Source: Deltaproteobacteria bacterium (GTDB lineage Bacteria; Myxococcota_A; JAADFL01). Taken from it: DNA of 64,000 bases. The notes beneath the pieces were generated by a model, which saw nothing but the letters and a program-made list of their open reading frames with translations, was not told the origin of the DNA and searched no databases. Of this stretch, positions 1-64,000 are shown in pieces (the stretch's first letter is position 1; every line of letters begins with the position of its first letter). The stretch spans positions 22,970 through 86,969 of the forward strand of contig JAADFL010000167.1 in NCBI GenBank assembly GCA_013152945.1, read 5' to 3'. A program made the translations under genes and the position numbers.

Positions 1-1
1 T

Positions 2-1243
2 CAAACCAACACAATCATTTTCAGGCAACAGGCCTTGGTTACTTGCCGTAACAAACAGTACCTGGCCTATTACGACCGTAACCAAAAGGTTGTAATCGGG
101 GTCAGGAAACATGGGGAATCCGCTTTTCACATTGTCAGGACAAACCTCGAAGGCGATGCCGGCGATGCGCACAAGACCATATGCATGGGCGCATCACCGG
201 ATGGTATGCTTCATCTTGCCTTCGGCCTGCACGATCAGCCTTTGCTCTATTACAGGACTCTCAAGCCGGGAGACCCTGCCTCATTTGCCCCGTCAATGCC
301 TCTCATGAAAGTTCGCTCTTCCAGCGCGACATACCCGACCTTTTCAAATAATCAAGACAACCAGCTTTTCTTCCTGTGGAGAGAGGGAACGAGCGGGGCG
401 GGAGACATCTGCCTCAGCCGTTACGATGAAAAAACTGAAACATGGCGGCTGTTGCACTCCCCCCTAATCTCCGGGGGTCACGACTATTCTCCGTACTTCT
501 GGTATCCCGGACACGGCATCGATGGAAGCTTTCACCTGGCATGGTGCTGGCGCCGCACGCCTGATGCCGGCACAAACTCGATGATTTGCCATGCCGTGAG
601 CCGTGATGGCGGCAAAAACTGGTTCACCGTATCCGGACGCCGGCTGGCTCCACCCATCACCAGGACCGGCTGCGAGGTTGCAGACGCGGTGCCGGAGGGT
701 GAAAATTTAATGAATCAGGGACCTGTTGCAGTGGATCCTTTCGGAAATCCACATATAATGTACTATCGCAACGATCCGGATCGATTCATTCGATATGTCC
801 ATCTGTGGAACGACGCCGTGGCCTGGCGTTCCACCTTGTTGAATTACGTAAAAGCTGACTTTACACTGGCAGGCAGAGGTACCCTCGAAACACCAATCAG
901 CCGCCCGAACCTGGTTGCAGCGCGGGACATGACCCTGTACGCATTGTTCAGGGACAGCCGTGGAGGAGGCCGGATACGGATAGCCCGGGCCACCCCTCCG
1001 GATTACCTGGATTGGCAGGCACGCACCTTGCTCCCGGACAGAGTCGGTCAATGGGAACCTTGCGTGGATCTTGCTCTGTGGAACAAGAATAACATCATTT
1101 CTTTACTGGTCCAACTGGTAAGCCAGGGAAGCCATGAAACATCCACGTTTACAGACCCCACCCCCATCACTGTTGTGGATTTCGATCCAAAGCAGTGGTG
1201 GTCACGAACTTCGAACCAAGCCATTGACGAGGATATACACTGA
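2..1243 (+). CDS. BNR-4 repeat (sialidase-fold) protein, 5' truncated by window edge
   Basis: The reading frame is open to the left edge, so about 413 C-terminal residues are visible and the true start lies outside. The sequence has the repeated Asp/Gly-rich blade pattern of BNR_4 family beta-propellers, for example SPDGMLHLAFG near the start and SRDGGKNWF in the middle. Family members are carbohydrate-active or carbohydrate-binding propellers, often found beside polysaccharide genes; a catalytic role cannot be shown here. The stop overlaps the next start as TGATG, so it is translationally coupled to the giant glycosyltransferase and belongs to the same glycan operon. A TTG at 35 could be read as a start, but in-frame upstream codons already look like family sequence (NTIIFRQQALV), which argues for truncation. 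Confidence 0.7.
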   Translation, partial: QTNTIIFRQQALVTCRNKQYLAYYDRNQKVVIGVRKHGESAFHIVRTNLEGDAGDAHKTICMGASPDGMLHLAFGLHDQPLLYYRTLKPGDPASFAPSMPLMKVRSSSATYPTFSNNQDNQLFFLWREGTSGAGDICLSRYDEKTETWRLLHSPLISGGHDYSPYFWYPGHGIDGSFHLAWCWRRTPDAGTNSMICHAVSRDGGKNWFTVSGRRLAPPITRTGCEVADAVPEGENLMNQGPVAVDPFGNPHIMYYRNDPDRFIRYVHLWNDAVAWRSTLLNYVKADFTLAGRGTLETPISRPNLVAARDMTLYALFRDSRGGGRIRIARATPPDYLDWQARTLLPDRVGQWEPCVDLALWNKNNIISLLVQLVSQGSHETSTFTDPTPITVVDFDPKQWWSRTSNQAIDEDIH

Positions 1244-4200
1244 TGCAAAATTCATATGATCCACAAGACATTGCCTCGGCGGTCCTCTACTACCTGCGGC
1301 CGCTTATACAGGGAAAGAGGATTCTCATATTGGAGGTGGACAATCCCGCCCCCCGGGTGCCTATCATCTGCGATGAGGCAAAGCAAATCCACCTGGCTTA
1401 CCTGGGGGAAGTAGATATAAACGCACTGGAGTCCAGCGCTGATATCGAGAATCTCGTAATCCATGAGAAACCATTTACCGAAATCGACCCTGCAGATTAC
1501 AGGCCCTTGGAATTGATATATGCGCCCGACTTGCTAACGCATGCCTTTGACCTTCCCTCGATTCTCGCCCACATTCAAAAGGTCCTCGGCCCATCCGGTA
1601 TACTGGTGACACGCTGTCCCGAACCCTCGACTGAATATCAAGATGGATCGCCGCCTGTCAGGGAATTGTTTCCCCAAAATGCAGTAACATGGCTTAAAGA
1701 ACGGTTCGAGCACGTGAACAGCATTACCGAGCAGATTGCCCTGGCCGCAGCATTCGGCATGGACCAAGGAAACGGGGACATCCCTGTATACTCCAAGCCT
1801 GGATCATTCAGAGGACCCGGGGGGGCTCTTTTATTTGCATCGGCCGGAAAACTGCCGGAACTCGATCACGCCCTTGTCTTGACATCACCGGAACAGGCCA
1901 GGGTCTTGTTTCATAAACTGAAGCTTTACAGCCAAAGGCTCGATGGCTGCATACGCGAGATTCGCAACCTGCATCTCAAACTGTCGCGCTTTGAAAAAGA
2001 TACTCAAGAGGCCCTGAGACAATACGCGGACGCCAATGCTGAAAAAAACACCCTGGCCGGGCAACTTGACAATATCGGCAAAGAACTCCTGGAGCTTCGA
2101 GACCTGGAAAGAAAAGAGCGAGCCGAGCTTGCAAGGCTGGAACAGGCATGGAAAGAAAGCCGGGAGGAATCGGAATCCCTCAGGACGCAAAACCAGGAAT
2201 TACATGTTCGAATCAAGGACATGAAAAATTCGATAACTGCAGCAAACATTGCAAGCGGACGACTCGCAGCCTCCCTTGCAGAGCATGGATTCAAACTCGA
2301 AGACGGCAAGTTGGTGCCCGGCCCGGAAAAATTGAAAGCAAAACAGGAAAATCAAAAAAGGCTGGAGTTCCTGGAGCACAATCTCCGTGTCATGACCGAG
2401 CAATTCGCAGGCTTGTACAAGCTGACCGAACAACTAAGGGATCAACTCTCGGAAAGGATTGCATATGACAGATTGGAGATTGAAAAGAGGATAGATGAAG
2501 CCAAGCAAGCAGCAAAAAGGCAAGCCGAACAAGAGTTCAATCAAAAATTGAAAAAAATAATAATTACTACAACAAAACCAGGAAACGGCACTTCAAGCCG
2601 ATTGAAAACACCTGCTGAAAAAAATTCTTTTGTTGAAAATCAGCAACGCCTCGACCATTTGCTCGGAAAGTTCAACGAATTATCCAAATTGGTCGAAGCA
2701 AGTCTGTTCTACGTGTCGGAAATAGAAAAATCCAAGCGCTGGCAGGTAGGCAACGTGCTCGGAAAGACCTATCGTACAATTTCGGGCAAGGGAGAAATCC
2801 CAACAGGTATCCAGAAGATCCGGGAAACATTGAAAAATACTGTTTCAGTTCTCGAATCGGCGCAAAAGCTACTGGAAAAAAACCGTCTTTCGTTACCTGC
2901 AATTGATAATACAGCAGCCCCAGAACAAGGGCCCCGGCCTGCAAAGACCGTGGACAGACCGGAATCGATAGACATAGTAATTTGCGTCCACAACGCCCTC
3001 GACGATGTCAAGGCCTGCCTGGACTCTGTGACAAGGCATACCTACAACCTGAAGCGCCTGATAATAGTCAATGATGGTTCCTCGAAAGAGACAAGCATGT
3101 TTCTACGCAAATGGTGTGCGGACCATCCCTCTTCGTATCTAATAGAGACAAAGGTCGCCGAAGGTTATACAAAGGCTGCGAATAAAGGCCTTCGTGCATC
3201 CAGGGCCGACCTGGTGGTGCTGCTCAATAGTGATACAATCGTTCCCGACGGCTGGCTGGACAGACTTGTCGACTGTGCCGCTTCCGATACCAAGATTGGC
3301 ATAGTCGGGCCGCTCTCAAATGCCGCCAGTTACCAATCGGTTCCCGATATCTACGACGGTAAAGGAGATTGGTCCATCAACCCGCTCCCGGACGGCTATA
3401 CGGTAAACGATATTGCGGCCATTGTTGCACACGTGTCCGAACGGAATTTCACGCGTGTCGAATTCGTAAACGGATTCTGCCTTGCGATCAAGCGCTCTGT
3501 CATAGATGCCATCGGATTCCTGGACGAAAAGAGCTTTCCCAAGGGATTCGGAGAAGAAAACGACTACTGCTTGCGCGCCCGGAACGCCGGCTTCGACTTG
3601 GCTGTTGCGGACCACTGTTATGTTTATCACGCCAAGTCCAAGAGTTACAGCCACGAACGCCGGAAAAAGCTTTCTGCGGCGGCCAATAAGGCAATCAGGC
3701 AGAAACACGGCGAGGCGCGTATGCAAGCCGATATAGAAGTACTGGAACAGAACCCGGTTCTGCGCAGTATGCGTAAACGGGTCAAATCCAGGCTGGCCCA
3801 GAAACGGCCGGTCCCGGCACATGATGAACAAATTTTTCCAAAAGTGCTCTTCCTGCTTCCATACTTCGGCATAGGAGGCGGGGTTCATTCCATTGTCCAA
3901 GAAGCACAGGGCATGCGCAACCTGGGAACGGAATCAGCCGTTGCAGTGCCAACAGGTGTTCGGGACAACTATATCGAGGCATACCCTGAATTCGACCGGA
4001 GCCTGTTCCTGCCTTTTATGAACGAGACCGAACTCACGGAATCAGCCGGCGGTTATGACGTCGTGGTGGCCACACATTTCAAGACAGTGGATCTGCTCAA
4101 GCGTGTACACGCGGCCAAATCGAACCTGGTCCCGGCATACTATGTTCAGGATTACGAGCCATGGTTCGTGGAACCAGGCACAAAGGTGGAGCAGGAGGCC

Positions 4201-7200
4201 CTTGACTCGTATACTGCAATCCCCGGCATGGTCCTCTTTGCCAAGTCCGACTGGCTGTGTGAACTAATCGGGAGAAAACAAGGAGTAAAAGTTCACAAAG
4301 TGCTGCCCAGCCTGGACAGGAATATATTCCATACCTTGAAAGCCGCCCGGCAAGATGAGGTAACTCCACTTGTGATCACTGCGATGGTCAGGCCGGCCAC
4401 TCCACGCAGGGCTCCGCGGGAAACCATGGAGGTCCTGGCCGAAATCAAGCGAAAGTACAAGAACAGCGTTGACATCCGAATCTTTGGCTGCAACCCCGAA
4501 GATCCGCAATATCGTTCCCTTCCGATCGGCTTCCCGCATGAAAATATCGGAATCCTCAACCGCCGCGAGGTAGCCGACTTACTGCGTGCCTCTGACATAT
4601 TCCTTGATTTATCCACATACCAGGCATTCGGCCTGACCGGTATCGAGGCCATGGCCTGCGGCTGTGCAACCGTACTGCCGGCAAAGGGAGGGGTCCACGA
4701 ATATGCAGAGCACCGCAGGAATGCACTCATTGTGGATACAGGCAACCGGCGACTCGTGCTCGATTCCGTGTTCGAGCTTATCCGGGATTCTTCCTTCAGG
4801 AATAATATAAGAAAAGAGGCGATTCGGACAGCAGGCAACTTTTCACTGAATGAAGCCGCCGGATCCCAACTGAAGGTCCTTGGCAACAACTTGCGTTCGT
4901 ACAAAGCAAGCCGGCATTTCAAGCCGATTGAAATACAAAGTAAAAAGACACCTGGCCCTGACCCCGTACATGAGAACAGGCCTGAATCCGGCGAAAATGT
5001 CATTGCCCTTAAAAAAGCGCTGCAGGATTACGAAAAAGTAATTGATAGCATCGGCTTCTATGTATCCGAAGTCGAAAAATCCATGCGATGGAAAGTCGGC
5101 AATGCCATCGGCGGTGCGTATCGCAGCATCACCGCCAAGGGGCCTTTGCCTTCGGGTATGGAAAAGTTGAAGGAAGTGCTCAACGAGTTCGATGGCAAAC
5201 GCAGGGCACACGAGAAGGCAATCAATCGTTCGATAAGTTCCATTGCCGCGTCACCCGGGCCGAAACAGCCTGTTGAAACAAGAGAATATGCCGGATTTGC
5301 AGACCGTGTTCTCTGTTCCCTTTCCAACCTCGGGAAAATAGATGTCATAGTTCCGGTCTATAATGCAACAGCAGATGTCAAAAAGTGCATCCAAAGCCTG
5401 TTGGCCAATACACGTTTCCCCCATCGCATACTCCTGATCGACGACAAGAGCACAGATCCCGGTATCAGGAAAATGCTGTTCCGTTACCGTACCGACAAGC
5501 GAATCAAGATTATGTTTAACAGGCAAAACCTGGGCTTTGTTGCAACCGTCAATCGCGGCCTGTCCGGTTCACGCAATGACGTGGTTGTGCTCAACAGCGA
5601 TACCATAGTCACTCCACACTGGCTTCGAAACCTGGCTGCCTGCGCATATTCGAAGCCAAGGATTGGTACAGTGACGGCAATTACAAATGCCGGCGGTGTT
5701 TTCTCTGTTCCAAGGTTCCAAGAGAACAACCCTGCTCCAGAAGGTCTTTCTCTGGATGGCATGGCCAGACTGGTGCAAAGATACTCGCCGAGATTGTTCA
5801 CCCCCGTGCCTACGGCCGGCGGCTTCTGCATGTACATCAAGCGTGCCATGCTGGATGACGTGGGACTCCTGGATGAAAAGGCGTTTATTAAAGGCTATGG
5901 AGAAGAAAATGACCTGTGCATGCGTGGAACGGATCGCGGCTGGATTCACGTGGTCGATGATTCAACCTATATCTACCACGAGAGAACAGCCTCGTTCGGA
6001 GCCGGGAAAGAAAAGCTGGTCGAACACAACCGTAAAATACTGGAAAAGAAGCATCCCCACTATCCGTTACTGGTCAAGGAATTCGTCACCGGCAATCCAT
6101 TGCGGCCGGTCCAGGAAATTGTCCGGGATATCCTGCAGATGGTCGGACAGGGAGACCGGGGATTAGTTGAACGAGCCGAAAAGCCCGCAGTACTCTATAC
6201 GATCCACGAAAGCGCCGAGGGCGGGACAACCCGCACGGCCATGGATCTTGCGTCTGAAATCAGCAAAAAAATGCATTGCCTGGTGCTTGCGTCGAACCGG
6301 CGGCGGCTGACTCTTTACGAGTATCAAGGTCAAAGGATGGTCGAAATCGAACGTCATGCGCTCGATCAGCCGACCCGGGTTTTCGAGTTTTATTCAGCTT
6401 CATACAGGGATGTTGTATTCGACATCCTCCAACGCTACAGTATCGACCTCGTGCATGTGCGCCACTTGCTGGCTCACACCATGGACCTGCCAAAAATGGC
6501 GAGAATACTTGGGATACCGGTAGTAATGTCCTTTCATGATTATTATTATATTTGTCCGACCATTCACCTTATCGACGATAAATATCACTTCTGTGGAGGC
6601 CGTTGCACACGAACCAAGGGACAGTGCCAGTATCCCAAGACATGGTTCAGGGAGATGCCCCGGTTGAAAAATGCCTTTCTGCCGATTTGGCGCAAGGCAG
6701 TGGACGAAATGCTGGACAATTGCGATGCCTTTGTTACCACTACGAAATATACAAGGGATCTTTACCGGCAGATCTATCCGAAGTTGAAAAAACGGGATTT
6801 CCGCATAATCGAACATGGCCGTGACCTCTCGGCCTATTATCCGGTTGCACGAGAACCTGCAAGAAAAGGCCCTGTTCGCATCGTAAGCGTAGGAGCACTG
6901 GGAACGGTAAAGGGGTGTCGATTCATCAAGGAACTGATGGACCTGGACAAGGAGCAAAAATTCGAGTGGCATTTCTGGGGGCAGGTTTCCGACCCTCTGC
7001 CTTACAAGGGCATTTACCATGGGTCGTACGAACGCGATCGGCTGGCGGATATCCTTGCCGTGGAACATCCGTCTTTCGGCGCTGTTTTTTCGCTCGCAGA
7101 AACCTATTGCCACACCCTGACCGAACTCTGGGCCTGTGGTTTACCAATCTTCGTAAGTGACCATGGCGCGTTGAAAGAGCGTATGCTCAGTCACAAGGGT

Positions 7201-7380
7201 GGTTGGTTGATAGACACAAGCAATCCTGAAAAGGCATATCAGCAAATGGCCGACGTAATCTCGGATCGAAAGGCATGGGCCCGCGAAGCTGAAAACGCGC
7301 GTACACTCGACTTCCCGGCTATCGAGGAAATGGGAGATGCTTACCTCGGGCTGTATGGCTCTCTGCTGAATTCGACATAG
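1243..7380 (+). CDS. Giant multidomain glycosyltransferase (MTase-like / coiled coil / GT2-GT4-GT2-GT4), 2045 aa
   Basis: Residues about 1-180 resemble a degenerate class I methyltransferase (a methyltransferase-like fold without a clear glycine loop). Residues about 215-560 are strongly coiled coil. A GT2 domain follows at about 572-800 (IVICVHNA, LLNSDTIVP, GEENDYCLRA), a GT4 domain at about 866-1215 (FGIGGGVHSIV, FGLTGIEAMACG), a second GT2 at about 1362-1600 (VIVPVYNA, VLNSDTIVT, GEENDLCMRG) and a second GT4-like domain at about 1645-2045 (EGGTTRTAMDLA, ETYCHTLTELWACG). A linker motif of the type FYVSE-EKS-RW-VGN is present twice, at about residues 489 and 1272, each just before a GT2 unit, so the protein probably grew by internal duplication of a linker-GT2-GT4 block. 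It likely builds a repeating cell-surface polysaccharide in the cytoplasm for the exporter encoded next. Donor sugars cannot be predicted. Confidence 0.85.
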   Translation: MQNSYDPQDIASAVLYYLRPLIQGKRILILEVDNPAPRVPIICDEAKQIHLAYLGEVDINALESSADIENLVIHEKPFTEIDPADYRPLELIYAPDLLTHAFDLPSILAHIQKVLGPSGILVTRCPEPSTEYQDGSPPVRELFPQNAVTWLKERFEHVNSITEQIALAAAFGMDQGNGDIPVYSKPGSFRGPGGALLFASAGKLPELDHALVLTSPEQARVLFHKLKLYSQRLDGCIREIRNLHLKLSRFEKDTQEALRQYADANAEKNTLAGQLDNIGKELLELRDLERKERAELARLEQAWKESREESESLRTQNQELHVRIKDMKNSITAANIASGRLAASLAEHGFKLEDGKLVPGPEKLKAKQENQKRLEFLEHNLRVMTEQFAGLYKLTEQLRDQLSERIAYDRLEIEKRIDEAKQAAKRQAEQEFNQKLKKIIITTTKPGNGTSSRLKTPAEKNSFVENQQRLDHLLGKFNELSKLVEASLFYVSEIEKSKRWQVGNVLGKTYRTISGKGEIPTGIQKIRETLKNTVSVLESAQKLLEKNRLSLPAIDNTAAPEQGPRPAKTVDRPESIDIVICVHNALDDVKACLDSVTRHTYNLKRLIIVNDGSSKETSMFLRKWCADHPSSYLIETKVAEGYTKAANKGLRASRADLVVLLNSDTIVPDGWLDRLVDCAASDTKIGIVGPLSNAASYQSVPDIYDGKGDWSINPLPDGYTVNDIAAIVAHVSERNFTRVEFVNGFCLAIKRSVIDAIGFLDEKSFPKGFGEENDYCLRARNAGFDLAVADHCYVYHAKSKSYSHERRKKLSAAANKAIRQKHGEARMQADIEVLEQNPVLRSMRKRVKSRLAQKRPVPAHDEQIFPKVLFLLPYFGIGGGVHSIVQEAQGMRNLGTESAVAVPTGVRDNYIEAYPEFDRSLFLPFMNETELTESAGGYDVVVATHFKTVDLLKRVHAAKSNLVPAYYVQDYEPWFVEPGTKVEQEALDSYTAIPGMVLFAKSDWLCELIGRKQGVKVHKVLPSLDRNIFHTLKAARQDEVTPLVITAMVRPATPRRAPRETMEVLAEIKRKYKNSVDIRIFGCNPEDPQYRSLPIGFPHENIGILNRREVADLLRASDIFLDLSTYQAFGLTGIEAMACGCATVLPAKGGVHEYAEHRRNALIVDTGNRRLVLDSVFELIRDSSFRNNIRKEAIRTAGNFSLNEAAGSQLKVLGNNLRSYKASRHFKPIEIQSKKTPGPDPVHENRPESGENVIALKKALQDYEKVIDSIGFYVSEVEKSMRWKVGNAIGGAYRSITAKGPLPSGMEKLKEVLNEFDGKRRAHEKAINRSISSIAASPGPKQPVETREYAGFADRVLCSLSNLGKIDVIVPVYNATADVKKCIQSLLANTRFPHRILLIDDKSTDPGIRKMLFRYRTDKRIKIMFNRQNLGFVATVNRGLSGSRNDVVVLNSDTIVTPHWLRNLAACAYSKPRIGTVTAITNAGGVFSVPRFQENNPAPEGLSLDGMARLVQRYSPRLFTPVPTAGGFCMYIKRAMLDDVGLLDEKAFIKGYGEENDLCMRGTDRGWIHVVDDSTYIYHERTASFGAGKEKLVEHNRKILEKKHPHYPLLVKEFVTGNPLRPVQEIVRDILQMVGQGDRGLVERAEKPAVLYTIHESAEGGTTRTAMDLASEISKKMHCLVLASNRRRLTLYEYQGQRMVEIERHALDQPTRVFEFYSASYRDVVFDILQRYSIDLVHVRHLLAHTMDLPKMARILGIPVVMSFHDYYYICPTIHLIDDKYHFCGGRCTRTKGQCQYPKTWFREMPRLKNAFLPIWRKAVDEMLDNCDAFVTTTKYTRDLYRQIYPKLKKRDFRIIEHGRDLSAYYPVAREPARKGPVRIVSVGALGTVKGCRFIKELMDLDKEQKFEWHFWGQVSDPLPYKGIYHGSYERDRLADILAVEHPSFGAVFSLAETYCHTLTELWACGLPIFVSDHGALKERMLSHKGGWLIDTSNPEKAYQQMADVISDRKAWAREAENARTLDFPAIEEMGDAYLGLYGSLLNST

Positions 7381-7411
7381 CGGGCGAACGGCAATGGCCG
7401 CCGATCGCCCG
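7381..7411 (+). promoter_or_regulatory. Intercistronic hairpin after the giant GT gene
   Basis: Directly after the stop codon the arms CGGGCGA (7381-7387) and TCGCCCG (7405-7411) pair perfectly, and an inner pair CGGC (7389-7392) with GCCG (7397-7400) extends the stem. No T tract follows, so it is not a standard intrinsic terminator. It may be an RNA-stabilising or attenuating element between the glycosyltransferase and exporter genes. Confidence 0.5.
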
Positions 7412-7486
7412 GCTTCCTTGCGACTCCAAGCAAGGCCGTGGTATAAGTCTGTCGGAAACGGCAATTGTCTTTTGGAGGCTGTCTCA

Positions 7487-8341
7487 ATGGCGCCGTTAAG
7501 GTCTTCATATCTGAAGCTATTGAAGAACAGCGCAATGTTGCTGGCTTGGCTCTGCATGGTGATGATATGGAAGTTAAGGGAGGTGTACCAATATCGTGAA
7601 GTTATTTGGAACTTCGTGACCCAGGACCTGCGTGTTCGTTACCAGCGCTCGATACTCGGCATGCTTTGGACCCTGATCAAACCCGCCTTGATGCTGCTCA
7701 TCCTCACCCTTGTTTTCGGCCTGTTGTTCCGCCGTAATTTCCAGCACTTCGTGGTTTACTTGGGTTCCGGGCTCCTGGCCTGGCTGTTTTTCGCCGATGC
7801 CGCGAACAGCGGGTCAGGCGCAATTATTCATCGCGGCAGCACGTACCTGACTCGGGTGTACCTGCCCAAGGCGGTATTTCCCTTTGTCACTACTGCCGCA
7901 GCCCTTGTAAACTTCTTTTTCTCCCTGGTTGCCTTGATCATCCTGATGATCTTTCTACGCCACAATTTCACGATTTGGCTAATCGTCCTGCCCCTGGCAA
8001 TCACATGCCTTGCACTGTTCGGAATGGGGGTTTCACTCTGGCTTGCTTGCTTAACCGTATATCTCCGTGATCTCGAACACTTGACTGATGTGCTCCTGCG
8101 GGCCTGGTTTTACCTGACACCAATCATCTATCCGATAGACATGATCCCGGAAAAACACCGTTATCTGTTCTATTTCAACCCGATGTTCCATATTTTGCAC
8201 CTGTTCCAAACAAGCCTGTACTATGGGCGTCCGCCTGATACAATGTGCCTGATTGCAGCGCCCTTGATTTCAGCATTTGTGTTTCTCACAGGCGCGGCTG
8301 TCTTTTTCTGGCGCGAGCGCGAATTCGTGTTCCTGGTGTAA
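7487..8341 (+). CDS. ABC-2 type polysaccharide exporter permease (Wzm-like), 284 aa
   Basis: This is an integral membrane permease of the ABC-2 family with about six hydrophobic segments. It has the usual N-terminal block for O-antigen/teichoic-type exporters (REVIWNFVTQDLRVRYQRS) followed by LGMLWTLIKP, and a late SLYYGRPP segment. The start at 7487 is chosen because GGAGG lies at 7474-7478, eight bases upstream; a longer frame from 7394 has no such site and adds residues foreign to the family. Its ATPase follows after six bases. Together they would export the glycan made by the neighbouring glycosyltransferases across the inner membrane. Confidence 0.88.
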   Translation: MAPLRSSYLKLLKNSAMLLAWLCMVMIWKLREVYQYREVIWNFVTQDLRVRYQRSILGMLWTLIKPALMLLILTLVFGLLFRRNFQHFVVYLGSGLLAWLFFADAANSGSGAIIHRGSTYLTRVYLPKAVFPFVTTAAALVNFFFSLVALIILMIFLRHNFTIWLIVLPLAITCLALFGMGVSLWLACLTVYLRDLEHLTDVLLRAWFYLTPIIYPIDMIPEKHRYLFYFNPMFHILHLFQTSLYYGRPPDTMCLIAAPLISAFVFLTGAAVFFWREREFVFLV

Positions 8342-8347
8342 CCGGAC

Positions 8348-9121
8348 ATGGAGCAACGCTTAAAAAGTCATGTGATAGAAGTACAACACCTGGCAGTGGA
8401 GTTCCAGCTTGGGCGGCGCCATGGGACACTGTTGAAGCAGAAACTCGGCAATCTGTTCAGTCAAAAGGTAAAGCCTCCCAAGGTCGAACATATAAGGGCT
8501 CTTTCCAATGTCAGCTTCAAACTTTCCGAAGGCCGGGCACTGGGTGTGATCGGAGCCAACGGTGCGGGAAAGTCCACCTTGCTAAAGACCCTGGCCGGAA
8601 TAATTCCACCCAAATCAGGCAATGTGTTCGTGCGTGGAAAAGTTGTACCCCTTATCAACCTGGGGGCCGGCTTCAACCCGGAACTAACCGGGCGCGAGAA
8701 CATCTTTCTCGCCGGCGCAATCCACAGGATCCCAAAGAAAGTGATGGAAACCAAGGTGCGCGAAATAGTAAGGTTTTCCGAGATTGAGCGCTTTATCGAC
8801 ACACCGGTGAAATATTATTCCAGCGGTATGATGGTCAGGCTCGGTTTTGCCATCGCCACTGACATCGATCCGGATATTCTCCTCGTAGACGAAATCTTTG
8901 CAGCCGGGGATGCCTTTTTCCGGCGAAAATGCGAAACAAGGATGCGCAAACTCGTTGGAAAGGCAAGGGCCATGGTAATGGTTTCCCATTCCATGCCGTT
9001 GATTCAAGACCTGTGCCACGAGGTCCTGGTGCTTCACAGGGGCAAGGTCGTTTATCACGGTAAACCCAGGAATGCCGTCCAATATTACCTGGAGAACTGC
9101 GGGGATTCGGGTAAACTATGA
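8348..9121 (+). CDS. ABC exporter ATPase (Wzt-like, short form), 257 aa
   Basis: The protein has a Walker A loop (GANGAGKST, about residue 75), the exporter-type GAGFNPELTGREN segment, an ABC signature (YSSGMMVRLGFA) and a Walker B (ILLVDEIFAAGD). It ends shortly after the nucleotide-binding domain and lacks the C-terminal glycan-binding domain of long Wzt proteins, so export should not depend on recognition of a modified chain end by this subunit. The stop overlaps the next start (ATGA). It pairs with the permease immediately upstream. Confidence 0.9.
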   Translation: MEQRLKSHVIEVQHLAVEFQLGRRHGTLLKQKLGNLFSQKVKPPKVEHIRALSNVSFKLSEGRALGVIGANGAGKSTLLKTLAGIIPPKSGNVFVRGKVVPLINLGAGFNPELTGRENIFLAGAIHRIPKKVMETKVREIVRFSEIERFIDTPVKYYSSGMMVRLGFAIATDIDPDILLVDEIFAAGDAFFRRKCETRMRKLVGKARAMVMVSHSMPLIQDLCHEVLVLHRGKVVYHGKPRNAVQYYLENCGDSGKL

Positions 9122-10974
9122 GCAAAACACGCGATCCCTATGCCGGCGGCGTACTGTTTGCGTCGGATGATCTCTCGGCCACGCTCGATTGCCTTGGAAC
9201 CCTGGAGCAAGGAACACCAAAAAATTCCTTGTCCCTCTTGATCGCCGGCACCGGTCCGGACAGACACGCAAAAAAGGTCTTAAAGGCAGTTGCAAAAGCC
9301 GGGAATGATATCTCAGTTTCAACACAGTGGCCGCGGATCGAGGACCTGTTCCCTGAATATCCATACCTTGTGTTGGTGGACGGCAATGCCCTTTTACCCC
9401 CGGGATGGCTCGACAGACTGGTTCGACACCTGGAAATGGATTCCAGGAACACGGCGGTAATACCGGCCGGCGGGCCGCCACGACCGATTCCAGGTGCCAA
9501 TCCGTTCGGCATTGACCGGTGGATTTCCAAAAACAGGGCCACACAAAGCATCAACCTGCATTGCCATCCTGCCAATCCCGGTTGCCTGCTGATTGCTCGG
9601 AGCCGGGTTGCTCCAGAACTCTGGAACCGGATTTCGACACCGAATATTCGAGAAGTCTGCCGGATCTTGTTACAGGCCGGGGCACGGGTCGTCTCGGCAA
9701 AAGATATATACGTGTACACAGGTCCCGTAAACAATCGGTTCAACCGCGCCGGGAAAAAAGCATGGAAACATCCAATCGGCATTCAGGCTGCAAAAAATAG
9801 AATAGCCCGGGTCACCAATGCGTTCCGCACACAGGGGACGTACGCTGGGCTGACCGAAGGCTTGAACGCGGCTTGGGACCTGTCTTTGAGGCGCAGATGG
9901 CATGTCGAACCAAGGCTTCTCGCCAAAGCAACGAGGCCCGGCGCACTCCGTGTCACATATCTCCTGTGGAACCTGGATCTCACGGGCGGCTGTATGTCCG
10001 TGGTTCAACTTGTCAATGCATTGATTCGACTCGGATGCGATGCCAGAATAGCGACCCTGGATGATCGGCCGGGATTGCCCGGCCTCAGGTTGCTGTCGGA
10101 ACCCATGGTTTTTTCCACAGAGCGGGATCTGATCTTGAACCTCCCTGAAACCGACATAGTCGTTGCAACCCTTTGGCATACAGCGCCATGGGTGCCGCAA
10201 ATCCTAAGTCGCCAACTTAATGCCGTGGGCGCATACTTTGTCCAGGACTACGAGGCCTGGTTCTATCCCGGGGACGATATTGAAACCCGGAAAAGGGTAA
10301 TCTCCACCTATTCAATCGTACAACACCATATAGTCAAATCCGACTGGCTCGCAGCCAAACTCTCAGAACATGGCGTCCGCACCTACAAGATCCCTCTCGG
10401 TCTTGATGTCGCCCGTTTTTATCCGCGTAACAAAAAGCTCTTGGGCAAGCCTTGTGTACTCGCCATGGCAAGGCCAAGCACGCCACGCCGGGGCTTTCAT
10501 ACAATGGCCCAGGCCTTTCAAAAGGTACAAGAATTACGTCCGGACGTGGAATTCACTACCTTTGGCGAGCCAGAACCCAAATCCGGCGCTGGCTTCAAAG
10601 GTCGATTCCTGGGCAGGATAACATCGCAAGACCGCCTGGCCGAACTATACTCTGCTGCAACCATCTTTGTAGACGCCTCGGATTTCCAGGCCTTTGGCAG
10701 GCCCGGGCTGGAAGCCATGGCTTGTGCCACTCCATGCATACTAACGCCCGTGGGAGGGGTAACCGAATATGCCAAACCGGGTGTAAACTGCAAGGCTGTC
10801 GCTCCAGGCGATGCACCGGGATTGGCCGGGGCCGTACTTGAGCTCCTGGATGACCCGGATCAAAGAAAAAAACTGGCCAGGGCCGGACCCGTGACCGCCA
10901 AGCGCTTCGCTCTTGACAAGGAAGCGAAACGCACCCTGCGGTTTTTCGAACGAATAAGCCGGGGAAAACCATGA
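9118..10974 (+). CDS. Glycosyltransferase with degenerate GT2 half and GT4 half, 618 aa
   Basis: The N-terminal part (about residues 10-200) keeps a GT2-like outline, with LVLVDGNALLPPGWLDRLV at the position of the acidic metal motif, but lacks a clear DXD and may be non-catalytic. The C-terminal part (about 276-615) is a GT4 domain: DLTGGCMSVVQL, the conserved VQDYEAWF segment shared with the middle domain of the giant enzyme, and the sugar-nucleotide binding motif FGRPGLEAMACATP. The start overlaps the ATPase stop and the stop overlaps the next gene (ATGA in both cases). A role in assembling the glycan exported by the Wzm/Wzt pair is inferred from position. Confidence 0.82.
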   Translation: MSKTRDPYAGGVLFASDDLSATLDCLGTLEQGTPKNSLSLLIAGTGPDRHAKKVLKAVAKAGNDISVSTQWPRIEDLFPEYPYLVLVDGNALLPPGWLDRLVRHLEMDSRNTAVIPAGGPPRPIPGANPFGIDRWISKNRATQSINLHCHPANPGCLLIARSRVAPELWNRISTPNIREVCRILLQAGARVVSAKDIYVYTGPVNNRFNRAGKKAWKHPIGIQAAKNRIARVTNAFRTQGTYAGLTEGLNAAWDLSLRRRWHVEPRLLAKATRPGALRVTYLLWNLDLTGGCMSVVQLVNALIRLGCDARIATLDDRPGLPGLRLLSEPMVFSTERDLILNLPETDIVVATLWHTAPWVPQILSRQLNAVGAYFVQDYEAWFYPGDDIETRKRVISTYSIVQHHIVKSDWLAAKLSEHGVRTYKIPLGLDVARFYPRNKKLLGKPCVLAMARPSTPRRGFHTMAQAFQKVQELRPDVEFTTFGEPEPKSGAGFKGRFLGRITSQDRLAELYSAATIFVDASDFQAFGRPGLEAMACATPCILTPVGGVTEYAKPGVNCKAVAPGDAPGLAGAVLELLDDPDQRKKLARAGPVTAKRFALDKEAKRTLRFFERISRGKP

Positions 10975-12665
10975 ACAGCCTCCTGGCAACAGCCTCGTTC
11001 GCATCCCTGCTCATCAACCGGGCTCTGGCTGTATTAAAAGGGGATGGAGCCGCCACCCTGGGTTACGAGACCCTCAAATACGCCCGCTACCGCTTGCTGG
11101 AGGACCTGGAAAACACTTTACGCTACGTCATTTATTGCAAAAAACGCAGAAAGGCCGTCTCTGCCGCACAAAAGACAGGCGCAAAAAACAAGGGACCGCT
11201 TATATCCATTGTCATGCCTGTCCATGATCCTAGTCCGAGGCACCTGGAAGCAGCACTTGACTCTGTAAAAAATCAAGTCTATCCCCACTGGCAGCTATGT
11301 ATCATCGACGACGGCTCCAGCCGGGCGAAAATAACCGGGATATTGGCTGAAACGAGCACTGAACCCCGCGTACTTTTCAAGCGACTCGACCCGTCCCGTG
11401 GAATCGCAGGAGCGAGTCAGGCAGGACTCGAGCTGGCCACAGGGGAGTTTGTCGGCTTCCTGGACCATGACGACGTGCTGGAGCCGGATGCGCTCCTGCT
11501 CGTTGCTCGCAAGTTGAATAAAGAACCCGGCGTGGATCTGTTGTACACCGACGAGGACCGGGCCCCTTTGGGATTGGCCTGTTGCCCTATTTCAAGCCGG
11601 ACTGGTCACCCGACCTTTTGCTCGCCAACATGTACATGGGCCATTTTTTAGTCGTACGCCGGAGCCTCGCCCTCGAATCAGGCGGATTCCGGCCCGGTTT
11701 TGACGGCAGCCAGGATCACGACTTGGCATTGCGTGTCAGTGAAAGAGCGCGAACCATCCTGCACGTACCCGAGGTGTTGTACCACTGGAGGGCGGCCCGT
11801 GGCTCCACCAGCCTGCGTTACCGGGAAAAACCCGAGGCAGGCAATGCATCTTTGCGTGCGATAGGAGATACGCAGGCAAATATCAGGGGCAAAGGTTGAG
11901 CCGACCTCTTATCCCGGCTTCTTTCACGTCAACTGGCCGTTACCGGACTTCACACAAATTACCGTTGCCATAACCGGTTGCAAGGACAAATATGAATGCA
12001 GGCGAACCCTGGCAGCCCTTGAACGTGCAACAGGTACTCGAAAATTAAGACCTTTTTGTCTTTCACCGGCAGGATGCGACCTTTTGCCGAACCTGGGGGA
12101 CCCGGAAAATATTGAAACATTGCAGGCCTTGGCCCATAAGAAGGCACAGGTAGTACTGTTCATACGGGCCGGTATCGAAACAATGCCCGCCGCACCGGCC
12201 CTGCTGGCGGCACAGGCTCTGCGCCATGGCGTAGGGGCGGCAGGCGGACTGGTTCGTGACGCTGACGGGAAAATAGTACATGCCGGCATGGCGATAGGGC
12301 CGGACGGCTTTTTTCGATCCATTTATTCAGGTCTCGACCCGGGCGAAAAGGGTTATTTCGGCTTGCTCCTGTGTGCCCGCGAAGTGGACGGCCTGGATCA
12401 ATTGCTTTGGTGCACAAGCAGAGAGAACCTGCTTGCTGCAATCAAGGCATTAAAAAAACAGGCCGAATCTCACACATCAGCGTACCAATCCTTGATTCGT
12501 TTCTATCATGAGTCAGGTGTACGATTGATCTTCGATCCCAGGGCAAAAGCTGTTATTGAAAGGCCGATCCCGGATGTGCTCATACCTGCCGGCAAAACTC
12601 CCGGCAAACGAATGTACCCTGCATCGTTGTCATCTGATCCGCCATGTTTTCGCATCAGGTCGTAA
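10971..12665 (+). pseudogene. GT2 family glycosyltransferase interrupted by two compensating frameshifts
   Basis: The first segment (10971 to about 11560) encodes a normal GT2 start: ISIVMPVHDP, CIIDDGSS, FLDHDDVLEPDAL and LLYTDEDR. Homology then continues in another frame (about 11578-11870) with PYFKPDWSPDLLL, GGFRPGFDGSQDHDLALRV and VLYHWRA, and returns to the original frame (about 11870-12665) with VEPTSYPGFF and a degraded second glycosyltransferase-like part. The two shifts cancel, so if repaired the product would be roughly 565 residues. The first lies next to short homopolymers (GGGCCCCTTTGGG), the second near GGGG. It may be a real pseudogene or two sequencing or assembly indels. It is the last gene of the glycan operon. 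Confidence 0.75.
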
Positions 12666-12685
12666 AACCGTGATCCCAAGAAATC

Positions 12686-12714
12686 GGGGGACGCAAGCCC
12701 TAGTCCCGCCTTTT
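12686..12714 (+). terminator. Possible weak terminator at the end of the glycan operon
   Basis: GGGAC (12688-12692) can pair with GTCCC (12703-12707), and a TTTT run follows at 12711-12714. The stem is short and overlaps the stop codon of the convergent gene, so this is a tentative call. Confidence 0.3.
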
Positions 12715-14955
12715 CCTTGTCGCAGCAAGGCCACCGAGTAACAGCCAGGCTGTTGCAAACAACAAGGGCATGGTGCCGTGAGTCACACCGCATCCGCATC
12801 CGGAATTGTCGGAAGGCTTCCATCTTTTCGGATCCAGTGGATAGGCATCATCCACATCAGGTACACCGTCGTCGTCATCGTCCGTATCGATGCGGTTTGG
12901 CTGGCCGTCATTGTCCGTATCTCTCGAACAGTCTGATCCGTCGCTGCATATATCTTTGTCATCCGGGATGCCGTCGTTGTCATCATCCGGGTCCTGGGCA
13001 TCGTTCACTCCGTCATTATCATGATCAAGCGGCCTCTTGTCCTTGTAGTCAGGCACGCCGTCATCATCGTCATCTCCATCTCGATTGTCTGGAACACCGT
13101 CTTTATCCGCATCGCCGGTGCCGCATTGTCCCTCCATGCAAACCTGGCCCGAAGGACACTTTATCAGGTTGCATGGGTCTCCGATACAGTTGCCCGCCTT
13201 GCATACCTGCCCCTCGGCACAAGTCACGTCCTTGCACGGATCGGGAACACACGAACCATTCCTGCATGTCTCACCCTCCGGGCAAAACTGCATTGCGCAC
13301 GGATCGGCTACGCAATTTCCATCCATGCACGCCTCACCCTCGTGGCAAATCACGTTGGCACAGGATCCAACGCAATCACCGTTATCGTTACAGTATTCAT
13401 TGCCCGGACAGAGAACTCCAACACATGGATCTTCTATGCAACGCTTGCCGTCACACACCTTTCCATCCTCGCATTCATGCCCTTTTTCAAGACATGTTAT
13501 TTCCACGCAGTTTCCATCCCGGCACTCCTCGTTGGGTTTACACTCCACACCCACACAAGGACCTACACACCTTCCGCTCCTGCATACTTTATCCGAGGGG
13601 CATTCGTCGTTACCGGCGCACTTCTTTGGAACACATAAATCATTTTCGCAAACTTCACCGGTAGGGCATTCTCCCATCTGGCATCCGCAGGCGCATTCTC
13701 CTGATATGCACTTGCATCCTGCAGGACAGAGGTTTTCGCCGTCATCCACCTTTCCATTGCAATCATTGTCCACCAGGTCACAGACCTCTTCCGGCACAGG
13801 GCCGCAACCGCCACATGCGTTGGTTACATTCTCATCGACCAGTCCGTCACAGTCGTTGTCCACGTAGTCGCAGACCTCTTTCTCTGCATTCGGAGCCGTG
13901 CAATCCACCCACTTTCCATCCTCGCACCTCTCGGAACCCGTGCCACAGGCATTTTCACACACCCTGGAAAGCTCTTCGTCTATAGCCCCGTCGCAATCAT
14001 TGTCTATTCCATCGCATATCTCATTCTGCAGAGCCGACTGGATGATTGCCTGCAAGGCGGCAGCCAAAGAAACCGGATCATCGGCAAAATATGCATGGCC
14101 GTTACTCAGGTCGATCTTTCCCTGATCGTCTATTGCGGTTCCACCGGCCCTGGCCATCCTGTCGAGGGTCGAAGAGCCGGTCATACCCTCGCCGAAACCA
14201 ATTACGAAGGTCTGTATATCGTAATTCGTACCATTGTATTGAGTGTTGCGAAGACTTTGTGCCGCTGTAACGGGATTGCCCCCGCACGTGTCTTCTCCAT
14301 CCGTCAATATAAGCACAAAGCTCCTGTGACACCAAGGATCCTTTACTGCAGGTAGATCTTCGTTCACATAATAATCCTTTGCAGCCTGCAAAGAAGCAGC
14401 CAAGGGAGTTGCACCATCAGCACGCAGTTCCTTGTTGGTAGGGTAATTTTCCTGGCCGTCGATCCATGCCAGTATCGAAGCCTTGTTTCCTTCCTGTACA
14501 GGAACCAGGACCTCGGCGCCATAATTGCAATTCTTGGAACCGTCGTAGTTGATAAACTGGCGGCTGGTTATGGAAAGGTTGTCCGTACATGTCGCCCCCT
14601 GCGTTTTGTACATGTCACCTTTCTTGATATCCTTGCCTTCTTGCTGGTAATATCGCATCAAACCGAACAAAACCTCGTCAGTTCCATTGAGAATGGTATT
14701 AAGGGCCTGCTTGGCGATAAACATACGCGAGTCGTCTGCCTTGCCGTTGCCGTCCGTATCCACGCCTTCATAACCATTGCTTCCATCACCGCATGTGGCT
14801 GCACCCCCGGCATTCCAGGACATGCTTCCGGATGTATCGAAAATGATAAGTAGATGGTTCTTTTGTTGTTGAGCCCTGGCAGGGTCTGACCGGGAAAAAA
14901 GCAGGAAAGCACCAAGGACGGTCACAAGGATGACGATATTTTTTTGGTTGCACAT
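12700..14955 (-). CDS. Secreted VWA / MopE / Cys-rich / thrombospondin-3 protein with MYXO-CTERM-like tail, 751 aa
   Basis: The start at 14955 follows GGAGG by five bases and gives a clean signal peptide (residues 1 to about 28, cut after PARA). A von Willebrand A domain follows, with a MIDAS motif (DTSGSMS, about 40) and LTDGEDT at about 218. Next come three MopE-type metal-binding motifs of the form CD-VDNDCDG-VDE (about 317, 362, 397), about nine cysteine-rich CxxGxVCxxGxC repeats (about 400-620) and Asp-rich thrombospondin type 3 calcium-binding repeats (about 620-710). The C terminus (SGCGCG, hydrophobic helix, RKRRD) matches the layout of the MYXO-CTERM sorting signal, which in Myxococcota is processed by myxosortases and leaves the protein lipid-anchored at the surface. 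A surface adhesin or calcium-dependent scaffold role is inferred. Confidence 0.85.
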   Translation of the reverse strand: MCNQKNIVILVTVLGAFLLFSRSDPARAQQQKNHLLIIFDTSGSMSWNAGGAATCGDGSNGYEGVDTDGNGKADDSRMFIAKQALNTILNGTDEVLFGLMRYYQQEGKDIKKGDMYKTQGATCTDNLSITSRQFINYDGSKNCNYGAEVLVPVQEGNKASILAWIDGQENYPTNKELRADGATPLAASLQAAKDYYVNEDLPAVKDPWCHRSFVLILTDGEDTCGGNPVTAAQSLRNTQYNGTNYDIQTFVIGFGEGMTGSSTLDRMARAGGTAIDDQGKIDLSNGHAYFADDPVSLAAALQAIIQSALQNEICDGIDNDCDGAIDEELSRVCENACGTGSERCEDGKWVDCTAPNAEKEVCDYVDNDCDGLVDENVTNACGGCGPVPEEVCDLVDNDCNGKVDDGENLCPAGCKCISGECACGCQMGECPTGEVCENDLCVPKKCAGNDECPSDKVCRSGRCVGPCVGVECKPNEECRDGNCVEITCLEKGHECEDGKVCDGKRCIEDPCVGVLCPGNEYCNDNGDCVGSCANVICHEGEACMDGNCVADPCAMQFCPEGETCRNGSCVPDPCKDVTCAEGQVCKAGNCIGDPCNLIKCPSGQVCMEGQCGTGDADKDGVPDNRDGDDDDDGVPDYKDKRPLDHDNDGVNDAQDPDDDNDGIPDDKDICSDGSDCSRDTDNDGQPNRIDTDDDDDGVPDVDDAYPLDPKRWKPSDNSGCGCGVTHGTMPLLFATAWLLLGGLAATRKRRD

Positions 14956-14994
14956 GGTTACCTCCAAATAGGCCATTTGTTTTTCTATTGATAT

Positions 14995-15024
14995 AGGATA
15001 CCAGTAAAAGTGAATGCAGGTCAA
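14995..15024 (-). promoter_or_regulatory. Candidate sigma-70 promoter of the VWA surface protein
   Basis: On the minus strand TTGACC (15024-15019) is followed after 18 bases by TATCCT (15000-14995), about 40 bases upstream of the start codon. It lies in the 166-bp divergent gap between this gene and the UPF0158-like gene. Confidence 0.4.
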
Positions 15025-15121
15025 TCCAAGCTGTTGCCTTTGGCAAAAGGATGAAGTAGCCTCTTTCACCAAAGTTGGCCGCCAATATCAAGGGCGGACA
15101 ACCACGAGACGAGGGAATGAT

Positions 15122-16096
15122 TTGAAAAAATTCGTTCTCCCTTGGAAAAAGGTCGATGCTGCAATGGCCGCAGCCTTTGAAGAACACTATCTAGACCCGA
15201 AAACCGGCGGTATTTCGTCTCCTGACCCGGTCAAGGGAAAAGATGGGCCGGGTGTCGGAGAGGTCGTCATCCCCAAAAGGCCGGCCTCAGTGGACTATTC
15301 CTGGATGATCCAGTTTTCGGACACGGTTTTGGACAAAGACTTGCGGGCCCGCCTCTTCGAGGCTTTGCGAGATCCCAAATCAGGCATGAACAATTTTCTC
15401 CACGAGGTAGCATCAGACCCGGAAGGCCATGCCCAGTGGAAGAAATACCGTGATTTTCATGCCTTCAAATATGTAAAACAATGGATAGCGGCACTGGGCA
15501 TAGACTGCGATTTCGAATCAGAGCCAACAGAACCACAAAGACACCGGCAACCCGGCAAAAGAGACATTGATTACGACGAACAGTGCCTTGATTCAGTGCT
15601 CCTGGCGACTGCACAAGACGCTGGAAAAATAAGCTTCCATGAGCTATGCCTTGTCTTGGAACAGGTTGTTAAAAACGTGGAGCTGAAAAAAGTGCTCAAG
15701 TCCATTATTAGGGATGGTTGGCTTACATTGTCACCCCCCTTGCATGGACCCTTACACGGGAAAATTAAGACCATGAACGAAAACCTAAACAAGGACGGTG
15801 ATGCAGTTGTTGTGTTCACCCGTAAGGGAGAGGCCCGGCTACTCGATGCAAGGCTCAAGGTACTTAAGAAAAAATTGGATATTGCACAAAAGGACCCGGC
15901 TTTTATTGAAGATTTTGCCGAATATTTGAACAATGCTGGCCAAGAGGCGGCTTGTCTGTTCCTGGACTACCTGGATGCAGAGGAAATAAACCGGAGCATG
16001 AACGTGTTGGCCGGAATCAGGCTGGCCCCTGGAACCAGGACCGATGCAGCGATGAGAAGAGCTCTTTCAAGGGTGAAAAAAACCGGTGGTAACTGA
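15122..16096 (+). CDS. UPF0158-like protein with C-terminal extension, 324 aa
   Basis: Residues about 1-140 follow the UPF0158 pattern: an acidic-hydrophobic start, HYLDPKTGGI, a middle segment ending in RLFEALRDPKSGMNNF, then QWKKYRDFHAFKYVKQWIAALGI. The biochemical function of this family is unknown. The C-terminal half (KLDIAQKDPAFIEDFAEYL and helical neighbours) is not recognised. The TTG start at 15122 is preferred because GAGGG stands six bases upstream; a longer frame from 15014 would run into the promoter of the divergent gene. No membrane segments or signal peptide are present, so it is probably cytoplasmic. Confidence 0.6.
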   Translation: MKKFVLPWKKVDAAMAAAFEEHYLDPKTGGISSPDPVKGKDGPGVGEVVIPKRPASVDYSWMIQFSDTVLDKDLRARLFEALRDPKSGMNNFLHEVASDPEGHAQWKKYRDFHAFKYVKQWIAALGIDCDFESEPTEPQRHRQPGKRDIDYDEQCLDSVLLATAQDAGKISFHELCLVLEQVVKNVELKKVLKSIIRDGWLTLSPPLHGPLHGKIKTMNENLNKDGDAVVVFTRKGEARLLDARLKVLKKKLDIAQKDPAFIEDFAEYLNNAGQEAACLFLDYLDAEEINRSMNVLAGIRLAPGTRTDAAMRRALSRVKKTGGN

Positions 16097-16115
16097 CTCT
16101 GTTTGGGATAATGCA

Positions 16116-17030
16116 ATGGGCATGAAGATTAATATCAACAAGCATATTTACGACCCTGAAGATGCGGCCGTTCCTGTCCTGGATAGAGGGTTTCTCTATG
16201 GTGATTCGGTTTACGAGGTGCTTCGAACATACAAAGGCCGTCTTTTTGCCGTAAAAAGACACATAAACAGACTCTGCAACTCGGCAGCCAGAATTGCATT
16301 GAAAATCCCGGATCCAAGTGAAATATTGGACCAAGTGAAAATCACCATGGCTGCGGCGGGAAATGAGGAATCCTACGTTAGAATTATCGTGACCAGGGGG
16401 ACAGGTCCCATTACCCTTGACCCTTTTACTGCAGAGAATCCATTGACAGTGATCCTCGTCAAAAGGTTCGTAGAGTTCGAAAAGAAGCAATACGAGGAAG
16501 GAATAAGCCTATTGGTCCCGAATGTCAGAAGGAATTCCAGGTACGCCCTTGACCCTGCCATTAAGAGCGGAAATTATCTGAACTCCATTCTTGCTCTCGA
16601 AGAAGCGAAGAGCATGGGTTATGACGATGCACTGATGCTCGATATCAATGGAAGAATCACAGAGGCAACCACCTCTAATGTATTTATCGTAGATGAAAAC
16701 GGAGTTCTTTGTACTCCAAAATTGCAAACAGGCATACTGGAAGGCGTAACCAGGGGCTTCATCCTCGATTTGGCTGAACGCCTGGGCCTGGATTGCCTGG
16801 AGAAAGACCTGTTCCCGGAGGATCTTGAAAAGGCAAGGGAGGTCATGTTGACCAGCACATTGAGAGAGGTCATGTCCGTGACCAGGATCGACGGTCGAAA
16901 AATCGCTGACGGCAGGCCAGGCCCGGTAAGCAAGCTCATCCGTGAAAAATTCAGGCAATTCGCAATGGAATTGATCGAAAAGGAATCTCAAGACAAAGCT
17001 GACAATGACCATCATGGAAAGGTTGATTAA
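16116..17030 (+). CDS. PLP-dependent class IV aminotransferase (IlvE / aminodeoxychorismate lyase-like), 304 aa
   Basis: Fold type IV features are clear: VPVLDRGFLYGDSVYEVLRTY near the N terminus, VRIIVTRGTG, the PLP lysine in AIKSGNYLNSILA, the NGRITEATTSNVF phosphate-binding stretch and LQTGILEGVTRG. These are shared by branched-chain aminotransferases, D-amino-acid aminotransferases and PabC; the GRITEATTSNVF form is closest to IlvE-like or D-amino acid enzymes, but the substrate cannot be settled from sequence. The ATG at 16116 lies 19 bases after the previous stop; a second ATG at 16122 is also possible. The gene lies 15 bases before the S41 peptidase gene and is probably co-transcribed with it. 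Confidence 0.8.
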   Translation: MGMKININKHIYDPEDAAVPVLDRGFLYGDSVYEVLRTYKGRLFAVKRHINRLCNSAARIALKIPDPSEILDQVKITMAAAGNEESYVRIIVTRGTGPITLDPFTAENPLTVILVKRFVEFEKKQYEEGISLLVPNVRRNSRYALDPAIKSGNYLNSILALEEAKSMGYDDALMLDINGRITEATTSNVFIVDENGVLCTPKLQTGILEGVTRGFILDLAERLGLDCLEKDLFPEDLEKAREVMLTSTLREVMSVTRIDGRKIADGRPGPVSKLIREKFRQFAMELIEKESQDKADNDHHGKVD

Positions 17031-17045
17031 AAAGGCGGTGGCAGA

Positions 17046-20000
17046 ATGCGTCAAATAAAGAAGAATAACCAGGAAACCTCGATGCGGTATAGAATCGTTC
17101 TACCTTTTCTGGCCGCGGGCATATTATTAGCTGCGGTTTCTGCCGCCAGCTTCGGCCTTGCACACAAACCTGAAAATGCAGAACTGTTCGACGCTGTTGT
17201 CCACACTATCGAAAGAGACTATGTGGATCCCCAGCGAATAAACCCCAGAAAGATGATGCAAAGCTCACTCGAAGCAATAGAGAGAGCAGTACCCGATGTA
17301 TTGGTCGATCTTGGAAAAAAGGGGTCCAATCGCATAGTGGTTACCGTGGGAGTGAAGAAAAAGGAATTCTCCCTTCAAGGCCTGACATCCGATGTGAGTT
17401 CAATCGGCCTCAACACCGACCTGTTCCGCAAGGTCTTTGCATTCATACAAAAGTGGGTGGACCCCGAAGTAGATATGAAAGACGTTGAATATGCCGCAAT
17501 AAACGGCATGCTCTACACCCTGGATCCTCACTCGGTATACCTCAATCGTGACCAGTACAAGGAAATGAAAATCAATACGAGCGGTAATTTCGGCGGGTTG
17601 GGAATTGTCATTACTGTAAGAGATGGGGCATTGACAATCATCTCTCCTATCGAGGGAACCCCTGCATCCAGGGTTGGATTGAAGGCCAAGGATAAAATAA
17701 TGGCCATAAATGGAGAATCGACCATAAATATGCCGCTTACGGAAGCTGTCCAGAAACTGAGGGGAGAACCGGGAACACCCGTAACCATCGCTGTTCTTCG
17801 AAAAGGCTGGAACGAGCCGAGGGATTTCACCATCGTAAGAGCCATAATCAAGATAGAAAGCGTAAAGAGCAAGCTGCTCAAAGGCGATGTCGGCCTGGTA
17901 AAAATCACGAGCTTCCAGGGAAACACTACGAGGGACCTAAAGCGTGCACTTACAGGTTTCAAACTCAAAGCCAAGCATGGACTCAAAGGTCTTGTCCTTG
18001 ACTTGCGAAACAACCCGGGCGGTCTTTTGAGACAGGCTGTTTACGTGTCAGACCTTTTCCTGGACCGGGGAGTAATAGTCAGCAGGGTAGGTCCGGGGGG
18101 CCGGCTCTCAGGCAAGAGTATTGCCAAGGCCCTTGGTACCGAACCGAAATACCCAATAGTTTTACTTGTCAACGGGGGATCCGCCAGTGCCTCTGAAATC
18201 GTTTCCGGAGCACTCAAAAACCACGACAGGGCACTGGTGATGGGTGAACGCACGTTCGGCAAGGGGACTGTCCAGGTTCTCTATGATGCAAGAAAACAAC
18301 TCTTTATCGACGATGACAGCGCCCTCAAGTTGACCGTGGAAAAATACCTCACTCCCGGCGGCATATCGATTCAAAGAACAGGGATCACCCCGGACGTACG
18401 GGTAATCGCCGAGTACGTGGACGACAAGGGCATCGATCTCGAACCCGATACCAGGAGAAGGAGAGAAGAAAACCTGGACGAGGCCCTGGGCGGAGGCAAA
18501 TCAAAATCGCAACACGAAAAACCTACTTTGGTAATTCGATTTCTCGCACCCTTGGAGCAAAAGGATGATTTTCCGACCTCGGAGCAAACCAAGGAGGCAG
18601 AGGTGGATTTCGAGGTCGAGGCAGCAAGGACACTCATCATGCAGGCAAAAGGATGGAGGGGATCATCTTTGCTCGCCCAAGCTCCAAAAATCTTAAGGCC
18701 CTTGCTAAAAGCGGAGAAAAAAAAGCTCGAGCAGGCGCTTGCCACAGCCGGTCTGAACTGGAGCCTGGGCAGGTCCAGGGAAAAGGCGAAACTGGAGGCA
18801 ACCCTCCATGTCGGCAGGGCGGTCAATCAGGATATGGAATCAAAAAAGACCAAAAAGCCGACCAGGAAACCACCTACCTGCCGAATCGAACCCGGAACCG
18901 ATGAAAAGCCTCTCACAGCCGGCGAAACAGCCTGCATGGTGGTGAGTGTACACAACAAGGGACCGGGCACGGTATACCGGCTTCACGGAATTTCGGAATG
19001 TATCAAGTGCGACCAAAGCCCATTCGACCAACAGGAATTCGTACTTGGAAAGATAAAAAGAGGAAAAACTCAATCATGGTCGGTGCCTATAAAGATTCCG
19101 AACAGCCAGCTTACAGGGGTGCAGGAGATAGAAGTTCACTTCAAGGAACCATACAAGAGGATTCCGAGGCCTATTCGTAAAGAGGTTGTCATCAATGCAC
19201 TGCCAAGACCCTTTTTCGCGTATTCGTATAGGATATTGGACAATGCGCCAGGGGGGAACGGCGATGGCCTTGTCGAGGTAGGAGAAACCGTATCACTGGA
19301 TCTTTCCCTTGCCAATGAAGGAGAGGGAAAGGCTCTGAAACCCCTTGTCCTGGTGGAAAACAAGGTTGGAAACAACATCTTTCTGGAAAAGGGCAGGATT
19401 ACCGTGTCAAAGCCCATCCTGCCCGGGGATTCCACTAAAATGCGCTTTTTATTTCAGGCGAAGAGTATGCCAAAGGAAGACAAGGACCCCCTCGACCTGA
19501 TCGTTCGTGATATTGAACTCGACGAGTTCATGACAGGAAAACTCGGTTTCAGGATACACAGGCCTGTGAATGCCAGGGTACAGGCGAGGAATGGATGGGT
19601 AACCGCAATCCAGGATGCCGAACTACTGTCAGGCGCTTCAAAACAATCGCCTGAAATAGGTATCCTTCCCAAGGACAAATCCGCCAGGCTTATAGGAGAA
19701 ATCGGCGGATTCTACAAGCTCTCTTTTAATGATGAAAATAACCAGAATTTTGCCTTTGTCCGCGCACGGGATGTAAGACCGGCTCCATCGCAAAGCACGG
19801 CTGATAAATTTCTGCCTGCGCCGCAAAGAAAGCCTCCCAGGATATCATTGGATGAAAAAGGGCCTATTGTGGTCGACTCTGATAATTACACGCTTAAAGG
19901 CAGGGCTTTCGACAACAATGCAATCAAAGACGTTTACATCTTCAACGGCAATAAGAAAGTCTTTTTCTCGGCCATGCCCAAGTCGACAAGGTCTGCCCCG

Positions 20001-20141
20001 GAAATAGATTTCACGGCCGATATAGCACTGAAGGACGGAGATAACCTGGTTACAGTAATAGCGAGGGAGAGTAAAGACTTCCTGAGCCGGCGATTTCTGA
20101 TAATCAGAAAGAGAGTCAAAAAGCCACATGCCTCCCGCTAG
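17046..20141 (+). CDS. S41 C-terminal processing peptidase with long C-terminal extension (MXAN_5808-like), 1031 aa
   Basis: An N-terminal signal peptide or anchor (hydrophobic run about residues 16-34) exports the protein to the periplasm. A PDZ domain spans about 175-265 (GGLGIVITV, GLKAKDKIMAING). The peptidase core has VLDLRNNPGG (about 319-328), the catalytic serine region GGSASASEI (about 379) and the catalytic lysine in GERTFGKGTVQ (about 405). Ordinary CtpA proteins end near 450 residues. Here about 550 more residues follow with beta-sandwich character (including GDGLVEVGETVSLDLSLAN, as in CARDB-like domains) and an SH3-like segment near 865-910. The same extended layout is known in myxobacterial S41 peptidases. 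Likely role: processing or turnover of envelope proteins. Confidence 0.88.
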   Translation: MRQIKKNNQETSMRYRIVLPFLAAGILLAAVSAASFGLAHKPENAELFDAVVHTIERDYVDPQRINPRKMMQSSLEAIERAVPDVLVDLGKKGSNRIVVTVGVKKKEFSLQGLTSDVSSIGLNTDLFRKVFAFIQKWVDPEVDMKDVEYAAINGMLYTLDPHSVYLNRDQYKEMKINTSGNFGGLGIVITVRDGALTIISPIEGTPASRVGLKAKDKIMAINGESTINMPLTEAVQKLRGEPGTPVTIAVLRKGWNEPRDFTIVRAIIKIESVKSKLLKGDVGLVKITSFQGNTTRDLKRALTGFKLKAKHGLKGLVLDLRNNPGGLLRQAVYVSDLFLDRGVIVSRVGPGGRLSGKSIAKALGTEPKYPIVLLVNGGSASASEIVSGALKNHDRALVMGERTFGKGTVQVLYDARKQLFIDDDSALKLTVEKYLTPGGISIQRTGITPDVRVIAEYVDDKGIDLEPDTRRRREENLDEALGGGKSKSQHEKPTLVIRFLAPLEQKDDFPTSEQTKEAEVDFEVEAARTLIMQAKGWRGSSLLAQAPKILRPLLKAEKKKLEQALATAGLNWSLGRSREKAKLEATLHVGRAVNQDMESKKTKKPTRKPPTCRIEPGTDEKPLTAGETACMVVSVHNKGPGTVYRLHGISECIKCDQSPFDQQEFVLGKIKRGKTQSWSVPIKIPNSQLTGVQEIEVHFKEPYKRIPRPIRKEVVINALPRPFFAYSYRILDNAPGGNGDGLVEVGETVSLDLSLANEGEGKALKPLVLVENKVGNNIFLEKGRITVSKPILPGDSTKMRFLFQAKSMPKEDKDPLDLIVRDIELDEFMTGKLGFRIHRPVNARVQARNGWVTAIQDAELLSGASKQSPEIGILPKDKSARLIGEIGGFYKLSFNDENNQNFAFVRARDVRPAPSQSTADKFLPAPQRKPPRISLDEKGPIVVDSDNYTLKGRAFDNNAIKDVYIFNGNKKVFFSAMPKSTRSAPEIDFTADIALKDGDNLVTVIARESKDFLSRRFLIIRKRVKKPHASR

Positions 20142-21498
20142 CAGGCTATCGGTTCGCCTGGAAAAGCATGTCAAAGAAGGGGCCGCCTTTAGCAAGACTT
20201 CGTCTAAAAGAGGTGACCCAATAAAGCAATCGGAAAATATTATCGGCAGCGGCTCTAAATCCGGGAAAACATTTTTTCCCCGGAAGACCAAACCCAAAGT
20301 CCTGTGGGTTTCACCTTACGTACCTGTTCAGGGCCTGCATGCAGGTGGACACAGGATGTTTCGGCTCATTCAAAGATTGAAACGCGATTTTTCAATATCC
20401 ATAGTTTCATTGAACGCCCCTCCCCTGAACGAAGAGCAAAACAAGCAAGCTGCAAAAACCCTGCAAGACATGGGAGTGGAATGTAATCTGGTGCCCTTTG
20501 ACAGCTCCTTCAAGCCCCACTTGAAAGATCCTCTTCCTCAGGCATTCAAGTCTCTTCAGTCGAATCGTATGTCCCTGTTGCTCAACAAGCTGCTCTCACC
20601 GGGAAATTTCGATTTACTTCAACTGGAATACTCTGCCTCGGGACAATGGATAAGATCACTGCCACGAGTGCCTGTTGCCTTGACCTTGCATCAACTGGAG
20701 TACCTGGCTTCATTTAGGGCTGCCATGGCTTCGGCTAAATTTTCGGCCAGGCTTCTGGGAATTTTGGATACACTCAAGGCTCTGTCTGCTGAAAAACAAT
20801 CTATGCTCAAAGCCGATGTTCTCATAAGCCCTACGCCGAGTGAGGCCAGATTATGCCGCCTGATTTCCGGCAAACCTGCGGTTGTTGCTCCAATGGCTGC
20901 CGATCCCGTGCAATCTGAAAGAGGCAAGCGGGATTTTGACATAGTCTTTCATGGCAATTTCTCCCATCCAGCCAACCAGGATGCTGCAAAAATACTTCTC
21001 GACCAAGTGCTTCCCGCCGTCAGGCTGCAAAGGCCCGGCACGAGCATGGGACTCTTGGGCACGTTCATGGGACAGGCCTTGAAAAAAAAGGCATACCATG
21101 CCGGTATTTCGCCGCTTGGACGAGTCTCGGACCTGCATGGCATGCTTTTAAAAGCACGGATCTTTGTGGCCCCCCTCTTTTTAGGCGGTGGCATGCGCGG
21201 AAAAATACTGGATGCCCTGTCCGCCGGCCTGCCGGTTGTTACAACACCCTTGGGAGCAGAGGGAATAAGCGACCAAAGCACAACATCTTCAAAAACCGGG
21301 ACCAACTTCGACACCCCTGTTTTGGTAGTAAAAGATAAGGAGCAGTTTGCTCAAAAGATCCTTTGCTTGCTTGATGACCCGGCTATTCTCGGCAGGTTGT
21401 CGAAAGAAGCTCGGTCCCTTGCCGGCCATTTCAGATGGGACAAGACCGCCAGGGTATACAGCGCAATGTACTTAGGCCTGTTGAAACAAAATTATTAG
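20128..21498 (+). CDS. GT4-type glycosyltransferase, 456 aa
   Basis: A glycosyltransferase of the GT-B fold: the N-terminal Rossmann half begins at VLWVSPYVPVQGLHAGGHRMF (about residue 57) and the C-terminal half has DIVFHGNFSHPANQDA, ILDALSAGLPVVTTPLGAEGI and a terminal family-like segment. The GLPVVTTPLGAEGI motif is typical of GT4 enzymes that contact the nucleotide-sugar. The first 55 residues are basic and poorly conserved. The start overlaps the end of the peptidase gene by 14 bases, indicating coupling. The acceptor is unknown; the envelope context suggests glycoprotein, lipopolysaccharide or capsule synthesis. Confidence 0.82.
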   Translation: MPPASRLSVRLEKHVKEGAAFSKTSSKRGDPIKQSENIIGSGSKSGKTFFPRKTKPKVLWVSPYVPVQGLHAGGHRMFRLIQRLKRDFSISIVSLNAPPLNEEQNKQAAKTLQDMGVECNLVPFDSSFKPHLKDPLPQAFKSLQSNRMSLLLNKLLSPGNFDLLQLEYSASGQWIRSLPRVPVALTLHQLEYLASFRAAMASAKFSARLLGILDTLKALSAEKQSMLKADVLISPTPSEARLCRLISGKPAVVAPMAADPVQSERGKRDFDIVFHGNFSHPANQDAAKILLDQVLPAVRLQRPGTSMGLLGTFMGQALKKKAYHAGISPLGRVSDLHGMLLKARIFVAPLFLGGGMRGKILDALSAGLPVVTTPLGAEGISDQSTTSSKTGTNFDTPVLVVKDKEQFAQKILCLLDDPAILGRLSKEARSLAGHFRWDKTARVYSAMYLGLLKQNY

Positions 21499-21504
21499 AA
21501 CTAT

Positions 21505-21561
21505 TTCCAACGATTACGGCGTCGTAAATAACCTTGGGGCTTTTTCACAGAAGAGTTGGAA
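21505..21561. repeat. Inverted repeat in convergent gap
   Basis: TTCCAAC (21505-21511) and GTTGGAA (21555-21561) are perfect inverted arms around a 43-base spacer that holds a small TTACG/CGTAA hairpin. It fills the gap between two convergent genes and might help bidirectional termination, although there is no long T tract on either strand. Confidence 0.35.
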
Positions 21562-21568
21562 CCGTGTT

Positions 21569-23269
21569 CTAGAACTTCAAGTCCCTGGGCATCAAGACCT
21601 TACCCTTGATACAGGCGGCTATTCTCTTCCTTCCATCCTTATCCGGACCGGGAGGAATCTTCTTTGCCTCGTATTCCTTCAACACCTTTCGGGCCGTATC
21701 GCACCTGCCCGTGTACGCGAACAGCAATGCCTCGTTTTTCAATGGATCAGGGTAGTCCACGGCCAGTCCCGCAGCCTTTACCAAAAGGGTTTCGGCCTTC
21801 TTGTACCCGCCCTGAAGGGCAAACAGAACACCCATGTTGTTGTATGCCTTTGCATTCCCGGGATCGAGCCTGATAGCCATTTTGAAAAGATCTTCTGCTG
21901 TAAAAAAATCTCCTGAATCCATGTAAGCCAGCCCCAGGTTATTGTATACTCTTGCCTTGTGGGGCGATGTCTTGAGGGTTGCTTCCCATAGAGAGAGGCG
22001 TGAGGAATAATCGGTATTTCTCATTATCGTGAGGTTGGCGAGAACAACACAGGTCCCGAAAGCACACAGTAAAACATACAATGCGTACCTTTGTTTCTTG
22101 AACCGCTCATCCAATGCTGCACAAAGCCCGGCTACCCCGACACCGAGCATTCCGGCGATTCCGGCCATTGGGAGATACAGCCTTCTTTCCACCATTGGAT
22201 CTCTTATGGGAAGAAAGCTGGATGTGGGAGCCAGGGTCAGGATGAAAAAGAGCAGTCCGAAAGAAAAAAAAGAAAAAAAACGGCGCCTGATAAAGAAAAA
22301 AGCCAGAGACAAGGTCAGAATCAACAGTAGGGCGCCAAGCAACACTCCTTCCCCCATAATAGATGTCCGCCAAGCAAAATCATGATCTATGGAAAGCCGG
22401 CTGGGCCAGACCAGAATGGACAAGTAATTGGGAAACACTGCAAGCTGAGTCAGAAAATATACCAGGGAACCGGGGAGACCGCCCTTCTCCGGGTTCCCGA
22501 TTCCACCGAGCAAGGTCAATCTCAACACCACCAGGATCCACAACACCAGCCATTGCGGTATGTGCCATTTCAATGCCCGGTTCTTGAATCCTTTTCGTTG
22601 GAGAAACAATAGGTCAAGCAACAATAAAGCCGCAGGCAAGGTGGCTACAATCTCCTTTGCAGCCAAGCCCAAGATGTACACCAAACAAAGAACAAGGATC
22701 CACGGCCATTTTCTTTTCTTGTTCTCGGAAATTTCAGATTCCGGAGCCTTTTTAAGAAAAATCAGCATTCCAAGCAAATAGAATGAAGTCGCAAGAGAAG
22801 AAGATCTTCCCACAATATAGGTTACGGCCTCGGTCTGAACAGGGTGGAGGAGGAAGACCATGGCCCCCAACAATGGAGCAAGTTCCACATATTGACCGAG
22901 CTTCTTTTCGTAATCAGATCTATGCCTTAAAAGCCAGGCAATCAAGATATAGACCATGAACGAATTTATAGTATGAATGGCCACGTTCACAAAGTGATAG
23001 GACCATGTACTATTGCCCGATACCCGCCAGTTCAATGCAAAAGTGAACAAAAGCAGGGCCCTGGCCGGATTGAAGGAAACAACCTGCCATGGCCGGGCCA
23101 TATCTCTTATCAAAGGGTTTCTTTCAATATAATGGATGTCATCGAAAACAAAAGGTGAGTTCATGCTATTGTAGTAAGTAAACCCGGCTGCAAGTACCAG
23201 GATGGCAAAAGCCGTCAACTCATGTTTCCTGATTGTAAGAAAGCCTTTTATCTTCGGCAGGACCGGCAT
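21569..23269 (-). CDS. PMT-like multi-span membrane protein with C-terminal TPRs, 566 aa
   Basis: Residues about 15-395 contain roughly ten membrane segments and match the 'O-glycosyl transferase membrane N-terminal domain' of TPR-tailed proteins common in Deltaproteobacteria: SPFVFDDIHYIERNPLI with the acidic pair in the first periplasmic loop, then VNVAIHTINSFMVY, AVTYIVGRSSSLATSFYLL and SFLPIRDPMVERRLYLPMAG. About three TPR units follow (about 415-520: ARVYNNLGLAYMDSGDF, AKAYNNMGVLFALQGGY). By analogy with GT-C enzymes it may use a lipid-linked sugar, but activity of the bacterial TPR form is not established. Confidence 0.75.
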   Translation of the reverse strand: MPVLPKIKGFLTIRKHELTAFAILVLAAGFTYYNSMNSPFVFDDIHYIERNPLIRDMARPWQVVSFNPARALLLFTFALNWRVSGNSTWSYHFVNVAIHTINSFMVYILIAWLLRHRSDYEKKLGQYVELAPLLGAMVFLLHPVQTEAVTYIVGRSSSLATSFYLLGMLIFLKKAPESEISENKKRKWPWILVLCLVYILGLAAKEIVATLPAALLLLDLLFLQRKGFKNRALKWHIPQWLVLWILVVLRLTLLGGIGNPEKGGLPGSLVYFLTQLAVFPNYLSILVWPSRLSIDHDFAWRTSIMGEGVLLGALLLILTLSLAFFFIRRRFFSFFSFGLLFFILTLAPTSSFLPIRDPMVERRLYLPMAGIAGMLGVGVAGLCAALDERFKKQRYALYVLLCAFGTCVVLANLTIMRNTDYSSRLSLWEATLKTSPHKARVYNNLGLAYMDSGDFFTAEDLFKMAIRLDPGNAKAYNNMGVLFALQGGYKKAETLLVKAAGLAVDYPDPLKNEALLFAYTGRCDTARKVLKEYEAKKIPPGPDKDGRKRIAACIKGKVLMPRDLKF

Positions 23270-23325
23270 ATTATTTTGTGTACCACGCTAAACGAGTAAC
23301 AGCAAGCTCCCCTGGGTTATAAACC

Positions 23326-24603
23326 TCAAAAAAGCAACTGTGCCTGCAGGATGGCCTTGAAGTCCCAATCCTGTTTTTCCAATTGCGTCACCCCGAATTG
23401 GATCTTGAGATTCGTGGACTGGGCCAGCCACCACCAGTTCAGTCCCCCTAGAACAGTGAGGAGGTCGCCCTGGTCGCCTACACTCTTCAATGCTTCGAAC
23501 CAGTCAAGACCAAACATGAGCTCGTACGCATCATACCTGATTCCCGCCTCTGTAAAAAGGCCGACGCCTGTGTATAAGCCCGAATCTCCTGCATAGAAAG
23601 AATTGATTGCTGAAGTCTTGCTTCTTGAACCATGGTCGTAATAGTACATGTTGACTTGGCCGCACAGCCCGACCAATCCCTCGTTATCGACCGGCATATC
23701 GAAGAACAAGTCCCCGGCAACGGCAAAGTAATCTGTCCGGCTGCCTATCTCTCTTATTTTACCTGCCTGGGCTTGTTTCCAGGTAACGTTCAAGTCCCTT
23801 TGCCAGTCTGCGGAAAACCCGAATGAAAGCACTTTACTGGGAGATATTATACCCTGGTCGGTCTGTTTTAGATATATACCGTCATAGAAGAAGCCCCCGG
23901 CTCCTGCATCACCGTCTGCATCAAAAATATTCAGTGCCAATCTGAAGGTGAGCCTCGGCCAGTCATGGGGATTGCGCGGATCCTTGATCTGGGACCAGGT
24001 CATCCTGTCCAGGGTCACGTTTTCAATTGAAGAATCACCATGCACACCGTTCAGCAGAGCCACCCTGTACTCCAGGAGCCTGTTCAACAGCAAGCCCCGG
24101 ATCATCACACCGAAATCGCGCCATACCCGTGTGCTTCCCCTTGGATACTTGATCAGGTCAATGTGTTGATCCAACCCGTGAAGGGTAAAAGCTCCCTGCA
24201 TGCCATGGTGTGAAAAAGGAACCAGGAGCATTCCCGCGTTCACAATAAGCCAGTCCTTGATGTCGAATTCCGCCCACGCGTCCTGAATGAACATGTCGAC
24301 ATCAAGGTTGCCGTGCTTTCCAAAATTAGGGCTGCCGGTCTCCACGAAAAATTGAACCACATCATTCAACTTGCCGATGAACAAGAGCCGTGCCCGTCTC
24401 AAGAACAGATCCAGATCAATGCTCTTGCCTGAGGGTGCCTTGTTCGGCTCCAGGGTAGTCCATCCCTGTAGAAAGAGCGCCAACTTCAGGCTGGCTTCCC
24501 CTTTCTTGATTTCAACACCTGCAGCTTTTGCCCTGGCGGAATAGAAAAGACCTGTTACAGCAATGGCGACAACGAGCAAGGCAAAAACAGCGCGGGTTTT
24601 CAT
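23326..24603 (-). CDS. Outer-membrane porin (OprP/OprO-like), 425 aa
   Basis: A signal peptide covers about residues 1-25 (cleavage near ARAKAAG). The rest alternates as beta strands with charged turns and ends in an aromatic C-terminal strand (AILQAQLLF), the usual signal for outer-membrane barrel insertion. The block LDLFLRRARLLFIGKLNDVVQFFVETGSP resembles phosphate-selective porin O/P family proteins, although selectivity cannot be inferred. The start at 24603 is chosen because AAGGA lies eight bases upstream. It sits 62 bases downstream of a gene for a secreted protein on the same strand and is probably co-transcribed with it. Confidence 0.75.
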   Translation of the reverse strand: MKTRAVFALLVVAIAVTGLFYSARAKAAGVEIKKGEASLKLALFLQGWTTLEPNKAPSGKSIDLDLFLRRARLLFIGKLNDVVQFFVETGSPNFGKHGNLDVDMFIQDAWAEFDIKDWLIVNAGMLLVPFSHHGMQGAFTLHGLDQHIDLIKYPRGSTRVWRDFGVMIRGLLLNRLLEYRVALLNGVHGDSSIENVTLDRMTWSQIKDPRNPHDWPRLTFRLALNIFDADGDAGAGGFFYDGIYLKQTDQGIISPSKVLSFGFSADWQRDLNVTWKQAQAGKIREIGSRTDYFAVAGDLFFDMPVDNEGLVGLCGQVNMYYYDHGSRSKTSAINSFYAGDSGLYTGVGLFTEAGIRYDAYELMFGLDWFEALKSVGDQGDLLTVLGGLNWWWLAQSTNLKIQFGVTQLEKQDWDFKAILQAQLLF

Positions 24604-24665
24604 AACGAACATCCTTTTTCGAACTGAATTAATGGGAGGAGAATAACCAAGCATATTCTTATTTA

Positions 24666-25418
24666 CTATTTTCTTTCAATATACCCTATCTTGTATCCAT
24701 AATCAGCCTTGCCTGTAAGCTCGAATTTTACCCTGTCCCTGGCCTTCAAAAACCATCCCACCGTGTTCGCCCGGGTGTCGGAAGCTGTAAAATCAACCTG
24801 GTTTCCCTGCACGGCAATCGTTGGAGCTCCCTTTATCTTTCCATGAAGCCCTTTGAACGGGCCGGCCCTGGCTGTTCGAAGAATTTTTATTTCCAACAAT
24901 ACGAAAGGAAATCGTTTACCTCTTTTCACCCTGATAACTCTTCCGAGCAAGAGTTTCTTCTTATCCCTCATCATAAACTCGGACATGTCTGCACGCTTGC
25001 TCGCCCGAATAGATGATCCTGAATCCGTGTCCACCAACGCCAGGGCATCGCCGCCCAAACCGGAAAGTGCTGCAAAAGGATCGTCTTCTGTTGGGCCGAT
25101 GAAAATAGTTGCCAGCCTCTTGTAAAGATCTTTGGGAGTCAAACCTGATATCAGAACAGTTCGGTCATCCACTACGGTTACCTGGGTATCAGCCAACTTA
25201 CCCTTCAGGGCTGCTTGCACCTTCTTGGCATTGGTCCCGGCTTTCAACGAAAACTGGACTTGGTTCTCTCCCGCGACCTTCCAGGATTGTGCCAGACCCG
25301 GAATCACTTCCCCATTTTGATTCAAGTTTACCAGGTGTCTTCCCTTTGCCTGTGCAGGAACAGACAGAAAACCGAAAAAAAGCACGAAGGAAAGTAAAGT
25401 TAAAACAAGGCGCCGCAT
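24666..25418 (-). CDS. Secreted protein of unknown function with a solute-binding-like motif, 250 aa
   Basis: A clear signal peptide (about 1-24, ending VPAQA-KG) is followed by a mixed alpha/beta protein. A short stretch, GEVIPGLAQSWKVAGENQVQFSLKAG, resembles the N-terminal region of family 5 extracellular solute-binding proteins, but the protein is less than half their length, so it is not a full member. The C-terminal part has a small beta-rich domain (LLLGRVIRVKRGKRFPFVLLEIKIL and KDRVKFELTGKADYGYKIGYIE). AAGGAG stands eight bases before the start. It precedes the porin gene in the same direction, which suggests a joint envelope role. Confidence 0.6.
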   Translation of the reverse strand: MRRLVLTLLSFVLFFGFLSVPAQAKGRHLVNLNQNGEVIPGLAQSWKVAGENQVQFSLKAGTNAKKVQAALKGKLADTQVTVVDDRTVLISGLTPKDLYKRLATIFIGPTEDDPFAALSGLGGDALALVDTDSGSSIRASKRADMSEFMMRDKKKLLLGRVIRVKRGKRFPFVLLEIKILRTARAGPFKGLHGKIKGAPTIAVQGNQVDFTASDTRANTVGWFLKARDRVKFELTGKADYGYKIGYIERK

Positions 25419-25672
25419 TATTTGTTCTCCTTAAAATAAAAAATCCTCGACCTGCCTTTCAGCCTGCAAAATCCTACTCGAGATTACCAGCAGGCTTGTT
25501 GATATTTGACGACGGAAAACGAAAAATAAATCACAAGATTCCATTTCATTGTAAAATAAGTTAACTACCAACACAAAAAAGTCAAGGATAACCCGAAATA
25601 TCAAAAAATCCCCGCTTGATTACAAAACCCACAAGTTGTATTTGTGTCTCGCAAAAATGGAGGTCCAATACC

Positions 25673-26809
25673 ATGGGATTGTTTAAACGTATATTGGGCA
25701 GGGATTTTGAAAAGCTCTCAAAGAGAGGAGATGACATGTTGAAAGAAGGTCAGTTCGGTCTGGCAAAAATGGCTTATGAAGACGCACTAAAGTCATCAGA
25801 CAAAGATACTGATCCGGATGCAGTGGAAAAAATTCGAAACTCGTTGGACAAGGCAAAGACGGCGCTGGCAAAATCGAATTTTGAAGAGGCTGAAGGTCTT
25901 GTCCAGATGGGTGATTTCGAGGGTGCCCTCAAGCTATTGGACGTATGCCGGGAACTCCTGGACACAAACAGGAATTTCGATGAAAAATCAAGAAAGGATT
26001 TCGATAATCGCATGGAATCACTTGAAAACATGGCAATCCAGGGGTTGGAGCAAAAACGCATGAAGCGCATGTCTTCAGCCGGCCTTGGACAGAATGCAGA
26101 GGCCGGGCCCGGGGCCGGGGACGAGGCTGACGGGTTCGGGGATACGCAAGAGGACAGGTTCGAGATACTCCTGGGTTCCCTGCCTTTGGTCCAGGCCGAG
26201 GAATACAGGAGCCTGGGACAGGAGTTTGCAAGGGCCTACCTTCTCATGAACGAGGGAAACATGAATGAGTCCAGGCAGGTGATGGAGAAACTACTGGAAG
26301 AGAAACCAGGCAGCATCTATCTCCAGTATGAGGTTGCGAGGTTGAAGAGCCTGACTGGAGAACTGGAACCAGCCTCAAAGCTCTATGAAAAAATACTACA
26401 AGTCGAAGATGACATAGATCCGGAAGTAGAACTCAAGGCTGTCCTGGAACTGGCTGATTGCAAGTCAAAGCTGGGACAACATGAAGCCGCAGAAGAAGAT
26501 GTTCTCGCTGCACTGGCCGTGCATCCCGACCGAGTTGATGTAATGGTTTGGCTGGCCCGGATCCTGCGCAGGGCAGGCGAAACCGGGGATGCACTGGCTG
26601 CTGTAACAAAGGCCTTTAACATGGATCCCCAGGAAATTGCCTGTCACGCAGAGATGGCGCTTTGTCTGGATAATACAGGCAAAAGCGAAGATGCATCCGA
26701 GCATGCCCTCGCGGTAATTGCATCAGGTACCGGTGTAATGGACCTTGAGGAGAATGAGCTTAATCGGATATTGGAATTGGCTGGAGTACCCACCAAAGCC
26801 GGGCATTGA
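25673..26809 (+). CDS. TPR-repeat protein, 378 aa
   Basis: No signal peptide or membrane span is seen, so it is probably cytoplasmic or membrane-associated. The start at 25673 follows GGAGG (25659-25663) by nine bases; the product begins MGLFKRILGRDFEKL, an amphipathic segment. TPR-like helices occur in the first third (GDDMLKEGQFGLAKMAYEDALK) and again at about 190-370 (GSIYLQYEVARLKSLTGELEPASKLYEKIL). A Gly/Ala/Glu-rich linker lies at about 125-150. No catalytic motif was recognised; it is likely a protein-interaction scaffold. It lies just upstream of smc, in the same direction, with a separate promoter-like region between. Confidence 0.7.
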   Translation: MGLFKRILGRDFEKLSKRGDDMLKEGQFGLAKMAYEDALKSSDKDTDPDAVEKIRNSLDKAKTALAKSNFEEAEGLVQMGDFEGALKLLDVCRELLDTNRNFDEKSRKDFDNRMESLENMAIQGLEQKRMKRMSSAGLGQNAEAGPGAGDEADGFGDTQEDRFEILLGSLPLVQAEEYRSLGQEFARAYLLMNEGNMNESRQVMEKLLEEKPGSIYLQYEVARLKSLTGELEPASKLYEKILQVEDDIDPEVELKAVLELADCKSKLGQHEAAEEDVLAALAVHPDRVDVMVWLARILRRAGETGDALAAVTKAFNMDPQEIACHAEMALCLDNTGKSEDASEHALAVIASGTGVMDLEENELNRILELAGVPTKAGH

Positions 26810-26831
26810 ATTAATTAAAATTTCGCCCCCC

Positions 26832-26846
26832 ACATATAGTATATGT
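26832..26846. promoter_or_regulatory. Perfect 15-bp palindrome upstream of smc
   Basis: ACATATAGTATATGT has perfect seven-base arms around one central G. It lies 35 bases upstream of a promoter-like sequence for smc and is a candidate operator for a dimeric repressor or activator. The regulator is unknown. Confidence 0.45.
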
Positions 26847-26880
26847 TCTGTTTTGAACCCCTTCTCGTCGTGGTTTTTAC

Positions 26881-26909
26881 TTTACAAAGAAAAAAAGCTC
26901 TAGTATTTA
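26881..26909 (+). promoter_or_regulatory. Candidate promoter of smc
   Basis: TTTACA (26881-26886) and TATTTA (26904-26909) are separated by 17 bases in an AT-rich stretch that contrasts with the surrounding coding DNA. The -10 match is weak. Confidence 0.35.
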
Positions 26910-26940
26910 TTACCAAACGTTCCGGGGCAGGACGTATTCA

Positions 26941-26957
26941 CCGGTCGAATAGACCGG
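26941..26957 (+). promoter_or_regulatory. Hairpin in the smc 5' leader
   Basis: CCGGTC and GACCGG pair perfectly around a five-base loop (GAATA), ending 13 bases before the smc ATG. In the transcript it would sit next to or over the ribosome-binding region, since no good Shine-Dalgarno sequence is seen otherwise. It could also be a DNA operator. Confidence 0.45.
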
Positions 26958-26970
26958 AACGGGCAGAAAC

Positions 26971-29900
26971 ATGAAAATTCGCGAATTGGAAATATGCGGC
27001 TTCAAGTCTTTCAAAGATTCGGTGAAACTCCTTTTCGACCAACCCATAACATGTGTTGTCGGTCCCAATGGCTGCGGCAAATCCAATATTGTGGATGCAT
27101 TGCGCTGGTGTATAGGTGAACAGAGGCCTCGCATGCTTCGCGGCGAAAACATGGAAGACGTTATTTTTAATGGAAGCGAGAAACAAGGGCCCATGGGCAT
27201 GGCCGAGGTAACATCCAGGTTCCTGGTCGACGAAGGAGATGAACTACCTGATTCTCTGGCAGGATGCAGTGAGTTGGAGGTCACAAGGCGCCTGTTCAGG
27301 GACAAAGACACCGACTACCAATTGAACAGGAGTACGGTAAGACTAAGGGATATTACGGAACTTTTCCTGGGAACCGGCGCAGGAAAAAATGCATATTCCA
27401 TAATCGGGCAGGGCCAGATAACCGCCCTTGTATCTTCCCAGCCCGAGGAACGAAGAAATTTTGTGGATGAGGCGGCCGGAATAACCAAGTTCAAGGCAAG
27501 GCGTCACCAGGCTGAACTCAAGCTAAAGGCTACATGGGACAACCTGGACCGCATAAACGACATCATCACCGAAGTAAAACGCAGTGTCATCTCCCTTTCG
27601 AGACAAGCAAAGAAGGCAGAGCGATATAAAAAAATAAAGGAAGATGTCCGAGAACTCGAACTCAAGCTGGCTGCAGGAACTTTCAAAGAACTTTCAATAC
27701 AGGTCGAGAATGCCCGTTCCCGGGTCAACCTTCTGGCTTCAATGGAAAAAGATAAAACTTCAGATCTCGAGGATGCGGAAAGGCGCCTTGAAAATTACAC
27801 GAACGAAGCAGAAAAACACGAGCAGGACCTGACCATGGCCCAGGATGAACTTCTCCGCTTACAGGCCGAACAGGAACGGCTCTTAAGGATAGCCGGCCTT
27901 GGAGAACAGGAAATGAGCGCCCTGAATCAGAGAAACATGGAACGGGCCGGGGAGATCGAATCCTTGAAGCAAAGGCGCAAGGAGACGCACAGGGAATATG
28001 AAAGACTCAAAGAGACGGTACAGGCATTGTCCCAGCAAGCCGGGCAATTCGAAGACATGCTTGAAGAAAAACAAAAGGCATTGAGGGAAGTGACTCGAAA
28101 ACAATCGGAATTGGCGGGAACTCTGGATGAGGCCCGCTCAAGGTTGCTCAAAATAGTAAGCACACTCTCTGAAAGCAAGAGCAGAAAGGCCGGCATCGAA
28201 TCTCAGAGTGCTGCATTGAGGGCCAGGCTCGCAGCCCTGGAGTCCGAGAGAAGGGACATGGACTCCAGGATAGGCGACCTCAAGAGAAATAAAAAACATG
28301 CTCAAGAGCGCCTCGACGAAGTGAAGAATCTTCAAAAAGCGCTGAAACAAAGAATAAAGGCACAGGAACAGCTTCTCGAAGAACTTGCAGCAAACAGAAT
28401 AACAGCCGAAGCACAGGTCATTGCCTTGAGAGAAGAACTGGGAGATAAAAGATCCAGACTCGTATCATTGAAAGAACTTCACAAGAGCTTCGAGGGCTTT
28501 GGCCGCGGTGTCAGATCGATCATGAGGGAGAAGAAAAAGCTCTTTGGCAACAGCCAGGGCTCGAGCCAGGAACAAGATGACGTTGAAGCGGGTAAAAAAA
28601 TATACGGAGTCGTTGCAGACCTGTTCGACACGCCCCCGAGGTACGAGGCCAGCGTGGCTGCCGTGCTTGGAGAAAGGCTTCAGAACGTCATAGTTGAAAG
28701 CCATAAAGAAGGGGTGGCAGCAATAGAATTTCTGAAAAAGGAAGCAAAGGGAAGGTGCTCATTCATTCCACTGGGAGTGAGAGATCCTGTGGACAGCCCA
28801 TTTCCGCCAATGGGCGGGCATGGCATTGTAGGCCGCCTTATCGACCTTGTTTCCTGGCAAAAACCTTACGAGAAAATAGCCAGATACCTGTTAGGCGACG
28901 TGGTGGTGGTCGACAGCCTCAAGAATGCACTATCGCTATGGAACGCCAATGGTTTCAGGAAGACCATAGTATCCCTTGATGGAGATGTAGTCGATCCCCT
29001 TGGTGCTGTCACCGGCGGCAGCGAAGACAGTCCGGGGAAGTCCATTCTCAGAAACAAGAGACTGATACGCGAACTTGAAAAGGAAGTGTCGAAACTCGAT
29101 CAGCAATACAATCTCGCCAAGGAACAAAAAGAGCAATTGCACCAGAGGACATCCATTTTGGGCCGTCAGCTCGAAGAAATGCAAAAGACTTATCATGACA
29201 GGGAACTGGACCTGGTTTCAAAGGAACGGGACCTGTCCATCATTACCGATGACCTAAGCCGGACCAAGGCCAGGAAAGATGAACTGGATATCGGTTCAAT
29301 CCAGGTAAGGGAAGAGCTGGCGCGACTGGCACAAGAGTTTGACGGCCTGGTCGCAATGATACACGAAGCAGAGGCGAACAAGCAGGTCCAGGAAAAAACA
29401 ATTAAAGAAAATCATGGCCTTGCGGCAGGCTTGAAGATAAAGTTCGATGAAGTACAGGAGGCCCTCACATCGCTCAAGGTGAGATCGGCCGCGGTTATGG
29501 AAAAAAGGGAATCGGTAGTCAAGAATATCGACCGGCTGGATCGCGAGTTCACAGCTATCGAGGAGAAACAGGAGAACTTGAGGCACGAGGTTGGAATAGC
29601 CAACCAAAAGAGCCTGGAACTGAAAAATGATATCATTCGCGCTCGGGAAGAAGAAAAGAAAATAGGCGCGGCGATATCGGACGCGAGAAATAAAATCAAT
29701 TCATTGAAATCCATACGCGGGGAATCCGCAGCTCTGCGAAACACATTGGAAAACACTATCAAGGAGGCAAGGCTTCAAAGGGACAAGATCAACCTCGAAC
29801 TCGGCGAGGAAAGGGTAAAGGCCGCCGAGCTGGAGGAGAGAATAAGAAATCTCGGCGAAAGGGTGAATGAACGTTACCAACTCTCACTGAAAGACGTGGA

Positions 29901-30606
29901 GGACAAATACGGGCAGGCAGACCCTCCCGGGGCAGACGCCCGTGACACCTTGCTCGTTCTCCGCCAGAAATTGGAGGCCATGGGAGAAGTCAATCTCACT
30001 GCCATAGACGAGTACAAGGAAGTCAGGGAGAGATATGATTTCTTGTCAGGCCAGCGAAATGACCTTGAAAAAACAATAGCCTCCCTGAAGCAAGCAATAC
30101 AAAAAATGAACCGCGAGGCAAGAGAACGTTTCAGGACTACCTTTGCACAGCTCGATGAGCAGTTTAGAAAGGTGTTTCCACGTCTGTTCAACGGAGGCAG
30201 GGCCAAGCTGATCCTGACTGGAAGCGAGGATGTGCTCGAAGCCGGCGTGGAAATCGTTGCACAACCTCCCGGCAAGAAATTGCAGTCCGTCACAATTCTA
30301 TCCGGTGGAGAGAAGGCATTGACGGCAATTGCATTGTTGTTCGCTCTCTTTCAGGTGAAGCCGCCTCCGTTCTGTATTCTGGATGAGGTTGATGCTCCGC
30401 TGGACGATGCAAACGTTGACAGGTACCTGGCTCTCATAAAAGAGCTGTCCCAAAAAACACAGTTCATCCTGATTACGCATAACAAGATGAGCATGGAACT
30501 AGCAAATCGCTTGTACGGGGTAACCATGTCGGAACCCGGCGTATCACAGATTGTCTCGGTGGAACTCCGGCCTGGTGGAGAGCCTGAACTCCGGGAAGTT
30601 GGGTAA
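26971..30606 (+). CDS. smc: Chromosome segregation SMC ATPase, 1211 aa
   Basis: A full-length SMC protein. Walker A is GPNGCGKSN (about 31-39) and the Q-loop region is IIGQGQI. Long coiled coils run from about 170 to 510 and 690 to 1030. The hinge spans about 540-680 and includes GVVADLFDTP and GAVTGGS. The C-terminal head has the ABC signature LSGGEKALTAIAL (about 1110) and Walker B FCILDEVDAPLDDANVDRY. SMC dimers with ScpAB organise and segregate sister chromosomes. Length and motif order are normal for bacterial SMC. Upstream DNA holds a palindrome and a leader hairpin that may regulate it. Confidence 0.97.
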   Translation: MKIRELEICGFKSFKDSVKLLFDQPITCVVGPNGCGKSNIVDALRWCIGEQRPRMLRGENMEDVIFNGSEKQGPMGMAEVTSRFLVDEGDELPDSLAGCSELEVTRRLFRDKDTDYQLNRSTVRLRDITELFLGTGAGKNAYSIIGQGQITALVSSQPEERRNFVDEAAGITKFKARRHQAELKLKATWDNLDRINDIITEVKRSVISLSRQAKKAERYKKIKEDVRELELKLAAGTFKELSIQVENARSRVNLLASMEKDKTSDLEDAERRLENYTNEAEKHEQDLTMAQDELLRLQAEQERLLRIAGLGEQEMSALNQRNMERAGEIESLKQRRKETHREYERLKETVQALSQQAGQFEDMLEEKQKALREVTRKQSELAGTLDEARSRLLKIVSTLSESKSRKAGIESQSAALRARLAALESERRDMDSRIGDLKRNKKHAQERLDEVKNLQKALKQRIKAQEQLLEELAANRITAEAQVIALREELGDKRSRLVSLKELHKSFEGFGRGVRSIMREKKKLFGNSQGSSQEQDDVEAGKKIYGVVADLFDTPPRYEASVAAVLGERLQNVIVESHKEGVAAIEFLKKEAKGRCSFIPLGVRDPVDSPFPPMGGHGIVGRLIDLVSWQKPYEKIARYLLGDVVVVDSLKNALSLWNANGFRKTIVSLDGDVVDPLGAVTGGSEDSPGKSILRNKRLIRELEKEVSKLDQQYNLAKEQKEQLHQRTSILGRQLEEMQKTYHDRELDLVSKERDLSIITDDLSRTKARKDELDIGSIQVREELARLAQEFDGLVAMIHEAEANKQVQEKTIKENHGLAAGLKIKFDEVQEALTSLKVRSAAVMEKRESVVKNIDRLDREFTAIEEKQENLRHEVGIANQKSLELKNDIIRAREEEKKIGAAISDARNKINSLKSIRGESAALRNTLENTIKEARLQRDKINLELGEERVKAAELEERIRNLGERVNERYQLSLKDVEDKYGQADPPGADARDTLLVLRQKLEAMGEVNLTAIDEYKEVRERYDFLSGQRNDLEKTIASLKQAIQKMNREARERFRTTFAQLDEQFRKVFPRLFNGGRAKLILTGSEDVLEAGVEIVAQPPGKKLQSVTILSGGEKALTAIALLFALFQVKPPPFCILDEVDAPLDDANVDRYLALIKELSQKTQFILITHNKMSMELANRLYGVTMSEPGVSQIVSVELRPGGEPELREVG

Positions 30607-30783
30607 AGCCGCCTCCCAAAGCGCATACTTCCGGATCTCGAAGCAATTGGAACACGGAGTTGTATATCGAGTTGGAAGCAGGTTCGGGGTTGCATATTCC
30701 CTTGTGGATCTTTGTTTTATATTCGTGCAATACTGTTTCCTGCTTTACAATGCCCGCGGCAACGGCGGGTTGTGGAGGCGTAA

Positions 30784-31617
30784 ATGCATACAAGAATGCA
30801 TGTACACAAAAGAAGCACTTCCCCGGCGAATTCAATCATTCCTTCCATAATTTCTTCAATCACCACCGCCATCCTTTTCATCTTCATTAGTGGATGCGGT
30901 TCCTTGGAGTATTCCAGGCCCGGTAATGTGCCTGGTGGAAACGTGACTGTTCACCTGCGCTGGATGGACCAAGATACGTTCGGCCCCAAGCTTTCACTCG
31001 TTCCTGTCTATTACAGGTTAAGACTGGTTGTGGACTATCCCGAGAATCACCAAAAGGAGGCTTCCGCCCGAATGGACCTGGTGGACGTCGACGCTCCCCC
31101 GGGGGACAGCCTGAGTACGGATGTTGAAGCCGGACTTGCGAGGATCTTTCACGTCGCATCATACGAAACAGGCAGCTTGCTCCCTTCGTACATGGGAACG
31201 GCTGTAAGTGACATTACGGGCGACAAAGACGAGGTTACTATATCCATGGAACCGTTTCCAAACGGCGTTGCAACAAAGCCAATCGTATCACTCGGGGGTA
31301 ATATAAAAACTCTGGCAGGCAACCTTGTAAGCCTGACAGTCAAGGCCGCAGACCTGGACCTTTCCACCATGTCCATGAAATGGAAGGTTGAAAGGGATTC
31401 GGAGCTGTTAAAAGATCTGGCTACGCTGAACCGGGGCAAGCTTGAATTCAATCCGCCGGGGCCTGGAACATACGTTGTCGAGCTCGCGGCCCAGGCTCAG
31501 GGCGAAGAAAGCGAGCCTGCGTTCTCCGTGGTCGAGGCCTTGGATTGCAACCAGGCCGGTCAAGACCTGGAGTGCGACCAGGGCCTTACGTGCAACAATG
31601 AAGGCATGTGCAAGTAG
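30784..31617 (+). CDS. Predicted lipoprotein, 277 aa
   Basis: The N terminus is basic, followed by a hydrophobic run and a lipobox-like ISGC at about residue 38, so Lgt and LspA (both encoded in this window) would process it. Later residues form beta-rich domains with the Ig-like phrases IKTLAGNLVSLTVKAADLD and NPPGPGTYVVELAAQ. The C terminus has four cysteines in an EGF-like arrangement (DCNQAG...ECDQGLTCNNEGMCK). GGAGG (30774-30778) is five bases from the ATG. The next gene, for an outer-membrane barrel, begins 13 bases downstream, suggesting the two work together at the outer membrane. Function unknown. Confidence 0.7.
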   Translation: MHTRMHVHKRSTSPANSIIPSIISSITTAILFIFISGCGSLEYSRPGNVPGGNVTVHLRWMDQDTFGPKLSLVPVYYRLRLVVDYPENHQKEASARMDLVDVDAPPGDSLSTDVEAGLARIFHVASYETGSLLPSYMGTAVSDITGDKDEVTISMEPFPNGVATKPIVSLGGNIKTLAGNLVSLTVKAADLDLSTMSMKWKVERDSELLKDLATLNRGKLEFNPPGPGTYVVELAAQAQGEESEPAFSVVEALDCNQAGQDLECDQGLTCNNEGMCK

Positions 31618-31630
31618 GAGGTTAAACATC

Positions 31631-32845
31631 ATGAAGCCCGGAACCGACAGGCATCAAGTTTTATCAAGAGGCCTCCTTGCATATTCATGCCTGCTTCTTG
31701 CTTTGGTAGCCGATCCCCTTTTCCCAAACGATGCCAACGCAACCAGCGTACTCATCAAGGTTCCCGGCACAAGGGCCAATCCGGTACCACCGGCAGGCGC
31801 GGCAGAGTTCCTCTTCTACGGCGGGGATGGAGGCCTTTTACACCTCAACCAGATTCACAACAGGCTTTTCTACAAGGATGTCTTAAAAAAGAAGCCCGTT
31901 ACGAGGCCAGGCACAGGCAACAAGGTCAAGGCTGAATCCCGTAAAAGGGACAATGCCGTCCCGGACGGTAAAACCAGTAAAAGCTCGGGCCAACAGGTCG
32001 AAAAAGGATCGAAAGAAAAAGCCGGGGTAAAAGCAAACAAAGACGACAAGGCTAAAAAAGAGCACAATAAAGCCGAATCATCCTGGAAGAATCTCGATGT
32101 ATCTCTCGATGGAAATTATTCCAATCATTATGGCCTGTTGCTGCTGTCCGGCATATACAGGTACAATCCAAACATCGCCGTTGAGCTGAACATCCCACTG
32201 CTTACGACCAGCCAAACCCTGGATTCAGGCTCCAGTGCCCGGGCATATGGAATCGGAGATGTTTCAGCCGGCCTGTCATACAGGTTCAAACTATCCGGAC
32301 TCAACCTGCTCGCCGGAGGCCTGGTGAGTTTTCCATCAGGGGATGACTCGCGGGTCGTTCAGGGCAGCTTTACGCCAACCGGAAACGGAACTTATGGATT
32401 TATCATATACCTGGCCGGAGCAGGCATGCTCGACTGGGGCAGGATACATGGTTTCCTGGCTTACAGGGGCATGGGATCGGCAAGCATAGAGCAGCCTGGC
32501 GGAGTGAAAGTCAGCCAATCTTCGGGCGGCCAATTCGCCGCAAGCCTGGCCTTGGATTCAGACAGGCTGCTCAAGGGTATCAGACTTGGGGCCAGGTTGA
32601 CTGCTTCTTACAGCCTTGAAGGCACCACAAAGATTGATTATCCGGGCAGCCCGGGTGTGGAGATTTCTTCAAGGGACGGACTGTTTATGCTGGATGCTTG
32701 GCTTTTCGCCGAATATGAATATTCGCGAAACCTTTCTTTTACTGTTTCGGCAAGCGCGCCGCTTGCAACCAAGTGGACCGGCAATGTCAACCCGGTTCAT
32801 TACAGGGACTACTTCTTCGGAGTAGGGCTCAAATATAACATGTAA
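31631..32845 (+). CDS. Outer-membrane beta-barrel protein, 404 aa
   Basis: A signal peptide (about residues 1-38) precedes a short N-terminal region and a Lys/Glu-rich low-complexity linker (about 85-150). The remainder alternates as beta strands (LLLLSGIYRYNPNIAVELNI, GDVSAGLSYRFKLSGLNLLAGG, YEYSRNLSFTVSASAPL) and ends with GVGLKYNM, consistent with a 10-14 strand barrel. AGGAGG (31616-31621) precedes the ATG at 31631; the stop of the lipoprotein gene overlaps this ribosome-binding site. A longer in-frame extension upstream overlaps the lipoprotein gene and was not accepted. No substrate can be assigned. Confidence 0.7.
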   Translation: MKPGTDRHQVLSRGLLAYSCLLLALVADPLFPNDANATSVLIKVPGTRANPVPPAGAAEFLFYGGDGGLLHLNQIHNRLFYKDVLKKKPVTRPGTGNKVKAESRKRDNAVPDGKTSKSSGQQVEKGSKEKAGVKANKDDKAKKEHNKAESSWKNLDVSLDGNYSNHYGLLLLSGIYRYNPNIAVELNIPLLTTSQTLDSGSSARAYGIGDVSAGLSYRFKLSGLNLLAGGLVSFPSGDDSRVVQGSFTPTGNGTYGFIIYLAGAGMLDWGRIHGFLAYRGMGSASIEQPGGVKVSQSSGGQFAASLALDSDRLLKGIRLGARLTASYSLEGTTKIDYPGSPGVEISSRDGLFMLDAWLFAEYEYSRNLSFTVSASAPLATKWTGNVNPVHYRDYFFGVGLKYNM

Positions 32846-32869
32846 AAAAAAACAGGAGAGTTTCACGAG

Positions 32870-34081
32870 ATGGAGCAAAGCGGAGATCTTGTAACCACTA
32901 TTGTCGTCGTAAGCCTGCTTGCTGCGGTTGCACTGCTTTTCATTCTGGCCCTGGTGAAATTCATGCACCGGAAAAGGGCGGCAAGACTTGAGGCGGAACA
33001 AGAGCCTGAGGAAGAAGCCGTAGTTTCACGGGGAGCTACTACCGTTGCCAAGAGGTCGGCGAAATCGGTCGCCCCGGTCGAAAAGCCGAAACTTGCCGGG
33101 GAAGAGGAAGAAGAGCCGGCCTTGAAGAAGGATGGGGCAAGAGCTTTTAAAAAGCCCTTAAAGCCCTTAAGCGATGGATTGTTGAAGACAAGGGAGAATT
33201 TCATCGGCAAGCTGAGCAAGGCAATCTTCGGCAGGCAGGTTATAGAACCTGATGTGCTTGAAGAACTCGAAGAGGTCTTGTTCACCGCCGATATAGGTGT
33301 AAAGACGGCACAGGCACTGCTGGACAGGGTCCAGGACAAGGTTTCGACCAAGAAACTATCCGATCCCAAGCGCCTATTCTCGGAGATCAAGCAAGAGATC
33401 GAAAATATCCTGGCGCTACCATCGGAAGACTTCGATATCTCCAGAGGCAATCCCTTTGTGATCATGATGATTGGCGTTAATGGAACAGGAAAGACGACCA
33501 CCATCGGCAAGTTGGCCAGTCAACTGAAAGAAGCAGGACACAATGTATTAATGGCAGCCGGTGACACCTTCAGGGCCGCGGCGGTCGAACAACTTGCAGT
33601 ATGGGGGGAGCGTGCCGGCTGTGACGTGATTCGCGGCGCCGAGGGGGCGGATCCGGGTGCTGTTGTTTTCGATGCGATTCAGGCGGCAAAGGCAAGGGAT
33701 GCCGATATCGTGATAGCCGATACTGCAGGCAGGCTGCATACAAAGGTTCCATTGATGGAAGAATTAAAAAAGATAAAACGTGTTGCCGCCAAGGGAACCA
33801 CGGGTGCCCCACATGAAATACTCCTGGTCTTGGATGCCACCACTGGCCAGAATGCGATAAACCAGGCGAAAATCTTTTCCGAGGCATTGGATGGCATTAC
33901 CGGCATTGTACTTACCAAGCTGGACGGAACAGCAAAGGGCGGAGTGATCGTGGGAATCACGGATGAGCTGAAAGTACCGGTCAGGTTCATCGGCATAGGA
34001 GAAGGAGTTCAAGACTTGCGCCGATTCAAGCCCAGGGAGTTCGTGCAGGCCTTGTTCAGCGATTTCGGGGAACAGGGTTGA
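32870..34081 (+). CDS. ftsY: Signal recognition particle receptor FtsY, 403 aa
   Basis: An N-terminal membrane helix (about residues 8-31) and an acidic A-domain-like region (Glu-rich, about 40-80) precede the NG domain. The GTPase motifs are GVNGTGKTTTIGKLA (G1, about 202), DTAGRLHT (G3) and TKLDGTAKGG (G4 region), with the SRP GTPase insertion box AAGDTFRAAAVEQL. FtsY docks ribosome-SRP complexes at the inner membrane and delivers them to SecYEG. The gene starts 24 bases after the outer-membrane barrel gene with AGGAGAG upstream. The built-in membrane helix is a variation on the E. coli form. Confidence 0.95.
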   Translation: MEQSGDLVTTIVVVSLLAAVALLFILALVKFMHRKRAARLEAEQEPEEEAVVSRGATTVAKRSAKSVAPVEKPKLAGEEEEEPALKKDGARAFKKPLKPLSDGLLKTRENFIGKLSKAIFGRQVIEPDVLEELEEVLFTADIGVKTAQALLDRVQDKVSTKKLSDPKRLFSEIKQEIENILALPSEDFDISRGNPFVIMMIGVNGTGKTTTIGKLASQLKEAGHNVLMAAGDTFRAAAVEQLAVWGERAGCDVIRGAEGADPGAVVFDAIQAAKARDADIVIADTAGRLHTKVPLMEELKKIKRVAAKGTTGAPHEILLVLDATTGQNAINQAKIFSEALDGITGIVLTKLDGTAKGGVIVGITDELKVPVRFIGIGEGVQDLRRFKPREFVQALFSDFGEQG

Positions 34082-34157
34082 CTAAAATATTCCCGGGTAT
34101 TAAAAGGCAACTGGTGGCAGGGGAAGAAAGCCAGGGGAAGGGCGGAGGCCTGCATAC

Positions 34158-34649
34158 ATGTTTACCGGCCACTTCGAAAAGGACAAAACAAGAAAAACCA
34201 GGAAAGTCAAAAAGCAGGGAGGCAGGACGGTCATACGTGAGTTAAGGCTCGAAGACTATGAACAGCTCCTGGCCTTGTGGCACAAATCCGGGATAAAACC
34301 GAATATAAACGGTAGAGAGAGCCCTGAAGCACTTGAGCGACAATTACAGGCCATGGGCCCCTTCATGCTTGTCGCAGAAAATAGTGGCGACCTAGTCGGC
34401 GTGATTCTTGGAAGCCATGACGGATACGAGGGCTTCCTGGACAGGGTGGCGGTTGCCCCTGAATACAGAAAGCGGGGAGTGGCAAGAAGACTGATCATAG
34501 AGGCTGAAAGAAGGCTTGAAGATAAGGGCATCAGGAAAACCGTCGTTGTGGTCGAAGCGGATGGCAAAGAATCCATTGGTGTCTTCAAGAAGATGGGTTT
34601 CGAAATAAGTGAACATGTAGTGTATATGGTAAAACGCCGGAACCGCTAG
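34158..34649 (+). CDS. GNAT family N-acetyltransferase, 163 aa
   Basis: The GNAT fold is clear from IRELRLEDYEQLLALWHKSG at the start, the acetyl-CoA binding segment VAPEYRKRGVARRLIIEAERRL (motif A, R/Q-x-x-G-x-G/A form) and GVFKKMGFEISEHVVYMVK at the end, resembling the YpeA/RimI-like group. The acetyl acceptor is unknown. The first 22 residues are very basic and absent from typical members, so the true start could be nearer residue 23, but no standard start codon is present there. The gene converges on the FHA-TPR gene. Confidence 0.75.
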   Translation: MFTGHFEKDKTRKTRKVKKQGGRTVIRELRLEDYEQLLALWHKSGIKPNINGRESPEALERQLQAMGPFMLVAENSGDLVGVILGSHDGYEGFLDRVAVAPEYRKRGVARRLIIEAERRLEDKGIRKTVVVVEADGKESIGVFKKMGFEISEHVVYMVKRRNR

Positions 34650-34728
34650 GCAATCCGTGGGGGGTACAAGCCTGATTGGGAGCAATTCAGGAAGGCGAAC
34701 GCCTGGATTCGGCGGGATGCGAAGAAAA

Positions 34729-36645
34729 CTACTTTATCTGCGCCATTAGTTTTTCCGCCTCCTTATGTGTGGCGGAATTTTTTCTGGTTATGGACATGGC
34801 TCGTGTACACAGCCTCCTCGCCTTGTCCGTATTTTCATTATCCAGTGCCTGCTTGGCTTTTTCCAACATCCGGTTCGCAGCACTCTCGAGTTTCAACAGG
34901 CCTCTTAAGGCGATTATCTCGTCCGGACTTGCATCCAGGGCTTTCTGAAAGTCATCAAATGCATCTTCATACATTTCTTTCGACACTGAATCCTGTGCCT
35001 TTTCAATGTATCCCCTGGCCAGGTTTGTGGCAATCTCCCTTGCGAAAAAACTCTTGGGCGATCCCGGGGGCATAATCCTCGTGTCTGCATCGAGGGCGGC
35101 TTTCCATTCTTTTTTTGCATCATCGATTCTGCCCTGGAACAATGAACTCTGGCCCGACGTGAATTTGCCGCGTACTACGAGCATGAGCTTACGGGCTATT
35201 TCCGCCTTTTGCAGGATCTCACCCTTGACCCTATGACGGGCAATCAGGCGCTCGAGTCTTTTCAAAGCTTCATCGATATCTCCCGCAAAGTATCTCTTGT
35301 ACGCAGGCCTTAAAATTTTTGGAATGCCTTCAAGAGACAACCTTACTATTCCACGGCCCTTTGGTGATTTGTACGGCTTGAAAAAGATCCTCCTGCTCTT
35401 TAGGTGCTTTTCACAATCCTCCACCCAATCCACGGCACGACTGTCATCCGGTTTGATAGCCAGGTACATCACCAAAAAACGGTGGGCCTGCTCGAACCTA
35501 CCCCTGCGGTATGCACGCCTGCCTTGCTCCAGGTATATTCGACTCAATTGTTCGTCAAGCTCCTTCATCTTGGGTTTGGCCAATGAATAGTAGAAGCTGT
35601 CCCTTGGTATCTTGCGAAACGCCTGCCTCGCCTCTTCCTTTCTGCCCAGATCGAACAACATTGCCGCTTCGTTGAAGAGTTTTGCATTTTTACGCTCTTC
35701 CTCGAGATGCTTTTTCATGTTGAGTGCGCTCTGGTTCAGCGGCTCCGATGCCAGGACCTTTTGGATCAGTTTTTCCGCCTCGTCGAATTTTCCCTTGGAC
35801 ATATAGTTCTTTACCCCAAGGAGATCCGTTTCCGTTGACTCGAAACTATCCTGCTCTACGACACCGCTGGTTTGGGTATTGCCTCCGGAGCGGACCAGTA
35901 CGCCAATCAGTACCAACAAGATGATGATTACGCCGACACCGGGCAAAATAATCTTCCAGTGCAGCTTCACCTGTTTCGTAATCTTTGCCACCAGTCTCCT
36001 TCTCGTAACTTCCCGGTCGTACATGAAACGCATACGTATTGCACCAAGCTGTATAACGTCACCGTCGCGAAGAGCCACTTCCTCGATTTCCTTGCCGTTT
36101 ACCTTTGTACCTGTCCTGCTCGCCAAATCCTGGAGAACATACGCGCCCCCTTCCTTGATTATCTGCGCATGCTCCGGCGAAAGAGATGCATGATCCAGTA
36201 TAATGGCATTCGTTCCGGCCCTGCCCAAGGGAATGGCATCTGCTGTCAGGGGATACTCGGTTCCGCGTTCATTGCCGTTCAGCACCAAAAGCCGGGCGAC
36301 ATTGTCGTACGCCAGATCTCCAAAACCGTCATCCGATTCACCAAGCTCATCATCGGCATTATCTAGAAAAAGGATGAAAGATCCTATCAGGACCTTGGAT
36401 GTTTCGTCGATCGCCACCGGTTCCTTGATTAATTCACCGTCCACAATGGTTCCGGCTGCACTTCCCAGGTCTTCAACGAAAAGATAGCCTTCCTGATCAA
36501 AGAAAAACCGGGTATGCTTACGGGAAACATCCGGCGCATCCAGGATTACATTGCATCCTTCATCCCTTCCCACCAAGAGTTCCTCAAAATCCAAAGGGTA
36601 CTCGAACAGGTTCCCGACAGCATCTTTAACAAGCAGCCTCAACAT
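34729..36645 (-). CDS. Membrane protein with two FHA domains and TPRs, 638 aa
   Basis: Two forkhead-associated phosphopeptide-binding domains lie at about 20-95 (LLVGRDEGCNVIL, SRKHTRF, GSAAGTIVDG) and 135-205 (IPLGRAGTNAIIL, SPEHAQI, SRTGTKVNG). The second has Pro-Glu-His in place of the usual Ser-x-x-His motif. A membrane helix follows at about 230-252, then about 350 residues of TPR-like helices. FHA domains bind phosphothreonine, so a Ser/Thr kinase is expected elsewhere in the genome. It starts seven bases after the FHA-CpaF ATPase gene, in the same operon, and may link phosphorylation signals to the secretion ATPase. Confidence 0.8.
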   Translation of the reverse strand: MLRLLVKDAVGNLFEYPLDFEELLVGRDEGCNVILDAPDVSRKHTRFFFDQEGYLFVEDLGSAAGTIVDGELIKEPVAIDETSKVLIGSFILFLDNADDELGESDDGFGDLAYDNVARLLVLNGNERGTEYPLTADAIPLGRAGTNAIILDHASLSPEHAQIIKEGGAYVLQDLASRTGTKVNGKEIEEVALRDGDVIQLGAIRMRFMYDREVTRRRLVAKITKQVKLHWKIILPGVGVIIILLVLIGVLVRSGGNTQTSGVVEQDSFESTETDLLGVKNYMSKGKFDEAEKLIQKVLASEPLNQSALNMKKHLEEERKNAKLFNEAAMLFDLGRKEEARQAFRKIPRDSFYYSLAKPKMKELDEQLSRIYLEQGRRAYRRGRFEQAHRFLVMYLAIKPDDSRAVDWVEDCEKHLKSRRIFFKPYKSPKGRGIVRLSLEGIPKILRPAYKRYFAGDIDEALKRLERLIARHRVKGEILQKAEIARKLMLVVRGKFTSGQSSLFQGRIDDAKKEWKAALDADTRIMPPGSPKSFFAREIATNLARGYIEKAQDSVSKEMYEDAFDDFQKALDASPDEIIALRGLLKLESAANRMLEKAKQALDNENTDKARRLCTRAMSITRKNSATHKEAEKLMAQIK

Positions 36646-36652
36646 TGATCAC

Positions 36653-38431
36653 CTAGGCCCTGAATATGGAGATGTCCAGGGGCACCTTTCTCTTGCGAAG
36701 CTCATCATAGAACTTTGGAATAAATCCGGTGGGCTTGAATCTTCCTACAACCTTGCCTTTATCGTCGTACCCGGTCATTTCAAATAAAAATATGTCCTGC
36801 AATGTTATTACATCACCTTCCATACCTGTGACTTCGACGATATTGGTGATTTTTCTCGAGCCGTCAGGCATCCTGCTCTGGTGAACGATAATATCTATCG
36901 CACTGGCTATCTGCTCCCTGATCGCTCTTACCGGCAAATCCATCCCGGACATGAGGACCATGGTCTCCAGCCTGGAGAGAGCATCCCTGGGTGAATTGGC
37001 ATGTGCAGTGGTCAATGAACCGTCGTGGCCTGTGTTCATGGCTTGCAACATGTCCAGGGCTTCACCTCCACGGCACTCGCCAACTATGATTCGATCGGGC
37101 CTCATGCGAAGGGCGTTCCTAACGAGGTCCCTGATTACTATCGCGCCCTTTCCCTCGATGTTCGGAGGACGTGATTCCAATGAAACGACATGGTCCTGCT
37201 TGAGTTGCAGTTCCGCTGCATCTTCAATGGTCACTATCCTTTCGCTTTCATGAATAAATGATGAAAGCAGGTTCAACGTAGTGGTCTTTCCGGAGCCGGT
37301 GCCCCCGGAGATTAGAGCATCCTGCCTGTTTTCGACGCAGACCTTTAGGAACTTCACCATGGCGTCATCAAGTGTTCCGAATCGCACCATGTCATCCACG
37401 GAAAACATTTCCTTTCTGAATTTGCGGATGGTTATAGCCGGCCCCTTGATGGATAACGGAGGTATTATGGCATTCACCCGGGATCCGTCTTTCAGTCTGG
37501 CATCGACCAGGGGTGAGCTCTCATCTATTCTCCTGCCGAGCGGCGCTACAATCCTCTCGATTATTCCATATACCGCCGCATTACTGGAAAATTTTTTGTC
37601 AGTAGCTTCGAGCTTGCCATCTCGCTCGACGTAAATCCGGTCCGCTCCATTAACCATTATTTCGGTTACGGTCGAATCGGCCAGGAGTTCCTCCAACGGG
37701 CCGAGCCCCAGAGCCTCGTTCAGGACATCCCTCATCAGTTGTTTTTGGCTCAGGCCGGCAGGGATAGCGCCTTTATTGGCCATGGATGCAACAATACTTC
37801 TGACAGTCCTGGACGCCTTTTCGCGAAGAGCCTCGTCTCCAAGCTTGGTGACATCGAGTCTCCTCAGGTCCATGGCGTCTATCAGTTTCTCATGAACTGT
37901 TCGTAACAGGCTGGAATATGACCCGGCCTCATCTGATCCATGACTCAAAGAACCGGCTGTATCCCCCGCAGGCTTTTGACGGGTCCGTCCCGACAGCCTT
38001 CCGGTATTCTTAATCGGTCTCACCGGCTTGACAGGTCCGGCGGCGGGTTTCGAGGGCTTCTTGGCCGGGGGCTTCTTTTTAAGCGGCAGGTCTTCCGGCA
38101 CAGCCCTTTGGGTAGCCTCGGTTATTTCCCGTTCGTCCTGCTCTTTAGACTCTACCTGTAAAGTATAGTCACCCAATGTAACAATGTCACCGGAATGAAC
38201 GACCTTGGGCTTGGCGATACGCTTGCCGTTTACCAGCGTGCCGTTTGCGCTGCCGAGATCTGCAATAACCACCCGGCCTTCATGAACTACCAGTTTGGCA
38301 TGCCTCCTGCTTACACTTCCGGCAGGCAGAACCAGATTGCAATCGCTTGATCTGCCTATAATCACCTGGGTCCTTTCGAACTCCTTGATATTCGCCGTTC
38401 CCCCGGGCGCCTGTATCCTGATTCTTAACAA
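36653..38431 (-). CDS. FHA-fused CpaF/TadA-type secretion ATPase, 592 aa
   Basis: Residues about 1-90 form an FHA domain ([33 protein letters not shown]). A Lys/Pro-rich linker follows, then a CpaF-type type II/IV secretion ATPase core from about 175: [18 protein letters not shown], Walker [13 protein letters not shown], the Asp box [10 protein letters not shown], Walker B region [21 protein letters not shown], and the His box [15 protein letters not shown]. CpaF proteins power Tad pilus assembly or related export. The start is TTG with GGAGG five bases before it. The FHA fusion suggests regulation by phosphothreonine binding. No TadB/TadC membrane partners or pilin are encoded in the window. 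Confidence 0.88.
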
Positions 38432-38445
38432 AAAGACCTCCGAGT

Positions 38446-39906
38446 TCAGTCGAAAACGTCGTATCCCACCTGATCCTTTGCCTTCTTGTACCGGTTCTTC
38501 ATGTCCTTAATCATCTTCTTTATTCTTTCCGTCTCAGGATTAACCACACGGGGCGTAACGAATATCAGGAGTTCCGACTTTCGCTCCAGGAACGCCCTTG
38601 ACTTAAAAAGTTCTCCCAGTATCGGAATATTTCCAAGAAACGGGAATTTTTCAACATCCTTTTGCTCAACGTTCGAGAACAAACCTGACAACACGATTGT
38701 CTCGCCATGACGCACGGTTACATTGGACTCGGCCTTCCTGGTAATGAAGGCAGGTATGTTCATCACCGCATTCGACCAATCGATATCCGAAACCTCGGTC
38801 ATCATCTTCATCTGGATATTGCCCTGGCGATCCGCCAATGGCTTCAGTTCCAGTTTTACCCCGTATTCCTTCCATTCCACGGTAGACGTGTTGGCCGTAA
38901 CCATGGGCACGGGAATTTCACCTCCTGCAGTGAACTTCGCCTCCTCTCCACTTGCACACACCAACTTGGGCTGTGCAAGGACCCTGGCATAACCGTCCTG
39001 GAACAACATCTTGATGGATGCATTGGTTCGCGCCAATCCCGTGACAAATCCATACTTGCTGCTCGTATTGACAGGTACTGTGCTGAAATTTCCTGTCTGC
39101 CATTGGGGCTCCCAGAAATTCCACTGCAAGTAGGCATTCCCGGTAGCGGTTATTATTCCAGGCCAGTTGAACCCGAATTCGTCGTCGGATTTCCGTTTTA
39201 TTTCCACGAAGTTTACTTCTATGAGCACCATGCGCTTAATACCGACGCCCAGCAAGTTTTCAACTTTTTCTCCCATGGCCTTGGCTATCATTTCCGCCTT
39301 TTTCAGGTCTGACCTGGATTCGACCGATCCCTCGAGAAAGATGGTGGTGCCGACCACGACCGCCCTTGTATCCTTCAACCCGTTCTCCACCAGCCTGGTG
39401 TTGAGCTGATCTGCAATAAGCTTCTTCGCATTCGGGTTCAATTTAACAAACGACGTAACCTGGCTGTAAAGCTTGGTGATACTCTCGACTCTCTCGAAAT
39501 CGTCCGTGGTATAGGCGGTCCCATCAAGTATGACCCGGTCTCCAACCACCCTTACACGGATACCTTCCCTGTCTCCCAGCAGTTTTATGACCTCCCTGAC
39601 CACTTTTTTCGGGTCCTCGGCGGTTACGTGCACATCGTATGTCAACCGCGTGCCGTCCCGCTTCCAAATGGTCATATTGGTCGACCCCTGTCCTTTGCCC
39701 ACGAGTAGTATTTGTTTCCTGTTGATTACCCTTACGTCGGCGACACTAGGATCTCCAATAGCCACCTTCCTCAGGTTGTTGACCCTTAGCACTGATTGTT
39801 GACCGACAACGAGCCGCACCGTGCTGTGCTGTGCCAAAGAATCAGATGAAGCAAGTGTCGTAATAGCCAACAAGATCCCTGCCAGACAATGTACTTTATG
39901 ATTCAC
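38446..39906 (-). CDS. Tad-type secretin (CpaC/RcpA-like), 486 aa
   Basis: A signal peptide (about 1-25) directs it to the outer membrane. The N-terminal secretin/TonB short domain (VRLVVGQQSVLRV, KVAIGDPSVADVRVI) is followed by BON-like regions (about 100-210) and a C-terminal secretin core (about 220-460: FQDGYARVLAQPKLVCASGEEAKFTAGGEIPVP, GETIVLSGLF, FPFLGNIPILGELFKS). In Tad systems this protein forms the outer-membrane channel. The GTG start at 39906 has GGGAGG just upstream. It leads an operon with the FHA-CpaF ATPase (14-bp gap) and the FHA-TPR protein. Confidence 0.9.
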   Translation of the reverse strand: MNHKVHCLAGILLAITTLASSDSLAQHSTVRLVVGQQSVLRVNNLRKVAIGDPSVADVRVINRKQILLVGKGQGSTNMTIWKRDGTRLTYDVHVTAEDPKKVVREVIKLLGDREGIRVRVVGDRVILDGTAYTTDDFERVESITKLYSQVTSFVKLNPNAKKLIADQLNTRLVENGLKDTRAVVVGTTIFLEGSVESRSDLKKAEMIAKAMGEKVENLLGVGIKRMVLIEVNFVEIKRKSDDEFGFNWPGIITATGNAYLQWNFWEPQWQTGNFSTVPVNTSSKYGFVTGLARTNASIKMLFQDGYARVLAQPKLVCASGEEAKFTAGGEIPVPMVTANTSTVEWKEYGVKLELKPLADRQGNIQMKMMTEVSDIDWSNAVMNIPAFITRKAESNVTVRHGETIVLSGLFSNVEQKDVEKFPFLGNIPILGELFKSRAFLERKSELLIFVTPRVVNPETERIKKMIKDMKNRYKKAKDQVGYDVFD

Positions 39907-39967
39907 TTTTCCTCCCTTGCATCAACATGGGACTGTTGAATCCATGATTCTCTTGTTTCCAATTATA

Positions 39968-39996
39968 TTTCTATTTTCAGGCGGGTATCCTGTCAA
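39968..39996 (-). promoter_or_regulatory. Promoter of the secretin operon
   Basis: On the minus strand TTGACA (39996-39991) is followed after 17 bases by TAGAAA (39973-39968). A start site near 39961 would give a leader of about 55 bases before the secretin GTG. Confidence 0.55.
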
Positions 39997-40058
39997 GGCC
40001 GGCGTGAAGTACGGCTTCCTGCTTGCAGCCGCTGTCAATAGTTTTCCAGCGTATCAAG

Positions 40059-40460
40059 CTACCCGTTCAGTAGTTTGGCTATGCATGCAATCACGTAGTC
40101 CTTATCAATGGGTTTCGGCACAAAAGCCTCTGGGGGCGGGATTTGACGTCTCGTATTGATAAAACGTCTGAACACATCGGGATCTCCTCCAAGGCCCGTC
40201 ACCCCGGTAATTACGACCACCGGTATGGCCGACGTTTCAGGCCTTTCCTTGATCTCACGATAGAATTTTATTCCGGATTTTCCCGGCATCGAGATATCAA
40301 GGGTAATGAGATCGGGCTGGAATCGCTTCATGACTTCCAGGCCCTCTTCCCCATTCGAGGCGGCCTCCACCAAGTAACCATTGTCCTCCAGCAATACCTT
40401 TATAAAAGTTCTTACATCCGCCTCATCGTCCATAACAAGTATCTTTTTCTTTTCCTTCAT
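40059..40460 (-). CDS. Single-domain response regulator (receiver only), 133 aa
   Basis: A CheY-like receiver with the acidic pair in ILVMDDEAD, the phospho-acceptor Asp in PDLITLDISMPG (about 53), a conserved Thr in VVVITG and the Lys in AFVPKPID. An insertion of about 15 residues (DPDVFRRFINTRRQIPP) sits between the beta-4 and beta-5 strands. There is no output domain, so it signals by protein contact. It lies 46 bases after hmcF and 152 bases before the secretin operon promoter region; whether it belongs to the Hmc operon is unclear. Its histidine kinase is not in the window. Confidence 0.88.
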   Translation of the reverse strand: MKEKKKILVMDDEADVRTFIKVLLEDNGYLVEAASNGEEGLEVMKRFQPDLITLDISMPGKSGIKFYREIKERPETSAIPVVVITGVTGLGGDPDVFRRFINTRRQIPPPEAFVPKPIDKDYVIACIAKLLNG

Positions 40461-40506
40461 TGTTAAACCTCTATTGTAAAGCCCCTATTGCAAAACCCCT
40501 ATCGCC

Positions 40507-42138
40507 CTATTGCTCCCAAGCCCTTATGAAGCCGGGCTTGACATCGGTCATTGCATTCACAATCAGTTCGACCAATCCTCCATAATGTATGCCGTTGTTT
40601 TCGGTAAGGCCATAATATTCGAGGATGTCCCTGAACTGTCCCTTGCAGTTGGAGCATGGAGCGCATATGTACTTGTACGTTTCAGAGCTGCTGTCTTCAC
40701 CCTTGAATGCTTCCAGAATCTGTTTCATCTTCATCCTGCCTGAAACCTTCATGCGCCAGTCCACAAAGTTATGCCCTGAATGAATTGCAAAACCGCTGCC
40801 TCCGCCGCAACAATAGTTATTGACTCCATGTGGAGTCATCTCCCTGAACCTGGGAGCTATCTTGCGCAATACTTCACGTTGAGGCTCCACTATCCCCATC
40901 ATGCGGACCATGTTGCACGGATCATGTAAGGTGACGGGAAAGTCGTTACGCGAGGGATCCAGCTTCAGCTTGCCGCTCATCACGATATCCCTTAATAACG
41001 GCATGGAGCTTTCCCTGGGTATGTTCAAATCACCCGTCAAGATCCGGTCGGCAATGATTGTCAATGCCTTGTGAGCATGACCGCATTCACCGAACACGAT
41101 CTTTTTCACGCCAAGCTTCTTTGCCGCCAGGGCGTGCTTGATCACTACCTTGGCAAGCATGGCATCATCATAGAACAGGCCGTAGTTGACCGAATCATAC
41201 CCCAGGGCCTCGCTGGAAAGCGTCCAGGAGATACCCGCAGCCTGCAGGATCACGGCAAAAGCCGCCGGATTTTCGGGCCAGGATAGAATCTCTCCCGCAT
41301 TATGGATTAACAGTATATCAGCGCCCTGTACATCCCAGGGAGTCTTGATATCCATTCCGGTAATATCCGATGCATCCTCATCGATGAAGTCCATGTTATC
41401 CTTGACCACTTCCGGGTTCATACCTGTAGACGAGCCAACCCTAAGCTGCTGCATGCTGCCCTTTTCATGCAGTTCTTTGGTAGCCCAGCCCAACTCCTGG
41501 CTGAACAATTTGCGTATCTCCCTTGCAACAAGACCGTTATCGCAGCCTATAGGACAAGCCTGTGCACATCTCCTGCACAGGTTACAACGATATGACAGTT
41601 CGGCCAACCGGGCCACGGTCTTCCAATTCAGGTCTATGTCGCCATGTTGCCAGCGACCGAAAAACCTGCCTCCCGGCTTCAAGTACTTGAAATAGATACG
41701 TCGTAGGATCTCGGTCCTATAGGTCGGCCTGTACAGCTCGGCCCGGCCCGAGGCCTGAAAGATGTGGCAAGCCTCACTGCAGGTGTGGCATTTCGTGCAG
41801 TGCTCCATGGTCAACTTGAAGGGCTGCAGGAATACCCAGTTATTTTCCTTGGTAAAAAGTTTCTCAAGTCCTTGCAGGAATTGCTTGATATACTTTTTCT
41901 CCTCTTCTTTGCTTTTGGGCTTGGGTATGTTCAGCAACAGGGTATTGTCCAAATCAGACTCGTATTTTTCTTTTGCACTGTCTGACAGGGGCTTCCAGGG
42001 AGGCTCTGATTTCGCCTTGTCATCAAGAGGTTCCGGCAGAGGCATCAAGTCATCGTTCGTGAGCTCTAAAAGCCTGTCACTATCCTTGGAAAAATCTTCA
42101 ACCTTCAGGTCTGTGTTTTTATTATCGATCTCTTTCAT
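40507..42138 (-). CDS. hmcF: HmcF-like iron-sulfur / CCG-domain protein, 543 aa
   Basis: Two 4Fe-4S motifs occur (CTKCHTCSEACH and CNLCRRCAQACP at about residues 113 and 197), followed by cysteine-rich CCG-type regions like those in HdrD, DsrK and HmcF: GECGHAHKAL, then HDPCN...NYCCGGGSG...CAPCSNCKG. CCG domains bind an unusual [4Fe-4S] centre and, in HdrB/HdrD, reduce disulfides. HmcF faces the cytoplasm and is the cytoplasmic electron exit or entry point of the Hmc complex. The start at 42138 overlaps the hmcE stop (ATGA). A Glu/Asp-rich extension of about 90 residues precedes the first cluster. Confidence 0.82.
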   Translation of the reverse strand: MKEIDNKNTDLKVEDFSKDSDRLLELTNDDLMPLPEPLDDKAKSEPPWKPLSDSAKEKYESDLDNTLLLNIPKPKSKEEEKKYIKQFLQGLEKLFTKENNWVFLQPFKLTMEHCTKCHTCSEACHIFQASGRAELYRPTYRTEILRRIYFKYLKPGGRFFGRWQHGDIDLNWKTVARLAELSYRCNLCRRCAQACPIGCDNGLVAREIRKLFSQELGWATKELHEKGSMQQLRVGSSTGMNPEVVKDNMDFIDEDASDITGMDIKTPWDVQGADILLIHNAGEILSWPENPAAFAVILQAAGISWTLSSEALGYDSVNYGLFYDDAMLAKVVIKHALAAKKLGVKKIVFGECGHAHKALTIIADRILTGDLNIPRESSMPLLRDIVMSGKLKLDPSRNDFPVTLHDPCNMVRMMGIVEPQREVLRKIAPRFREMTPHGVNNYCCGGGSGFAIHSGHNFVDWRMKVSGRMKMKQILEAFKGEDSSSETYKYICAPCSNCKGQFRDILEYYGLTENNGIHYGGLVELIVNAMTDVKPGFIRAWEQ

Positions 42139-43037
42139 TTCTCGATTTCCTCCGTGGCCACATCCACCCAGGATTTCTTTCCATCTCCCTTGATATGGGG
42201 CGCCGACCAGGATACAGGGTAAGCAAGAGCCGCTTGGATCCTTTTTTCCAATTTGCTTCCCGGAAGGTTCGGCTCGTCGTCCCATCGTATCTTGTCCCAT
42301 GTAAACCATTTCATGAAGAAGTGTGACATGTGGGTCAAAGGAATATATGCGAGGACCAATAGTGAAAGGATCAGCAAGGCCTTTGACGGACCAGGCATTT
42401 CAGGATGAGCGCTCCACGTAAGAAAAGAAACAATATACGCCGACATCGGGCCGAAGCCGCTGCTCGAAAAACCCACAGTGAGCATGAGCACGGAGATACC
42501 CACAAATAGCAGGAGATTGAAGTAGGCTGATATTGGAGAATACTTCTTCAGTCCCTTGTCAAAAAGCCTGCGAAAAAACAGCCCGGCCGAGCCGAACAGG
42601 CAAAGAATGGCTCCTGCAATGCCGGTGAATTGTACCAGATAGGACAGGAAGACACCCCCATGTTTCACATTGAACACGGATGACAGCGCTGTAATCACCA
42701 GCAAGCCGGCAAAGGCCGCAATAATGTATAGTCCGAAGTGAAACGGGAAAGAACTCCACCAAAGCTTTCTGTTGTGATGAAACAAAGCCTTGAGAAACAA
42801 GAACTCGGTCAGGAATTCTTTGAGCTTGTTCAACTGGGAGTGCTCCTGTGGCCTGTTTCTCCAGTCCTGGTTCTCCATGTACGAACCTCCATGTTCGAAT
42901 CCCTTGTCGTGAGCAACCGGGTAAATCTCCCAGCGAAGGTGTACAGGCATCCTCGCTGTCCTAATAAACCTGACCAAGACAGCCGTAATGAATATGACGA
43001 TACACGACAATGTAAGTACATGAAGCGGCTCGATCAT
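42135..43037 (-). CDS. hmcE: HmcE-like b-type cytochrome membrane subunit, 300 aa
   Basis: An integral membrane protein with about six spans and histidines placed within or next to helices (LFHHNRKLWWSSFPFHFGLY, YIPLTHMSHFFMKWF), as in the NarI/DsrM/HmcE family of di-haem cytochrome b subunits that exchange electrons with menaquinone. It is followed directly by the CCG-domain partner hmcF with an ATGA overlap, the same order as in Hmc (hmcE-hmcF) and Dsr (dsrM-dsrK) systems. It lies 13 bases after rrf2. At 300 residues it is longer than the D. vulgaris HmcE as I recall it (about 226), owing to a cytoplasmic N-terminal loop and a C-terminal tail. Confidence 0.8.
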   Translation of the reverse strand: MIEPLHVLTLSCIVIFITAVLVRFIRTARMPVHLRWEIYPVAHDKGFEHGGSYMENQDWRNRPQEHSQLNKLKEFLTEFLFLKALFHHNRKLWWSSFPFHFGLYIIAAFAGLLVITALSSVFNVKHGGVFLSYLVQFTGIAGAILCLFGSAGLFFRRLFDKGLKKYSPISAYFNLLLFVGISVLMLTVGFSSSGFGPMSAYIVSFLTWSAHPEMPGPSKALLILSLLVLAYIPLTHMSHFFMKWFTWDKIRWDDEPNLPGSKLEKRIQAALAYPVSWSAPHIKGDGKKSWVDVATEEIEK

Positions 43038-43050
43038 TCACAGACTCCTT

Positions 43051-43512
43051 TCAACAGTTTCTCGTGACATTTTTGCCAAAGGTCTTTTCCCGGAAAGCGT
43101 ACATCTCCTTTTCCGACAAGTCGGATATTGTGTACTCGTTGAGCACATCCCACATCCTGGCATTCACCAAGCCCCACATCTTCCTGGAAGAGCAGACATC
43201 CTTATAAACACATTTCACTTTCGGGTCCAGGCAATCCAGGAGCCTCGGCTCTTCACCGGCGGCTTCAACGACCTTGGCGACCTTCAGGGATTCCGGCGGC
43301 AATGCAAGGTAATAACCGCCTTTCTTCCCAGCCACACTCTTTATTATTCCACTGCTTTTGAGCGGCACCACGAGTTGCTCCAGGTATCTCATGGAGATCC
43401 CCTGGTCCTTTGATACCCTCTTGAGCTGGACCGGATTGTCACTGCCGGCATGGTCGCACAAGTATACTACCAGCCTCAAAGAGTACCTGATCCTTGTCGA
43501 GAGTTTCAGCAT
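43051..43512 (-). CDS. Rrf2-family iron-sulfur transcriptional regulator, 153 aa
   Basis: The winged-helix DNA-binding half starts MLKLSTRIRYSLRLVVYL, typical of Rrf2/IscR/NsrR proteins, and has KDQGISMRYLEQLVVPLKSSG as recognition helix region and KGGYYLALPP as wing. Three cysteines in CLDPKVKCVYKDVC match the cluster-binding loop of the family (spacing x6, x5), so it probably senses redox state or NO through an Fe-S cluster. The start at 43512 agrees with the family N terminus; a longer in-frame extension would run into its promoter. Family precedent: Rrf1/Rrf2 genes end the hmc operon of Desulfovibrio. Here the gene sits between hmcD and hmcE with its own promoter. Confidence 0.88.
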   Translation of the reverse strand: MLKLSTRIRYSLRLVVYLCDHAGSDNPVQLKRVSKDQGISMRYLEQLVVPLKSSGIIKSVAGKKGGYYLALPPESLKVAKVVEAAGEEPRLLDCLDPKVKCVYKDVCSSRKMWGLVNARMWDVLNEYTISDLSEKEMYAFREKTFGKNVTRNC

Positions 43513-43633
43513 ACCGGCCCCATGGCAGCCTGTAGAGACTGAAAAGTTGATATTTTGGTCGGCATTAATTTTATTTTTATTTCTCCATAGTTCCCTTCTA
43601 TCACCGAGCACTCCTATCGGAATAACCGGAGCT

Positions 43634-43662
43634 AATATATCCACAGGTTGAAGACATGTCAA
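43634..43662 (-). promoter_or_regulatory. Near-consensus sigma-70 promoter of rrf2-hmcEF
   Basis: On the minus strand a perfect TTGACA (43662-43657) is separated by exactly 17 bases from TATATT (43639-43634). A start site near 43627 gives a leader of about 115 bases before rrf2. It is one of the best promoter matches in the window. Confidence 0.7.
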
Positions 43663-43667
43663 CAGGT
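43643..43667. promoter_or_regulatory. Dyad over the rrf2 promoter -35, candidate Rrf2 operator
   Basis: GTTGA (43648-43652) and TCAAC (43659-43663) are perfect inverted arms around a six-base centre, with outer AC...GT matches extending the dyad to 25 bp. It covers the -35 hexamer and much of the spacer, an ideal place for autorepression. Binding by the adjacent Rrf2 protein is inferred. Confidence 0.45.
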
Positions 43668-43722
43668 TTGCTGATAAATGTGACTTGCCGTGTTGGCCGT
43701 GTGCCCCTATTTGGTTCGGTAA

Positions 43723-43779
43723 ACCGGGCGCGGGATCATTGCAACGATCACCCGGTCGTTCAAATCGGCCCTAACCGGG
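43723..43779 (-). promoter_or_regulatory. Three-segment alternative-pairing element between hmcD and rrf2
   Basis: On the minus strand CCCGGT (43779-43774), ACCGGG (43756-43751) and CCCGGT (43728-43723) follow one another. The middle segment can pair with either flank (loops of 17 and 22 bases), so two exclusive hairpins are possible. A GATC-GTTGCAAT-GATC inverted repeat lies in the second loop. This is the layout of an attenuator or RNA switch, but no clear U tract follows. Confidence 0.4.
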
Positions 43780-43885
43780 CACATCCCCTGTTTCAATTCA
43801 AATATTCGACACTCAAATAAAATCTAATAATTCCCAATAAATTACATCAGACCAAAGGGGAAACCAAAGACAAAAAGGAAACAGG

Positions 43886-44023
43886 CTATTCCCTCCTGTT
43901 ATCCTCGCCGGTCAGGAAAATCCAGAGTGCTACCAGGAAAAGCAGGAGAAAGGCTGCCGACAGGTACCCTGATCCCTTGATAAAGGATGTGAAGTCCTGC
44001 AATACATGAAATCCATTTTCCAT
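43886..44023 (-). CDS. hmcD: HmcD-like small membrane subunit, 45 aa
   Basis: A small open frame begins two bases after the hmcC stop codon, with GGAG about ten bases before its ATG. It encodes a 45-residue protein: a polar start (MENGFHVLQDF), one hydrophobic helix at about residues 19-38 (LSAAFLLLFLVALWIFL) and a charged end (GEDNRRE). In Desulfovibrio hmcD encodes a similarly tiny one-helix subunit in exactly this place, between hmcC and hmcE. The position, size and helix together make the assignment good although sequence similarity cannot be measured on so short a protein. Confidence 0.75.
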   Translation of the reverse strand: MENGFHVLQDFTSFIKGSGYLSAAFLLLFLVALWIFLTGEDNRRE

Positions 44024-44024
44024 T

Positions 44025-45188
44025 TCAGTGTGACTCCTCGAAATCCGGATGATGGCGGATAATTGGGAAGAATTCGGACACGTACCTGAATATCACCAAC
44101 CCGAGGGTAATCAGGAAGACCACCACAACATACTCCATCCAGGACGGGAAATATCGTTCATTGACAGGAAACTTCCAGTTGTAAGCTACAACGGCAACAT
44201 TTAGCCTGTTGAAGATGATCCCGAGCACGGTCCACAATGCAGTATACCTGATGAGCGTTGCATTTCTTTCCCTGTAACCAAAGGCATAAACCATGCACGG
44301 AAGAAGCACGAAACCAATTACCTCTGTAAGGTACAGTGCGCCCCAACCGGTTGCAAGGTAATGCCATTTGTCACCCAGTGCCAAATCCACGACCTTTAAT
44401 GCAAAATAAATGAACAACGCCAGGGACCCGGCCTTGCCCAGCCCAATGGTCAGCTTGTCCAGTTTGTCCTTCGACACTTCCATGCGATGGCCGAAAACCC
44501 TCTTGCTAATCAAACCAATGAGTATGATCATCGAGATTCCCCCGGCCGCGCTGGAAGTGAAGAAATGTATCGGAATATATGGCGAATACCACAGGGGATG
44601 AAGCTTGCCGGGAACGCTTAGAAAGAGGGCGCCCAGGGTGGACTGGTGAAGTAATGAAAGGAACAGTCCAAAGATGGTAAACGCGACGGTTGCCGCTTTA
44701 AGGATCTTCCGCCACCGCTTCCAGCCCAACCATTCGAAGCCCACGGGTGTCAGTTCCAGAAACTGGGTCGTATAGTACAAGCCCACGCACAATCCTATCT
44801 CGAAAAGGGCCGACGTAGTCCCGGCTTGCACGAAAAAGGGATAATATATTCTCCAGGGCCGTCCAAGATCGAATATTAAAATCAAGATGAACAGGGAATA
44901 GCCCAGAAAACCACTCAACACCGCAGGCCTTACCAGGCCATGGTATTCGTCCATGCCGAAAATATAGACTGCAGTCGTCAGGGTGTACCCGCTGGCTGCA
45001 AGCGCTACGAAGACCAGCTTGAACCCGGTCCAAAGACCCCAGGCCGTAGTATTGTTCAAGTTCGTGGCATATCCAAGGCCTTTGGCAAACCTCAATAAAA
45101 CTATTATTCCACCGAACAACAGTATGAGTCCGCTGATGATGTTGAAGGGCGTCAGCAGCTTTATCTTGTGTTCACCCGCGCTTGTCAT
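44025..45188 (-). CDS. hmcC: HmcC-like NrfD-family quinone-interacting membrane subunit, 387 aa
   Basis: About ten membrane helices with NrfD/HybB/HmcC family character: TTAWGLWTGFKLVFVALAASGYTL, AVLSGFLGYSLFILILIFDLGRPW, LHQSTLGALFL, and a late FGYRERNATLIRY. This family exchanges electrons with menaquinone and pairs with a periplasmic Fe-S protein, here HmcB. The start at 45188 follows GGAGG by six bases and overlaps the end of hmcB by 17 bases. It lacks haem ligands, as usual for the family. Confidence 0.9.
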   Translation of the reverse strand: MTSAGEHKIKLLTPFNIISGLILLFGGIIVLLRFAKGLGYATNLNNTTAWGLWTGFKLVFVALAASGYTLTTAVYIFGMDEYHGLVRPAVLSGFLGYSLFILILIFDLGRPWRIYYPFFVQAGTTSALFEIGLCVGLYYTTQFLELTPVGFEWLGWKRWRKILKAATVAFTIFGLFLSLLHQSTLGALFLSVPGKLHPLWYSPYIPIHFFTSSAAGGISMIILIGLISKRVFGHRMEVSKDKLDKLTIGLGKAGSLALFIYFALKVVDLALGDKWHYLATGWGALYLTEVIGFVLLPCMVYAFGYRERNATLIRYTALWTVLGIIFNRLNVAVVAYNWKFPVNERYFPSWMEYVVVVFLITLGLVIFRYVSEFFPIIRHHPDFEESH

Positions 45189-46233
45189 CAGGAGCCTCCG
45201 ATCCGTGGGCACCAGAAGGCGCGGCAGGTGGCGCCGCACCCCTGTCATGCACCTTATCCAGGGCCTCTTTCATTTCTATCCCGGCCTTGAGCAATTTTTC
45301 TTCCATCTCAATGGACATGGCTTTTTTTGTTTCCTTGAGCTTGCGGCTCAACTCTTCTTTGTGCAGGTTTTCCTTTCTCTTTGTAAATGCATAGAAGCCC
45401 GCAAGAAGACCGGGAATCGTCGCGGCTGCAATTGGAGCCAAGGAGAGGAATCCTGTTGTCAGGTTTGGCAAGGGCTCATACATGGGATCCTTCGGAAGAT
45501 CCAAGTCCTCGGGCGGTAAGCCTGCAATGGTGAGCCAGCTCGTGCCTCCATACTCATTTTCTCCAAATATATGGTGTACGTACTTGCCAGGGTTCTTTCG
45601 TATCCTGTCACGGGCCAATTCCAGCAAATCTTTCCTCTTGCCGTATTGAATGGCACCGGTCGGACAAGCTTCACTGCAGGCAGGCTTCAATCCCTTCTTG
45701 ATCCTTGGATAGCACATGGTGCAACGCGCCACCTTGGGAGTGAAAGGGTCACTGAATTCGTAAGATATTGCGTAATAAGGGCAGGCAAACACGCAATACC
45801 TGCAGCCTACACAAACGTCCGGATTATACAGGACCGGACCTTCGGGCGTCTTGGTAAAGGCACTTACGAAACACACGGATGCGCAGGTAGGCTCCTGGCA
45901 GTGCATGCACTGGTGTTTTCTGAAAACAGGAGGCTTGTTGCCTTCGGCTTTTTTATACCTGTTTACAACGGTATATTGCTTGTCGCTCACCTTTCTCTTG
46001 TGGTCGAAAACAGATTTGTCACCAATGGGTGGTTCGACCGGGGGCAGATCGTTCACCTCGTTACATGCCTTCTCGCATTGCCTGCACCCAATACACAATG
46101 TCGAGTCATACAGCAGCCCCGTGGTGTCTTCGTAACCCTTGAACCTCCGGACACTGTTGGCCTTGGCCGTTCCTGCGGCAGCAAGGCTCCCTATTGCAAC
46201 CCCTTTTATGAAATCTCTTCTGGAGACGCCCAT
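45172..46233 (-). CDS. hmcB: HmcB-like Tat-exported ferredoxin subunit, 353 aa
   Basis: The N terminus has a twin-arginine motif (SRRDFIKG) and hydrophobic stretch, so the folded protein is exported by Tat. Four 4Fe-4S sites are visible: CIGCRQCEKAC, CMHCQEPTCASVC, CVGCRYCVFAC and CTMC...CSEAC. A C-terminal helix (about 255-275) anchors it in the membrane with a long charged tail after it, like HybA and HmcB. It should carry electrons between the cytochrome HmcA and the membrane subunit HmcC. It lies four bases after hmcA. Confidence 0.9.
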   Translation of the reverse strand: MGVSRRDFIKGVAIGSLAAAGTAKANSVRRFKGYEDTTGLLYDSTLCIGCRQCEKACNEVNDLPPVEPPIGDKSVFDHKRKVSDKQYTVVNRYKKAEGNKPPVFRKHQCMHCQEPTCASVCFVSAFTKTPEGPVLYNPDVCVGCRYCVFACPYYAISYEFSDPFTPKVARCTMCYPRIKKGLKPACSEACPTGAIQYGKRKDLLELARDRIRKNPGKYVHHIFGENEYGGTSWLTIAGLPPEDLDLPKDPMYEPLPNLTTGFLSLAPIAAATIPGLLAGFYAFTKRKENLHKEELSRKLKETKKAMSIEMEEKLLKAGIEMKEALDKVHDRGAAPPAAPSGAHGSEAPDDKRG

Positions 46234-46237
46234 TTGC

Positions 46238-47743
46238 TCACCTGCTTTTCCCTATTTTCCCGGCATGGCAGTCTTCACACTTTGTGGTCAGGTTCATTGC
46301 CTGATGGCATCCAATACACTGGCGGTGATAGGCAGCCATCAACCCGGGCTTGTCAATCGTTGCAGAGCCTTGCTTTTGATGGCATGCCTCGCATCTTGGC
46401 GGCTTATCTCCCACTGGACTCCTATGGTGACAGGCAGAACAATAAAGATTGGCAGAAGCATGAAATGCCGCTGCTTCGCCGTTCATTGCATAAGATTCGA
46501 GTTTTTTCATTATCCTGGCATGAGGGAACACAGCAGGTTCGAATTTGTCGCTTAATGTGCCGATTTTTATTTCCCCTGGAATTTCATATTGTCTACCCTG
46601 CCGGGAGACAGATACCTGGTCTATTGCAACTTCACTGTTGTGGCAATAAGCACAGGTATGCTCGGACCGCCTGTTTTTAACCAGAGCATGGCAGCCGGCA
46701 CACCGGGGATTGCTTGATGCTGTCTTGGTGTGGCAGCCGATGCAGGACCTGTCGGATCCTTCATGGTGGAAAATATATCCGGGCAGGAGCCATGCTCCCT
46801 TGTTGCTGCCCTCAAACGGATGGCACTTGCGACACGATTTTTCCTCTTCCCTGTGGCACTTGGTGCAAAAACCCGCCCGCTTCTCGTGAGCCTTGTGATC
46901 GAACACCACCGGAGACAATGAAGACTGGTCGAATTTCAACAGCACCAAGTCCTTTTGACCAGCCATGAGCCGTGGTGGGTTGTTCATTTTTCTTATCGAT
47001 TCAAAACGTTCACTTTTGTGACAACCCTCGCAATCAGTGGGCCCGGCGCTCCCCCCCTGCTCTTTTCTCAACAGATGGCATTTTACACACAGCCCATGGG
47101 CTGCATCCTTTGTGTTCAACCCGCCCGTAGGCATTTTTTCCTTGTGGCACGCCGAGCAAACAGCTTCCTTGCCCTTTACGTACTTGATGCCGCCATGTCC
47201 GTCAGGGGAATGGTGGCACAAGCCGCAGCTCTCATCGCCCAATACGCCGACATGTCTTTGGTGTAGTGAAAAATCGAACCCGGGATGAATCCAGCCCACG
47301 GGCATAGCTGCCTGTTTTTCCAACCTGTCCGGAATGAAATGACACCTGCCGCAGGAGGTTTCAGGACCGCTTTTTCGGCCTTCCCGCCTCTTTGCGACGT
47401 GACATGAAATACATACATTGTGGTAAGATTCCTTGAGCTGATCCGGTTCGCCTGCATTCGGGGTGCCCTTCAGCCCGGGCACCCATTTTCCTTCCCCGGC
47501 CTTTTCGTGGCACTTGTCGCAGCTTTGATTTCCCAACACCCTGACATGCATTTCATGGGGAAACCCGACTGCAGGGCGTTCACTTTCCGCTCGTGGCAGG
47601 GCGCGGATTACAACCGAATAGGGATAGGCGTTTTCTTCGCCGTAATCCCCCTTTTCACCACACGACAAGGACGGGGCGACAAGGCAGGTCGAACCCAGAA
47701 TCACGGGCAAGAATCTGTAAATTATTGTGCCAGTCGACTTCAT
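46238..47743 (-). CDS. hmcA: High-molecular-weight cytochrome c with 16 haem motifs (HmcA-like), 501 aa
   Basis: Sixteen CxxCH haem-binding motifs are present, from CDKCH near residue 75 to CEDCH near residue 492. D. vulgaris HmcA also has sixteen haems, and nine-haem or four-haem relatives belong to other complexes, so the count supports an Hmc assignment. A signal sequence covers about residues 1-28; the cysteine at residue 28 (SLSCG) could make it a lipoprotein, though the lipobox is imperfect. Histidines outside the motifs can supply the sixth ligands. It would receive or deliver electrons in the periplasm, probably with hydrogenases, formate dehydrogenases or cytochrome c3 partners not seen here. 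It begins three bases after metV. Confidence 0.92.
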   Translation of the reverse strand: MKSTGTIIYRFLPVILGSTCLVAPSLSCGEKGDYGEENAYPYSVVIRALPRAESERPAVGFPHEMHVRVLGNQSCDKCHEKAGEGKWVPGLKGTPNAGEPDQLKESYHNVCISCHVAKRREGRKSGPETSCGRCHFIPDRLEKQAAMPVGWIHPGFDFSLHQRHVGVLGDESCGLCHHSPDGHGGIKYVKGKEAVCSACHKEKMPTGGLNTKDAAHGLCVKCHLLRKEQGGSAGPTDCEGCHKSERFESIRKMNNPPRLMAGQKDLVLLKFDQSSLSPVVFDHKAHEKRAGFCTKCHREEEKSCRKCHPFEGSNKGAWLLPGYIFHHEGSDRSCIGCHTKTASSNPRCAGCHALVKNRRSEHTCAYCHNSEVAIDQVSVSRQGRQYEIPGEIKIGTLSDKFEPAVFPHARIMKKLESYAMNGEAAAFHASANLYCSACHHRSPVGDKPPRCEACHQKQGSATIDKPGLMAAYHRQCIGCHQAMNLTTKCEDCHAGKIGKSR

Positions 47744-47746
47744 GAC

Positions 47747-48427
47747 CTATTTCACCTTTTCGTACCTGTCTCGATAAGGTTCCTGTACCACGGTTCTCCT
47801 TGTCTGGTTTCGCCATTCCCTTGCCGGCCGGACTTTTGTTATGAGTTCCAACCTGTTCTGTCCCTTGAGCCGCTTAAATATCTCGTACCATGCACAGGGA
47901 ATGTTGGGGTCGACTTCGCAGGTGCCGTCACTTCTGGTTCCTCCGCACGGCCCGTTGAACAGACTCTTTGCACATCTCGTCACCGGACAGATGCCGCCGG
48001 TCTCCCCGAGCACACAATCACCGCAAGTTCTGCAGCTCTCTTCGTACCAGCCTACATCCTTGTCCACACCCACGAACGTAGTGTTCAATGCAGGTAATAT
48101 CGGCACATAAGGGTACCTGTCGGCCACGAACTGTACGCCTGCGCCGCAAGCCATGGATAATACGGCGTCATAATCTTTCACCATGTGATCCATTTCTACG
48201 AAAAAGTTGGCATTGCATTGGCGCTCTATGGTGTACTCAAAAATATCTTTCTTCTTTCCCGACTCGGCCAGTTTGGATCGAATTTCACCACTTAATTCCA
48301 TGACCTCCCGCTGTCCTCCTGCAAGGCATATGGAGGTACACCCGCCGCATCCGATGGCCAGGATCCTGTCGAATCCGTCGATCAGTCCCAGTATTTCTTC
48401 CAGGGGCTTTCTTTCCGCTATTATCAT
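47747..48427 (-). CDS. metV: MetV-like zinc/iron-sulfur partner of methylene-THF reductase, 226 aa
   Basis: The protein matches the 'methylene-tetrahydrofolate reductase C-terminal' (MetV) family: GCGGCTSICLAGG near residue 26, CNANFF, SMACGAGVQFVADR and the cysteine-rich CRTCGDCVLGETGGICPVTRCAKSLFNGPCGG block. In acetogens MetV forms a complex with MetF and accepts electrons from other redox modules (RnfC2 in Acetobacterium, HdrABC-MvhD in Moorella) instead of simple use of NAD(P)H. GGAGG stands nine bases upstream. It is enclosed by redox subunit genes on both sides, so its partner here is expected to be the cytochrome b/HdrC pair or the Hmc complex. Confidence 0.88.
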   Translation of the reverse strand: MIIAERKPLEEILGLIDGFDRILAIGCGGCTSICLAGGQREVMELSGEIRSKLAESGKKKDIFEYTIERQCNANFFVEMDHMVKDYDAVLSMACGAGVQFVADRYPYVPILPALNTTFVGVDKDVGWYEESCRTCGDCVLGETGGICPVTRCAKSLFNGPCGGTRSDGTCEVDPNIPCAWYEIFKRLKGQNRLELITKVRPAREWRNQTRRTVVQEPYRDRYEKVK

Positions 48428-48448
48428 GCCGATTCACCTCCACCGGCC

Positions 48449-48853
48449 CTAGAGCCAGCTCTCCATGTTTCCAGCCTCGTCAAAGCCAGGGAAGACTCCC
48501 TGGGATCTGCATACGCTCCTTGCAAGGGAAATCATGGCCGGTATGTCCACTCCTACAGGGCAGTAACATCTCTGGCACAGCACACAACTCTTCCAAACTA
48601 TTTCTTTCATGTCTTCAAGCAGTTCCATGCGAATTTTGCCCTTTTTCCTGTACATCTTGCCCAGGGAATTTATCACCTTGTATGAAGGCATGTACTTTGG
48701 ATCCCTGTTATTGGACATGTAAAGAAAACAACTTTCCGCGCACAAGGAGCAATGCACGCAGTGAGACAGGTACATCTTCATCCTGGTCTCTTGTCTCTCC
48801 AGGATTCGGTTGATCCGGTTTTGATCAACAGTATTCTTCTGTTCAGCTCCCAT
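48449..48853 (-). CDS. HdrC-like ferredoxin subunit, 134 aa
   Basis: Two 4Fe-4S motifs are seen, CVHCSLCAESC (about residue 32) and CVLCQRCYCPVGV (about residue 88), arranged as in HdrC and the N-terminal half of TmcB/HmcF proteins; the second lacks one classic spacing position. The C-terminal CCG domain of larger relatives is absent. The ATG at 48853, with AAGGAG eight bases before it, starts one base after the stop of the cytochrome b gene. It probably wires that membrane cytochrome to MetFV in the cytoplasm. Confidence 0.75.
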   Translation of the reverse strand: MGAEQKNTVDQNRINRILERQETRMKMYLSHCVHCSLCAESCFLYMSNNRDPKYMPSYKVINSLGKMYRKKGKIRMELLEDMKEIVWKSCVLCQRCYCPVGVDIPAMISLARSVCRSQGVFPGFDEAGNMESWL

Positions 48854-48854
48854 C

Positions 48855-49571
48855 CTACCTGCTCCTTGCAACTACTTTACCCGCGCCGGTGTTCCATCTC
48901 CTTGACCCTTTCCTGAAAGAGTACTCGCCCGGGATCAAGACCCTGTACAAGACAAAGAACAGGGCATGCCCCAACCTCGTAAAGGGAATCAAGACGAGCA
49001 TGAGTTCACCCATGAGCATGTGGGCCGTCAATACCTTGTTGTAGTCGAACACCTTGTGATAGGCCATTACCCCTGTTATGAAAGGAGCCGCTGTAATAAT
49101 CAATATAAGGTAGTCGTAAACACCGGAAATGATGCGAACCCTTTTTATAAAAAGTCTTCTGAAAAGGAATATGCCCAGAACGGACAGCACGATGATTGCC
49201 AGGGCATCCGAAAGCCAATCCGGAAAAGAGGGCAATCCAAAACCAAGGGAAATCCTGAAAAGCTCGTTGTGCGCCAACAAGAAAATCGGGACAAGGAACA
49301 ATAACACGTGAAAAATAAGCGTTGCAACAGACATGAGGGGATGCAAATGGAACACGGACCGCCTGTATCTTTTTACAAGTTTATCCCATTCATATCCCAG
49401 TCTTTCCTGTATCTTTTCAGGAGCCTTGGGCTTGGCGGGAAGAACAGGTGTTGCCGCATCGTTCTTGGATGTCATCTTGAAGAAACGAACGGTTTGTACA
49501 ACGAGCCCGATGAAAAAAACAGCGAACGCCACCCAGACAAAGGGACCACCTGCTAGCTGGTGCAGATTCAA
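48855..49571 (-). CDS. NarI/HdrE/TmcC-like b-type cytochrome, 238 aa
   Basis: About five membrane helices: one at the N terminus (about 10-30), then after a 50-residue cytoplasmic loop VFHLHPLMSVATLIFHVLLFLV, LSDALAIIVLSVLGIFLF, YLILIITAAPFITGVMAYH and LTAHMLMGELMLVLIPF. Histidines in helices fit di-haem b cytochromes that use menaquinone. The start is TTG, overlapping the metF stop by four bases (TTGA), with GGAGG seven bases upstream. This is a second quinone-reactive cytochrome in the same operon, distinct from HmcE, and together with the HdrC-like protein forms an HdrE/HdrC-type pair. Confidence 0.78.
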   Translation of the reverse strand: MNLHQLAGGPFVWVAFAVFFIGLVVQTVRFFKMTSKNDAATPVLPAKPKAPEKIQERLGYEWDKLVKRYRRSVFHLHPLMSVATLIFHVLLFLVPIFLLAHNELFRISLGFGLPSFPDWLSDALAIIVLSVLGIFLFRRLFIKRVRIISGVYDYLILIITAAPFITGVMAYHKVFDYNKVLTAHMLMGELMLVLIPFTRLGHALFFVLYRVLIPGEYSFRKGSRRWNTGAGKVVARSR

Positions 49572-50542
49572 TCTTCTTCCTCCTCGCTCTCTTCACTTGT
49601 ATCTCCACCTGCATCGGATTTGATGTTCGGTCTCGGCAAAAGTCCTGCCTGCTCCACTATTTGGGGCACCTTGTGTTCCCACTCTATGGCCATGAGATGG
49701 ACACCTGCCACACCCTTCATCTCCTTGAATTCCTGAATCTGCTCGCAGGCGATCTTGATTCCCTCGGCAGCCCTTTTCTTCTTTTCCACTCCCTTGAGCC
49801 GTTTTATCAGGTGGTCCGGAACATCCATTCCCGGAACCTTGTTCTTCATGTACTTGGCCATGGGAAGGCTCTTGAACGGGGTCACGCCGGCCATGATGTA
49901 AACCTTGTCGGTCAGTCCCATGTCTTCGGCCATCTTTATCCACTGCCTGAACCGGTCCATGTTGTAGATGCACTGGGTCTGTATGAAGTCGGCTCCTGCG
50001 GCAACCTTTTTCGCCAACCTGTGCACCCGCCATTCAAACGGTTCACCGAACGGGTTGGCTGCTGCGCCGATGAACATTTTCGGAGGACCGTCTATTTCAT
50101 CTCCTCCAAGAAAACGGCCTTCGTCCCTCATGGTCTTTACCATCGAGATGAGCTGTATCGAATCAATGTCGAAAACACCCTTGGTGTTTGGGTGATCTCC
50201 AAAGCTCTGGTGATCGCCGGACAGGCACAACATGTTCTTGATTCCATGGGCATATGCGCCAAGTATGTCCGCCTGCATGGCCAGCCTGTTCCTGTCTCTG
50301 CATACCATTTGAAAATTGGGCTCCAGCCCCTCTTGAACTACCAGGATCGACGTGGCCCAACTGGACATTCTGACCACAGCCGTCTGGTTGTCCGTAATGT
50401 TTACGGCATCGACCATGCCCTTCAGAAAGGCAGCCTTCTTCTTTACAACCTGCACATCGGTCCCTCGCGGGGGACCCAATTCTCCGGTTATTGCAAAGTG
50501 CCCTGACTTGAGCACGGCCTCGAGGTTGCTACCTGATTTCAT
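49568..50542 (-). CDS. metF: 5,10-methylenetetrahydrofolate reductase MetF, 324 aa
   Basis: The TIM-barrel flavoprotein MetF family is recognised from FAITGELGPPRGTDV, DAVNITDNQTAVVRMSS, NMLCLSGDHQSFGDHPNTKGVFDIDS, GAAANPFGEPFEWRVHRLAKKVAAGADFIQTQCIYN and VYIMAGVTPFKSLPMAKYM. The GDHP motif and GADFIQTQ region hold flavin and folate contacts. It interconverts methylene-THF and methyl-THF, the step linking the C1 pool to methyl transfer in the Wood-Ljungdahl pathway or methionine synthesis. The start at 50542 gives the family-like N terminus; a longer frame upstream does not. The C terminus is a very acidic tail (SEESEEEED). It heads the operon shared with metV and hmcABCD. Confidence 0.92.
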   Translation of the reverse strand: MKSGSNLEAVLKSGHFAITGELGPPRGTDVQVVKKKAAFLKGMVDAVNITDNQTAVVRMSSWATSILVVQEGLEPNFQMVCRDRNRLAMQADILGAYAHGIKNMLCLSGDHQSFGDHPNTKGVFDIDSIQLISMVKTMRDEGRFLGGDEIDGPPKMFIGAAANPFGEPFEWRVHRLAKKVAAGADFIQTQCIYNMDRFRQWIKMAEDMGLTDKVYIMAGVTPFKSLPMAKYMKNKVPGMDVPDHLIKRLKGVEKKKRAAEGIKIACEQIQEFKEMKGVAGVHLMAIEWEHKVPQIVEQAGLLPRPNIKSDAGGDTSEESEEEED

Positions 50543-50655
50543 CAGCGATTTCTCTCCATGACCGGCTGGTTGATTGAAATGGTTGGCCCAGAAACAGCTT
50601 GTATCATACTTGCAACACCCACTGGTTTCCGTCCGGCTAAAAAAAACTCTCCGGG

Positions 50656-50685
50656 AAATTACTTCTTTTGTCATGCCTGCGTCAA
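50656..50685 (-). promoter_or_regulatory. Candidate promoter of the metF-hmc operon
   Basis: On the minus strand TTGACG (50685-50680) and TAATTT (50661-50656) are separated by 18 bases in the 293-bp divergent gap between metF and fmt. An imperfect 17-bp dyad (GCTTGTATCATACTTGC, 50597-50613) lies in the resulting leader and may be a regulatory site. The rest of the gap holds no gene that I could support. Confidence 0.35.
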
Positions 50686-50835
50686 GTGTGATAAAAATGC
50701 TTCGGATATGCACCGTAATTGCCGCAGTATTGCGACGGCCGACAGGTATGGATATCAAAGTAATGGAAAAAAGAATCTCCATTCAGGTATAATCCGTTCC
50801 TGTGAAAACTTGAAACGAAATAAGGAAAGAAAAAA

Positions 50836-51780
50836 ATGGCTGGTTTGATATTCTTCGGCTCTCCGGACTTTGCAGTGCCGTGCCTGCAAGCCCTGGTACA
50901 GGCCGGAGAAAATATCCTAGCAGTAGTGACACAGCCGGATCGTCCTGCAGGCAGGGGCCGAAAACTGAAACCTCCTCCTGTAAAAACTTTCGCCCTGGAA
51001 AAAAAGATCCGGGTCATCCAACCCGAACGAGTCCGGATCCCCGGCTTCATCGAAGAAGTCAGGGCTTTTTCAGCCGACTTGTTCGTTGTGGTTGCCTTCG
51101 GTCAGATATTGACTGAAAAACTGCTGAATGTTCCAAGACTTGGCTGCATCAACGTGCATGCCTCGCTACTGCCCAAGCTACGAGGCGCGGCCCCGATTCA
51201 GTGGGCGATTCTGGAGGGAATGGAGACCACCGGTCTTACAATACAAAAAATGGTGAGGAAGCTGGATGCAGGAGACATCCTTGTACAGGAGAAAATTCCC
51301 ATAGGCCCTGATGAAACAGCAGGAAAGTTGCATGACAGGCTGGCAATGTTGGGCGCAAAGATTCTGCCGGATGCTTTGAAAAGGATCAGGTCGGGTTCTA
51401 TTACCCCAATACCGCAAGATCATACAAAAGCCACTTTCGCCAGGATGCTCAACAAGAAAGACGGTCTGATTGAATGGTCAAGGAGCGCGCAACAGTTACA
51501 CAACTTGGTCAGGGGCTTGAATCCACGGCCGTCTGCATTTACGTTCGTACAGGGCAAGAGATTGATCATCCACAAGACCGCGCTTATTGAAACCGGCAAC
51601 AGCATAGCCGAACCCGGAACCATCTTAAGCACGGGACCGGATGGTATAATTGTGGCAACAGGCCGGGGGCTGATATCATTGGTCGAGTTGCAGCCGGGGG
51701 GCGGTAAAAAAATGAACTTTAAAACATTCCTGGCAGGCCGTGAAATCCGGGCGGGCCAATTTTTCGGTGACTCCGTTTAG
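50836..51780 (+). CDS. fmt: Methionyl-tRNA formyltransferase, 314 aa
   Basis: The formyltransferase core is complete: IFFGSPDFAVPCLQAL, TQPDRPAGRGRKL, VAFGQIL, the catalytic Asn-His pair with SLLPKLRGAAPIQWAI (INVHASLLP), and the C-terminal RNA-binding domain (VRGLNPRPSAFT). It adds a formyl group from 10-formyl-THF to initiator Met-tRNA. The gene is divergent from metF, so two folate-C1 enzymes share a 293-bp gap. It is followed by ileS, lspA and lgt on the same strand. Confidence 0.96.
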   Translation: MAGLIFFGSPDFAVPCLQALVQAGENILAVVTQPDRPAGRGRKLKPPPVKTFALEKKIRVIQPERVRIPGFIEEVRAFSADLFVVVAFGQILTEKLLNVPRLGCINVHASLLPKLRGAAPIQWAILEGMETTGLTIQKMVRKLDAGDILVQEKIPIGPDETAGKLHDRLAMLGAKILPDALKRIRSGSITPIPQDHTKATFARMLNKKDGLIEWSRSAQQLHNLVRGLNPRPSAFTFVQGKRLIIHKTALIETGNSIAEPGTILSTGPDGIIVATGRGLISLVELQPGGGKKMNFKTFLAGREIRAGQFFGDSV

Positions 51781-51814
51781 ATGCGGCCTTGACAACAGAT
51801 GCGGCCTTGACAAC
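51779..51814 (+). repeat. Perfect 18-bp tandem duplication after fmt
   Basis: The unit AGATGCGGCCTTGACAAC occurs twice back to back (51779-51796 and 51797-51814). The first copy supplies the last two bases of the fmt stop codon. Each copy contains CTTGACAAC with a TTGACA hexamer, so the repeat doubles a potential -35 element upstream of ileS. Confidence 0.9.
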
Positions 51815-51907
51815 CTAGGCCCTGTTGTAGTCAAAATCCGTAATTCGGCGCGCATCCGTGTTCCTGCGCGTAAAAACACTCTTCGGATCTTCGGAGGTAA
51901 GCTGAAG

Positions 51908-54900
51908 ATGTACAGACCTGTAGACAAGTTTCCTGACTTCCCGGAAATGGAAAAGAGGATCCTCGAACTGTGGGAGGATACCCGCGCCTTTGACAAGTTG
52001 AAGAAAAGGAACAAGGGCAAATCCAGGTTCAGTTTTCTTGACGGGCCCATTACGGCAAACAATCCGATGGGCGTACACCATGCATGGGGAAGGTCCCTCA
52101 AGGACATGTACCAGCGTTTTCATGCAATGTGCGGAAAAGAATTGCGATACCAAAACGGATTCGACTGCCAGGGGCTCTGGGTGGAAGTGGAGGTGGAAAA
52201 AGAACACGAATTCAAGACCAAGCATGACATAGAGGAATACGGAATCGATAAATTCGTAGATGATTGCAAGGCCAGGGTGAAACGTTTCTCCAGGATACAG
52301 ACGGATCAATCGATAAGACTCGGATATTGGATGGACTGGAACAACTCTTACTACACTATGTCCGAGGAGAACAATTATACGATCTGGAACTTCCTCAAGC
52401 GCTGCCACAACCGTAACCTCGTAAAGAGAGGCTTTGATGCAATGCCTTGGTGTCCAAGGTGCGGGGTCGGATTATCTGAAATGGAGATGCACGAAGGCTA
52501 TAAATGGGTGGAACACAAGTCGGTATTCCTGCGATTCCCGTTGAAAGGACGGCAAAACGAGTCTCTCCTTGTATGGACGACCACTCCCTGGACCCTTACT
52601 TCCAATGTCGCAGCCGCGGTAAACCCGGACATGAATTACTACAAGATAAAACTCGGCGACCGGATATTGTACGCCGGCGCCGACAACTGGGAATCAAAGA
52701 GGTCGGTGGAGGTCGAGAGAACCAGGTCTGCGGGAAAGCGAAAAGAAGAAGTCAAATTGAGGAGCCTGGCCCAGCATGTGGGGGGTGATGCACAAGTCGT
52801 AGGGACACTAAAAGGAAGAGAACTCCTGGGCTGGGAATACGAAGGTCCTTTCGACGATCTCGAGGCCCAGGGACAACCCGGGGGTTATCCTCACCGCAAC
52901 CAGGACCTGGCCGGTCTTACAGGTACAAGCTGCCACAAGGTAATACCATGGAGTGATGTAACGGGCCGGGAAGGAAGCGGTATCGTTCACATTGCACCGG
53001 GATGCGGCAAGGAAGACTACATGTTGTCCCCGGAGCACGACCTCGTGGCCATCTCTCCCCTGGATGAATCCGGAAGATTTCTGCCGGCATTTGGAAAGTT
53101 TGCCGGCATCTACGCCCATGACGCGACAGATGAAATCATAAGGGATCTAAAAGAAAAGCAGATCCTCGTATCAACGGAAAAATATCCTCACAGGTACGCC
53201 CATTGCTGGAGATGCGGAACGCCAATCCTGTACCGCTTGGTGGATGAGTGGTTCATCGACATGAGTTGGCGGGATGAAATTGCGAAAACCGTGCCGCAAA
53301 TTCGCTGGATCCCGGAATACGGCCGGCAACGCGAGTTGGACTGGCTCGAGAACATGGGAAACTGGATGATCTCCAAGAAAAGGTACTGGGGCCTGGCATT
53401 ACCGATATGGGTTTGCGACTCGCATTCATCAACAGATCCTGAAAAACGATGCGATTGGTTCACCGTGATAGGAGGCAAGGAAGAGCTGAAGGAAAAGGCA
53501 ATTTCAGGTTTTGACGAATTCGACGGTCATTCCCCTCACAGGCCGTGGATAGACAATGTAAAAATCAAGTGTGAGCGCTGCGGGGGGACGGCATCCAGGA
53601 TCACGGATGTCGGCAACCCATGGCTGGATGCAGGTATAGTCCCGTACTCAACGATGGGCTGGAACTCCAACCGTGAGGAATGGCGCAAGTGGTTTCCAGC
53701 CGACCTGGTCCTTGAATGTTTCCCGGGACAATTCAGGAACTGGTTCTATGCTCTTCTTGCAATGAACACAATGATGCAGGACGAAAAATGGGCGGATAGG
53801 ACGGCAGGTGACTCGCTGGTATTGCCTCCTTTCAAAACCCTGCTGGGACATGCACTGGTGTTCGACGAACAGGGACGGGAGATGCACAAGTCGTTGGGCA
53901 ATGCCATCGAATTCAACAAGGCTGCAGAGGTCATTGGAGCCGAGGTAATGAGGTACATCTTTGCATCCCAAAACCCAACGACAAACCTGCGTTTTCCGGA
54001 CATAAGAGAAAACCGGAAGAAAAACGTGGTCCACCAGGACCAGGAGGTCAAGAGGATCCTGCTTACACTGTGGAATTGCTATAGTTTCTACATAACATAC
54101 GCCGAGGTGGATAAACTAGGGCCAAAGGATATAAAAGGAATTCCACTGGATGAAAGAAGCGACCTGGACAAGTGGATAATTTCCAAGCTACAGGGCCTGA
54201 TAAAGTATGCAAGGGAAAGTTTCGAAGAATACAGGATTCACTTGTTCATGGAAGCCTTCGAGCGCTTTCTCGAGGATCTCTCCAATTGGTACCTGCGCAG
54301 GTCCAGGCGACGTTTTTGGAAGAGTGAGAACGACACGGACAAGCTCTCGGCGTTCGCCACGCTGTATGAAGTCCTGGAAGGTTTGATCAGGATAATGGCG
54401 CCCATCATGCCCTTTTTGACCGAGGAAATCTACCAGAACATGGTCAAGTCCGTATCTGAAGATGCGCCGGTGAGCGTACACTTGCTGCCTTACCCGGAAT
54501 ACGACCAGGCCAAGGTGGACCCGGACCTGGAAAAAAAGGTGGAGATAGTCATCAAGTATAAAAACATCGGCCTGGGGCTTCGTAACAAGGCCAATATTAA
54601 AGTACGCCAGCCCTTGGCCAGGCTCCTTGTCAAGCCGGAGTCGAAAGAGGAGGAAGAAATACTTAATATCGACTGGGTCCGGGAACAACTCCTGGAAGAG
54701 GTCAATGTGAAAACTCTAGAGATCCTCGACAAGATTCCCTCTACGATCAGGCAAAAGGTCAGCCCCAACTTCAAGGTCATGGGCCCCAAGCTGGGCGGAA
54801 AACTAAGGGCAGTCCAAAAAGCCCTGGAAACCGCCAATCCCGATAAAATGGAGCAGGACCTGAAATCCAGGGGCTCTGTATCCCTTTCCCTGAATGACAA

Positions 54901-55300
54901 CAGCAATGTGGAACTCGTTTCAGAGGACCTGGTCTTTGAGTCAACCGGTCCCGAAGACCTTGCTTTCGTAAGGGAGAACGAAATATTTGCAGCACTTGAC
55001 ATTGAACTCTCCAGGGAGTTGAAGCAAGAGGGCATTGCCAGGGATTTCGTTCGTGGCGTGCAGAATGAGCGAAAGCGCCTGGACCTTGACGTGGCCGACC
55101 GGATTCACCTGTACTTTGACGGCCCTGAAGAGTTCTCCCTTGCCGTACAGTCTTTCACAGACTATATCAGCAGGGAGACCCTTGCATTGAAAGTGGAACC
55201 GGACAATACGCTCACAGCGAACGAAAACGCGGCCATGATGAAAATTGCAAACATGGCTGTTAGAATCAAAATCGCCCGGGCAAAGACCGAAGGTCGCTGA
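51908..55300 (+). CDS. ileS: Isoleucyl-tRNA synthetase, 1130 aa
   Basis: A class I synthetase of isoleucine type: DGPITANNPMGVHHAWGRS near residue 50 occupies the HIGH motif position (HHAW here), an editing domain lies between about 190 and 400 (TTTPWTLTSNVAAAVNP, GTSCHKVIPW), WFIDMSWRDEI and NPWLDAGIVPYSTMGW lie in the catalytic half, and EMHKSLGNAIEF (about 659) takes the KMSKS position. An anticodon-binding domain (LSNWYLRRSRRRFWKSEND) and a long C-terminal region follow. The start at 51908 has GGAGG upstream and matches the family N terminus; a longer in-frame extension would overlap fmt. The HHAW signature marks it as a divergent IleRS clade. Confidence 0.95.
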   Translation: MYRPVDKFPDFPEMEKRILELWEDTRAFDKLKKRNKGKSRFSFLDGPITANNPMGVHHAWGRSLKDMYQRFHAMCGKELRYQNGFDCQGLWVEVEVEKEHEFKTKHDIEEYGIDKFVDDCKARVKRFSRIQTDQSIRLGYWMDWNNSYYTMSEENNYTIWNFLKRCHNRNLVKRGFDAMPWCPRCGVGLSEMEMHEGYKWVEHKSVFLRFPLKGRQNESLLVWTTTPWTLTSNVAAAVNPDMNYYKIKLGDRILYAGADNWESKRSVEVERTRSAGKRKEEVKLRSLAQHVGGDAQVVGTLKGRELLGWEYEGPFDDLEAQGQPGGYPHRNQDLAGLTGTSCHKVIPWSDVTGREGSGIVHIAPGCGKEDYMLSPEHDLVAISPLDESGRFLPAFGKFAGIYAHDATDEIIRDLKEKQILVSTEKYPHRYAHCWRCGTPILYRLVDEWFIDMSWRDEIAKTVPQIRWIPEYGRQRELDWLENMGNWMISKKRYWGLALPIWVCDSHSSTDPEKRCDWFTVIGGKEELKEKAISGFDEFDGHSPHRPWIDNVKIKCERCGGTASRITDVGNPWLDAGIVPYSTMGWNSNREEWRKWFPADLVLECFPGQFRNWFYALLAMNTMMQDEKWADRTAGDSLVLPPFKTLLGHALVFDEQGREMHKSLGNAIEFNKAAEVIGAEVMRYIFASQNPTTNLRFPDIRENRKKNVVHQDQEVKRILLTLWNCYSFYITYAEVDKLGPKDIKGIPLDERSDLDKWIISKLQGLIKYARESFEEYRIHLFMEAFERFLEDLSNWYLRRSRRRFWKSENDTDKLSAFATLYEVLEGLIRIMAPIMPFLTEEIYQNMVKSVSEDAPVSVHLLPYPEYDQAKVDPDLEKKVEIVIKYKNIGLGLRNKANIKVRQPLARLLVKPESKEEEEILNIDWVREQLLEEVNVKTLEILDKIPSTIRQKVSPNFKVMGPKLGGKLRAVQKALETANPDKMEQDLKSRGSVSLSLNDNSNVELVSEDLVFESTGPEDLAFVRENEIFAALDIELSRELKQEGIARDFVRGVQNERKRLDLDVADRIHLYFDGPEEFSLAVQSFTDYISRETLALKVEPDNTLTANENAAMMKIANMAVRIKIARAKTEGR

Positions 55301-55317
55301 CAAGAAATACGGGAGAC

Positions 55318-55890
55318 ATGGTGAAAAAGAAAATCATTATAATAACAGCCATCACTTCATTGGTATTGTTCCTGGACCTCTGGACAAAGCACCTGGCTGT
55401 GGAAAACCTCTGCAGACCAATGGGTGAATACACGGGCGCGGCATCATGCATGTCTCCCATGCGGGTGGTTCACGTGATACACGGGTTCTTCTCACTTAGG
55501 TACGTGGAGAACAAGGGCGCGGCATGGGGAATGGGGAGAAACCTTTCTCCGGGCTTAAGAGGCGCCCTTTTTGTTGGAGTGTCGGGCCTGGCGGTCATCC
55601 TCTTGTTCTACTTCATGTTCAAGGCACGAAGAGAACAGGTTCTCTTGCTCGCCGCCCTTTCTTTCGTGCTGGGAGGCGCGCTGGGCAACCTCTCCGACAG
55701 GATCAGGTACGGATATGTCGTGGACTTCGTGGAATGGTACATAGGCAACTACAGGGGCCGATGGCACTGGCCCACCTTCAATGTGGCCGATGCTGCGATT
55801 GTAGTGGGAATCGCCCTCCTGGCGATTGAAATGTTCTCTGCATCCAGGCGGGAAGCAATACAAGAATCACAGGCGCAAAAGGAGACCTGA
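55318..55890 (+). CDS. lspA: Lipoprotein signal peptidase (signal peptidase II), 190 aa
   Basis: Four membrane helices and both catalytic aspartates are visible: GNLSDRIRYGYVVDFVEWY and FNVADAAIVVG. YVENKGAAWGMG is the conserved family stretch after the first helix. It cleaves signal peptides of diacylated prolipoproteins made by Lgt, the next gene. The insertion after the first helix (about residues 30-50, with CRP...SCMSP) makes it longer than the usual 160-170 residues. It starts 17 bases after ileS, a common neighbourhood in Proteobacteria. Confidence 0.95.
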   Translation: MVKKKIIIITAITSLVLFLDLWTKHLAVENLCRPMGEYTGAASCMSPMRVVHVIHGFFSLRYVENKGAAWGMGRNLSPGLRGALFVGVSGLAVILLFYFMFKARREQVLLLAALSFVLGGALGNLSDRIRYGYVVDFVEWYIGNYRGRWHWPTFNVADAAIVVGIALLAIEMFSASRREAIQESQAQKET

Positions 55891-55895
55891 CCCGG

Positions 55896-56747
55896 ATGCA
55901 TCCTGTCCTATTTAGTATCGGCCCGGTAAGCGTCAGCACGTACGGCGTCATGATAGCCATCGGCCTCTTGTTCGCCATCATGCTTTCCAAGAGGGAAGGG
56001 ACAAGGCAGGGATTCGATTCGAAAGATATTATAGATATGAGTTTCTGGTCTATTCTTTCCGGACTGATAGGCGCACATATACTCTTCGCTATCGTAAATT
56101 TCAGAGAGTACTTGGAAGACCCGGTCAGGTTTCTCACCTTTTGGAGGGGCGGGGTGGTCTGGTACGGGGGCCTGGCAGGGGGAATAATCGGCGGCGGCAT
56201 TTTTCTGAAGATCAGGAAGATGGATTTTTGGAAGGTAGCCGACGTGGTTGCAGCCCCCCTGGCCATAGGTTTGTTTTTCGGCCGCTTCGGCTGCCTTTCA
56301 GCGGGTTGCTGCTATGGAAAACCAACGTCATTTCCATTCGGCATCGTTTATCCCGAAATATCACAGCTAGCTCCACCGGGGATTACCCTGCAACCGTCCC
56401 CCTTGTACGAATGTCTATTGATGCTAATAATCTTCTTCTATCTGACCATCATAAGGTCCAGGAAAAGGTACAACGGCCAACTCTTTCTTATCCACTTGAC
56501 CTTGTACTCGATTGGCAGGTTCTTTCTAGAAATGTTGCGGGGTGACGAGTTGCGGGGAAGCATCTTTCATTTGGACCTGATTAAAGGAATACCGGGTTGG
56601 GAGATCCTCTCCACGAGTCAGGCAGTGGGCATCGTCCTGCTTGTATTCGCCCTTTCCATCATGTGGATAAAAGACAAAAAGATCTCCGGGCAGCCGGACG
56701 CCGGGACTGTTTTCAGGTTGAAGAGAATGCTGTTTGGCGGAGCCTGA
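55896..56747 (+). CDS. lgt: Prolipoprotein diacylglyceryl transferase, 283 aa
   Basis: About seven membrane helices with the Lgt signature: YGVMIAIGLLFAI at the start, GGVVWYGGLAGGIIGG and the signature region GRFGCLSAGCCYGKPTSFPFGIVYP, which corresponds to GRxGNFxNGE in E. coli with Cys at the otherwise Asn position. The essential HPxQLYE-like segment appears as LQPSPLYECL and the late Arg in FFLEMLRGDE. It transfers diacylglycerol to the lipobox cysteine. It starts five bases after lspA, so both lipoprotein-maturation steps are encoded together. The GCLSAGCC variant is typical of a subset of Gram-negative Lgt proteins. Confidence 0.93.
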   Translation: MHPVLFSIGPVSVSTYGVMIAIGLLFAIMLSKREGTRQGFDSKDIIDMSFWSILSGLIGAHILFAIVNFREYLEDPVRFLTFWRGGVVWYGGLAGGIIGGGIFLKIRKMDFWKVADVVAAPLAIGLFFGRFGCLSAGCCYGKPTSFPFGIVYPEISQLAPPGITLQPSPLYECLLMLIIFFYLTIIRSRKRYNGQLFLIHLTLYSIGRFFLEMLRGDELRGSIFHLDLIKGIPGWEILSTSQAVGIVLLVFALSIMWIKDKKISGQPDAGTVFRLKRMLFGGA

Positions 56748-56756
56748 AAAAAGAGA

Positions 56757-58301
56757 TCACCCGCAATCCGGTCTCATTGATGTCCCAAGCCTTGCTATCA
56801 ATTCCTGTACAAGGTTCTCCATGGTTGGGACACTTGGAACCAGGTCACTTTTCAGGCCATGCTGCAAGAGTTCATGAGCCGTGCTCTCACCTACCGCCGC
56901 AACCATCATGGTATCGGGCCTGTTCTTTACAACATCAGGCACGGATTCAACAACGAACCGGGCCGCCGGAGGAGAGGGGAAAACCAGGACATCCGCCCTG
57001 CCCTGCGCCATTATTTCCCTGACATCCCTGGGGATGGGAACAGGCGACGTATGGTACATGGGGACCGGCACAGGATCAAAACCTGCTTCTTTCAAGTCGC
57101 GGAGCAAGCCGGGCCCGGCAGAGGAACTCCTCAAAACCCAGAGCCGGCCGGTTATCGGAACCCGCCCGGCCAGGAGCAGGCGGATTAGTTGCAGCTTTCC
57201 AGGCGTGCCCGGGGCAATAACCTTCCAACCTGCAGACTCGGCCTTCAACCCGAAACTACTGCTCGAAAGCAAGAGAGTAGGCCCGGGTTGAGTTCCATTT
57301 GCACGTTTCCAAAGATCAAGAAAAATCGACACTGCGACTTCACTGGTTATGAGCAAGTAATCGTCCGGAACGACCCGTTCCATGAATTCCATGATTGCAG
57401 GGCTCTCCCTGGCAGGTATGCACCTTGTGACAGGGACTTCGAACACCCTGGCCCCGGATACCCTGAGTCTCCACACCTCCGGGTAATGGTAGGCTTCTGC
57501 CCTGAAAAAGATTACGGTCTTGCCCGACATGGGTCTTGGGGCCTGTCTCTTCAGTCTCTCTGCCATGGAGACCACACTACCTACAATCGTTACCGCCGGC
57601 GGCCTTATCCCAGCTTCTACTGCAAGCCGGCCGATTTCAATTACAGGTCCTGAAACGCATCGCTGGCCGGGGGTCGTGCCTTCCTGGACAACGATTGCAG
57701 GCGTGTTTTCAGGCATACCGTTTTCCACGAGCAATTCCACAATCTCGGCAAGGTGCTTGACTCCCATGTAGAATACCAGGGTCAGACCGCTTGTAGCCAA
57801 CTGCTTCCATGGTAAATCCCTTGCGCCTCCGGACAAGGAGTGGCCCGTCACAAGCGTCACCCCCCTGCTCAAACCACGGTGTGTAACAGGCACGCCTGCA
57901 TAAGCTGCTGCGCCCATGCCGGCGCTTACCCCCGGCACCACTTCAAAAGGAACGCCCGCCTCCATGCAGGCCAGGGCCTCTTCCGCCCCACGGCCGAAAA
58001 CATAGGGATCCCCGCCTTTCAACCTGACGATACGTTCAGGGCCGTTGGGCCTCGTGGCAAGGTCTACGAGCAGTTTGTTTATCTCTTCCTGTGTCATTGC
58101 ATGTCCGCCGCCGGTCTTGCCCGCATAGAACTTCATTTGGGCCGGACACATCCGTATCATCTCCGGGGCCGCCAGGCTGTCGTACACCAATGCATCACAG
58201 CTTGTAAGCAAATCGTATCCCCGCATCGTAATCAGGTCGGGGTCTCCAGGCCCGGCTCCGACCAGGTATACAGTGGCTGAAGTTTTTCTCTGCTCACTCA
58301 A
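56757..58301 (-). CDS. cobA-hemD: Fused uroporphyrinogen-III C-methyltransferase / uroporphyrinogen-III synthase, 514 aa
   Basis: Residues about 8-250 form a SUMT (CobA) domain: VYLVGAGPGDPDLITMRG, KTGGGHAMTQEEIN, RLKGGDPYVFGRGAEE, and the VPGVSAG and VTGH segments. Residues about 258-510 form a HemD domain (TVIFFRAEAY, DYLLITSEVAV, VLVFPSPPAARF, VAAVGESTAHEL). The fusion makes uroporphyrinogen III and converts it to precorrin-2, feeding sirohaem, cobalamin or the sirohaem-dependent haem route. Such fusions are common in anaerobes. A nearby demand is the 16-haem cytochrome and the b cytochromes of the Hmc operon. The gene converges on lgt with nine bases between stops. Confidence 0.93.
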   Translation of the reverse strand: MSEQRKTSATVYLVGAGPGDPDLITMRGYDLLTSCDALVYDSLAAPEMIRMCPAQMKFYAGKTGGGHAMTQEEINKLLVDLATRPNGPERIVRLKGGDPYVFGRGAEEALACMEAGVPFEVVPGVSAGMGAAAYAGVPVTHRGLSRGVTLVTGHSLSGGARDLPWKQLATSGLTLVFYMGVKHLAEIVELLVENGMPENTPAIVVQEGTTPGQRCVSGPVIEIGRLAVEAGIRPPAVTIVGSVVSMAERLKRQAPRPMSGKTVIFFRAEAYHYPEVWRLRVSGARVFEVPVTRCIPARESPAIMEFMERVVPDDYLLITSEVAVSIFLDLWKRANGTQPGPTLLLSSSSFGLKAESAGWKVIAPGTPGKLQLIRLLLAGRVPITGRLWVLRSSSAGPGLLRDLKEAGFDPVPVPMYHTSPVPIPRDVREIMAQGRADVLVFPSPPAARFVVESVPDVVKNRPDTMMVAAVGESTAHELLQHGLKSDLVPSVPTMENLVQELIARLGTSMRPDCG

Positions 58302-58318
58302 TTAAGCCTCCCGGGATC

Positions 58319-59845
58319 TCAGCTTTCCAGCGGGCCTACCGCTTCCTCCACTGCCTGCAATACCTCGAATTCCTTGACCGCCCTGGTCATCCTGTTGTGA
58401 TCATTGAACAACGGCCTGTCTTCCTCGAGCCTTGGAACATGCTTTCTAACCACATCATATGCAACCCGAACCCCTTTGCCCGGCTTCAGCGGGGCCCTAA
58501 AATCGAGGGCCTGTGCTCCTGAAATGAATTCTATAGCAGTTACGCCGCAGGCATTGTCAAGGATTCGCCTGGTCTTCAAAGAAGTGTTCATGCCCATTGA
58601 AACGAAATCCTCTTGATCCGCGGCAGCAGGTATGGATTGGTTCGCGGCCGGATGGGATAGTATCCGGTTCTCAACGCAAAGCATACCGGCAGTGTACTGG
58701 GAAAGCATGAGACCGGACATCAAGCCCGGCTTTGGAGTCAGGAAGGGGGGAAGTCCCACAGACAGGGCAGGGTTCAGCAATCTGTTCAACCTCCTCTCGG
58801 ACAGGACCGAAAGCATTGAGAGCCCGATACCGACCATTTCCATGGGCAAAGAAACCGGCGTTCCCTGAAAGTTGGCGCCGGTGAGCACCGTGTCCTCCTC
58901 CCATAGAAAGATGGGATTATCTCCAAGGCCGTTCAGTTCAATTTCGATTTGAGATCGGGCATATTTCAATGCATCTCTTGCAGCTCCTGTAACCTGGGGC
59001 GTGCTCCTCATGCTGTATGCATCCTGGACCTTCTTGCCCTTTTGCGCGAGTATCTCGCTGCCTTCGGTGAGCTTCAAAATATTCATGGCGCTTGTGACAG
59101 ATCCTGTAAATCCCCGGTGCTCATGCAACCTGCGATCATATGGTTTCATATTCGCCTTCAGGCATTCAAGGGTCATTGCTGCTGAGATTTCAGTGGTCTT
59201 TATCCAACGTTCCGCATCGTAAACGATGAGAGCGGCCAGGGCGGTAAGGACATTCGAGCCGTTTATGGTGGCAAGCCCGTCCCTTGCCTCGAACTCTATC
59301 GGTTCAATACCCGCCTTTTTCAGCGCTTCCGCGGCCGGCATTCTCTTGTCCTCATAAAACGCCTCGCCTTCGCCGATCAGGACCAGGGCCATTTGCGCCA
59401 TGGGAGATAAATCTCCGCATGCCCCGACGGATCCCTTTTCGAACATTACAGGAGTGACCCGCTTATTCAACAATTCAACGAGCTTCCTGGTAACGGCCGG
59501 CCTTTGGCCGGAATGACCGTGGCAATGCACGTTTATCCTTCCCGCCATGGCCGCCCGTACGACCTCCTGCGGCAACGGCTCTCCTATCCCTGCTGCATGG
59601 GAATATACCAGGTAACGCTGAAAGTTCTGGATCTGCTCGTCGGACAACACCACTTCGGAAAACTCGCCGATACCCGTGTTCACGCCGTACATTATCTCCC
59701 TGGAATCGATCTTGCGTTTCAACATCTGCCTGCAACTCTCGATCCTTTCCCAGGCACCGGGATGCACTTCCACCTTTTCCCTGTCTCTTGCAATTGCCTT
59801 GACTTTCTCGATTGTCAGTGATTTTCCATCCAGCACGATAGCCAT
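58319..59845 (-). CDS. hutH: Histidine ammonia-lyase family protein with Cys in the MIO motif, 508 aa
   Basis: The aromatic amino-acid lyase fold is clear: MYGVNTGIGEF (Tyr53), YSHAAGIGEPL (His83), the MIO region GSVGACGDLSPMAQMAL (142-144), TINGSN (Asn195), QDAYSMRSTPQV and AADQEDFVSMG. The SH pair in the substrate-selectivity position points to histidine rather than phenylalanine or tyrosine. The residue numbers coincide with those of P. putida HAL. The MIO tripeptide is Ala-Cys-Gly instead of Ala-Ser-Gly. The ATG has AAAGGAGG six bases upstream. No hutU, hutI or hutG is nearby, so it is not a classical hut operon; it lies 17 bases before cobA-hemD. Confidence 0.85.
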   Translation of the reverse strand: MAIVLDGKSLTIEKVKAIARDREKVEVHPGAWERIESCRQMLKRKIDSREIMYGVNTGIGEFSEVVLSDEQIQNFQRYLVYSHAAGIGEPLPQEVVRAAMAGRINVHCHGHSGQRPAVTRKLVELLNKRVTPVMFEKGSVGACGDLSPMAQMALVLIGEGEAFYEDKRMPAAEALKKAGIEPIEFEARDGLATINGSNVLTALAALIVYDAERWIKTTEISAAMTLECLKANMKPYDRRLHEHRGFTGSVTSAMNILKLTEGSEILAQKGKKVQDAYSMRSTPQVTGAARDALKYARSQIEIELNGLGDNPIFLWEEDTVLTGANFQGTPVSLPMEMVGIGLSMLSVLSERRLNRLLNPALSVGLPPFLTPKPGLMSGLMLSQYTAGMLCVENRILSHPAANQSIPAAADQEDFVSMGMNTSLKTRRILDNACGVTAIEFISGAQALDFRAPLKPGKGVRVAYDVVRKHVPRLEEDRPLFNDHNRMTRAVKEFEVLQAVEEAVGPLES

Positions 59846-59938
59846 TGTCGACCTCCTTTAATGCGGGGAGTGCCCGGGTTGAAGCGCGATCCACCCGAGC
59901 ACACACCCTGGGTAGTTCGCTCCCACCCGCCCCACTGC

Positions 59939-59958
59939 AACCAAGGTCGACCTTGGTT
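59939..59958. promoter_or_regulatory. Perfect 20-bp palindrome upstream of hutH
   Basis: AACCAAGGTCGACCTTGGTT reads identically on both strands. It begins about five bases downstream of the transcription start predicted from the adjacent promoter, a typical operator position, and could also form a hairpin in the leader. Confidence 0.6.
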
Positions 59959-59970
59959 CGTGCAATCCAA

Positions 59971-59999
59971 GGATTACTAGGGAGTGAAAGGGGTGTCAA
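59971..59999 (-). promoter_or_regulatory. Candidate hutH promoter
   Basis: On the minus strand a perfect TTGACA (59999-59994) is separated by 17 bases from TAATCC (59976-59971). The -10 is weak, as is usual for activated or repressible promoters. Confidence 0.45.
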
Positions 60000-60046
60000 T
60001 GAATTTTCTTATTTCAACCACCATGGAACCGGCCCCTGCCACACAT

Positions 60047-61291
60047 TCAATCAATCTCCCAATGATGATCCAATATCACCAGGCCATGATCTTGCTTGTC
60101 CGTCTGCACACTGAAATTGTACAACCTGTCGTGGAAATCATAGGGGAATACGTGATCCTTGTCGTACATGGCAACAGAAACCTGGTATGAACCTCCAAGA
60201 AGCGGGAGTGAATCGAATACTATGGAAAAGGAATGTTCTCCTTCAAAGACACGCATTGTAGTATCTTCTGCATCGAACCTGGTGTTTGCGCCGTACACGT
60301 ACACGTCGTCATTCCTGAAGATTGCAACCCCGAGGCTCGGTGAATCTATCTTTTTGAGAGCATTGAATTTCACCCTGACCTTCATTGCCTCCCCGCTTTT
60401 GAAGACCTTTTTTTTCTCCTCATTGGAATCCAGCAGTTCTACGGATATTATTATTGCTTCCTTGCTGCCCTTGCCAAATGCGTTTTTTCTTTCTTCTTCC
60501 GAAGCGCGGGAGGTTCCGGCCCCTTCATCCGAACCTGATGCCAGGCCCTTTTCGTGCTGGGCTTCTTCATGCTCCAGCTCCCGCATCTTGTCTATGTATC
60601 CATCCACCACTTGCTGTGACGGTCCTTGTGCCCTAATCCTGCCCTGCTCCAGCCATACAGCCTTGTTGCACATATTTGTAACCAGGTGCAGGGAGTGGGA
60701 TACCAGCACAATTGACCCGCCTTGCACAAGAAACCTTTTGACCCACTCTAAGCACTTCCTCTGAAACCGCTGGTCTCCTACTGCAAGCACCTCGTCCACC
60801 AGGAGAATCTCTGAAGAAAGCAAGGCTGACGTTGAAAAGCCGAGCCTGACCTGCATTCCATCAGAAAATGTGCGTATCGGCTGATCAGCGAACTCGTGCA
60901 ATCCTGAAAAATCGAGGATGGCATCCACTTTCTTTTTTACATCGTTCTCTGAATAACCCTGCATTGCACCGGCAAGGAGAATATTCTCTCTTGCCGTGAA
61001 GTCCTGCCTGAAACCACTGGCCAGATCCAGCAATGTGGCTACTTTCCCGTTTACCTGGTAGTCGCCCGAAGTTGCAGAGGTTATTCCAGCCAGGACCTTC
61101 AACAGGGTCGTCTTTCCCGCCCCGTTCTCTCCAATGATGCCAAGGGCTTCACCTGCCCCGACCTGGAGACTTACCTTGTCAAGGGCAGGCACGACTTTCT
61201 TGTTTGCACTGAAAAAAGAACGGATCAATCCTTTTGGGCCCACAGGCAAGGTGTAATTCTTCACCAGGTCTTTGGCGATTATTCTCAACAT
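60047..61291 (-). CDS. Wzt-like ABC ATPase with C-terminal glycan-binding domain, 414 aa
   Basis: The nucleotide-binding domain (about 1-245) has Walker A GENGAGKTT, the exporter-type DLASGFRQDFTARENI segment, the signature TFSDGMQVRLGFS and Walker B ILLVDEVLAVGD. After a charged linker (about 245-285) comes a beta-sandwich of about 130 residues (VRVKFNALKKIDSPSLGVAIFRNDDVYVYG, GSYQVSVAMYDKDHVFPYDFHDR), the Wzt C-terminal domain that recognises the modified non-reducing end of an O-antigen-type glycan. No permease gene is next to it, so its partner must lie elsewhere, possibly the Wzm at 7487-8341 whose own ATPase lacks this domain. Confidence 0.88.
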   Translation of the reverse strand: MLRIIAKDLVKNYTLPVGPKGLIRSFFSANKKVVPALDKVSLQVGAGEALGIIGENGAGKTTLLKVLAGITSATSGDYQVNGKVATLLDLASGFRQDFTARENILLAGAMQGYSENDVKKKVDAILDFSGLHEFADQPIRTFSDGMQVRLGFSTSALLSSEILLVDEVLAVGDQRFQRKCLEWVKRFLVQGGSIVLVSHSLHLVTNMCNKAVWLEQGRIRAQGPSQQVVDGYIDKMRELEHEEAQHEKGLASGSDEGAGTSRASEEERKNAFGKGSKEAIIISVELLDSNEEKKKVFKSGEAMKVRVKFNALKKIDSPSLGVAIFRNDDVYVYGANTRFDAEDTTMRVFEGEHSFSIVFDSLPLLGGSYQVSVAMYDKDHVFPYDFHDRLYNFSVQTDKQDHGLVILDHHWEID

Positions 61292-61384
61292 GTGCCGAGA
61301 AGTACCACAGGCATTCCTCTTTTACAACATTGCGGCTTTCGAATCATTCCCCGCGCTGTTTCCACTCTTCGAACCAATTTTTTG

Positions 61385-61416
61385 AATGAAAACAACGGGC
61401 CGGGTAATCACCCGGC
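61385..61416 (-). terminator. Intrinsic terminator of the TPR lipoprotein gene
   Basis: On the minus strand GCCGGGT (61416-61410) and ACCCGGC (61405-61399) pair perfectly around a four-base loop, followed by CCGTTGTTTTC. It lies 16 bases after the lipoprotein stop. The T tract is imperfect. Confidence 0.6.
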
Positions 61417-61432
61417 TTGGTCACAGGTTAAA

Positions 61433-63184
61433 TCAAAAATCGAATTTGCTTTTGAACAGCTTATATTCTTTTTTCACTGTGCCCAGGGCTGCACTCTGGC
61501 TGTGCTTGATGTCGAAGCTTGTTCCGCTTGTTCCGATTTCTCCCCCAATAGACACGTCGGCACCAACAATGTTTCCCCCTGTCGGGTCACTTATTCCAAC
61601 ACCGACTCTTACTCCTATGGACACCTTGTCGGTATCCAAAGAGAACTGGGCAAATATGGGTCCGCCTATCTTGACGGAAAATTTTCCGTGATCGATTCCC
61701 AGGCATCCAAGAGAGTCCAGGCAAGCCTCGCCAACCAGACCGTCGTCGGTCGCCATGGTGAACTTCTTCACAAGTCTTGCAAACTTTGCAGCCTCCTCTT
61801 CAAGTTGCTGCTGCATGCGCTTGCGCTGGGCTTCCAGGTCGGCCAGGTGCTGCCCGGTTTTGCACGCAATGTCGATGGCGCCACACTCGGCTTCTGCAGC
61901 GTCCTCACCCGCGAAGATGCTACCCTTGGCTGCCGCAACCTCGCCGCTTATACTATTACAGAAGCCGGTTAGCGAGTTGTACACTATACCTGCAGTCCAG
62001 GTAACCGCTTGATCGGACATCCCAGGAAATGCACTCATCATCTTGCCGGTAAGTTCCAGTTCTCCCTGTACCAGTGCCGTCAAAGCATCTTGCAGATACA
62101 CATCCAGAGCCTTTTCGACCGCAGTTACGTGATTATTCTCCAAGTATCCCCACTCGCCGCTACAAAACTCGTGCTGACAATCGCAACACGGTGCACCTGC
62201 TGCAGTGCAGCAATCTCCTTCCTCCTGGGCAAGCCTGTCCTTGTTTTTCAACAATGAATCCATGGCATTGTCTACCGCATTATCCAGCGTGTTGGATATA
62301 AGCGCATTATGACTCTCATATTCACCCTGCAGGCCGGCGATATCCGACATCAGGTCAGGGGGCAGGTCCATGGGCATCTTCGAGTAAAGATCTCCCATCT
62401 TTTTGAGCAACACATTCCCCGCCTCCTCCTGTTGCTCGATAAAATCAGCCACTTCCTGCGTGCTGCCTAGTGCGAGGGCCTTTTCCACATCATTCTGACA
62501 CATGGCATATAAGCTGCCTTCAAGCCCAACTATTACATCCATCTGCTCACCGCGGTATTTCATCATGGCAGTCCTGGCCATCACACTCGAAGGTTTGATT
62601 TCGAGCGCTTCCGCGACCTCCTGCCGTGCCTGTCCAAGCATCCCCCTGCACGCCAGGGCGGCAGCAAGACTAAGACGAAGCAGTTCGTCCTGATCCGTGT
62701 CTTTGCTCTTAGCTGTCTTAAGAAGCTGCTCCGCCTCCTTGCAGCCCCCTTGCTCCAGCAATACAACTCCCAGGTGTGACAAGGAATTCGAATCACCCGG
62801 CGCCAGCCGGGCAGCATTCGCGGAAAGCCATAAGGATGCAGAACCATTGCCGTTGAGCAAGGCCAAGGTGCCGAACATCCTGTAAAGGTCGGCCTCATCC
62901 ATTGGTTCCAGGGTTTCGGGATCAGCCGGAGCCGGAAACAATGCGGGTGCAGGCATCGCTGTTTCAGGGTACTGGTAATTGGCTACATACTCTTTCACCT
63001 GGTCGAAGGCATCTAGTTGTTCAGAGCCCGAACCCTGCTCAACGTCCTTGATGACTTGGTCGCAGTAGGAGACGACGTCCTGTTCACTCATTATTCCATT
63101 ATTGCTTTCACTTGGGCCGCAACTCGAAAACAGTATAAGAATCAAGGAAACAAATATAGCTGGCACGCCTGCGAAAAGCCTCAT
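61433..63184 (-). CDS. Predicted lipoprotein with TPR-like helices, 583 aa
   Basis: A signal peptide with a lipobox-like FSSCG (Cys at about 21) makes it a likely outer-membrane lipoprotein. The N-terminal half has TPR-like helices (LYRMFGTLALLNGNGSASLWLSANAARLAPGD, EALEIKPSSVMARTAM). A cysteine-rich patch (CCTAAGAPCCDCQHEFC) lies at about 330-350, a coiled-coil segment at about 465-490, and a Gly-rich beta-like region at the end (SIGVRVGVGISDPTGGNIVGADVSIGGE). No catalytic motif is recognised. The ATG at 63184 follows GGAGG by six bases; an upstream ATG at 63205 has only a poor site. Confidence 0.65.
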   Translation of the reverse strand: MRLFAGVPAIFVSLILILFSSCGPSESNNGIMSEQDVVSYCDQVIKDVEQGSGSEQLDAFDQVKEYVANYQYPETAMPAPALFPAPADPETLEPMDEADLYRMFGTLALLNGNGSASLWLSANAARLAPGDSNSLSHLGVVLLEQGGCKEAEQLLKTAKSKDTDQDELLRLSLAAALACRGMLGQARQEVAEALEIKPSSVMARTAMMKYRGEQMDVIVGLEGSLYAMCQNDVEKALALGSTQEVADFIEQQEEAGNVLLKKMGDLYSKMPMDLPPDLMSDIAGLQGEYESHNALISNTLDNAVDNAMDSLLKNKDRLAQEEGDCCTAAGAPCCDCQHEFCSGEWGYLENNHVTAVEKALDVYLQDALTALVQGELELTGKMMSAFPGMSDQAVTWTAGIVYNSLTGFCNSISGEVAAAKGSIFAGEDAAEAECGAIDIACKTGQHLADLEAQRKRMQQQLEEEAAKFARLVKKFTMATDDGLVGEACLDSLGCLGIDHGKFSVKIGGPIFAQFSLDTDKVSIGVRVGVGISDPTGGNIVGADVSIGGEIGTSGTSFDIKHSQSAALGTVKKEYKLFKSKFDF

Positions 63185-63248
63185 ATGGGTCCTCCATCTA
63201 ATCATTCTCCCATCTCCTCTCTCCCGGCCTGATTTTGAAGTATATGGA

Positions 63249-63276
63249 ATTATAACGTTGTTTAGGTGATTTGCAA
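63249..63276 (-). promoter_or_regulatory. Promoter of the TPR lipoprotein gene
   Basis: A perfect minus-strand TATAAT (63254-63249) stands 16 bases downstream of TTGCAA (63276-63271). A start near 63242 gives a leader of about 58 bases with GGAGG close to the ATG. Confidence 0.55.
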
Positions 63277-63296
63277 GAGACAGGCAAATTCTAACT

Positions 63297-63863
63297 TCAA
63301 GAGTCATGCCTTGAAAGGTCGAGAAGTCCCTTTCTTGCAAGATGGGCAAAGGCTGCCACCACCAGCGCATGCTCTATTGTTCCATCCTCCAGCAATCTCG
63401 GGATCCTGGTGAGCGCCACTTCCTCTGTCTCTATTTCTTCATCCTCATCAGGCTCGGGATTTCCCGCCTTGTGCGCCCCCCTTGCAAGGAAGGTATAGGT
63501 CCTGTTGCTCTGTATCGCAGGATTGGGCGTCACCGACCCAATCTCCTCCCATGTTACGGCTGCATACCCTGTTTCTTCCCTAAGCTCTCTCTTTGCCGCA
63601 TCCAACGGATCTTCCCCTGGATCGACCATTCCCCCGGGAATCTCCACTGTAACAGACCTGGTCCCCTGCCTGAACTGCCGGATCAACAGGATATTGCCTT
63701 CATCCGTAAGAGCGATAATGTTTATCCAATCCTGGGATTCGATCACGTAGTAGTCCTTTTCCCTGTCAGACGAAGGAAGCTTTACTCTCTCCTCCCATAT
63801 GGAAAAAACCCTGGTTTCAAACTGCTTCTTCCTGCTCAACGTATTTCTCTCCAACTTTCTCAT
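63297..63863 (-). CDS. Nudix hydrolase (ADP-ribose pyrophosphatase-like), 188 aa
   Basis: A full Nudix box, GGMVDPGEDPLDAAKRELREETGY, sits at about residues 81-104. Upstream LIRQFRQGTRSVTVEIPGG and downstream SNRTYTFLARG match the ADP-ribose pyrophosphatase group of sugar-nucleotide Nudix enzymes. It probably hydrolyses ADP-ribose or a related nucleoside diphosphate sugar. The start at 63863 follows GAGG by five bases; a start at 63908 is also in frame. To its right, 63864-64000 contains no gene that I can support. Confidence 0.82.
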   Translation of the reverse strand: MRKLERNTLSRKKQFETRVFSIWEERVKLPSSDREKDYYVIESQDWINIIALTDEGNILLIRQFRQGTRSVTVEIPGGMVDPGEDPLDAAKRELREETGYAAVTWEEIGSVTPNPAIQSNRTYTFLARGAHKAGNPEPDEDEEIETEEVALTRIPRLLEDGTIEHALVVAAFAHLARKGLLDLSRHDS

Positions 63864-64000
63864 TGTCACCTCGTCAAGATCGCGCCGATCTTTAGTCGCC
63901 GTCAACATTCAGCCGGACGAACCTCTTGTAATCTTTACACGCCGAGTAGAATAATGAAAGAGAAATGAACAAAAAGGGAGGATGCATCCCACCTTAAAAA

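Follow-up and report, generated by a model that had tools for sequence, protein, structure and literature searches.

The window (the whole stretch of 64,000 nucleotides analysed here) carries an operon in which metF and metV, encoding a methylene-THF reductase, are joined to genes of an Hmc/Tmc-type transmembrane complex. This operon probably encodes a MetFV that is wired into the membrane complex, whichever the direction of electron flow. In our search of mainly open-access literature, no published description of a MetFV-Hmc/Tmc system was found, in agreement with the original prediction, which knew of none.

Gene content and order of the metF-hmcD operon

Eight minus-strand genes follow one another from metF to hmcD:

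49568..50542 (-): metF, methylene-THF reductase flavoprotein, 324 aa; PF02219, 137 bits
48855..49571 (-): HmcE/TmcC-type dihaem cytochrome b, 238 aa, TTG start; NCBIfam TmcC 160 bits, HmcE 147 bits
48449..48853 (-): CCG-less HmcF of 134 aa, limited to the Fe-S half, with two cluster motifs; HmcF match
47747..48427 (-): metV, Fe-S/Zn subunit, 226 aa; PF12225, 122 bits
46238..47743 (-): hmcA, 16-haem periplasmic cytochrome c, 501 aa; 16 CxxCH motifs
45172..46233 (-): hmcB, Tat-signal poly-Fe-S protein with a C-terminal hydrophobic anchor, 353 aa; NF045715 match
44025..45188 (-): hmcC, NrfD-type membrane subunit, 387 aa; PF03916 and NF045714 matches
43886..44023 (-): hmcD-like one-helix protein, 45 aa; assigned from its position and one hydrophobic segment

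Read 5' to 3', the distances between these genes are -4, +1, +21, +3, +4, -17 and +1 bases, and the TTG start of hmcE overlaps the metF stop. The predicted run of eight genes, with overlaps or gaps of at most 21 bases, was thus found where it had been placed. The metF product is 74-83% identical to its best 80 database matches, which are mostly Desulfobacterales-named records. With metF (PF02219) and metV (PF12225) in one operon, the MetVF core (type II) is present.

HmcA, HmcB and HmcC are homologous to the Hmc subunits but score just below the curated equivalog cut-offs of NCBIfam (382 bits against 400 for NF045713, 385 against 420 for NF045715 and 476 against 550 for NF045714, respectively), and HmcE is well under its own (147 bits against 275). 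The HmcA homologues of two other assemblies, L015 and L041, score above the cut-off. Among solved structures, HmcA matches 1h29, a 16-haem Hmc cytochrome, best (E 1.5e-71); the N-terminal segment of HmcA is hydrophobic, and the periplasm is its expected location. HmcB has an SRRDFIK motif and a hydrophobic segment at 262-280, while HmcC has nine hydrophobic segments. The HmcE-type protein has five, and four of its histidines (H88, H101, H184 and H202), invariant across 44 homologues, would fit two b haems. No sequence-related solved structure was found for MetV, HmcE or the N-terminal part of HmcF.

Conserved synteny had been proposed as a check on the prediction, and the independent assemblies L015 and L041 have all eight genes in this order, with relatives of the hmcD-like gene at the equivalent position; the order also occurs, cut by contig ends, in the independent assemblies L016 and L017. 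There is no N among the letters of the window. A search of the genome yielded a single isoleucyl-tRNA synthetase; it sits on the window's contig and is nearest to those of the same-phylum genome G007 and of G058 (52% and 63%), which makes a mis-binned contig unlikely. Contamination and misassembly were rejected on the basis of this kinship, the repeated gene order and the absence of N.

A second group of genes lies downstream of hmcD:

43513..43885 (no strand): intergenic gap of 373 bases between hmcD and the rrf2 ATG (43512), with no gene called
43051..43512 (-): rrf2 regulator, start of the neighbouring unit; PF02082, 103 bits
42135..43037 (-): DsrM/NarI-like cytochrome b; PF02665, outside the core
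40507..42138 (-): DsrK-like Fe-S/CCG protein, outside the core
40059..40460 (-): response regulator, closing the rrf2 unit; PF00072, 75 bits

The DsrM/NarI-like and DsrK-like genes had been read as hmcE and hmcF. This did not hold, as the product of 40507-42138 scores 337 bits with DsrK versus 178 bits with HmcF and groups in the tree with proteins of loci L112 and L125, far from HmcF. The product of 42135-43037 gave no HmcE model match in the profile search and is 31-39% identical to the products of genes adjoining DsrK-like genes in the same two loci; no metFV was seen alongside the L125 kin. Given the 373-base gap, the separate rrf2 gene and the DsrMK-like pair, we treated this group as a unit distinct from the MetFV-Hmc operon. 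The gap itself had been correctly predicted, but the response regulator had been left out of the unit.

A CCG-less HmcF linked to MetV

The gene between metF and the truncated hmcF, originally described as a cytochrome b, is HmcE/TmcC-type by its NCBIfam scores; the true HmcE, as judged by sequence, is the one between metF and metV, adjoining the CCG-less HmcF. The latter had been called an HdrC-like ferredoxin. The gene stands, but its product matches positions 35-154 of the 457 of HmcF, approximately the N-terminal third, and has no PF02754 domain; the operon encodes no full-length HmcF with a CCG domain. Instead of the complete HmcABCDEF that had been expected beside MetFV, HmcE lies within the MetFV block and HmcF is without its CCG half, so that MetFV seems to stand in for the CCG head of Hmc.

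The same domain loss was found in 15 other CCG-less proteins. All CCG-less HmcF relatives have in common a second cluster motif, CxxCxxCxCP, which is in none of the approximately 70 full-length or Hdr-type relatives examined; this altered motif could hold a different cluster or none. The CCG-less proteins form one clade (86/80), and the MetV proteins linked to them form one partner-specific clade (93), which suggests that the two changed together. MetF does not track the cassette (7 changes), which fits a docking role for MetV. An apparent cassette-specific C-terminal tail of MetV was discarded as an artefact of cut local matches, since the full frames have equal tails.

Of 395 sampled Desulfobacterota genomes, about 31-33 (~8%) had a CCG-less HmcF, against 1 of 377 genomes of the window's own phylum; the window's genome is outside the Desulfobacterota pattern. 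The NCBI label 'Myxococcota' on records titled 'Deltaproteobacteria bacterium' is set by default for that taxon name and carries no information on these genomes. In 29 of 30 Desulfobacterota loci with CCG-less HmcF, metV lies within 1.5 kb of its gene, the exception stopping at a contig end, and 20 of the 30 have in the same block a tetrahaem cytochrome; a match to the TmcA model was obtained. The conserved core is MetV, HmcE and CCG-less HmcF, widespread in Desulfobacterota, the version with a tetrahaem cytochrome being the commoner one there and the full HmcABCD version a rarer variant. The genetic tie between MetFV and Hmc had thus been correctly recognized, but not this wider core. The type strain Desulfocicer vacuolatum DSM 3385 bears the cassette, with metV kept in the block. 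No metF was seen in the sequence surveyed around the module in four genomes (G072, G177, G404 and G233), which means that the module can lack a metF of its own. The class-wide scan around the genome of L041 covered three genomes.

These patterns bear on whether the genes are merely co-regulated, with a soluble MetFV that uses ferredoxin or some other carrier, and Hmc-like genes that encode an independent membrane complex produced in parallel. The MetVF enzymes purified from Clostridium ljungdahlii and Sporomusa ovata are indeed soluble and take reduced ferredoxin in vitro (PMC8760232, PMC9430772). However, HmcF is without its cytoplasmic reaction half, which would leave the Hmc-like part partnerless without MetFV; furthermore, metV adjoins the CCG-less HmcF gene in nearly every complete locus, and the MetV sequence tracks the presence of this protein. 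We therefore consider co-regulation alone unlikely.

Proposed electron path and its direction

We infer a physical complex in which MetFV takes the place of the CCG half of HmcF/TmcB, the cytoplasmic end in ordinary Hmc/Tmc. MetF, through its flavin, would exchange hydride with methylene-/methyl-THF, and MetV would pass single electrons to the two Fe-S clusters of the CCG-less HmcF. The latter would hand them to the membrane dihaem cytochrome b HmcE, from which they would pass to the 16-haem HmcA outside; HmcB and the NrfD-type HmcC would join HmcA to menaquinone.

The genome of the window encodes CODH/ACS and formyl-THF synthetase, the Wood-Ljungdahl genes for which the original prediction had suggested looking, as well as the sulfate-reduction proteins DsrAB, DsrC, DsrK, DsrM, DsrP and AprA. 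No [NiFe] hydrogenase was found in this 94%-complete draft, nor in G058 or G063. This gene set points to the oxidative direction in this host: most likely, methyl-THF (E0' about -200 mV) would be oxidized with menaquinone (about -74 mV) or periplasmic cytochromes as acceptors. The setting would be acetyl-CoA oxidation with sulfate, and energy could be conserved (about -24 kJ per 2 electrons). It should be noted that two further MetFV pairs are found elsewhere in the genome, one of them adjoined on contig C186 by Hdr-like genes that include an MvhD (FlpD) domain, so the Hmc-linked pair may not carry the main flux.

Alternatively, electrons from periplasmic H2, formate or cytochromes might flow mainly inwards through HmcA, HmcE and the N-terminal HmcF, in this host as well, and drive methylene-THF reduction in CO2 fixation, with a scalar proton gain. 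This concerns direction only and is compatible with the complex. Such flow would be favourable from H2 (about -41 kJ per 2 electrons, from the E0' values of -414 and -200 mV in PMC9430772) and follows the logic of the Sporomusa ovata chain (PMC9430772), and the cassette-bearing genus Desulfotignum includes an autotroph (PMC4046663). The lack of a detected [NiFe] hydrogenase in the three genomes argues against it, and the direction may vary among hosts; we hold it to be the less probable direction, though a serious one. Kin with a periplasmic hydrogenase or formate dehydrogenase could run the complex in reverse for CO2 fixation.

A different outlet would be interspecies or extracellular transfer, HmcA giving methyl-THF electrons to outer-membrane cytochromes and not to quinone. 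Syntrophic Wood-Ljungdahl oxidizers require such an outlet, and the expected location of HmcA would suit it; the window version, however, includes hmcBC with its quinone-type NrfD subunit, and we regard this route as improbable.

Relation to known systems

Like the Hmc of Desulfovibrio (HmcABCDEF), the operon combines a 16-haem HmcA, homologues of HmcB and HmcC, an HmcD-like protein and an HmcE-type protein; it differs in gene order, in the presence of MetF and MetV and in the loss of the CCG half of HmcF. With Tmc (TmcABCD) it shares the TmcC-type cytochrome b, and a TmcA-like tetrahaem cytochrome serves in most of the cassette's relatives in Desulfobacterota. In cassettes, TmcB is likewise truncated and MetV, usually with MetF, is in the operon, whereas the window has HmcABCD in place of TmcA and no full-length TmcB.

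The type III system of Acetobacterium woodii (MetVF-RnfC2) likewise adds an electron-input subunit to the MetVF core, but here a membrane complex would be the partner in place of the NADH-oxidizing RnfC2, and no RnfC-like gene is present in the operon. Type IV (MetVF-HdrCBA-MvhD; Moorella, Sporomusa and Thermacetogenium) has the same core with an HdrC-like Fe-S partner; the window operon has no HdrA, HdrB or MvhD gene. Membrane coupling has been proposed for type IV (PMC9430772, PMC6895022, PMC8578096), and membranes of Sporomusa ovata use H2 to reduce methylene-THF, MetVF being loosely linked via the soluble HdrCBA-MvhD (PMC9430772). In recent reviews and experiments the membrane link of MetVF-HdrABC-MvhD was left open; no membrane helix is present in any of these subunits in Sporomusa ovata (PMC8578096, PMC9430772). 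Unlike type IV, the present operon would need no unknown link, since it encodes both a membrane cytochrome b and a periplasmic cytochrome. In the sulfate reducers Seep-SRB1g, MetF is likewise tied to Hdr-like genes (MetF-HdrABC), but a bifurcating type was proposed and no Hmc/Tmc subunits were described (PMC10553843).

On balance, we favour the view that these cassettes represent a membrane-integral methylene-THF reductase of a fifth type, widespread in Desulfobacterota, with MetFV in the position of the CCG head of HmcF/TmcB. It would link the methyl branch of the Wood-Ljungdahl pathway directly, with energy conservation and in both directions, to quinone and periplasmic cytochromes. The connection of methylene-THF reductase with the membrane has long been an open question of Wood-Ljungdahl bioenergetics. 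The cassette is a concrete candidate for this missing link, and the question becomes testable because a membrane cytochrome b, an Fe-S bridge and a periplasmic cytochrome share the MetFV operon and recur in many genomes. The answer would be relevant to energy conservation in complete-oxidizing and autotrophic sulfate reducers.

The MetFV-Hmc operon and the adjoining DsrMK-like unit

The operon genes follow one another from metF to hmcD with gaps of -4, +1, +21, +3, +4, -17, and +1 bases, and 373 bases separate hmcD from rrf2.

49568-50542, minus: metF
48855-49571, minus: cytochrome b, HmcE/TmcC-type (NCBIfam TmcC 160 bits, HmcE 147 bits)
48449-48853, minus: short Fe-S protein, CCG-less HmcF or hmcF(N) (HmcF model positions 35-154 of 457)
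47747-48427, minus: metV
46238-47743, minus: hmcA, 16 CxxCH motifs
45172-46233, minus: hmcB, Tat signal and C-terminal hydrophobic anchor
44025-45188, minus: hmcC, NrfD-type
43886-44023, minus: hmcD
43051-43512: rrf2
42135-43037: NarI-like cytochrome b, DsrM-like
40507-42138: Fe-S/CCG protein, DsrK-like
40059-40460: response regulator

Among solved structures, HmcA matches 1h29, the 16-haem Hmc cytochrome, with E 1.5e-71. NarI-type proteins carry two b haems, and the four histidines of HmcE that are invariant across 44 homologues (H88, H101, H184, and H202) would fit two b haems. The original prediction of MetFV joined to a complete Hmc complex holds for the placement of MetFV within an Hmc-type operon but not for completeness, as domain and NCBIfam model searches found no CCG domain in the 48449-48853 protein. 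Based on these model placements and the missing domain, the operon is an Hmc without the CCG half of HmcF, plus MetFV.

The pair downstream of rrf2, previously named hmcE/hmcF, is nearer DsrMK; the earlier naming is not supported, given the DsrK score (337 bits vs 178 for HmcF) and the absence of an HmcE match. Sets kindred to the 40059-43512 unit were seen at two other loci, L125 and L112. Since no metFV was seen in the roughly 4-kb stretch of L125, the rrf2/DsrM-like/DsrK-like set was treated as separate from the MetFV operon. Further along, at 34729-39906, sequence reading alone suggests FHA-domain proteins, a CpaF-like ATPase, and a secretin-like protein, which likely form a pilus/secretion cluster unrelated to the operon.

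Conservation and distribution of the cassette

Named genomes were scanned with the window MetF, and the best 80 loci (74-83% identity) were taken. The conserved synteny proposed earlier was recovered: the entire order metF-hmcE-hmcF(N)-metV-hmcA-hmcB-hmcC-hmcD occurs in L015 and L041, and L016 and L017 agree as far as their contig ends allow. Other loci combine the core with a tetrahaem cytochrome (L047, L055, L059, L067, and L082; a TmcA model match confirms the type in L055 and L067) or with metFV alone (L054, L060, L063, L085, and others). By automatic sorting, hmcE/hmcF(N) lie on the metF strand in 14/80 loci, while 38/80 have an HdrB/DsrK-like neighbor instead; in L075, the module is on the opposite strand.

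All CCG-less HmcF examined (16/16) stop soon after the second cluster and carry CxxCxxCxCP, instead of the CxxCxxCxxxCP of full-length HmcF, TmcB, DsrK, and Hdr-type relatives. In the tree they fall into a single group (86/80; 89% of bootstrap trees), with HmcF and TmcB next to it. Profile A1, built from these members, found clear short-frame members in 31 of 395 sampled genomes of Desulfobacterota, the phylum of Desulfonema magnum (33 with two weaker ones). In the window's own phylum, only the host genome (1/377) encodes one, the other A1 match being a 713-aa frame. This scattered distribution suggests transfer of the cassette between phyla.

Among 30 Desulfobacterota loci with CCG-less HmcF, metV lies within 1.5 kb in 29; the remaining one, L145, is cut off by the end of its contig. 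In 20 loci the block includes a tetrahaem cytochrome ORF, and in 8 without one, metV and metF come after hmcF(N). Desulfocicer vacuolatum DSM 3385 (L138:4472-7396) has the order hmcE-hmcF(N)-tetrahaem cytochrome-metV, with no metF seen in the surrounding 14 kb; none was seen beside the module in genomes G177, G404, and G233 either.

MetV adjoining CCG-less HmcF separates from the remaining MetV as a single group (1 change; support 93), within which the HmcA16-type (16-haem) MetV is a clade (99); all 13 MetV cysteines are kept in both groups. The five HmcA16-type MetF also form a clade (99), but MetF does not sort by this linkage (7 changes). Because MetV tracks CCG-less HmcF and MetF does not, we infer that MetV is the docking subunit.

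Host pathways and the proposed electron path

The host genome (4.84-Mb draft, 94% complete) holds some of the Wood-Ljungdahl genes that the prediction had proposed seeking: CODH/ACS with an adjoining CFeSP delta subunit and pterin-binding methyltransferase-type protein (contig C194), and formyl-THF synthetase (C169). DsrAB, DsrC, DsrM, DsrK, and DsrP share contig C217, AprA is on C72, and no [NiFe] hydrogenase was found in this draft. The direction of electron flow in the host was inferred from this gene set.

Two further MetFV pairs are present. On C186 (L009:1674-9957), MetFV is divergent from an Hdr-like set that includes an MvhD (FlpD) domain, and the arrangement resembles an Hdr-type methylene-THF reductase; on C108 (L010:12877-14001, L011:2-4189), in an unusual setting, it adjoins lactate-racemase-like (LarA), Fe-S/MvhD-type, and FAD-oxidase genes. 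Another Hmc-like set on C88 (L134:2225-7129) comprises a CCG protein and HmcE-like, HmcB-like, and HmcC-like proteins, the last carrying six in-frame CxxCH motifs.

Electrons would pass, reversibly, from methyl-THF through MetF, MetV, HmcF(N), HmcE, HmcA, and HmcB/HmcC to menaquinone. From E0' values of -200 mV for methylene-/methyl-THF, -74 mV for menaquinone (PMC6895022, PMC8578096), and -414 mV for H2 (PMC9430772), methyl-THF oxidation with menaquinone would yield about 24 kJ per 2 electrons and methylene-THF reduction by H2 about 41 kJ.

Known classes are MetF alone, MetVF, MetVF-RnfC2, and MetVF-HdrCBA-MvhD (PMC9430772, PMC8760232); Seep-SRB1g is reported to have MetF-HdrABC (PMC10553843). 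Membranes of S. ovata catalyze H2-driven methylene-THF reduction, with MetVF loosely attached via MvhD and HdrCBA and no membrane helix found there (PMC9430772), and those of T. phaeum oxidize methyl-THF, with high activity when given benzyl viologen and low activity when given a quinone analogue (PMC6895022). No description of MetFV with Hmc or Tmc subunits was found in the literature searched, and the arrangement in the window would be a fifth, membrane-integral type of methylene-THF reductase.
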